29,133 nucleotides of DNA from an uncultured bacterium (GTDB lineage: Bacteria; Cyanobacteriota; Vampirovibrionia; Gastranaerophilales; Gastranaerophilaceae): the NCBI GenBank assembly GCA_900551915.1, contig URXT01000022.1, positions 1 through 29,133 of the forward strand. The letters run 5' to 3'. Made by a program: the position numbers and the translations under genes. Under the pieces are notes generated by a model. It saw only the letters and a program-made list of their open reading frames with translations, did no database searches and had not been told where the DNA came from. Of this stretch, positions 1 through 29,133 are shown piece by piece; positions within the stretch are counted from its first letter, which is position 1; each line of letters opens with the position of its first letter.

Positions 1-3
1 TTT

Positions 4-20
4 CCCCCCCCCCCCCCCCC
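4..20. repeat. 17-base C homopolymer at window edge
   Basis: A run of 17 consecutive C residues follows three T at the very start of the window, in otherwise AT-rich DNA. A homopolymer this long at a sequence end is often an assembly or sequencing artefact at a contig edge. A phase-variable C tract is the biological alternative, but no reading frame is visibly controlled by it. Confidence 0.8.
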
Positions 21-89
21 TATTGCTGTAAGATAAATAGGGTATTTCGAGGATAGCTTTTTTAACAAAATGAAAGGATGAAATTTGCT

Positions 90-437
90 ATGACAATGTA
101 TCGTGATCAAATGGCTGCACAGCAGCAAATGCAAGCGCAGAAAAAGAAAGTTCAAACCGGTAAAAGAAATTGGCTTGTTGCATTTTTACTTGCAGCATTT
201 TTAGGGCCTTTGGGCATTCACAGATTCTATACCGGCTATACTTTAATTGGTGTTTTACAATTATTGTCTTTTGGCGGTTGTGGTATTTGGCTTTTGATTG
301 ATTATGTAATGCTGGCCTTTAATAAATATAATGATGCTGATGGTTGTGCGCTTGATGATTATAACGGATTAGTTGCGATGATTTTTCTCGGGCTGACAGT
401 CATAGGAACTATCGTTGTATTGTCAGCACGCGGCTAG
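90..437 (+). CDS. TM2 domain membrane protein
   Basis: This is a small integral membrane protein of about 115 residues. A basic, Gln-rich N-terminal segment is followed by a TM2 domain: a hydrophobic helix ending in GPLGIHRFYTG, a short turn, and a second helix around GGCGIWLLIDYVML ending in an N-x-x-DG acidic motif. A further C-terminal hydrophobic helix follows. TM2 domains are two-helix modules widespread in bacteria with no settled biochemical role. An ATG 12 bases upstream abuts the AAAGGA Shine-Dalgarno-like sequence (73-78) and cannot use it, so the ATG at 90 is preferred; the ATG at 96 is also possible. The gene stands alone and ends at a strong hairpin terminator shared with the convergent small gene. 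Confidence 0.85.
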   Translation: MTMYRDQMAAQQQMQAQKKKVQTGKRNWLVAFLLAAFLGPLGIHRFYTGYTLIGVLQLLSFGGCGIWLLIDYVMLAFNKYNDADGCALDDYNGLVAMIFLGLTVIGTIVVLSARG

Positions 438-444
438 CAGCATA

Positions 445-472
445 AAAAAGCCCTCTTTATAGAGGGCTTTTT
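445..472. terminator. Bidirectional Rho-independent terminator
   Basis: A perfect 12-bp stem (AAAAAGCCCTCT paired with AGAGGGCTTTTT) encloses a TTAT loop. The A-run and T-run at the two ends make it work in both directions, so it can end the TM2 gene on the plus strand and the small gene at 475-660 on the minus strand. Confidence 0.9.
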
Positions 473-474
473 AT

Positions 475-660
475 TTATTTTTGAGTTTTAAAAACAGAAA
501 TACTTTTCAGGTTTTCAATATCAAAGTTTGTTTTAATCAAATTATCAAACAGATTGTAGGTTTCAGGTTTGTCAGTTTTGCTGCTCTGATTTTTCCAGTA
601 ATCCTTGTCTAGCTGCGGATTGCCTTTGTTGTTTGAATAATCTGAATACAAGTCTGTCAT
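475..660 (-). CDS. Small hypothetical protein (61 aa)
   Basis: I do not recognise the family. The product is a hydrophilic 61-residue protein with no signal peptide or membrane helix, rich in Asn, Asp, Lys and Ser, with a Tyr/Asn-rich start (MTDLYSDYSNN). Two things support a real gene: an AAGGGG Shine-Dalgarno-like sequence about 7 bases before the ATG, and a strong bidirectional terminator directly after the stop. It is otherwise isolated between convergent TM2 and the downstream end of the GH57 gene. Confidence 0.55.
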   Translation of the reverse strand: MTDLYSDYSNNKGNPQLDKDYWKNQSSKTDKPETYNLFDNLIKTNFDIENLKSISVFKTQK

Positions 661-766
661 GTTGAACCCCTTATTTGCTTTTTCAGTTTAACGGCCGAAA
701 ATTTTAAAACTTTATGGTATGGAAAAATTTTTTTACATTTTTTAATGAAGTAAACATTTTAAAATA

Positions 767-3004
767 TTATTCCCGTTCTCTTGTAATTGTCAAAAGCATG
801 TCGTTTGGAATAAAGAAATCTTTTACCCCGTAATTAGCATTAACTACGCAAAATTCCATTGTTTCGCCTGCACCGATATCAAAAACATCAAACGGAATTT
901 GCAAATCAATAACTTCATCATAAACTGATTTGATATCTTTTGAGTTTTTGAGCACCCAGAGATTGTTCGGAATTGATTTTATAAGTCTTATCAACTGAAC
1001 TTTTTTACTTTTAACGGCTATTTGCAGCTCGTTGTGGAATTTCTCTTTTGATATCGGAAGAATGCTTTCGGTTTTATTAATGAGCCTGATTGGCGAAAGC
1101 GTTTGTTTTCTGTCGGTGTTTCTTGCGTAGAGATATATTTGGAAGGTTTTTTCAATAAGTTCAGGGTTCTTATGAATGTAATCGTTCACATAAAATCTTA
1201 AATAAAGGTTATCCTTGTCATATCCGAAACAAATTCTGTCAAAAAACTTGGATTCTCTCAGAAGCGGGCCGTCAGGAATGTCAATACAGCCTGCATTAAG
1301 CCAGGAATCGTCCATGCTTGCCGTACCATTCATTGCCGGTTTAATTTCGCCTTTCGGGTATCTTGAAGGCTTTGTAATGGCTGAAATTAAAGGTGTATCT
1401 AGATAGGCCGGTGGTTCAAGACCCAGAAATATATAAATATTCTTTAAATGCTCCCGGAAAAGATAGTCGAAAATATTATCACGGCCTGAATCGTTAGGTT
1501 CTCCGTACCACCAGAACCAATCGCTGCCTTCACAGATAAAAAGTTCTTTGCGTGCCTGCTCAATGTTTGGATGAAGCGGATTTTTCTTTACAAAAGCCGA
1601 AAAATCGTCTCTAACCTGTTTTAAATAACTCCAGGCAAGATTTTTTAATGGTTCGTCAATCCATAGTTTAAAGTTTCTGTTAATCCATGAACCTGCATAA
1701 ATTTTGTTCAAAGGTTTGTGGTGCTTTTCTTTTTCAAGATATTCGCTTATCAAAACGGTTTCTAAAGATTTGTCTTCTTCAATGAGTTTGTATAATTTTT
1801 TCAGGAAAACAAAGCCGTCCTGCGGATAGTTTTCCCAGCAGTTTTCGCCATCCATCGCAATTGTTATAAGATGGTTTTCATCAGGTGATGTCAGAAGTTT
1901 TGCCTGCGCTACCTTAATCCTGTCATACAAATCATTTGCCGCAAGTTCAGCGTCATGGTTAGGATATTCGAAACTTATCAGGTTCGGAATTACTGCGTCG
2001 CGGAAAATCATCTTTAAACCGTTTTTGTATTCGTAAGATTTTAAAAGGTGATACGGGTCTTCCAAATAACCCTTAAAATCTCTTACAAATTCGGTTTCAA
2101 TACTGCTTGAAAGAATTCCTTCATCGGAAATCGTCCATTCTATTCCGAGATTTTTAAACATATCAAGCATTTTCGGACTTACACAGTGTTCGGAAGGCCA
2201 AATGCCTTTCGGGCGTTTTCCGAAAAGTTCTTCAATTCTTTTAATCGCAAGTTCGGTTTGAACTTTTGCATCAAGTCCCATTTTTAAGTCAACCGGCAAG
2301 TCTTCATTGAAGGATTTTTTTATTCCGTTTATGTCAAGCAATATCGGCAAAATCGGATGATAATACGGGCTTGTTGTAATTTCAATTCTGTTTTTTGAAA
2401 GTAGTTTCTTATAAGTTGGTATTATTTTTCTTATAATTTCGCGCTGGATTTCTATAATGTTTTGGCGGTCTTCAAGCGTATAATTTTTGCCTTTTTTGAT
2501 AAGTTTTTTCAAATCAGGGTATTTGTTTTTCAAATCAGGATCAAACCAGGCGAGGTTAAATAACGCCATCAAGTCTGAGTATTCCTGGTCAGAAAAAATA
2601 TCAAGCGAGCATTCGGATTTTGAAATCCTTTTTTGATAAAGCCTGTTGTACTCTTCGTTCGGGAAAATCATTGTTTGATAGCCGGCATCAAAAAAATTAT
2701 TCAGGATAAATTCTTTGTCATCGTCGTTCAAATCATTGACGCTTTTGACGGTAATTCGTGAATGCAAATCGTGAATTCCGTTTTCGCCGTAATCAATCAG
2801 TGAATCCAGAAGAACAGGTACGAGGTTAAAGTTAAGCTTGATTTTTTTGAACTTATTAAGGAGTTCGGCCATAGCATAATAATCTTTTACTGCATGAAGC
2901 CTTACCCAGGGCATTAAAAAATCACCATCCGGCGTCAGTTGATAAACAGGCTGGTGCATATGCCAGTAAAAAGCTATGGATAATTTTTTTGTTTGACTCA
3001 TCAT
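767..3004 (-). CDS. Glycoside hydrolase family 57 protein (alpha-glucan enzyme)
   Basis: This is a 745-residue retaining alpha-glucan hydrolase or transferase of family GH57, probably cytoplasmic because no signal peptide is seen. GH57 conserved regions are visible in order: HMHQP (residues 15-19), TSPYYHPILP (211-220), GIWPSEHC with the likely nucleophile Glu272, and AMDGENCWE with the likely acid/base Asp385. The C-terminal ~170 residues, after about residue 570, look like a beta-rich accessory domain (around DRICFGYDKDNLYLRF) resembling those appended to amylolytic enzymes. The start was moved to the tandem ATGs at 3004: GGAG lies about 9 bases upstream, and a longer reading would begin inside the -35 box. 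The exact substrate (glycogen, starch or maltodextrin; hydrolysis or branching) cannot be told from sequence. Confidence 0.9.
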   Translation of the reverse strand: MMSQTKKLSIAFYWHMHQPVYQLTPDGDFLMPWVRLHAVKDYYAMAELLNKFKKIKLNFNLVPVLLDSLIDYGENGIHDLHSRITVKSVNDLNDDDKEFILNNFFDAGYQTMIFPNEEYNRLYQKRISKSECSLDIFSDQEYSDLMALFNLAWFDPDLKNKYPDLKKLIKKGKNYTLEDRQNIIEIQREIIRKIIPTYKKLLSKNRIEITTSPYYHPILPILLDINGIKKSFNEDLPVDLKMGLDAKVQTELAIKRIEELFGKRPKGIWPSEHCVSPKMLDMFKNLGIEWTISDEGILSSSIETEFVRDFKGYLEDPYHLLKSYEYKNGLKMIFRDAVIPNLISFEYPNHDAELAANDLYDRIKVAQAKLLTSPDENHLITIAMDGENCWENYPQDGFVFLKKLYKLIEEDKSLETVLISEYLEKEKHHKPLNKIYAGSWINRNFKLWIDEPLKNLAWSYLKQVRDDFSAFVKKNPLHPNIEQARKELFICEGSDWFWWYGEPNDSGRDNIFDYLFREHLKNIYIFLGLEPPAYLDTPLISAITKPSRYPKGEIKPAMNGTASMDDSWLNAGCIDIPDGPLLRESKFFDRICFGYDKDNLYLRFYVNDYIHKNPELIEKTFQIYLYARNTDRKQTLSPIRLINKTESILPISKEKFHNELQIAVKSKKVQLIRLIKSIPNNLWVLKNSKDIKSVYDEVIDLQIPFDVFDIGAGETMEFCVVNANYGVKDFFIPNDMLLTITRERE

Positions 3005-3029
3005 AAGAGTTAACTCCGACCGTAAAATT

Positions 3030-3058
3030 ATTATATCGTAATTCAACAAATAGGGCAA
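3030..3058 (-). promoter_or_regulatory. Sigma-70-type promoter for the GH57 gene
   Basis: On the minus strand, TTGCCC (3058-3053) and TATAAT (3035-3030) are separated by 17 bases. The predicted transcript would start near 3023, giving a leader of about 19 bases with GGAG. This supports the 3004 start. Confidence 0.7.
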
Positions 3059-3100
3059 TGCAGAAAATTCAGGATTTTACGAAATAATTCCCGAGAACTA

Positions 3101-3129
3101 TTGCATATTTTTTGTAAATTTGCTACAAT
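3101..3129 (+). promoter_or_regulatory. Extended -10 promoter for the SprA-like gene pair
   Basis: TTGCAT (3101-3106) and TACAAT (3124-3129) are spaced by 17 bases, and TGC directly before the -10 makes an extended -10 element. The predicted start lies about 20 bases before the ATG at 3155, leaving room for the GAAGG ribosome site. Confidence 0.65.
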
Positions 3130-3154
3130 CATAGCAGGAAAGAAGGTTAGGATT

Positions 3155-3553
3155 ATGATAAGTGCAGTAAGAATGTTTTCAAATAACTTCACCTCCGCGC
3201 AGAACCAGCAGCGTCAGGAAATGATTAATCAACGCTATAATGAAATTTATTCGCATGAACTTGCGCACCAGAGGGCCGGAGGAAGCCTTGCCGGCGGAAT
3301 TGTAATTGAACGTGATGCAAACGGAATTCCGACAGGCGGCCATGTGCCTATCAAAATGCCGGCACTCGATAAAAACAACCCTGAAAAAACAATTAAGGAT
3401 GCAAATACTGTAATTTCTTCTGCAATGGCACCTTCAGACCCGTCAGACCAGGATTACAGAGTCGCAAATCAGGCAAGGAGCATTAAATCACAGGCTGAAG
3501 CCTACAAAAAAGCACATCCTGAAGTCGGACAAAAACTGGATGTAAGAGGATAA
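3155..3553 (+). CDS. SprA-related family protein with HExxH motif
   Basis: The product is a 132-residue protein resembling the SprA-related family of putative zinc metalloprotease-like proteins. It carries HELAHQRAGG (residues 34-43), which contains HExxH, then a Gly-rich stretch and a G-I-P-T-G-GHVPIKMP segment. A motif of the type A-x-A-P-x-D-P-S-x-Q-D comes near residues 90-100 and is characteristic of the family. There is no signal peptide, and the N-terminus reads MISAVRMFSNNF. The ATG at 3155 is chosen because GAAGG lies 8 bases upstream and because an upstream TTG would fall in the -35 box. The next gene starts 2 bases after its stop, so the two are probably co-transcribed. Proteolytic activity is not proven for this family. 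Confidence 0.8.
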   Translation: MISAVRMFSNNFTSAQNQQRQEMINQRYNEIYSHELAHQRAGGSLAGGIVIERDANGIPTGGHVPIKMPALDKNNPEKTIKDANTVISSAMAPSDPSDQDYRVANQARSIKSQAEAYKKAHPEVGQKLDVRG

Positions 3554-3555
3554 AT

Positions 3556-3774
3556 ATGCGCAAATTTATAGTAATTTTCTTATCTTTTTTATTTTTAAAT
3601 GTTGGAGTAAGTTCTGCTGTTTTTGCTGAAGAAGTTATGTACAATACTGAAACCCAAAAAGTTCACAAAGTTACTTGTGCGCACGCAAAAAAATGCACAA
3701 AAAATTGTATTAAAATTGACAGGAAAGACGCTTATAGCAAGGGCGGAAAGCCTTGTAAAGTCTGCGGCGGCTGA
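3556..3774 (+). CDS. Secreted small Cys-rich putative metal-binding protein
   Basis: The product has 72 residues. A clear Sec signal peptide (about residues 1-24, ending SSAVFA) is followed by a compact domain with five cysteines and a histidine: H37, C41, C47, C51 and the pair PC67-x-x-C70. The pattern (Y-N-x-x-T-x-K-x-H-x-x-x-C, then G-x-P-C-x-x-C) resembles the small zinc-binding modules related to the Ada metal-binding fold that are often appended to secreted nucleases. Here the module stands alone. Translation is probably coupled to the SprA-like gene 2 bases upstream. A role in binding metal or stabilising a partner outside the cytoplasm is inferred. Confidence 0.7.
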   Translation: MRKFIVIFLSFLFLNVGVSSAVFAEEVMYNTETQKVHKVTCAHAKKCTKNCIKIDRKDAYSKGGKPCKVCGG

Positions 3775-3778
3775 TAAA

Positions 3779-3900
3779 TAAAAAACGGGCGGCTAAAAAG
3801 TCAATAATTCTTGCGTCATTGCGAGGACGAACGTAAGTGAGGACGCGGCAATCCTGACGCATATTGCTTAAATCTGACTTTTTAGCCGCCCGTTTTTTTA
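3779..3900. repeat. Long inverted repeat (terminator) enclosing a REP-like palindrome
   Basis: The outer arms, about 24 bp (3780-3803 and 3875-3898), are complementary, with core ACGGGCGGCTAAAAAGTCA. They end in A- and T-runs, so the element can act as a bidirectional terminator for the SprA-like pair and for the convergent gene ending at 3948. The 71-base interior holds a second, nested inverted repeat (GCGTCATTGC at 3813-3822 against GCAATCCTGACGC at 3848-3860) of the CGTCATTGCGAGGA...GCGGCAATCC type. That motif recurs as a dispersed palindromic repeat in many bacterial genomes. Confidence 0.75.
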
Positions 3901-3947
3901 AAAAATTCGATAAGAAACAATTTTTTAAAATATTTTACTGCTAAAGG

Positions 3948-4178
3948 TTATTTTTTGTTTTCTTTTTCAGCTTTTTTAATTGCTTCTTCTTCTTTTTTCT
4001 GAGCATGCTTTTCTTTCATGTCTTCAACTTTTTCTTCGACTTTTTCTTTAACTTTTTCAGCGCCTTTTTTTACATCTTCTTTGACGTCATGCGCTTTCTC
4101 TTTGATATTATGAGCAGCATGTTCAGCTTTTTCTTTTAAGGTTTCTTTGCCTTTATCATTCATTTTTTCGTCTTTCAT
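3948..4178 (-). CDS. LEA-like lysine/glutamate-rich helical protein
   Basis: The product is a 76-residue, highly charged protein made almost wholly of Lys, Glu, Ala, Asp and His in amphipathic helical repeats (for example AEKVKEKVEEKVEDMKEK). It has no hydrophobic core, signal peptide or cysteine. Such composition is typical of group-3 LEA-like and stress-associated bacterial proteins, which are often disordered in solution and fold on membranes or during drying. The start at 4178 is chosen over a longer reading because AGGAG lies 7 bases upstream. A promoter is visible at 4222-4249. The assignment rests on composition only, and the low complexity means other helical proteins would look the same. 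Confidence 0.65.
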   Translation of the reverse strand: MKDEKMNDKGKETLKEKAEHAAHNIKEKAHDVKEDVKKGAEKVKEKVEEKVEDMKEKHAQKKEEEAIKKAEKENKK

Positions 4179-4221
4179 CAGTTTTCTCCTGTAACTTTTT
4201 GTAATACACAATCACAAACTG

Positions 4222-4249
4222 ATTATAAGAGATTTTTCAAAAATTTTAA
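4222..4249 (-). promoter_or_regulatory. Promoter for the LEA-like gene
   Basis: On the minus strand TTAAAA (4249-4244) and a perfect TATAAT (4227-4222) are separated by 16 bases, about 45 bases before the ATG at 4178. The rest of the gap between 4179 and 4318 shows nothing else. Confidence 0.55.
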
Positions 4250-4318
4250 TTGCTCTTCTGCGCTATTATGCGTTATTTTTCATACTGCTTTGAGGTAATA
4301 TTTGGAGAAAATGAAAGT

Positions 4319-5557
4319 TTATTTTTTCAATTTATCTTTTAAAAGTTTTTCTGGCAAAAATTTCGAGGTTTTTTCCGGAGAAATTACATAATTTGACAAA
4401 TTATAACGAAAAAGTCTTGAAGTAATTTCGGCCTGGTTTTTAAAATTCATATAATAATATGCTCTTTGCATGTCTTTGTCCAAATAAGCATTTTGGATTT
4501 TCATAATGCTTCTATCAATTACTTTATCCATATATATGCCAATTTGTTTCAGATTAATTGAATTGTTTACCAGATTTTGTGCGATTTGTGTCATTTTCCG
4601 CAAAAAAATGTTCATTTGCAGTTTGTCAATTTCTGTATCGCGTATGTCAGCTGGAAGATGTTCTAAAAGTTCGTGGTGCATAAATTCTTCAACAGCTGCG
4701 TTTTCAAAGATTTTTTCATTAGTTTTCTCTTGGAGTTCAGCGTAATAATAAGCTGTTTTCTCATGGAATCTGCTTTTTAAATTCATATATAAATCAAAAA
4801 CTTTTGAGGCTTCCTGTTTGTCGGCAAAATCCAGATATGGAGAAAGCAAGTCATATTCAAAAGATTTCAAATTGCTTGTTCCGTAGCCCGTATCAGATAA
4901 AAAATTAAGCAATACAAATTCCCTGTCACTTTTAGGCTGCTCAATTCCGGGCTGACCAAGAACGGTTTTTCCTTTTTGGATTGGAGTTTTTAAGAGGACT
5001 CCGACATCAATAATTCCAGCATTATCATCTGTAATATGAACATTTTGCGCCCTCAAATCAGGATGAAGTATTCTTGTTTCATCCATTCCTTTATCAAGCC
5101 GCTCAAGAATCTCCATAAGAGCTGTCAGATTTTTTTCGTTGAACTGGTTTTTCTGCGGATGCGGAAAACTTCCCGGCACTTTTGACGAAAAGATAAAGAA
5201 TTTGTTATGGAAATTTATGCCGAATAAACCTTTTTGAGAATTATGAAGATAATCCGGATTATTATTTTTAATGCATAAATCTCTTAAAAAATCCAGGTTT
5301 TTGGTTTCTGCCTGCCAGCGTCTCGGAGTCGGAGCCGGAAAGGCTGTGTCTTTAAACAGCTTAACAACGCTGCTGCATAAATCATAAACGATTCCGCTGC
5401 GGCCTTCTCCGATTACATTTTTTAAAGAGTTTTGACTAAGCTGTAAAATATCATTTTCTGTGGCAATTTTTTCAATTGGATAAACAATGCCCTCCGGAAT
5501 TTTATAAGGGGGCCGACAGCCTGCGAAATTCGTATTATTTATACGTCTAATTTCCAT
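4319..5557 (-). CDS. Atypical protein-kinase-fold protein with N-terminal F-x-G motif
   Basis: The product has 412 residues. The kinase landmarks are present in order: a glycine loop GEGRSGIVY (50-58), VVKLF with Lys66, a candidate helix-C Glu84, the catalytic loop HPDLRAQN with Asp167 and Asn172, and IIDVG with metal-binding Asp184 in place of DFG. This set suggests phosphotransferase activity, but the rest of the lobe is short and divergent, so the substrate (protein or small molecule) is unknown. Residues after 200 form a mostly helical domain of no family I recognise. The N-terminus reads MEIRRINNTNFAGC. The ATG at 5557 is used because the longer form would need a TTG start; its ribosome site is weak (GGA about 11 bases upstream). 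The gene follows the cupin gene on the same strand, with a terminator hairpin between them. Confidence 0.65.
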   Translation of the reverse strand: MEIRRINNTNFAGCRPPYKIPEGIVYPIEKIATENDILQLSQNSLKNVIGEGRSGIVYDLCSSVVKLFKDTAFPAPTPRRWQAETKNLDFLRDLCIKNNNPDYLHNSQKGLFGINFHNKFFIFSSKVPGSFPHPQKNQFNEKNLTALMEILERLDKGMDETRILHPDLRAQNVHITDDNAGIIDVGVLLKTPIQKGKTVLGQPGIEQPKSDREFVLLNFLSDTGYGTSNLKSFEYDLLSPYLDFADKQEASKVFDLYMNLKSRFHEKTAYYYAELQEKTNEKIFENAAVEEFMHHELLEHLPADIRDTEIDKLQMNIFLRKMTQIAQNLVNNSINLKQIGIYMDKVIDRSIMKIQNAYLDKDMQRAYYYMNFKNQAEITSRLFRYNLSNYVISPEKTSKFLPEKLLKDKLKK

Positions 5558-5600
5558 GTTTATAATAAATCCGCGCAAATATTTTTTTGCTTTTTTAGAA

Positions 5601-5621
5601 AAAGCCTCTTTAGGAGGCTTT
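5601..5621 (-). terminator. Rho-independent terminator of the cupin gene
   Basis: Reading the minus strand, an 8-bp stem AAAGCCTC/GAGGCTTT with a 5-base loop is followed by a T-rich tract. It lies 4 bases past the cupin stop and about 45 bases before the kinase-like start. Confidence 0.75.
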
Positions 5622-5625
5622 ATAA

Positions 5626-5931
5626 TTATATCTTAATCAATAAAAATTTGCTGTCTTTTTTAGCGAGAACTTTGTGCTGTTCATCTTTTTTAAACATTAA
5701 AATTTCACCTTTTTCAACAGTGAATTTTTCGGCATCAAAGTGAAGTTCAATTTCTCCGTCAATAACATAAACGGCTGCGTCACAGGTTGAGGTGTGAGTG
5801 TCAATTATCTCATCTTTTTTAATAGCTATTGCACTTAGGCTGCTGTTGTTTTCTTCCATTAAAACTTTTCTTGCAAATTTTTCGTCTTGCAAGTCAACGA
5901 TATCTTTTGCCTTTAAAACATTGTAAAACAT
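5626..5931 (-). CDS. Small cupin domain protein
   Basis: The product has 101 residues and is a single-domain cupin (beta-barrel). Cupin motif 1 is recognisable around residues 44-68 (IDTHTSTCDAAVYVIDGEIELH), with His and Cys replacing part of the usual metal-ligand set. Motif 2 is around residues 74-88 (GEILMFKKDEQHKVLA), with one His. The metal site is therefore incomplete compared with enzymes of the family, so a ligand-binding or sensor role is as likely as catalysis. AAGGAG lies 7 bases before the ATG. The gene stands alone, with a terminator after it and a structured leader before it. Confidence 0.8.
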   Translation of the reverse strand: MFYNVLKAKDIVDLQDEKFARKVLMEENNSSLSAIAIKKDEIIDTHTSTCDAAVYVIDGEIELHFDAEKFTVEKGEILMFKKDEQHKVLAKKDSKFLLIKI

Positions 5932-5962
5932 TAGAATTCTCCTTATCTAAACTAAAACCTCA

Positions 5963-6034
5963 AGGCTTTTGATAAAAAAGCCTGCCGGTTTTATTAAAAA
6001 ATCAGCAAATAAAAAAAACAACCTCCGGCAAGGC
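5963..6034 (-). promoter_or_regulatory. Possible structured leader / attenuator upstream of the cupin gene
   Basis: On the minus strand GCCTTGCCGG (6034-6025) can pair with CCGGCAGGC (5988-5980), directly followed by a run of T, as in a terminator with a long loop. AGGCTTTT (5983-5976) can instead pair with AAAAGCCT (5970-5963). The two hairpins share the AGGC segment and exclude each other, as in an attenuator. No ligand class is recognised, and transcription through this region is assumed. Confidence 0.35.
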
Positions 6035-6099
6035 AATTAACAAAATACATACCAGCCAAAATCAATCTACTATAAATGGTGGATATATTGGATTTTTCA

Positions 6100-6128
6100 T
6101 TGACACTGTTTTCATAATATTTTACCAT
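6100..6128 (+). promoter_or_regulatory. Promoter of the RND efflux operon
   Basis: A perfect -35 box TTGACA (6100-6105) is followed after 17 bases by TACCAT (6123-6128). The ATG of the adaptor gene lies about 55 bases downstream behind a GGAGAGAG ribosome site. No repressor gene or clear operator palindrome is next to it. Confidence 0.6.
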
Positions 6129-6184
6129 TTATTTAAAAATACCTTAATAACGTTTACTATAAAACAGATAATTTCGGAGAGAGT

Positions 6185-7360
6185 ATGAAAATTAATTTAA
6201 CCAGAAAACATTGGGCAGTGATAATTCTTTTGGTGATTATAGTACCAATAATTTATAACAAATCAATGAGTTTAATTGCGGGATTTATGCAGCAGCAAGC
6301 CATGAGAATTCCAAAGGAAGTGGTAGTTGATAATCCTCACATTGAAGAAGTTAATATTTCAGCAGAATCAACAGGACGTGTTGAAGCAAAGTATTCTGTA
6401 GATTTGGTTGCAAGAGTTCCCGGATTTTTAATGAAAAAATACTTTAACGAAGGTGATTTTGTTAAAAAAGGCCAGCTTTTGTTCCAGATAGACCCTCGTG
6501 AATACCAGCTTGAAGTAAACAATTCGCAGGCTACAGTAAATCAATACAGCGCTCTTTTGAAAAACGCACAACAGGAGCTAAACAGAGCAAACGCGCTTGT
6601 TAAAGAAGATTTGATAAGCCGTTCGGATGTTGACCAAAGCCTTGCAACAAGAAATCAAAATAAAGCTTTACTTGATGCCGCACGCCAGCAGCTTGAGCTT
6701 GCAAAAGTTAATTTAAGTTATACTTCTGTAAAATCTCCAATTGACGGCAGAATCGGCAAAGTGAATATTACAGAAGGCAACTATGTTACAGCAAATTCAG
6801 GCGGGCTTGTTAACGTTTCAAGTGTAAATCCTGTTTATGTTTCCTTCAGTCTGAAAAGCGATGAGTTTGTAAAGCTTTTAAAAGCAAGTGATCAATTTAA
6901 AGATGTAAAAGTTCAGGTTCAATTCAGCGGTGGCAGCTGGTATGACAAAATAGGAACAGTTAACTTTATAGATAACAAAATTGACAAAAACTCAGGTTCT
7001 GTTGAAATGCGTGCAACTTTTGATAATTCAAAAATGTGGCTTATTCCTGGCGATTACATGAAAGTTAAACTTACAGCTCCGAAAAAGGTTAAGTTCGTGA
7101 CAATTCCGCAATCCTGTACAAAAGGGGATGCTATGAGCGGATACTACGTTTGGGTTGTAGAAGACAATAAAGCTGTCAGAAAAGATATCAAAGTGTCTGA
7201 CAACATAAACAACAACTGGGTTGTAAATGAAGGACTTTTGCTTTCAGACAAAGTTGTCATCTCAGGAATTCAAAGTATCATGTCAGAAGGACAGAAACTT
7301 AAAATAATTGAAAAATCCCAAAATACTGAAAATACCAAAAAGGCAGCAGGTGAAAACTAA
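6185..7360 (+). CDS. RND efflux periplasmic adaptor subunit (AcrA/MexA-type)
   Basis: This is a membrane fusion protein that links an inner-membrane RND pump to a TolC channel. The 391-residue protein has an N-terminal membrane anchor (about 11-27), and no lipobox Cys is visible. It continues with the first half of the lipoyl domain ([22 protein letters not shown], about 75-100), a coiled-coil hairpin rich in Gln, Ala and Leu (about 105-170), and the returning lipoyl half ([18 protein letters not shown]). A beta-barrel and a membrane-proximal domain follow. The size and order match the HlyD/AcrA family. It is the first gene of a three-gene operon, and its stop overlaps the start of the permease gene by one base (TAATG). 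Substrate specificity cannot be read from the adaptor. Confidence 0.93.
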
Positions 7361-10300
7361 TGAAAAAAGTATTTGATAAAGAAAAACTGTTCTTTTTTAT
7401 ACAAAAACCAAGATTTGCACTTGTAATTTCTGTTTGTATAGTTATATTGGGTTTTATATCAATGATAAGCCTTAAGCAGGAGAGTTATCCTGATGTGACT
7501 CCGCCTCAGGTAAGGGTTTCTGCAAGTTATCAAGGTGCAAGTGCTGAAGTTATTGAATCTTCTGTTGCAACAATTTTGGAAAACAAACTCAACGGTGTTG
7601 AAAATCTTACATATATGACATCAACCTCGTCAGACGGTAGCTATTCGCTGACATTATATTTTAAGGTTGGTTCTGACAAAAACATCAACCTTATGAATGT
7701 TCAAAACCGAATTCAACAGGTTCAATCCCAATTGCCGGAAGATGTTCAAAGAACAGGTGTAACTGCAATTAGCCGTTCTTCAGGTTCAGGTGCAGTAATA
7801 CTTACGCTTTATCCTGAATCAGGCGACTGGACTCAATTGGATTTAACAAACTACGGTTCTATATATATTAAAGACGAGTTGAAACGTGTTGACGGTGTTG
7901 CAGATGTAAGCGTTTTTGGCGGCGGCGATTATTCTATGAGAATCTGGCTTGACCCGCAGAAAATGGCAGGTTTAAATATTTCAACAAGTGAAGTCAAGGC
8001 TGCTATTGCAAACCAGAACACACAAGTTACGGCCGGTGCACTCGGTCAGCTTCCGACTGATGAAAAACAGGCTTTGCAAATTACTCTCAAAACACAAGGC
8101 CGTCTTAAAGATGTTAAAGAATTCGAAAATATAATTATTCGTTCCAATATGGATGGTTCCAACGTCAAAATTAAAGATATTGCGCGTGTTGAATTGGGAG
8201 CACAATCATATTCAAATCTGGGGCTTGTCAATGGAAAACCTTCAGCAGTTGTTGTAATTTCACAGCTTCCAGATGCTAACGTAATCAACCTTTCCAAAGC
8301 TGTTAAGGCAAAAGTTAATGAACTCAATTCAAGACTTACAAACGGGATTAAAATCTTATACGTTAAAGACGATGCGGATTACATTCATGAATCAATGAAA
8401 GAAGTTGAATTCACAATTCTTTTGACAGGTTTGATTGTAGTTATAATTATTTTCTTATTCCTTGGCGACGGTATGGCAACACTTGTTCCATGTGCAACAA
8501 TTCCCGTATCTCTAATCGGAACTTTCTTTGCTTTGAAGGCGATGGGAATGTCAATCAACCTTTTATCGCTGTTTGCTCTTGTTCTTGCTGTAGGGGTTGT
8601 AGTAGATGACGCGATTGTTGTAATAGAAAATGTTAACCGTCACATTGAAGAAGGCAAATCAGCGATTATGGCAACTCAAATTACAATGCAGGAGGTAGGT
8701 TCCTCGCTTGTTGCAATGGCGCTTGTTTTGATGGCCGTATTTGTTCCAATTATATTTATGGGCGGCATGACAGGTGTTATGTATAAACAATTTGCAGTTT
8801 GTATTGCTGTATCAATCGCGATATCTGCAATATGTGCTTTGTCGCTTTCACCTGCAATGTGCTCGCACTTTTTAGGACATAAAAACAATGAGCATAAAGA
8901 TTCAACAATACCTTTGTTTGCTTCCTTACAGCATATTGCAAAGCGTATCGGGAAACGAACTTCCGGTATTGTTGAAAAGTTTAACAAGGGGTTTGCTAAA
9001 GTTGAAGATTTTTATATGGAATATGTCCACAAGTTCGTCTATAATAAAAAACTTGTTATAATGACTTATTTCTTAATTGTTTTGCTGACTCTTGTTTCTT
9101 TCAAAACGATATCAACAGGATTTATTCCGGATGAAGACCAGGGCGTTTTGCTGGCAACTATTACGCTTCCTGACGGGGCTTCCTTGTCAAGAACGGAAGA
9201 AGTTTCAAGGAAATTTGTTGACGGAATTCGATATATTGACGGCATTAACGAAGAAAAACTTACGGTATTCGGCGGAGATGGTGCTGTAAACTCTTCAACA
9301 GTAATTATACTTCTTGATGATTACAGCGAAAGAAAAATGACTCCTGTAAAATGGATTAAAAGAAAAATTCAGGGAAAACCAACTGATTTATCTCATGCTG
9401 CAATTCTTAATAAAGTCAGAGCAGTGGCCTCAAATACAAAAGAAGCGTCAATTCTAGCTTTTTCACCGCCGGCAATTATGGGGATGAGTATGATGGGCGG
9501 ATTTGAATTCCAAATGCTTTCACAGGGCGAATACACCGCGCAGCAGTTGGAAAGCTGGGCTAACAAACTGATTGCCGCAGCAAACCAGGATCCGTCACTT
9601 TCAAACGTTAACACAACCTTCCAGGCAAATGTGCCGCAATATATTGTTGAAATTGATTATGCAAAAGCTCTTGCGCAAAATATTGACTTGCAGGAACTTT
9701 ATACAACACTTTCATCAATGCTTGGTACATATTACGTAAACGACTTCAACAAATATGGAAGGGTTTTCAAAGTTCAAATTCAGGCAGAAAGCAGATTTAG
9801 AGATAAAGCTTCTGATTTGTCGGGAATTTATGTAAAAAACAATAACGGTGTTATGGTTCCGATATTGTCGGTCGTAAAACTTAAACAAACGGTTGGTACA
9901 GCTTCAATCACAAGATACAACCAGTATGAATCAGTACAAATTCAGGGTCAGCAGTCTGCAGGCAAAAGTTCCGGTGATGCGATGAACGCAATGGAAGAAG
10001 TTGCCAAAAAGACACTTCCGTCAGATATGACCTTCGACTGGTCTGGAACTTCAGCTCAGGAGCGTGAAGCTTCAGGACAAACCGCGATGGTTGTTGGAAT
10101 GGCTTTAGTATTTGTATATTTGTTCCTTGTAGCATTGTATGAAAGTTACACCATTCCGATTGCGGTTCTTCTGATATCGCCGATTGCGGCCTTGGGTGCG
10201 TTGATATTCCAGATGATGATTAATCAGTCCTTCGATATCTATTCACAGGTTGGTATGATTACATTAATCGGTCTTGCTGCAAAACAGTCAATTTTGATTG

Positions 10301-10623
10301 TTGAATTTGCGAAAGAAGAACACGAAAAGCACGGGCTTTCTGTAAAAGAAGCTGCAATAAAAGCAGCAAAACTCAGATTCAGAGCGATTATGATGACGGA
10401 ACTTGCGTTTATCATAGGCGTATTGCCAATGATATTTGCCTCTGGTGCCGGCGCAAATTCAAGAATTTCTGTAGGTTCTACTGTATTTGGCGGTATGATT
10501 GCAGCGGCAACTTTGGGTGCTGTTTTGACACCAGCGTTCTACGTAATTGTTCAGGAATTCGTTGACCTTTTCCCGAAAAAAGAAATTACTGAAAAAGATT
10601 TGGAGATAACAGAAAAAGTATGA
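7360..10623 (+). CDS. RND multidrug efflux permease (AcrB/HAE1 family)
   Basis: This is an inner-membrane proton-driven pump of 1087 residues, slightly longer than AcrB. It shows the twofold RND layout: one N-terminal helix, a large periplasmic porter/docking region, a block of helices, then the same again. The proton-relay acids are in [14 protein letters not shown] (Asp416, Asp417), and the matching lysine is in [13 protein letters not shown] (Lys975). The region between the two halves (about 505-560) is longer than in AcrB and strongly charged. Both neighbours overlap it (one base upstream, ATGA four bases downstream), so all three subunits are made from one message. The HAE1 class pumps hydrophobic or amphiphilic compounds. 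Whether it serves the nearby biosynthetic cluster is unknown, since that cluster has its own MMPL exporter. Confidence 0.95.
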
Positions 10624-12125
10624 AAAAGGTTCTAAATTTAATTCTAATATGCTCACTTTTGTCCTTAACTCCGGCTACAGCTATGGCAAGTGATGCTGTG
10701 GCAAAAGCTAACGAAAAAGACACAATTCATATTGTTAAACCTGAAAAGACAAAGGTTAACAAAAAGCGTGAAAAAAAGAAAAATGTCGAAAATGCAAAAT
10801 CAAAGGCTAAATCTTCCAAAGAAGCCGAAGGTATGTATGAAACAAAATTTCCGGTCATCAACAGCCAGATTGAATATTCTGATATGAACGGCGAAGTTAC
10901 GCTTGTTGACTGTATAAAACTTGCGATTACCCATCATCCGGCAATTATGTCAGCAATCAGCAATTCAGAAATCTATAAATCTCGTGTTGGCCAGGCATGG
11001 TCAAACTATTTTCCGACATTGAGTGCAGGCGTAAGTTATTCAAGAAATGACATGCTTATGACAATGGGCGGCGCTTATTCAAGAATGATGGCTCAAACTT
11101 ACAATATGTATTACGTTCCGACGCTTTCGGCTAATATGTTGCTGTTTGACTTTGGCAAAACAAAGGCCGGTGCTGATATGGCGAAAAGAAATTTTGAAGC
11201 TTCAAGATATGATGCCGAAGCTAGTATTGAAACCGTAATTTATAATGTAAAAGTTGCATATTATAATCTTGTATTTGCAGAAATTCAGAAAACAGTATAC
11301 GAAGATACAGTAAAAGACTTTGAACTTCAATTGAAACAGGCAAGTGCTCAGTATAAAATTGGCCGCAAAGCCAAAATTGATGTAACTACTGCCGAATACA
11401 ACCTTGGTAATGCGAAAGTTAATTTAATCAAAGCAAAAAACACACTTGAACTTGCTGCTGTTCAACTAGCAAACGCTGTTGGTATTCCCGAGCTGGAAGG
11501 TGTAATTTTAAAAGACAAGCTTAATACAAAACAGTATGATGTCAACTTTCCGGAATTGATTAAAACAGCGGAAGCTGCCAGGCCGGCTCTTTTATCAGCC
11601 AAAAAGAAAATGGATGCTGCTGAAATGAATGTCAGAGCTGCAAAACGTGCATTTGTTCCTGATTTGAGCGCCTTTGGCTCTTACAACAACGGCGGCCGTC
11701 AGATTGACAGTGATTATGGTTATCAGTTCGGCGTTCAGCTTCAATACAATGCTTTGAATGTAATGCTTTTAAAGAAACAGGTTGATGAAGCCAATGCAAC
11801 TTACAGAAAATATGTTGCAGATTACGAACAAGAAAAACAAAATGTTTATTTAGAAGTAAAAAGTGCTTACATCAGCCTTTTGAATTCTCATGATAGTCTA
11901 GGTGTCGCAAAACTTGCACTTCAACAGGCAAAAGAACGTCAATATCAAGCTTTCAGAAGATATCAGGTCGGATTGGGAGATGCTATTGAATTTAAAGATT
12001 CAGAAAACACATATCTGAATGCACAGCTTGATTATTATAACAACCTTTTGAACTACAACATCAACGCCGCAGAACTTGAACGTGTAATCGGCGCGCCAAT
12101 CAAAGAATCGGATATTGATTTGTAA
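10620..12125 (+). CDS. TolC-family outer membrane efflux channel
   Basis: The product has 501 residues. A Sec signal peptide (residues 1-23, ending TAMA) is followed by an unusual Lys/Glu-rich segment of about 50 residues, before two outer-membrane-efflux repeats. Each repeat has long helices with Ala/Asn/Gln patterns typical of TolC (for example [20 protein letters not shown] in repeat 1 and [20 protein letters not shown] in repeat 2). It would form the trimeric outer-membrane duct of the pump encoded just upstream, and its ATG overlaps the permease stop (ATGA). The charged spacer after the signal peptide is not part of standard TolC. No terminator hairpin is visible in the 40 bases before the convergent transporter gene. 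Confidence 0.93.
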
Positions 12126-12165
12126 TTATAAGGGGCAGAATTAGTGCAAGAAGAAATATGTTATG

Positions 12166-13050
12166 TTATTTTGCGGATTTCTTTTGCATTATAATCATCA
12201 AAACTCCGCTTAATATCATTAAAACCCCTGTAACAATTTTCATTGTCAAATGTTCGTTGAAAAACATTACACCGATAAATATTGCGGTCAACGGTTCTAA
12301 TGCTCCCAAAATCGCTGTTTTTGTGGAACCTATGAATTTAATTGCAATGTTTATTGTTTCAAGCGAAATAATAGTCGGCAGAATAGAAAGTCCGATTGCG
12401 TTAAGCCATAGAATTGGTTTGTCAATTATTTGAAGCTCGGTGCAGAATTTTAAATTGTAAATATATACCAGAAGCCCGAAAAGCATTACATAAAAACTCA
12501 TTTTTTCGCGTGAAATATGTTGGATAATTTTTATTTTTTTCACTCCGACGATGTAAAGCGCATATAAAAGTGCAGATAAAAATACAATCGCAACTCCGTG
12601 AAGATTTAAAGTTGAACCGGGTTTACCGTTATATAAAAGCCCGATGCCGCAAGAGGTTAAAAGTATTGCAACAACAACTTTTCCTGTAAGTTTTTCTTTG
12701 AAAAACGCTGCCATAATAACAGCCACAAGTACAGGATAAATAAACAAAATTGTACAGGCAATTCCGGCTTCAATATATTGAAAAGCTTGAAAAAGCGTCA
12801 GTGAAGACAGCGAAAAAAATAATCCCAAAATTAACAGCGGGAAAAATTCTTTTTTGGAAATTCCGAGCGGAATTTTCTTTACAAATTTCAACCAGAATCC
12901 GTAAATTAAAACCGCGAAAGCGTATCTGTAAAAAAGTACAGAATTCACTCCGATACCGCCTGCATAAAGCGGAAGGGCAAATAATGGATTTGTACCGTAA
13001 CTTGCAGCTGCAACAGCGCCGTTAAGTAAACCTACTGCGTGTCTTCTCAA
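12166..13050 (-). CDS. DMT superfamily (EamA) transporter
   Basis: This is an inner-membrane metabolite or drug transporter of 294 residues with ten predicted hydrophobic helices in two EamA repeats. The repeat hallmark (T-x-L-x-x-x-x-P) is seen around ACTILFIYPVLVAVIMAAFF in repeat 1 and KTAILGALEPLTAIFIGVMFF in repeat 2. The start is a UUG codon: GGAGGA lies 6 bases upstream, and there is no ATG in frame for the first 100 residues. Upstream, a weak TTGATA...TATAAA promoter can be drawn. EamA proteins export amino acids, nucleotide sugars or drugs, and the substrate here is unknown. It sits between the RND operon and the biosynthetic cluster without a clear link to either. Confidence 0.88.
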   Translation of the reverse strand: MRRHAVGLLNGAVAAASYGTNPLFALPLYAGGIGVNSVLFYRYAFAVLIYGFWLKFVKKIPLGISKKEFFPLLILGLFFSLSSLTLFQAFQYIEAGIACTILFIYPVLVAVIMAAFFKEKLTGKVVVAILLTSCGIGLLYNGKPGSTLNLHGVAIVFLSALLYALYIVGVKKIKIIQHISREKMSFYVMLFGLLVYIYNLKFCTELQIIDKPILWLNAIGLSILPTIISLETINIAIKFIGSTKTAILGALEPLTAIFIGVMFFNEHLTMKIVTGVLMILSGVLMIIMQKKSAK

Positions 13051-13151
13051 AAAAATTCCTCCATCAACAATTTATATTAAAGTTTACTTTTTATCAAGTA
13101 ATTTTGTTTATTGGACTTTTTTTTCAAAGACCCGGATGTTGGCTTCAAAGT

Positions 13152-14084
13152 TTATTTGCCGGTATTTTCGCCGAATAAATCGTAAAAATGGTAAAATTGA
13201 TAAGGATATTTCAGTGTATTTTTTTCTAAAAATTCACCGAATTCCTTCTGAATTTTTGCAAGATTTTCTTTTTTGTCACCGGCGGGTATAAATTTTTCAT
13301 AATCAATCACGTATTTTGTTTGCTCTTTTGCGCAGACAATAAAATAAACCGGACATTCAAGCAATAATATAAACCGCATAATTCCGAGCGGGAGTTTGAT
13401 TGTTCTGTTTAAAAAGCTGATTTCGTAAAATTTATCCTCAGTCTGCGCGGAGAGTCTGTCGCCGGCCATGTAAACAAGTTCGCCGTTTTCAAGTTTTTCT
13501 TTTATTTTTATTGAGGTTTCGATGTCGATATCTTCAATTGCGAAAAGCTCAAGATTATGCTGTTGCGAGATTTTCTCAAGAAATCCGTTAAATATTTCGC
13601 ACTGATTTTTTTGCATAAATGCGTTGACTTTGACTTTTTCGGCGTAATCCTTTAAAAACATAAATTCCCGCATCATTTCAATGTTTCCGATGTGGGTTGA
13701 TATTAAAAATGCTCCCTGCTTTTCGTCCATAATTTTTTCAAAATCAGCTTTCAAATCCTCAGTTGCAAAGGTGAGTTTTTCAGGTGAATAATTCCCTGTA
13801 AATGCAAGCATTTTGTCAGCAAGAGAGTTCGCATAATTGAGAAAATGTTTGAAAGAATTCAGATTTGAAGGCTTCAAAGATTTTTTGCCGGTGAATTTGT
13901 AAAGCACTTCAAAATATTTTTTTGAATATTTTCGCAAATCTTTCGCATGAACAAAAGTTCCGGCTGTTATAAAAAATGCAATGAGCCTTAGCGGAAATTC
14001 TCCGAAATGCTTGTAAATCCACCAGGTTAAAAGAAGCCTTTTAGTTCCGGCAGCCTGTTCTTTTACCTGAAACCATTTTGTCAT
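13152..14084 (-). CDS. LpxL-like acyltransferase (COG4261 type) of the aryl polyene cluster
   Basis: The product is a 310-residue acyltransferase of the LpxL/HtrB lysophospholipid-type superfamily. The catalytic H-x4-E motif is in STHIGNIE (His131, Glu136), and a GDRLS motif follows (VYMAGDRLS). The N-terminus has the tryptophan/basic pattern (KWFQVKEQ...WWIYKHFGEFPLRLI) typical of the COG4261 proteins in aryl polyene clusters. There this activity is half of the ApeJ glycosyltransferase-acyltransferase and is thought to attach the polyene to a lipid. No glycosyltransferase domain is fused here. The ATG at 14084 overlaps the methyltransferase stop (ATGA); a GTG further upstream is less likely. 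The gene is the second of a two-gene transcript. Confidence 0.8.
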   Translation of the reverse strand: MTKWFQVKEQAAGTKRLLLTWWIYKHFGEFPLRLIAFFITAGTFVHAKDLRKYSKKYFEVLYKFTGKKSLKPSNLNSFKHFLNYANSLADKMLAFTGNYSPEKLTFATEDLKADFEKIMDEKQGAFLISTHIGNIEMMREFMFLKDYAEKVKVNAFMQKNQCEIFNGFLEKISQQHNLELFAIEDIDIETSIKIKEKLENGELVYMAGDRLSAQTEDKFYEISFLNRTIKLPLGIMRFILLLECPVYFIVCAKEQTKYVIDYEKFIPAGDKKENLAKIQKEFGEFLEKNTLKYPYQFYHFYDLFGENTGK

Positions 14085-15148
14085 TTTTTTACACACTCCA
14101 ATAATGTGTAATCATGCGCGCCTATGCCGGTGTAAGTGTTTTTGAGCTTCAATCCGGATTGTTCAATCATTTCTTCCATTTCAGTTTGCTTGTACATTTT
14201 GCTGTTGCCGTTTGCCATGCAGGTGAAGTACAACGACGTATGCACAAGCGAATATTTTGCGCCTTCAAACTGCTGATTGTCCGTGAAGGGTTCAAGAATA
14301 TAAACAAGCGTGTTTTCTTCGGAATTTTCGGAAATTCTTGTCAAAATCGAAATTATCTGCTGTTTTGCAAAACAGTCGAGAAACTGGCTCATAAAAACCG
14401 CGCCCGAAAGCTGCGGGAATTTCTGAGTTTCATCAAGAACATCAATTGCGTGAAACTTGCAGGTTTGTAATTCTTTGTCGCGGCTTACGATTTCAATATT
14501 CTCCTGCAAATCCAGCATTGTAATATCAATATTCGGATTATATTTCAGGCAAGTTTTTTCGAATTTTCCTGTGTTTGCGCCGATGTCAAAAATCCTTTTC
14601 GGGTTTTCGGCCGCAATAATTTTGTAAATTATGTCATAACAATTGTCTGAATAATAATGGTCAAATTCATACCAGCTTTTGCGTACTTTTTCGGGTAATT
14701 TTGGCACGAGTGGATAAATTGTACGTGTATTCCCGAAAAATTTATGCAAACCTTCCGGCTTTTCGTTCAAAAATGATTTTGTCATCTCGGAGGCGCCCAA
14801 ATAACAAACCTCACGTACAAAATTGAAATTAACTTTTGTCATTTCATCGTAAAGAAATGCTTTCCCAACCGTTGTTGCAGAAAAACTTCCGTCATGATTT
14901 TGTTCTGCTATATTTGCAGTTTCTGCGATTTCCAAAAGAGTACTGACAATATATTCACTTAAATTCAATTCACTCATCAAGTCTTGCGGCCGGCATGGTT
15001 TTTCATCAAGCTTTTTCAATATTCCTAAATCAAGCATTGTTCCGATTGCCTGAAAGGTCAATGGTGCAAAAGCTGTCTGCTGTGCCTGCGTCAGCGCTGA
15101 AATTGTTGAATGTTTCCGATTTTTTCTTCTATATTTTAATTCGTTCAT
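14081..15148 (-). CDS. SAM-dependent (O-)methyltransferase of the aryl polyene cluster
   Basis: The product has 355 residues. The N-terminal ~100 residues look like the helical winged-helix dimerisation domain of plant/bacterial-type small-molecule O-methyltransferases (LTFQAIGTMLDLGILKKLDEKP, then the L-N-L-S-E-Y helix). The Rossmann-type SAM-binding motif is FDIGANTGKFE (187-197), followed by the acidic strand-2 residue in ITMLDLQEN. A C-terminal segment (GAKYSLVHTSLYFTCMANGNSKM) resembles the substrate-side motif of polyketide methyltransferases. In aryl polyene clusters an enzyme of this kind methylates the aryl head group. No ribosome site is present and a -10 box sits 12 to 7 bases before the ATG, suggesting a leaderless start. 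Only 14 bases separate it from the divergent phosphopantetheinyl transferase gene. Confidence 0.85.
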   Translation of the reverse strand: MNELKYRRKNRKHSTISALTQAQQTAFAPLTFQAIGTMLDLGILKKLDEKPCRPQDLMSELNLSEYIVSTLLEIAETANIAEQNHDGSFSATTVGKAFLYDEMTKVNFNFVREVCYLGASEMTKSFLNEKPEGLHKFFGNTRTIYPLVPKLPEKVRKSWYEFDHYYSDNCYDIIYKIIAAENPKRIFDIGANTGKFEKTCLKYNPNIDITMLDLQENIEIVSRDKELQTCKFHAIDVLDETQKFPQLSGAVFMSQFLDCFAKQQIISILTRISENSEENTLVYILEPFTDNQQFEGAKYSLVHTSLYFTCMANGNSKMYKQTEMEEMIEQSGLKLKNTYTGIGAHDYTLLECVKK

Positions 15149-15165
15149 GATAAAATTTTAACATG
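15146..15165. promoter_or_regulatory. Symmetric bidirectional leaderless promoter
   Basis: The 14-bp gap plus both start codons reads CATGATAAAA then TTTTAACATG, an almost perfect palindrome. On the plus strand TGA-TAAAAT (15148-15156) is an extended -10 whose predicted start is the A of the transferase ATG (15163). On the minus strand TGT-TAAAAT (15163-15155) does the same for the methyltransferase ATG (15148). Each start codon region supplies the TG of the opposite element. A second minus-strand option is TATAAT at 15180-15175 with TTTGCA at 15202-15197. Confidence 0.6.
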
Positions 15166-15798
15166 AATATTTTCATTATAAGAACAGAAGAATTTTTGCA
15201 AAATGTTGACAAAAATTCTCTTACAAAAGAATTTAAATCTCAAAAACGCTGTGTTGAATATTCTTTAGGACGCTTTCTTGTAAAATATGCGGCGAAAAAT
15301 TTTTACAAAATTGATGATACGGAAATTGTTGTTGAAAATAAAAAACCGAAATTTAAAAACAGTTCTTTAAATTTCAGCATTTCGCATTCAAAAAATATTG
15401 TCGCAGCGGCGTTCGACGAAAACGATACCGGCTTTGATATTGAGGAAATCAAACCCAGAAATTTAAAAAGGCTTTCCGAATATTTCCATCGCGATTTTGT
15501 TGACGAAAACGATTTTTATCGTTACTGGACAAGCTACGAGGCTGAATACAAAAGCCAAAAGCAGGAGGTTGCCTCCTTCAAATTCGAAAATTACATGTGT
15601 TCGGTTTCTTTTTCTGGAATTAATACAAGACTCAAAATGTATGAACTGGTTATCCCTAAGAAAAGCACTGTTCCGAGCGAACTTATCAATTTGAAGCTTG
15701 TAAACGAAAGCATTAAAAACGAAAACGCGGTTGAAATAAAGGAAATAAATACCGCGTCTTTGGAATTTTTTTCGCCGCTTGCTCTAAAAATAGAATAA
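15163..15798 (+). CDS. 4'-phosphopantetheinyl transferase (Sfp type, short)
   Basis: This enzyme would load the phosphopantetheine arm from CoA onto the serine of the two cluster ACPs. The 211-residue protein carries the Sfp-type motifs: SISHSKNIVAAAF (72-84), GFDIEEIKPRN with metal-binding Asp92 and Glu94, and WTSYEAEYK with Glu126 and Lys130. The following FENYMCSVSF matches the last conserved strand. The ~50 residues after about 162 show no family pattern. From residue 143 on, the coding sequence lies opposite the last helices of the MMPL gene, a 208-bp convergent overlap. No ribosome site is visible before the ATG, and the -10 box position implies a leaderless message. Confidence 0.85.
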   Translation: MNIFIIRTEEFLQNVDKNSLTKEFKSQKRCVEYSLGRFLVKYAAKNFYKIDDTEIVVENKKPKFKNSSLNFSISHSKNIVAAAFDENDTGFDIEEIKPRNLKRLSEYFHRDFVDENDFYRYWTSYEAEYKSQKQEVASFKFENYMCSVSFSGINTRLKMYELVIPKKSTVPSELINLKLVNESIKNENAVEIKEINTASLEFFSPLALKIE

Positions 15799-17720
15799 TC
15801 AAGGCTGAAACCGGTTATCAAAAACATTGCGAGAATATTGAAAAAGTTCAGCGGCTGGCCGGCAAGGCTCAAAACCGAAATTGCAAAAAATGTGCCTAAA
15901 AACGGTGAAATTATTATGCGGCCGGCTTTTTTAAAACCGAAAATCGCGCCGAGCAGAACAAACAATATCAAAAACACGAAGGGAAGAAGTTTTAAAGACG
16001 CAATGCGTAAATTTTTAATCTGTTTTGTGATGTCTTTTGAAATATTTATGTAATTTACATTTTTATCTTCAGGGGTGAAGTTTTCGGCGTCAAACAAAAT
16101 CATATAAAGCGTATTTTTATCAAGCTGAAAATTTTTGATAATTTTGTCTGCGGATTTTTCAAAATCTGCCTTGTGCAACGTTTGAACAGAAAGTTTTAAT
16201 TCATTTCTTGTTTTTTTGTCAAGAAATTGCGCGTATTTATCGAGGTTGGAGTTGTATAAATTTTTTACCAGTTCCTGATTTTCTAATTCGATTTTCGCTG
16301 ATGGAAGAAGTTTTGAAAGCGAAAAATATTTGATATTTTTTTTGTCAAGTTCTTCTGCTGTTTTCTCCTCTTTTTCTATTGCCGAATTCAAATCAGTCCC
16401 TTCAATTGCGGCAAATGAAATGTCGGGCGTTTGAAAAGCGTTTTTGTTAAGAATTTCAGCCTTCAAAAGCGCTTTTGAAGGGTTGTAAAGGTTTCTGATG
16501 TCATCGTTAAAAGACATTCTAAGAAATCCGCCTCCAATAACAACCAAAACAACCGCAATAAATATTTTTTTGAATTTTGTCAATTCCGGAACAGGCAAAG
16601 CCGCCGGCTTTTCAGAAATAAATTTCTTGAAAAACGGGAAAAACAACAAAACAAACGCATAAACTCCGAAAAGTCCAAAGCCTGTAAATATGGCAATTTC
16701 TTTTAATATTTCAATTCCCGAAAACGGCAGAACCGCAAATGCTGCAACGGTTGTAAGCATTGAGGCAGTGAGATTTTTTATGAAGCCTTTGCTGCAAGAT
16801 GTCATTATATAATGCAGTGAATAATCAAGGCTTATTCCGATTAATGTTGTTGAAAATACGAATGTCAAAATATGCACAGAGCCTGCAATTGCCTGAACTG
16901 CAAGCCAGCCGAAAAACATTCCGAACGCAATGCTTGAAGCAATCGGAAATAAGATTTTGAACGATTTGAAATAAAATTTGCACAACAAAATCAGCGCTAT
17001 TGTCGAAATTATACAAATTAAATTAATTTCAAACGAGGATTTTTGGCTCGTGATATAAGAATGAACCGGTGTGCCTGTAATGTAGATTTGGCCGTTATTT
17101 TTTGCGTTGAATTCTTTTTGCAGTTTCAGCAGTTGTGCAATTTCAGCGGAAGAATTTTCTGTATTTTTAAGGCTTAATTGCTGTTTTGTGTAAAATTTCC
17201 CTTCAAATTCAGAAATCTCTGAGCCGCTGTAACCGGAGGTTTGCAAACTCATCACATAATCCGTCACAAAAAGATAAGGATCTTTGTCAGGAGTTTGTAT
17301 AAAAATTCCAAGCGGATTGTAGAGAGTTTCAAGACTTTGTTTGTCGATTTCTGTGTAATTTTTGCTGCGCAAAAGTTCTCGTTTCTGCGGCGTTAAAAAG
17401 TTTGCCGGATTGTTTTTGTAAACCTCCAAAATCTCTGAAAAATCATAGTTTTCTATTTCAATTGCACCGGATTTGAGTTCTGAAAGAAAGTTTTCTTTTA
17501 ATTTTTCTACGCTTTCATAATCTTCGCTTTCAAAAATCACATTTATTTTCGAAGACGAAAGGTCAGAAAGTTTCAGAAGCTGTTCGTTTTTTGTGCTGTC
17601 GGGTTTAATAAATCCCTGCAAAAGCCTTGTTTCAACTGGCCGAAACCTCATCACCGCCAGAGCCGCAAACACGATAAAAATTATCAAAAAAACTGTTCTG
17701 AAAATCGTTTCTTTTTTCAT
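15591..17720 (-). CDS. apeM: MMPL/RND-family exporter (ApeM-like)
   Basis: This is an inner-membrane lipid/polyketide exporter of 709 residues, of the COG4258 type encoded in aryl polyene clusters. It has two repeats, each with one helix, a soluble extracytoplasmic domain and a five-helix block. The family motif G-x-S-L-D-Y occurs in both halves, as GISLDYSLHY (295-304) and GFSLDYSIF (near 645). It probably moves the finished aryl polyene lipid, or a precursor, across the inner membrane for handover to the LolA-like protein. Its start lies 2 bases after the end of the LolA-like gene on the same strand. Its last 69 codons overlap the convergent phosphopantetheinyl transferase gene. Confidence 0.88.
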   Translation of the reverse strand: MKKETIFRTVFLIIFIVFAALAVMRFRPVETRLLQGFIKPDSTKNEQLLKLSDLSSSKINVIFESEDYESVEKLKENFLSELKSGAIEIENYDFSEILEVYKNNPANFLTPQKRELLRSKNYTEIDKQSLETLYNPLGIFIQTPDKDPYLFVTDYVMSLQTSGYSGSEISEFEGKFYTKQQLSLKNTENSSAEIAQLLKLQKEFNAKNNGQIYITGTPVHSYITSQKSSFEINLICIISTIALILLCKFYFKSFKILFPIASSIAFGMFFGWLAVQAIAGSVHILTFVFSTTLIGISLDYSLHYIMTSCSKGFIKNLTASMLTTVAAFAVLPFSGIEILKEIAIFTGFGLFGVYAFVLLFFPFFKKFISEKPAALPVPELTKFKKIFIAVVLVVIGGGFLRMSFNDDIRNLYNPSKALLKAEILNKNAFQTPDISFAAIEGTDLNSAIEKEEKTAEELDKKNIKYFSLSKLLPSAKIELENQELVKNLYNSNLDKYAQFLDKKTRNELKLSVQTLHKADFEKSADKIIKNFQLDKNTLYMILFDAENFTPEDKNVNYINISKDITKQIKNLRIASLKLLPFVFLILFVLLGAIFGFKKAGRIIISPFLGTFFAISVLSLAGQPLNFFNILAMFLITGFSLDYSIFRASGEKNSKDAVFISFISTAFSFLMLSFTSFKLISSLGTVLFLGITSSYILSLVLIPEKETEHM

Positions 17721-17722
17721 AA

Positions 17723-18241
17723 TTATTTGTAAAACCTGATTGTTGTTTCGGTTGAATTTTTCATTTTTATAATGATTTTTGAAATATCATTTTTGCCTTC
17801 AATTTCTACGGAAGCCAGATATTTTGAAGATTGGTGTGATTTTTTCGGAATAAAACCTAACGTCCAGTTTTCGCCGGTTTTTGTAAAATAAAAATCAAAA
17901 ATGTTTTCTATTTTCGAAAAAGATTTGTTTGAAATCGCGTTTATTACCTCATTAATCTGCTTGAATTCAGCCGCATTGTAGGAGGTTGTGCTTTCAATCG
18001 GGTATTTTGTTTTAAATACAATTCCCTGTTCTTTGACGAATTGAAAATCGCCCGAAGAGACTAAAGGAACCATGGTGCCCGGAAGAGTTTTCTCCTGTTT
18101 GAATTTGCAGTTGACGTTGTTCAACTCGGGAAGCTGCGGGTAAATCTCCGAAAGTTTTTGCGGATGTTCAAAAACACCGGCCGCTGCGGTCTGCATTGTT
18201 ATAAAAAATATTGAAAATATGATAAATATTTTTTTAATCAT
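17723..18241 (-). CDS. apeL: LolA-like periplasmic lipid carrier (ApeL-like)
   Basis: The product has 172 residues: a Sec signal peptide (about 1-21, ending TAAAG) and a single LolA/outer-membrane-lipoprotein-carrier-type domain. The pattern of alternating strands (F-K-Q-E-K-T-L-P-G, then SSGDFQFVKEQGIVFKTKYP) is the LolA opening, with its F-x-Q and G-x-F-x-F features. In ape clusters this protein sits next to the MMPL exporter and is thought to shuttle the aryl polyene lipid across the periplasm. Divergence from housekeeping LolA and the cluster position favour the specialised role. The start overlaps the end of the thioesterase gene by 8 bases. Confidence 0.8.
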   Translation of the reverse strand: MIKKIFIIFSIFFITMQTAAAGVFEHPQKLSEIYPQLPELNNVNCKFKQEKTLPGTMVPLVSSGDFQFVKEQGIVFKTKYPIESTTSYNAAEFKQINEVINAISNKSFSKIENIFDFYFTKTGENWTLGFIPKKSHQSSKYLASVEIEGKNDISKIIIKMKNSTETTIRFYK

Positions 18242-18653
18242 GATTTACGCTTTCTATTGCTTTCACAAGTCTTTCCGGCGCATTGTAAATGGTTTCTTTT
18301 GTTTTGGGATTTACACAAATCTGCATTGAGGAAGCTTTGAAAAGCTTCTCTTTTGTTAATGCATCATAAATCTCATATTTTATAATAATTGCAGGCTCGA
18401 TTTCCTCAAGAATACACTTTACTTCAAGTTCCTGATTAAAAGAAGCCGGTGCTATGAATTTTAAATCCATTTTTGCAATCGGATATGCAATTCCCGTATT
18501 ATGCATATCAATATAGCCGAAGCCTAAATGTTCAAAAAATTTTCCGCGTGCAAGCTCGAGATATTTGATATAATTCCCGTGCCAGACAACGTTCATCGGA
18601 TCAAGGTCGCAAAACGGGACTGTTATTTTTGTTGAATATTCGATTTTTTTCAT
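18234..18653 (-). CDS. apeK: 4HBT-type acyl thioesterase (ApeK-like)
   Basis: The product is a 139-residue hotdog-fold thioesterase of the 4-hydroxybenzoyl-CoA/YbgC class. The active-site motif is FCDLDPMNVVWHGNYIKYLE (14-33), with the Asp (16/18) and the H-G-N-Y segment typical of the family. It would hydrolyse acyl-ACP or acyl-CoA thioesters, either releasing the product or removing stalled chains. The ATG overlaps the stop of the ligase/dehydratase gene by four bases, with GGAG just ahead inside that gene. The gene order ligase-dehydratase, thioesterase, LolA, MMPL is that of aryl polyene clusters. Confidence 0.87.
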   Translation of the reverse strand: MKKIEYSTKITVPFCDLDPMNVVWHGNYIKYLELARGKFFEHLGFGYIDMHNTGIAYPIAKMDLKFIAPASFNQELEVKCILEEIEPAIIIKYEIYDALTKEKLFKASSMQICVNPKTKETIYNAPERLVKAIESVNHD

Positions 18654-20260
18654 ACAACTCCTTCCAATATATTTTTCACAGGAAGATTGCCCGAGGAATA
18701 AGTTTGTTTGTCATCGTGGTACTTGAAAGTAATTTTATTTTCCGAAAATTCCAGATTTAAATTGATTATTTTGTCCGGATAAATAATTCCGGCAAATTTC
18801 ATTCTGCGGATTTGGCCTGCTGTACAGTTTATTCCAAAAGCGTCTTTTGCAAAATATTGTGCATAAAAAAGCTGGACAACGCCCGGCAAAATAGGATAAC
18901 CCTCAAAATGCCCTTTGAAAAAATTGCAGTTTCTGTAAAAACATAGTTTAATGTCAGCAGAATTTTCGCAATATTTTTTCTCCAGCACAAGCGGAAATGA
19001 AAGGTTTAAATTAAACAAATTTTCTATTTTTTGTTTGTCTGTTTTTCCGTTTGAAGTTTTCGGAATTTCGTCTAAAAATTTCCACTTTTGAGGAAGAATT
19101 TCGAAAGATTTTCTCAAATAATTTTTCAAGATTTTTATCAATTCTACAGAGCCGGAATTTATTAGAAAATCAATGCCTGCGTTGTTTAAAACTGCGATAC
19201 AGGCGAGTTTTTCACCATTTTGTAATACATAAGATTTTTTGAGAAATTCATGTTTGTTAAGCGTATTTTCTACTTCTTCTGCAGAAAGCCTTTTTTCCTG
19301 AATTTTTAAAATCCTGTCAGCCCGTCCGAGAAGTTTTATTGTCCGGCCGTCGAGAACTTCAATCCTGTCGCCTATTATCTGAATTGGCTGAAAAGAATAT
19401 GGTGTTTCAATTTCAGTGCCGTTTAAAAGCGGTTTTATTCTGATATTTTTTAAAAGTTTGAGCGGTTCTTGAGCCGAGCAGCGGTAAGCGATTGTGCCGG
19501 TTTCTGTACTGCCGTAAATATCTATAACTTCTCCGGAAATTGATTTTGCATAATTTAGAGTTTCCTCTTTGAATTTAGCGCCGGCAGCGAATATTTTGAG
19601 CGGCTTTACGAGAGGTTTTTCGCTATATTTCTCCATTTTCTCCAAAAAAGACGGGCTTGTGATAAGGCAGGCATTTTCAATTGTCAGGTTTTCAGGATAG
19701 CTAATGCTGTTCGAGTTAATTACGCCTCCTGAATTAAGCGGCAGTATCAAGTAAAATACAAGTCCGTAAAGATGGTTTGGTGTGGTTGTTGCAATAAATT
19801 CCAAATTCTCGTTTATTGCAAATTCTTCTTTTAAATCCTCTGCTTCTTTTATGAGGTTTTTAAGTGTTTTTTGTATATTTTTTGGTGTGGCAGAACTTCC
19901 GGAGGTAAACAGGTTTATCATTATTTCGGAAGGGTTCCCCGCTTCAAAATCAAAGTCCGAACGGTTTTCGGAATTTTTTATACAAAGCTTTGTAATATCA
20001 GGAATTTCAAGGCTTTCCGTGAAGTTTTTCAGAACAATGTTTTTCTTTGCAAAAACGCAGGATAAAAAGTTGATTATAAAATCAAAATTGCTGCATTCGC
20101 CGATTGCAATTTCTGAAGAATTAAGAGTACGTAAATAAGCTGCTTTCGGCGCAATAATCTTTTTAATATCATATACCGAATAGCTTTCTCCATCTTTTTT
20201 CAAAATTATTTTGCTGTCGTATTCGGAGCCTTCAAAATATTTCAAAAAATCAGCAGTCAT
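18650..20260 (-). CDS. ApeH-ApeI fusion: AMP-dependent ligase plus hotdog dehydratase-like domain
   Basis: The product has 536 residues. Residues 1-420 are a short ANL-superfamily adenylating domain: P-loop FTSGSSATPK (118-127), YGSTETG (249-255), LGRADRILKIQEKRLSAEEVE (about 311-331), and catalytic-lysine motif PKTSNGKTDK (400-409, Lys406). It would activate the aryl starter acid for loading on an ACP. Residues 430-536 are a FabA/FabZ-like hotdog domain with GHFEGYPILPG (450-460, His451). The acidic residue expected in the following helix is replaced (PGVVQLFYAQ, Phe465), so dehydratase activity is doubtful. In the well-studied proteobacterial clusters these are two genes, apeH and apeI. The ATG overlaps the end of the COG4648 gene by 11 bases. 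Confidence 0.87.
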   Translation of the reverse strand: MTADFLKYFEGSEYDSKIILKKDGESYSVYDIKKIIAPKAAYLRTLNSSEIAIGECSNFDFIINFLSCVFAKKNIVLKNFTESLEIPDITKLCIKNSENRSDFDFEAGNPSEIMINLFTSGSSATPKNIQKTLKNLIKEAEDLKEEFAINENLEFIATTTPNHLYGLVFYLILPLNSGGVINSNSISYPENLTIENACLITSPSFLEKMEKYSEKPLVKPLKIFAAGAKFKEETLNYAKSISGEVIDIYGSTETGTIAYRCSAQEPLKLLKNIRIKPLLNGTEIETPYSFQPIQIIGDRIEVLDGRTIKLLGRADRILKIQEKRLSAEEVENTLNKHEFLKKSYVLQNGEKLACIAVLNNAGIDFLINSGSVELIKILKNYLRKSFEILPQKWKFLDEIPKTSNGKTDKQKIENLFNLNLSFPLVLEKKYCENSADIKLCFYRNCNFFKGHFEGYPILPGVVQLFYAQYFAKDAFGINCTAGQIRRMKFAGIIYPDKIINLNLEFSENKITFKYHDDKQTYSSGNLPVKNILEGVV

Positions 20261-20657
20261 ATTTCCTCTTAAATCTTATTCTTACAATATATTCTACCGC
20301 AAAAAACATTCCGATTAAAAGATACGAAATAAATCCGTTGTAAAGCGCCCAAACGGCTTCGCTCATAAAAACTGTCGCAACCGATACAAGCCAGTTTAAA
20401 AACGTAAACACCGCCCAAACATATGTAAGTTTTCTCGTATATTCCAGCGCTTTGGGTTTAATATCAGGTTCCATTGCTCTGGCTATTTTTTGTATAACAG
20501 TTTCTTTTTGAAACAATGAGGTAAAAAACATCAGAAAAATTAAAAAATTCACAACAACCGGATAATACTTCACCACAACCCAGTGTGTGAAGTGGAAAAG
20601 ACAGATTATAAGTATCGTGAAGATTACAGGCAAAAATGCCCCGAATTTTTTATTCAT
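20250..20657 (-). CDS. apeG: COG4648 membrane protein (ApeG-like)
   Basis: The product is a 135-residue integral membrane protein with four hydrophobic helices. It matches the COG4648 family by its basic helix start (Y-T-R-K-L-T-Y-V-W-A-V-F) and by the C-terminal WALYNGFISYLLIGMFFAVEYIVR-type segment ending in a cluster of Arg and Lys. The biochemical role is not established. The family is found almost only in aryl polyene and similar clusters between the ACPs and the ligase, as here. It overlaps the upstream ACP stop by 8 bases and the downstream ligase start by 11 bases, so translation is likely coupled along the whole group. Confidence 0.85.
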   Translation of the reverse strand: MNKKFGAFLPVIFTILIICLFHFTHWVVVKYYPVVVNFLIFLMFFTSLFQKETVIQKIARAMEPDIKPKALEYTRKLTYVWAVFTFLNWLVSVATVFMSEAVWALYNGFISYLLIGMFFAVEYIVRIRFKRKYDC

Positions 20658-20913
20658 CTTTGTTCAACAGCGCCAGAACGGCATTAACAACATCATCAAC
20701 AGTTTTGATTTGTTTGAATTCTTCGGGCGTAAGCTTTTTGTCGGTAAATCTCTGCATTCTCACTGCAATATCAACCGCATCAATGCTGTCAAGCTCAAAA
20801 TCCTCAAAAAGATTTGCTTCGCCTTTGATTAAATCTTCATCAATCTCAAGTTCATCGTGCAAAATATTTTTTAACTCTTCAAAAATCTGTTCTTTTGTGA
20901 ATTTATTCGCCAT
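20650..20913 (-). CDS. apeF: Acyl carrier protein (ApeF-like)
   Basis: The product is an 87-residue acidic acyl carrier protein. The phosphopantetheine attachment site is the Ser of FELDSIDAVD (Ser about 43), in a four-helix ACP pattern (ILHDELEIDEDLI, then the DSID helix, then TVDDVVNAVLALL). It would carry the growing polyene chain. The ATG at 20913 is preferred over a TTG one codon upstream. It overlaps the first ACP gene by 11 bases. Its sequence differs clearly from that of the neighbouring ACP, so the two are not a recent duplication and probably have separate jobs (starter loading against extension). Confidence 0.9.
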   Translation of the reverse strand: MANKFTKEQIFEELKNILHDELEIDEDLIKGEANLFEDFELDSIDAVDIAVRMQRFTDKKLTPEEFKQIKTVDDVVNAVLALLNKDE

Positions 20914-21163
20914 CAATTTTTGACCTCACAAATTCTGCCAGAGTGTTAACAGAATAAAAATATTTTTTATTTTCTTCTTTGTCATGACCCAGAGTGATGT
21001 TATATTTCTTCTTTAGAGCCATTCCAAGCTCCAATGCGTCAATTGAGTCAAGCCCCAGCCCCGTTATAAAAAGCGGTTCGTCCTCTTTTATATCTTCCGG
21101 GGTTATTTCATCAAGTTCCAACGAGTCTATAATTAGTTTTTTTATTTCATCTTTTAATTCCAT
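20903..21163 (-). CDS. apeE: Acyl carrier protein (ApeE-like)
   Basis: The product is an 86-residue acyl carrier protein with phosphopantetheine Ser in GLGLDSIDALELG (Ser about 40). It is longer in its last loop than the second ACP (GHDKEENKKYFYSV before the final helix). It would be activated by the phosphopantetheinyl transferase encoded at the other end of the cluster. The start at 21163 removes six residues that would require a GTG codon. TATATT lies exactly 12 to 7 bases before this ATG with no ribosome site, so a leaderless internal promoter is possible. The preceding acyltransferase gene ends only 20 bases upstream. Confidence 0.88.
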   Translation of the reverse strand: MELKDEIKKLIIDSLELDEITPEDIKEDEPLFITGLGLDSIDALELGMALKKKYNITLGHDKEENKKYFYSVNTLAEFVRSKIDGE

Positions 21164-21169
21164 AATTAT

Positions 21170-21178
21170 AATATAGCA
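21170..21178 (-). promoter_or_regulatory. Possible internal leaderless promoter ahead of the ACP genes
   Basis: On the minus strand TGC-TATATT is an extended -10 whose hexamer (21175-21170) ends 7 bases before the ATG at 21163, so transcription would begin on the start codon. No good -35 is seen. It could boost ACP expression inside the operon. Confidence 0.4.
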
Positions 21179-21183
21179 CAAAT

Positions 21184-21927
21184 TTAATTATACAAGGAAT
21201 TTTCTATCAATTTTGTAATATTTTTTTTAATAATAATTTCGCTGTCATGTTTTTGAATTTCGGCTAAAACGTTGATTTCGGGACATTTTTCAAGTGAAAA
21301 AACAACAGGTTTTTCACCGGCTTGCCAGACCGGCTGATGGATAAACAGAAAATCAAAATCTGTATAAAGTTTGAGAGGAACGATATTTCTTTTTGCGTTT
21401 AATGCTATCAGAGCCGCACCTTTTTTAATTTTTGGAAATTCATTTTTTCTGTGGCGTATGCCTGACGGGAAAATTATTACATTGAAACCTTCGTCAAGCA
21501 ATTCTTTTGTTTGTTTTTGAAACTCTTCAAGATTGGCCTCGTTTGTAATGAAAATCGTGTTCAGGATATTTTTCATTATTGGATTTCTTGCAAGCGCTTC
21601 TTTTGCAATGCAGGTGGTTCTTGGTATCAGCCCGATAAGAATTACAACATCAATAAAGCTCGGATGGGTTGAAACGATTATTTTATTTTTAATTTGTTCT
21701 ATTTCTTTGCGGTCTTTAATGTTAAGCTTCATAACGCCTGTAAAGATAAGAAAATTCGTGAAAAATCTCCATACTTTATGAATTGTTTCCGAGTAAAAGT
21801 CATTAAGCTTTTCTTTTTTTATGAAGATTTTTGCAGAAGGAAAAAGCAGGAAGTTTATTATGCATGCGCCGGCTCCAAAAATTCCAAAACAAAATAGTAC
21901 AAGAACGGAGCGGAAAAACTTTATCAT
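21184..21927 (-). CDS. apeD: PlsC-type acyltransferase (ApeD-like)
   Basis: The product is a 247-residue 1-acylglycerol-3-phosphate acyltransferase-type protein with an N-terminal membrane helix (about 7-30). Motif I is STHPSFIDVV with H88-x4-D93; motif III is FPSGIR (153-158), where the usual Glu of FPEGTR is Ser. It would transfer an acyl chain within the lipid anchor of the product. This position, directly after apeC and before the ACPs, is the apeD position of aryl polyene clusters. The ATG overlaps the apeC stop (ATGA), with a GGATGGAG ribosome site ahead. Confidence 0.85.
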   Translation of the reverse strand: MIKFFRSVLVLFCFGIFGAGACIINFLLFPSAKIFIKKEKLNDFYSETIHKVWRFFTNFLIFTGVMKLNIKDRKEIEQIKNKIIVSTHPSFIDVVILIGLIPRTTCIAKEALARNPIMKNILNTIFITNEANLEEFQKQTKELLDEGFNVIIFPSGIRHRKNEFPKIKKGAALIALNAKRNIVPLKLYTDFDFLFIHQPVWQAGEKPVVFSLEKCPEINVLAEIQKHDSEIIIKKNITKLIENSLYN

Positions 21928-22532
21928 TTCTCCATCCTTTCAATTGTTCCGCAGGGTGTGTGAAAAACTTTTGTGCAGCCGTTTAAAAATTCGCTGAAGG
22001 CTGAAAATTCGTCAGCTTCAGAAGGCTTTGAGCAAGGTGTGAAAACACATTTTACAGAATTTTCGCTGCCGGTTTTGGAAATCAGACAGGAAATACTCTC
22101 TGGCATATCAAAAGCATCGCCGTAACAAAACAAAACTTTGTCATATTCAGAAATAATTGCCTTGACAAGTCCGGCCGAAAGTGAGTTTTTGCCTGCCGAG
22201 AGCGCCGTGTAGGACGAATTTATGTTATTCAAAAGCGAAAATAATCCTGCAAAGTTATTGTGAACAGAGGTGGAAAATTTCGCCGGAGAAACCTCGTTTG
22301 CCTCTAAATATTGGCTGATAAGCGTTTTTAATGTATCAAACTCGCCGTATTCCGAGGAGAAAATAATCTCCTGTGAAGTTTCATCAAAAACTTTTTTCAA
22401 AGACGACAAACAGATTTTGTCAAGCCTGCTCAGCTTTCTGCGCATTAGCATCGGGATGTCCGTAAGGTCGGTTTCGTTTGAGTTTTCTATTGCAAATTTT
22501 TCAATATAAAAAATTTTACTGGAAGTTTTCAT
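21924..22532 (-). CDS. apeC: Ketosynthase-like chain-length factor (ApeC-like, PF13723)
   Basis: The product has 202 residues and matches the short beta-ketoacyl-synthase N-terminal-like family (Ketoacyl-synt_2) found in aryl polyene clusters. Visible marks are PMLMRRKLSRLDKICLSSL (27-45), IIFSSEYGEF (56-65) and SPAKFSTSVHNNFAGLFSL (82-100). The segment TALSAGKNSL (109-118) aligns with the catalytic-cysteine region TACSSGIKAF of the ApeO-like ketosynthase. This puts Leu111 in place of the Cys, so the protein cannot condense and would act as the partner of ApeO. The start at 22532 was chosen because a longer form would run into the divergent apeO gene; TATAAT lies exactly 12 to 7 bases upstream, suggesting a leaderless message. 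Confidence 0.82.
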   Translation of the reverse strand: MKTSSKIFYIEKFAIENSNETDLTDIPMLMRRKLSRLDKICLSSLKKVFDETSQEIIFSSEYGEFDTLKTLISQYLEANEVSPAKFSTSVHNNFAGLFSLLNNINSSYTALSAGKNSLSAGLVKAIISEYDKVLFCYGDAFDMPESISCLISKTGSENSVKCVFTPCSKPSEADEFSAFSEFLNGCTKVFHTPCGTIERMEK

Positions 22533-22559
22533 AAACTTATTATACAATAAAGCAAGGCG
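22533..22559. promoter_or_regulatory. Divergent promoter region between apeC-like and apeO-like genes
   Basis: A 27-bp gap carries back-to-back -10 boxes. On the minus strand TATAAT (22544-22539) is placed so that transcription starts on the apeC ATG. On the plus strand TACAAT (22543-22548) would give a leader of about 5 bases before the apeO ATG, with only a weak AAGG ribosome site. The boxes overlap, so the two transcripts probably compete or share one regulator. Confidence 0.5.
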
Positions 22560-23696
22560 ATGAGTATTAAAATTACAAAATATGAGGCTGCCTGTAATTT
22601 GGGCGGTTGTATAGAGGAAATTTACCAAAATGCTCTTTTGGGCGATTTTGAGTGTTTTGAAGAGAATTCAGCGTGCTTAACAGGCAAGCCGGCGCGGCTT
22701 GGTGTAATTTCAGGTGATTTGCCGCGTATTAGCGAACAGGATTATGATTTAAGATGCAACCGGTTGCTCTTAAAGGTTTGCGGGCTTCTTGAGAATGAGA
22801 TTAATGAGCTTATCAAAAAGTACGGTGCTGAAAATATCGCTGTCGTTGCTGCAACGACCAATACCGGCGTTGAAGAATTTGAAACCTCAAACAATCCTGA
22901 ACATGCACAAATCGGAAATCCTGCCGGATTTTTAAAAAAACATTTTAATTTGAAAAATTTCCATGCCTCGGTGTCTACGGCCTGTTCTTCAGGAATTAAA
23001 GCCTTTTCTGCGGCTTGTGAAATTTTGGAGAACAATGTCGCACAAGCCGTTATTGTTGCAGGCGTTGATTCAATAGCAAAAGTTGCGGTTTACGGTTTTG
23101 ATTCGCTTGAAGTTCTTTCGCCAAAGCCTTCAATTCCTTTCAGCAAAAACCGCGAAGGAATAAATATCGGTGAAGCCGCTGCAATTTTTCTTCTTGAAAA
23201 AGATGTGTCAAAAGGGATTGAAATCTCCGGAATTGGCGAAACCACAGACGTTTACCACTCCACAACGCCTGACCCGAAAGCTGTTGAGGCTGTCCGCGCA
23301 ATAAAAACCGCATTAAACAAAAGCAAAATTGACCCGCAGGAGGTGGATTACATAAACCTTCATGGTACAGGTTCGATTTCAAATGATTTGATGGAAGCCA
23401 ATGCGGTTTATCAGGTTTTTGAAGATAAAGTTTATGCAAGTTCAACCAAACCGCTTACCGGCCACTGTCTCGGTGCGGCAGCAAGTCTTGAAACAGCTTT
23501 ATGCTGCAAACTTCTGGAAGAAAATAATACAAAAGTTTACCCGCATATTTTTGACGGGGTTTACGACGAAAATCTTCCCAAAATCAGGCTCGCGCAAAAG
23601 AATTGCGAAGTAAAACAAATTAAAACATGCCTTTCGCTTTCTTTCGGCTTTGGCGGGACAAATGCCGCAATTATCTTGAGGAGGTGCGATGAGTAA
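22560..23696 (+). CDS. apeO: Beta-ketoacyl-ACP synthase (ApeO-like)
   Basis: The product is a 378-residue thiolase-fold condensing enzyme with the full KAS I/II triad: Cys142 in STACSSGIKA, His268 in NLHGTGS, and His302 in LTGHCLGAAAS. The C-terminal SFGFGGTNAA glycine loop is also present. In aryl polyene systems ApeO forms a heterodimer with the Cys-less ApeC, and here the two genes are divergent neighbours 27 bp apart. It would elongate the polyene chain on ACP. It is the first gene of the plus-strand set KS-dehydratase-ketoreductase-KS, whose order is that of apeO-P-Q-R. Its 3' end overlaps the dehydratase gene by 8 bases. Confidence 0.92.
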   Translation: MSIKITKYEAACNLGGCIEEIYQNALLGDFECFEENSACLTGKPARLGVISGDLPRISEQDYDLRCNRLLLKVCGLLENEINELIKKYGAENIAVVAATTNTGVEEFETSNNPEHAQIGNPAGFLKKHFNLKNFHASVSTACSSGIKAFSAACEILENNVAQAVIVAGVDSIAKVAVYGFDSLEVLSPKPSIPFSKNREGINIGEAAAIFLLEKDVSKGIEISGIGETTDVYHSTTPDPKAVEAVRAIKTALNKSKIDPQEVDYINLHGTGSISNDLMEANAVYQVFEDKVYASSTKPLTGHCLGAAASLETALCCKLLEENNTKVYPHIFDGVYDENLPKIRLAQKNCEVKQIKTCLSLSFGFGGTNAAIILRRCDE

Positions 23697-24135
23697 TTAC
23701 GATTTGACAAAAGTTCTTCCGCATAATCCTCCGATGATTTTGATTGATGATGTTTTAGAATATAATTTAAATGCTAAAACTCTTACCGCTGTTGTTACAA
23801 TTAATGAGGAAATGTTGTTTTTTGACAAAACAATAAACGGTGTATCATCATTAATTGGCATTGAATTTATGGCACAGGCAGTCGGCTGCTATTCATATTT
23901 TAAAAGCTGCTGCAAACCGCCTGAAATAGGTTTTCTGCTTGGTTCGCGGCTGTTTAACAATGCGCTTGGGGTTTTTGAAAACGGTAAAACTTTTACAATA
24001 AAAGTTCATGAATCATTTACAGACAACCAAATTTCCGCATTTGATTGTATAATATATGATGAGTCGGCAGAAGAAATTGCAAGCGCTACTGTAAAAGTTT
24101 ATCAAAGCGAAGAAGCAAAGGAGCTTTTGAAATGA
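23689..24135 (+). CDS. apeP: Hotdog 3-hydroxyacyl-ACP dehydratase (ApeP-like)
   Basis: The product is a 148-residue hotdog protein of the family that pairs with FabG/FabF in aryl polyene clusters. It opens with LPHNPPMILIDDVLEY (10-25, His12), and the helix GVSSLIGIEFMAQAVGCYSYF (51-71) holds the expected Glu59 and Gln63. It would dehydrate the 3-hydroxyacyl-ACP intermediate to the trans double bond in each polyene cycle. Because the hotdog domain of the ligase fusion lacks its acidic residue, this is the better candidate for the active dehydratase. AGGAGG lies 4 bases before the ATG inside the upstream KS gene. Confidence 0.88.
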   Translation: MSNYDLTKVLPHNPPMILIDDVLEYNLNAKTLTAVVTINEEMLFFDKTINGVSSLIGIEFMAQAVGCYSYFKSCCKPPEIGFLLGSRLFNNALGVFENGKTFTIKVHESFTDNQISAFDCIIYDESAEEIASATVKVYQSEEAKELLK

Positions 24136-24857
24136 CGGAGAAAACAGTTTTAATAACAGGTTCAAGCAGAGGGATAGGTAAAGCCGCGGCATTATATCTG
24201 GCTGACGGCGGATATGATATTGTTCTTCACTGCTCCAAAAATCCCGGAAGATTAAGCGCGTTAGAAGACGAAATCCGCTCAAAAGGCCGAAAATGCAGAA
24301 CGCTCGCGTTTGACGTGAAAGACCGCGCGCAAACTTCTGAAATTTTGTTGAAGGATATTGAAGAAAACGGAATTTACTACGGAATTGTTCTGAATGCAGG
24401 AATTGCAAAAGATGCACCGTTTCCTGCAATGGAGGAGGAAGAGTGGGACAGCGTTTTGCGAACAAATCTCGACGGATTTTATAATGTTTTGAAACCGCTC
24501 ATAATGCCTTTAATCCAATCACGCCGCGGAAGAATAATTGCAATGACTTCAATCTCCGGCTTAACGGGAAACCGCGGGCAGGTGAATTACAGCGCCTCAA
24601 AAGCCGGAATTATCGGCGCGGTAAAAGCTTTGTCGCGTGAGGTTGCCAAGAGAAAGATTACCGTAAACTGCATAGCACCGGGAGTTATTGAATCTGATAT
24701 GACCGTTAATATTCCTGAGGATTTCATAAAAGAAATTCCGCTCAAGCGTATGGGAACTCCAAAAGAAGTCGCAAGTCTTGTGAATTATCTTATGAGCGAA
24801 GATGCCGGATATATTACAGGGCAGGTAATTTCCATGAACGGAGGGCTTTACTTATGA
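24132..24857 (+). CDS. apeQ: 3-oxoacyl-ACP reductase, FabG/SDR type (ApeQ-like)
   Basis: The product is a 241-residue classical short-chain dehydrogenase. The NAD(P)-binding TGSSRGIG is at residues 9-16, LNAG at 87-90, and the catalytic set is Asn112, Ser140, Tyr153 and Lys157 (YSASK). The Ser-Arg after the glycine motif favours NADPH. It would reduce the 3-oxo group after each condensation. Both gene ends overlap by four bases with neighbours (ATGA), so the four plus-strand genes are tightly coupled. Confidence 0.93.
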   Translation: MTEKTVLITGSSRGIGKAAALYLADGGYDIVLHCSKNPGRLSALEDEIRSKGRKCRTLAFDVKDRAQTSEILLKDIEENGIYYGIVLNAGIAKDAPFPAMEEEEWDSVLRTNLDGFYNVLKPLIMPLIQSRRGRIIAMTSISGLTGNRGQVNYSASKAGIIGAVKALSREVAKRKITVNCIAPGVIESDMTVNIPEDFIKEIPLKRMGTPKEVASLVNYLMSEDAGYITGQVISMNGGLYL

Positions 24858-26080
24858 CAAGACGTGTTGTAATTACGGGTATGGCGCTTGCTTCACCATT
24901 AGGGTCGGAGGTTGAAACTGCTTTTAACAGATTAAAAAAGTTTGAAAATTGTGTCAAATACTGGGAAGTTTTAGATAAATACGACAAACTGAATACGCGG
25001 CTTGCGGCTTTTGTGGAAGGCTTCAAAACTCCGGAACATTTTACACGAAAAGTTACAAGAACAATGGGGCCGGTGTCGGTTATGGCCGCCGCAACAGCCG
25101 AAGAAGCCCTTAAGCAGGCCGGACTTCTCGACGATAAAATAATTCAAAGCGGTATGACAGGAGTAAGTTACGGCTCTTCCTGCGGGTCTTTGGATGCGGT
25201 TTTGGATTTCTATTCAATGTATGTCGATAATGAGGTTAAAGCGCTTAACTCCGGCTCTTACATAAAAATGATGCCGCAAACTGCTGCTGTAAATATTTCG
25301 CTTTATTTCAAAACGCATGGAAGGCTTATTCCTACATCTACGGCCTGTACATCGGGGTCAATGGGAATCGGATACGCTTATGAAATGATTAAACACGGCT
25401 TCCAAACCGTTATGATTGCAGGCGGCGCTGAAGAAATTCATCCGACAGAAATCGGAGTTTTTGACACGCTTTTTGCAACAAGTACGAAAAATAATACTCC
25501 AAAACTTACACCCAGACCGTTTGATAAAGAACGTGACGGGCTTGTCATCGGCGAAGGCGCCGGAACTTTGATTTTGGAAGATTACGAATTTGCTAAAGCA
25601 AGAGGCGCAAAAATTCTGGCTGAAGTTGCAGGATTTGCCACAAACACTGACGGCTCTCATATTACAAATCCGAATAAAGATATGATGAAAGAAGTTATGC
25701 TCATGGCGCTTGAAAATGCCCGAATTTCTCCAAAAGAAATCGGCTGTGTAAATGCACACGGAACTGCAACAATTCAAGGCGATATTGCTGAAACCAACGC
25801 GGTTTTTGAAGCTTTTAAAACATCCATTCCGATTAGTACGATTAAAAGTTACACCGGCCACACACTAGGTGCCTGCGGTGCTATTGAAGCAATTCTTGCA
25901 ATAAAAATGATGAATGAAAAGTGGTTCTCGCCAAATCTTAATCTTGTAACTCCTGACCTTGAATGCGGGGATTTGGATTATATTACAGGCTCCGGCCGCG
26001 AAATTGACACCCAATATGTGATGTCAAACAACTTTGCTTTCGGCGGAATCAATACCTCTTTGATTTTGAAAAGAATATAG
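24854..26080 (+). CDS. apeR: Beta-ketoacyl-ACP synthase II type (ApeR-like)
   Basis: The product is a 408-residue FabF-type condensing enzyme with complete triad Cys165 (STACTSGS), His302 (NAHGTAT) and His336 (YTGHTLGACG), and the C-terminal NNFAFGGINTS loop. It is the last gene of the plus-strand set. In known aryl polyene clusters a second KS of this kind works beside the ApeO-ApeC pair, for the starter or early condensations. Having a second complete KS fits an iterative type II system. No terminator hairpin follows; the next gene starts after a separate promoter at 26104. Confidence 0.93.
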   Translation: MTRRVVITGMALASPLGSEVETAFNRLKKFENCVKYWEVLDKYDKLNTRLAAFVEGFKTPEHFTRKVTRTMGPVSVMAAATAEEALKQAGLLDDKIIQSGMTGVSYGSSCGSLDAVLDFYSMYVDNEVKALNSGSYIKMMPQTAAVNISLYFKTHGRLIPTSTACTSGSMGIGYAYEMIKHGFQTVMIAGGAEEIHPTEIGVFDTLFATSTKNNTPKLTPRPFDKERDGLVIGEGAGTLILEDYEFAKARGAKILAEVAGFATNTDGSHITNPNKDMMKEVMLMALENARISPKEIGCVNAHGTATIQGDIAETNAVFEAFKTSIPISTIKSYTGHTLGACGAIEAILAIKMMNEKWFSPNLNLVTPDLECGDLDYITGSGREIDTQYVMSNNFAFGGINTSLILKRI

Positions 26081-26103
26081 CCCGCAAAATTGAAATCCAA
26101 ACC

Positions 26104-26132
26104 TTGACAACTGTAAAGCGGGAGTTTATACT
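26104..26132 (+). promoter_or_regulatory. Consensus promoter for the HD-domain gene
   Basis: TTGACA (26104-26109) and TATACT (26127-26132) are spaced by 17 bases, the strongest classical promoter in the window. The predicted leader is about 35 bases with an AAGGA ribosome site. The preceding 23 bases hold no terminator, so some read-through from the biosynthetic operon is possible. Confidence 0.75.
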
Positions 26133-26173
26133 GTATTAAAAGGGATGCCCCGTGATGCAAAAAGGATTAAATT

Positions 26174-26980
26174 ATGAAATCTGTAAAAGAAATTTCTATT
26201 GAATCAAAAATTCAGAAAAGACTTCAAAATAACCCGAACTGTTTGAAGCTTGTCAATTATCTGTTTGCGGATGAAGAATTACAGGAACTTCAGGACTATG
26301 CAAACAATGTTTCAATCAAGCGTCTGGGTTACAATGACCATGGGCCTGTGCATATGCGTCAGGTTGTCGGAAATGCAATAAAAATGCTTAATCTTTTGCA
26401 GGATGCCGGAATTAAAACTTCTCTGGAAACCGAAGAAATCGGAACTTTTGAAGACAGCATGTGTGCGGTTATTCTGGCAGGCTTAATGCATGATTTGGGT
26501 ATGTCAATAGGACGCCAGGGACATGAAGATATGTCTGTAATCCTTGCTCAGCCTATTATAGAACGTGCTTTAAAGTTCGTTTTTCCGGAGAATCTTCATA
26601 AACGCGTTGTTATAAAATCTCTTGCAACTGAAGCGATTATCGGTCATATGTCTTCAAAAAAAATCCATTCAATAGAAGCCGGCATAATTCTGATTGCTGA
26701 CGGCTGCGATATGACAAAAGGCCGTGCAAGAATTCCGCTTGCTATAAATACCGCTCCAAAAGTCGGTGATATTCATAAATATTCCGCAAATGCCATTAAC
26801 CGCATTGGAATTCATCACGGTGAGAGAAAGCCAATTCGAATTGATATTGAGATGTCCGGTGATGTCGGGTTTTTCCAGATTGAAGAAGTTCTTCTTACAA
26901 AAATTGAATCAAGCCCTGCCAAACAATATGTCGAGCTTTACGCCGGTGTTGAAGGTCAGGAAAGCAAGTGTTACTTATAA
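26174..26980 (+). CDS. HD-domain metal-dependent phosphohydrolase
   Basis: The product is a 268-residue HD-superfamily hydrolase with metal ligands His60 (DHGPVHMRQV), His106-Asp107 (AGLMHDLGMS) and Asp176 (IADGCDMTKGRARIP). A conserved C-terminal part (GERKPIRIDIEMSGDVGFFQIEEVLL) fits the group of stand-alone HD proteins also found in archaea, whose substrate (nucleotide or nucleic acid) is unsettled. There is no membrane segment. It has its own strong promoter and is followed after 21 bases by a hypothetical gene on the same strand, which may be co-transcribed. A role in the biosynthetic cluster is not indicated. Confidence 0.85.
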   Translation: MKSVKEISIESKIQKRLQNNPNCLKLVNYLFADEELQELQDYANNVSIKRLGYNDHGPVHMRQVVGNAIKMLNLLQDAGIKTSLETEEIGTFEDSMCAVILAGLMHDLGMSIGRQGHEDMSVILAQPIIERALKFVFPENLHKRVVIKSLATEAIIGHMSSKKIHSIEAGIILIADGCDMTKGRARIPLAINTAPKVGDIHKYSANAINRIGIHHGERKPIRIDIEMSGDVGFFQIEEVLLTKIESSPAKQYVELYAGVEGQESKCYL

Positions 26981-27001
26981 TCTGAAAAGAGATAAAATTT
27001 T

Positions 27002-27496
27002 ATGCAAGTATCATTTAATGGAATAAACAATGTTCGTATCTTTAAAAAAGAATATGCGAAATATGGTGCTTATATTACGCAGGATAATAATGTCAAACAA
27101 GGTGATAAGCATTACACTGTTGTAAAAATCAGCTGCAATTTGTCTGATGATGAAAACGGTATGGATTTGACAGAGTTTCGGAATGCGCTTGCAAAATCCG
27201 GTGACAGGTATGAGTCAAATTGTATAAACCATCAAGAACCTGATAAAGTCGAACTAATTTTAACAAGGCAGGATGTAAAAGATACAAAAGGACATGTTTC
27301 AATGTCGGATTTCATGATAAATAATTTTGAAATCATGCTTAATAGTAAAGAAACATTGCCGATGTTCAGCTATATTGCGCGTTTGAGCAGAAAAATCGCA
27401 AGCCTGGAAGGTTTAAACCAGCCAAGAAAAGACTGTATAAACTTAATCAACAAATCTGCCGAGGATGAAGCTGTTAAATTTATTGAATCAATTTAA
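27002..27496 (+). CDS. Hypothetical protein with N-terminal SFNG motif (164 aa)
   Basis: I do not recognise a family. The 164-residue soluble protein starts MQVSFNGINNVRIFKK, then shows an alternating strand-like part (YGAYITQDN, HYTVVKISCNL, KVELILTRQD), and ends with a helical part (FSYIARLSRKIASLEG to the C-terminus). The SFNG/INN opening resembles the INNTNFAG opening of the kinase-like protein at 4319-5557. No signal peptide is visible. The ATG has only a weak GAGA-type ribosome site 8-12 bases upstream. It converges with the next gene, with 8 bases between the stops. Confidence 0.6.
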   Translation: MQVSFNGINNVRIFKKEYAKYGAYITQDNNVKQGDKHYTVVKISCNLSDDENGMDLTEFRNALAKSGDRYESNCINHQEPDKVELILTRQDVKDTKGHVSMSDFMINNFEIMLNSKETLPMFSYIARLSRKIASLEGLNQPRKDCINLINKSAEDEAVKFIESI

Positions 27497-27504
27497 AACA
27501 CTAT

Positions 27505-28362
27505 TTATCTGCGTCTTATTTTATCATAAATAAACTCATTCAAATCTTTGACAGCTTGTTTTGAGCTTTCCAGGAGCTGATAGGTGTTCTTGTCGGTTTT
27601 ATCTGTAATATTTTTTGCGTAATGGTTAATATAATCTAAATAACGTGTTTCTTCAAAATATTTATCCATTTTTTTTGAATATGGCTTATTAGCAATATTG
27701 TTTTTTATATCCTCAAGTTTTGCAATGGCTGTATTTGTTTGTTCTTGCCAAAAATCTTTTATAAGCGCCGGATTATTTTCAAAATCGGCAATATCTTTCA
27801 TAACACGTACAGCTTCGTAACGGTCTTGCATGTTTGCTGAAGGCAGATTAACAGCATCATTAAGCAGTTGTTTTGCAATATCAGTTTGGCCTTTTAATTT
27901 TTTTATTCTTGCCGCATTGACTTTAAAGGGAACAATAGCACCTTCTTGTTTAATCATGTCAAGAAATCCATTTTCATTTTTCAATGCTTGTTCAATAAAA
28001 AGATTTTGAAGTTCTGCTACAGGTCCGTAAGTTTCAGTAGTCATATTACTACCATTTTGGTGTATATATTCATTTAATTTTTGGTATTTTTGTTCATTAG
28101 CTAATGTAACATTATTATTAATAGCGTCATACCCGGCTTTTAGTTGTGTAAATATTTTTGTTTCTGATTCATCAAGTTTAGGCATAACTTTAGTAACAGT
28201 TTTTAAGTTTCTTACCTCAGTTTGTTTTATATAAGAAGCCATAATTTCAGAACCATTTGTTTTAACCTCTGAAATCTGTGGTTTGATAGTTTGCTGGACA
28301 GGTTTTTTAAATATATTTTTTACGTTTGCAGAAAAGTTTTTCAAATTTACAGATATTTTCAT
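27505..28362 (-). CDS. Hypothetical helical protein (285 aa)
   Basis: I do not recognise a family. The 285-residue protein has a basic N-terminus (MKISVNLKNFSANVKNIFKK) without a Sec signal peptide, a linker, and then a long, mostly helical region rich in Lys, Asn, Gln and Glu. It ends with YDKIRRR. No catalytic motif, Cys cluster or membrane helix is seen. AAGGAG lies 4-5 bases before the ATG, which supports the gene and its start. It is the last chromosomal gene before the integrated-element edge. Style and opening resemble the other unknown proteins of the window, so a lineage-specific family is likely. Confidence 0.6.
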   Translation of the reverse strand: MKISVNLKNFSANVKNIFKKPVQQTIKPQISEVKTNGSEIMASYIKQTEVRNLKTVTKVMPKLDESETKIFTQLKAGYDAINNNVTLANEQKYQKLNEYIHQNGSNMTTETYGPVAELQNLFIEQALKNENGFLDMIKQEGAIVPFKVNAARIKKLKGQTDIAKQLLNDAVNLPSANMQDRYEAVRVMKDIADFENNPALIKDFWQEQTNTAIAKLEDIKNNIANKPYSKKMDKYFEETRYLDYINHYAKNITDKTDKNTYQLLESSKQAVKDLNEFIYDKIRRR

Positions 28363-28592
28363 AATACTCCTTTTATATTTTAAATATTTTACGTTATTTA
28401 TAAAAACTGAAAAAAATTTTTTTTGCTATTTTTTTGCAAAAACTTTCCCAAAAGGTAAAAACAAACATTTGACAAAAAGATTATATAAGTTAAAAAATAC
28501 TTTCGAACTGCACGCTGAGAGACGGAAAGCTAAGCTATATCTATAGTAAACCCTTCTGCTACTTTGTAAAAAATGACCACTGTCGCAAAAAA
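28363..28592. other. Non-coding AT-rich stretch next to the attachment site
   Basis: From 28363 to 28592 I see no convincing gene. There are A- and T-runs and a TTGACA at 28469 without a usable -10. Around 28510-28545 (CACGCTGAGAGACGG, then GCTAAGCTATATCTATAG) the sequence is less AT-rich, but I cannot assign it. From 28640 to 28790 the sequence is again AT-rich and holds the direct repeats before the integrase gene. Confidence 0.5.
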
Positions 28593-28639
28593 TACCCTGG
28601 ATGCGATTCGAACGCATGACCTACCGCTTAGAAGTCAGT
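28593..28639 (-). tRNA. tRNA-Arg(UCU) 3' fragment, probable attachment site
   Basis: Reading the minus strand: anticodon loop CTTCTAA (UCU), stem strand GCGGT, variable loop AGGTC, a perfect T arm ATGCG/CGCAT with loop TTCGAAT, acceptor strand CCAGGGT and discriminator A. CCA is not encoded. The 5' half (acceptor strand ACCCTGG, D arm) is missing on the integrase side, and the 5' anticodon strand ACTGA pairs imperfectly with GCGGT. This is what an integration site in a tRNA gene looks like. Confidence 0.65.
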
Positions 28640-28754
28640 AGAACCACTAAAATATACAAAAAGGTAAAAAAGATTAAAACAAATAGCAGCTTGCATTTTA
28701 AGCTTTTATGTTTTATAATTTGTTTGTATTTTTTTATATCTTTTTGAATTTTAT

Positions 28755-28775
28755 TACGACAATTCTACGACAATT
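28755..28775 (+). repeat. Tandem 10-bp direct repeats before the integrase gene
   Basis: TACGACAATT occurs at 28755-28764 and 28766-28775, one helical turn (11 bp) apart and 15 bases before the integrase ATG. Such paired sites near an attachment site are candidates for integrase arm-type binding sites or an autoregulatory operator. Confidence 0.6.
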
Positions 28776-28790
28776 TTTATTAGGTTTTTT

Positions 28791-29133
28791 ATGGCAGAAA
28801 TAAAAGAACGGAAAAAGAAAAACGGACAAATAAGTTATACAGCAACAATTCGGATAAAAGGTTCTCCGAGTGTATCAAAAACTTTTCAGCGTAAATCTGA
28901 TGCCAAAGTTTGGGCGGCAAAAATGGAGGCAGAAATTAGAGAAAATATAAATTTCCCAAAACGTAAATTAAAAAAAATGACAGTAGGGGAGTTGATTAAT
29001 AAGTTTATAGAATATGAACTACCCAAAAAGAAACCTAAAATACAAAAGGATTTTTTAAAATCTTTGAATTGGTACAAACAAGAGATTGGCAACACTTATT
29101 TAAGCACATTAACAACGGCACTATTTGTTGAAT
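28791..29133 (+). CDS. Tyrosine site-specific integrase, N-terminal part (runs off window)
   Basis: An open frame begins at ATG 28791 (AGG 6 bases upstream) and continues past the window end, giving at least 114 residues. It opens with MAEIKERKKKNGQISYTATI, then RIKGSPSVSKTFQRKSDAKV and a helix WAAKMEAEIRE. This is the arm-type DNA-binding domain of phage/ICE tyrosine integrases (a three-strand sheet followed by a helix). The next part (MTVGELINKFIEYELP, then a helical segment through TYLSTLTTALF) is the start of the SAM-like core-binding domain. The catalytic domain with its R-K-H-R-H-Y residues lies beyond the window. Together with the tRNA fragment it marks the left edge of an integrated element. 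Confidence 0.88.
   Translation, partial: MAEIKERKKKNGQISYTATIRIKGSPSVSKTFQRKSDAKVWAAKMEAEIRENINFPKRKLKKMTVGELINKFIEYELPKKKPKIQKDFLKSLNWYKQEIGNTYLSTLTTALFVE

What the first reader, a model, noticed from the sequence alone, without database searches (positions are those of the whole stretch)
13152..26080. Aryl-polyene-type biosynthetic cluster in a probable non-photosynthetic cyanobacterial relative
Fifteen adjacent genes reproduce the ape gene set and much of its order: C-D-E-F-G-H/I-K-L-M on one strand and O-P-Q-R on the other, plus a phosphopantetheinyl transferase, methyltransferase and LpxL-like acyltransferase. Aryl polyenes are outer-membrane pigments that protect against oxidative stress and are best known from Proteobacteria and Bacteroidetes. 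If the host is a Gastranaerophilales-type bacterium, this would be an unexpected lineage and a possible gut-adaptation trait. Gene families are read from motifs; the taxon and the product are inferred.
Basis: partly seen in the sequence, partly recalled or inferred. Interest (0 to 1): 0.85.

Follow-up and report, generated by a model that had tools for sequence, protein, structure and literature searches.

The report
Yellow-pigment gene cluster in gut melainabacterium
This stretch holds a nearly complete gene set for aryl polyenes, yellow protective pigments of the bacterial outer membrane, most likely in a gut-dwelling non-photosynthetic relative of cyanobacteria, a group in which the open-access papers searched here do not report them.

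Summary
Window 13152-26080 carries 16 adjacent ORFs (not fifteen), each pairing with its expected counterpart in E. coli and/or Pseudoalteromonas ape clusters. Order: J-acyltransferase, B, (PPTase, opposite strand), M, L, K, H-I, G, F, E, D, C on minus, diverging from O, P, Q, R. ApeR passes the curated PRK09116 cut-off (620 vs 470 bits). In a KS tree ApeR and ApeO group with proteobacterial ApeR and ApeO, away from FabF-like rows. ApeA, ApeN and ApeJ's glycosyltransferase half were not found. ApeH and ApeI are fused, as in 118 of 120 listed proteins. No genome is held for the window; the three ApeH-I relatives listed with an organism name are all Candidatus Gastranaerophilales/-aceae. Eight paper searches of an open-access library surfaced no report of aryl polyenes there. 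Product, starter acid and lipid anchor are inferred. Known pathway, architectural variant, unexpected lineage.

The parts
13152..14096 (-). LpxL-like acyltransferase = acyltransferase half of ApeJ, free-standing
   Evidence: E. coli ApeJ residues 243-549 (E 6e-33) and the separate Pseudoalteromonas acyltransferase (E 3e-38), (38-protein database); E 1e-32; HIGNIE (H-x4-E) motif
14081..15148 (-). ApeB / FlxJ-type SAM methyltransferase
   Evidence: 38% to E. coli ApeB over 349 aa; FlxJ family 346 bits, below its cut-off 560
15163..15798 (+). Sfp/AcpT-type phosphopantetheinyl transferase, on the opposite strand inside the minus-strand gene row
   Evidence: AusB model 46.9 bits, below its cut-off 225; E. 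coli AcpT 29%, E 2e-9; Sfp structure 1qr0 E 2e-5; DIE and WTSYEA motifs
15591..17720 (-). ApeM, MMPL/RND-type lipid exporter
   Evidence: profile comparison 99.7%; HpnN model 42 bits, far below its cut-off
17723..18241 (-). ApeL, LolA-like protein
   Evidence: profile comparison 95.9%, ApeN control 1.6%; no Pfam match even at E 5
18234..18653 (-). ApeK, 4HBT thioesterase
   Evidence: 41% to Pseudoalteromonas ApeK; 4HBT_2
18650..20260 (-). ApeH-ApeI fusion: aryl-acid AMP ligase plus hotdog dehydratase
   Evidence: AMP-binding + ApeI-like PF22818; both domains in one chain in 118 of the 120 listed proteins, the window's own included
20250..20657 (-). ApeG, short membrane protein
   Evidence: 40% to the C-terminal half of Pseudoalteromonas ApeG
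20650..20913 (-). ApeF acyl carrier protein
   Evidence: 51% to E. coli ApeF; DSI serine
20903..21163 (-). ApeE acyl carrier protein
   Evidence: 58% to E. coli ApeE; DSI serine
21184..21927 (-). ApeD, PlsC-type acyltransferase
   Evidence: 32% to Pseudoalteromonas ApeD; HPSFID motif
21924..22532 (-). ApeC, chain-length-factor partner of ApeO
   Evidence: Ketoacyl-synt_2 E 2e-27; best solved relatives 7f28_A and 6qsp_B
22560..23696 (+). ApeO ketosynthase
   Evidence: PRK09185 321 bits, below cut-off 407; best solved relative 6qsp_A; tree; C-H-H motifs
23689..24135 (+). ApeP dehydratase
   Evidence: PF22817 53.8 bits, above cut-off 27
24132..24857 (+). ApeQ ketoreductase (FabG-like SDR)
   Evidence: 60% to Pseudoalteromonas ApeQ; FabG models
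24854..26080 (+). ApeR ketosynthase
   Evidence: PRK09116 620 bits vs cut-off 470; 54-58% to the two reference ApeR; tree

Best explanation
A Gastranaerophilales (Melainabacteria) aryl polyene lipid cluster. Proposed course: the PPTase arms the carrier proteins ApeE and ApeF; the ApeH part of ApeH-I adenylates an aromatic acid and loads it on a carrier; ApeO-ApeC and ApeR extend it with malonyl units; ApeQ reduces and ApeI/ApeP dehydrate each round, and with no dedicated enoyl reductase in the cluster the double bonds remain; ApeB methylates the ring; ApeK frees or hands over the acid; ApeD and the free-standing ApeJ acyltransferase attach it to a lipid; ApeG, ApeL and ApeM carry it to the outer membrane, where it would quench reactive oxygen. 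Shown here: gene identities, order, motifs, kinship. Inferred: every reaction, the product, the starter (4-hydroxybenzoate or similar), the anchor, and the benefit.
For: 16 of 16 ORFs pair with ape-type genes (for the weak ones). KS tree: a metagenomic ApeR clade of 17 rows with the window's (99) joined to seven proteobacterial-type ApeR (100); ApeO with five ApeO (100). Catalytic motifs present in the KSs, A-domain, hotdog domains, SDR, carriers and acyltransferases. Six longest-contig lengths are shared by the ApeR and ApeH-I lists; the five above 20 kb (27975, 31616, 48637, 73472, 77739) also share a source, which suggests both genes on one contig in five relatives; the sixth, 2938, has different sources and is a chance match. 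Three of three organism names listed are Gastranaerophilales/-aceae. Melainabacteria are reported to have lipid A/LPS genes and a Gram-negative envelope (PMC3787301 and PMC4040986, one passage each). In E. coli most core and transport genes are needed for pigment, and the pigment protects from oxidative stress (PMC8253772: abstract, introduction and passages).
Against: The names rest on relatives of 41-52% identity; transfer between gut lineages is not excluded. The FlxJ, ApeO and PPTase models score below their curated cut-offs. ApeA, ApeN, the ApeJ glycosyltransferase half and an aromatic ammonia-lyase were not found in the window, and in E. coli the primary APE lipid was seen only in the parent and the apeR mutant, so lacking ApeA or a complete ApeJ should alter or block the final lipid there. 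No expression or chemistry.
Confidence: 0.75

Rival explanations
1. Real ape-type cluster, but the host is another gut diderm (for example Spirochaetota, Verrucomicrobiota or Elusimicrobiota) and Gastranaerophilales merely share it by transfer.
For: Aryl polyene clusters are reported in gut Treponema_D, Victivallis and Prevotella and in Verrucomicrobiota and Spirochaetota; no own genome is held.
Against: All three organism names listed among the ApeH-I relatives are Gastranaerophilales/-aceae. A sample of 296 Bacteroidota genomes gave no listed ApeR match above 39% identity (the list was cut). The nearest named ApeR is proteobacterial at 58%. Spirochaetota, Verrucomicrobiota and Elusimicrobiota were not searched: I had no genome handle in them.
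Confidence: 0.12
2. The cluster makes a different conjugated lipid, not an aryl polyene: ApeH-I would activate a non-aromatic acid, as in other polyene lipids, or the cluster makes a flexirubin-like product.
For: No starter-supplying enzyme was found in the window (ammonia-lyase query; no chorismate lyase family among the 30 ORFs scanned). The methyltransferase scores to FlxJ, though below cut-off.
Against: ApeH, ApeE, ApeF and ApeB pair with the E. coli genes, and the E. coli cluster also has no starter gene of its own, 4-hydroxybenzoate coming from UbiC (PMC8253772). No dialkylresorcinol-type family appeared among the ORFs scanned.
Confidence: 0.15
3. Misassembly or contamination from a known ape-bearing genome.
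For: None found.
Against: Best named ApeR 58% identical; E. coli DNA similarity 66% over 23% of a 3.6-kb query; the ApeR protein recurs as 59 members in 16 contigs; gene GC is broadly continuous with the flanks.
Confidence: 0.02
4. Housekeeping fatty acid synthesis genes misread as ape genes.
For: ApeQ also scores over FabG model cut-offs.
Against: ApeR 620 bits to PRK09116 against 358 to FabF; tree; loci with FabF-like KSs carry at most 3 of 16 genes.
Confidence: 0.01

Closest known systems
E. coli aryl polyene cluster (apeA-R plus acpT; here L037, soil isolate SC455)
   Same: 15 of 16 window genes found there by tblastn; C-to-M (without J) and O-to-R colinear with it
   Different: E. coli has one strand, separate ApeH and ApeI, ApeJ with glycosyltransferase plus acyltransferase, ApeA and ApeN, acpT after apeR. 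Window: two divergent rows, H-I fused, acyltransferase alone at the far end, ApeA and ApeN not found, PPTase on the opposite strand between B and M
Pseudoalteromonas sp. Bsw20308 ape cluster (L038)
   Same: Higher identity than E. coli for ApeR, ApeQ, ApeP, ApeK, ApeD; its ApeJ acyltransferase is also a separate gene
   Different: Has the glycosyltransferase gene, an aromatic amino acid ammonia-lyase, an FAD oxidoreductase and ApeN; no methyltransferase annotated in the cluster
Bacteroidota aryl polyene / flexirubin clusters
   Same: FlxJ-type methyltransferase score; five Bacteroidota loci have carrier protein, LpxL-like acyltransferase, KS and reductase matches side by side (L041, L042, L044, L045, L050); that these are such clusters is inferred
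   Different: Listed KS matches are 33-39% to the window's ApeR; the two of these loci kept in the tree (L041, L045) fall outside the ApeR clade, next to it with support 87
Solved structures 6qsp, 7f28, 7f27 (that these are aryl polyene ApeO-ApeC and ApeR of Xenorhabdus and Acinetobacter is recalled; the tool's molecule names do not say so)
   Same: Best solved matches of the window's ApeO, ApeC and ApeR
   Different: ApeC match weak (44 bits for 7f28_A, 33 for 6qsp_B)

Membership tests
Aryl polyene (ape) cluster | ApeO KS with ApeC chain-length partner plus ApeR KS | tested here: met
   ApeO model below its NCBIfam cut-off (321 vs 407)
Aryl polyene (ape) cluster | Aryl-acid ligase ApeH, two carrier proteins, ketoreductase, ApeI and ApeP dehydratases, no enoyl reductase | tested here: met
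   ApeH and ApeI fused. The only reductase, ApeQ, also matches Pfam PF13561, whose description reads enoyl reductase, but its best curated model is FabG and its pair is ApeQ
Aryl polyene (ape) cluster | Envelope attachment and transport set ApeD, G, J, K, L, M, N | tested here: inconclusive
   D, G, K, L, M and the acyltransferase half of J found; N and the glycosyltransferase half of J not found. That tblastn test is weak for divergent small proteins: with the E. coli query it also misses ApeL
Aryl polyene (ape) cluster | Product: aryl-capped polyene carboxylic acid absorbing at about 440 nm | not testable with these tools
   needs cells or purified enzymes
Flexirubin cluster | Dialkylresorcinol genes and tyrosine ammonia-lyase beside the ape genes (recalled) | tested here: inconclusive
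   no such family among the ORFs scanned and no ammonia-lyase hit, but only 13 kb on one side and 3 kb on the other could be seen
Candidatus Gastranaerophilales origin | Marker genes or genome placement | not testable with these tools
   no genome held; indirect support from named relatives, 3 of 3 names among 120 listed

The most novel reading that the evidence does not exclude
Aryl polyenes are a common, long-inherited trait of gut Gastranaerophilales, pigmented non-photosynthetic cyanobacterial kin, which make a distinct, possibly sugar-free lipid: with the ApeJ glycosyltransferase half and ApeN missing, the free-standing acyltransferase and ApeD would attach the polyene to a plain glycerolipid rather than to the aminosugar anchor known from Xenorhabdus (that anchor is recalled; one search did not find the paper).
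Probability: 0.3. Interest if true: 0.65.

Novelty: new variant of a known kind. Interest (0 to 1): 0.5.

Why it matters
[quoted passage not shown] A cluster in the Cyanobacteriota/Melainabacteria group widens their range to a host-associated lineage that is hard to culture (PMC8863827, passage), gives a testable surface pigment for it, and offers a natural experiment on which anchoring and transport genes (ApeJ glycosyltransferase, ApeN, ApeA) can be dispensed with.

Tried and rejected
Own-genome search: none held. Scans of viral contigs gave nothing and then 16 loci, one with a proteobacterial-type ApeR (L051, 55%), the rest at 27-34%. The GH57 flank gene matched 2 of 22 genomes, so it gave no taxon. 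The lineage-restricted ORF 4319-5578 gave 10 unnamed relatives. Structure models of ApeL and the PPTase from single sequences were poor (mean pLDDT 38.8 and 29.7) and were not used; no fold search was made. A palindromic bidirectional promoter between ApeC and ApeO was dropped (6 of 10 pairs, reached in 70% of 2000 shuffles); between ApeB and the PPTase it is marginal (9 of 10, 1.35% of shuffles, and the facing start codons contribute). The tRNA scan and the Rfam scan at gathering thresholds found nothing. In the tree 57 rows were used of 83 prepared (82 plus one ApeO); 26 near-duplicate, partial or viral rows were dropped by hand before the build. It was the quick method, with long branches, above all the window's ApeO (2.09). 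One KS just after apeR in a Caballeronia plasmid (L069 at 17248) fell outside the ApeR clade together with two Bacteroidota rows (joined to the ApeR clade with 87).

PMC13055281 assigns its aryl polyene clusters to MAG18, MAG25 and MAG29, not to its Vampirovibrionaceae MAG14; PMC10311452 uses polyene for carotenoids only. Contig lengths were recounted. My motif pattern for ApeK was one residue too long and found nothing; the translation reads DLDPMNVVWHGNY there. Confidence was lowered from a drafted 0.85 to 0.75, because the rivals' odds left no room for 0.85.
Full report
What is there. The window has 16 adjacent ORFs from 13152 to 26080. Family scans name an LpxL-like acyltransferase, a FlxJ-like methyltransferase, a PPTase of the AusB/AcpT kind, an HpnN/MMPL-like transporter, a 4HBT thioesterase, an AMP ligase joined to an ApeI-like dehydratase, two carrier proteins, a PlsC-type acyltransferase, a Ketoacyl-synt_2 protein, and on the other strand two ketosynthases, an ApeP-like dehydratase and a FabG-like reductase; ApeL and ApeG have no meaningful family match. 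ApeR reaches 620 bits against the PRK09116 model (cut-off 470). ApeO (321 vs 407), the methyltransferase (346 vs 560), the PPTase (47 vs 225) and the transporter (42 vs 752) fall short of their curated cut-offs.

Gene by gene. Two annotated clusters served as references, E. coli SC455 (L037) and Pseudoalteromonas sp. Bsw20308 (L038). Each of the 16 ORFs pairs with its expected ape gene or acpT (only 38 reference proteins, so E-values flatter). ApeR and ApeQ are 54-60% identical, the carriers 46-58%, the rest 18-41%. The LpxL-like protein aligns with residues 243-549 of E. coli ApeJ and with the separate acyltransferase gene of Pseudoalteromonas: it is ApeJ without its glycosyltransferase. The methyltransferase is ApeB. 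ApeL is supported by a profile comparison at 95.9% with an ApeN-profile control of 1.6%, ApeM at 99.7%. Searching the window with ApeA, two ApeN, two glycosyltransferase halves and the ammonia-lyase gave nothing better than E 0.3; the FAD oxidoreductase gave one weak stretch (E 0.001) outside the cluster. This test is weak for divergent small proteins (the E. coli ApeL query also fails there), but inside the cluster every ORF already has another assignment.

More than chance. By tblastn at E 1e-4, 36 loci carrying an ApeR-like KS (L001-L036) hold at most 3 of the 16 genes, 12 Bacteroidota loci (L039-L050) at most 5, the five proteobacterial ape regions 12 to 15; lengths differ, the 12 being about 4 kb and the five 33-37 kb. 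In a tree of 57 ketosynthases (quick method) the window's ApeR lies in a clade of 17 metagenomic ApeR rows including itself (support 99), joined to seven proteobacterial-type ApeR rows (100), one of these from a viral contig; ApeO lies with five ApeO proteins (100), on a long branch. FabF-like rows lie outside; two Bacteroidota rows and a Caballeronia KS are the next neighbours of the ApeR clade (87). No certified E. coli FabF or FabB was included. Best solved relatives of ApeO, ApeC and ApeR are 6qsp, 7f28 and 7f27. Catalytic motifs are present where looked for; my pattern for ApeK was mis-set, and the expected stretch is visible.

Who owns it. No genome is held for the window and the one genome-contig scan returned 32 loci, none titled cyanobacterial. 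The ApeR search lists its best 120: the window's own, one at 88%, nine at 78-79%, the others 73-76%, none named. The ApeH-I search lists 120 of 503; four bear a source name, three of these name an organism, and all three are Candidatus Gastranaerophilales or Gastranaerophilaceae, at 52, 41 and 41% identity. NCBI places this order in Candidatus Melainabacteria. The two lists share six longest-contig lengths; the five above 20 kb (27975, 31616, 48637, 73472, 77739) also share a source, which suggests that ApeR and ApeH-I lie on one contig in five relatives; the sixth (2938) does not and is a chance match. The contigs themselves could not be read. 296 Bacteroidota genomes gave no listed ApeR match above 39%. 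That these relatives live in guts is inferred from the order's name and literature, not from the search. My reading of the N-terminal style of flanking ORFs as Gastranaerophilales-like is recalled and untested.

What is unusual. ApeH and ApeI are one chain; 118 of the 120 listed proteins (the window's included) carry both domains and one adds a thioesterase (P0222) (the list favours query-like proteins). The rows C-to-J and O-to-R diverge with 27 bases between the ApeC (22532) and ApeO (22560) starts. The PPTase lies on the plus strand, its start 14 bases from ApeB's, its 3' end overlapping ApeM by 208 bases. ApeO, ApeQ and ApeR have higher GC (0.42-0.44) than the other cluster genes (0.33-0.39).

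How it works. By the published scheme (PMC8253772; abstract, introduction and passages): aryl acid loading by ApeH, extension by ApeO-ApeC, reduction by ApeQ, dehydration by ApeI/ApeP, methylation by ApeB, release by ApeK, attachment by ApeD/ApeJ, export by ApeM with ApeG and the Lol-like ApeL and ApeN; ApeR looked least needed there. In E. coli the apeA, apeD and apeJ mutants keep pigment in part or whole, so a cluster without ApeA and half of ApeJ could still make the polyene; but the primary APE lipid appeared only in the parent and the apeR mutant, and clean apeN mutants were not obtained, so the final lipid here may differ or need genes elsewhere. Starter supply is open: the window shows no candidate, but E. 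coli also takes it from outside the cluster. Melainabacteria are reported to have LPS and lipid A genes (PMC3787301, PMC4040986; one passage each), so an outer-membrane pigment fits.

What is in print. Eight searches of the held open-access library bear on this: 10, 18, 34, 80 and 81 pair polyene words with the group's names, 17 pairs Gastranaerophilales with biosynthetic gene cluster, 35 and 36 pair arylpolyene or aryl polyene with cyanobacteria. Listings of 18, 34, 35 and 36 were capped (20 of 65, 40 of 102, 25 of 32, 25 of 69); 80 and 81, searched anywhere in words, were not, and hold 1 and 3 papers. Of these, PMC8863827 reports the clusters in Treponema_D, Victivallis and Prevotella in a study that also has a Gastranaerophilaceae genome, PMC9769736 in Bacteroidetes, Lentisphaerae and Verrucomicrobia, PMC10311452 is about carotenoids; PMC13055281 has a Vampirovibrionaceae genome, but its aryl polyene clusters are in other genomes. 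All were seen by passages only. None reports aryl polyenes in Gastranaerophilales/Melainabacteria. Most subscription papers, bioRxiv and supplementary tables were not searched; automated cluster catalogues may list it unremarked.

Verdict. A real ape cluster, an architectural variant of a known kind, in an unexpected and probably correctly guessed lineage; chemistry unproven.

Noticed in passing
window 15149-15162 and 15591-15798: PPTase gene on the opposite strand inside the minus-strand row: 14 bases from the ApeB start, 208-base tail-to-tail overlap with ApeM.
   Followed up: partly
window 22533-22559: Only 27 bases separate the divergent ApeC and ApeO start codons, with a TATAAT-like box near the ApeC start and a promoter-like match (TTTACT-17-TATTAT) towards ApeO.
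   Followed up: partly
P0222 (relative, 661 aa): A relative joins ApeH, ApeI and a 4HBT thioesterase (ApeK-like) in one chain.
   Followed up: no
window 4319-5578: 419-aa protein with only 10 relatives at E 1e-3 in a database of 5.8 billion sequences; no Pfam match.
   Followed up: partly
window 6185-12125: AcrA-AcrB-TolC type efflux operon near the cluster, followed by an EamA transporter at 12166-13050.
   Followed up: no
window 767-3058: 763-aa GH57 protein; distant matches in 2 of 22 genomes tried.
   Followed up: partly
window 26174-26980: HD-domain-like protein after ApeR, weak Pfam match below cut-off.
   Followed up: no
L051 16-1236: An IMG/VR 'viral' contig carries a proteobacterial-type ApeR (55%) at its end, probably host DNA.
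   Followed up: no
L041, L042, L044, L045, L050: Bacteroidota loci with KS, carrier protein, LpxL-like acyltransferase and reductase matches together: perhaps a differently built relative of the cluster.
   Followed up: no
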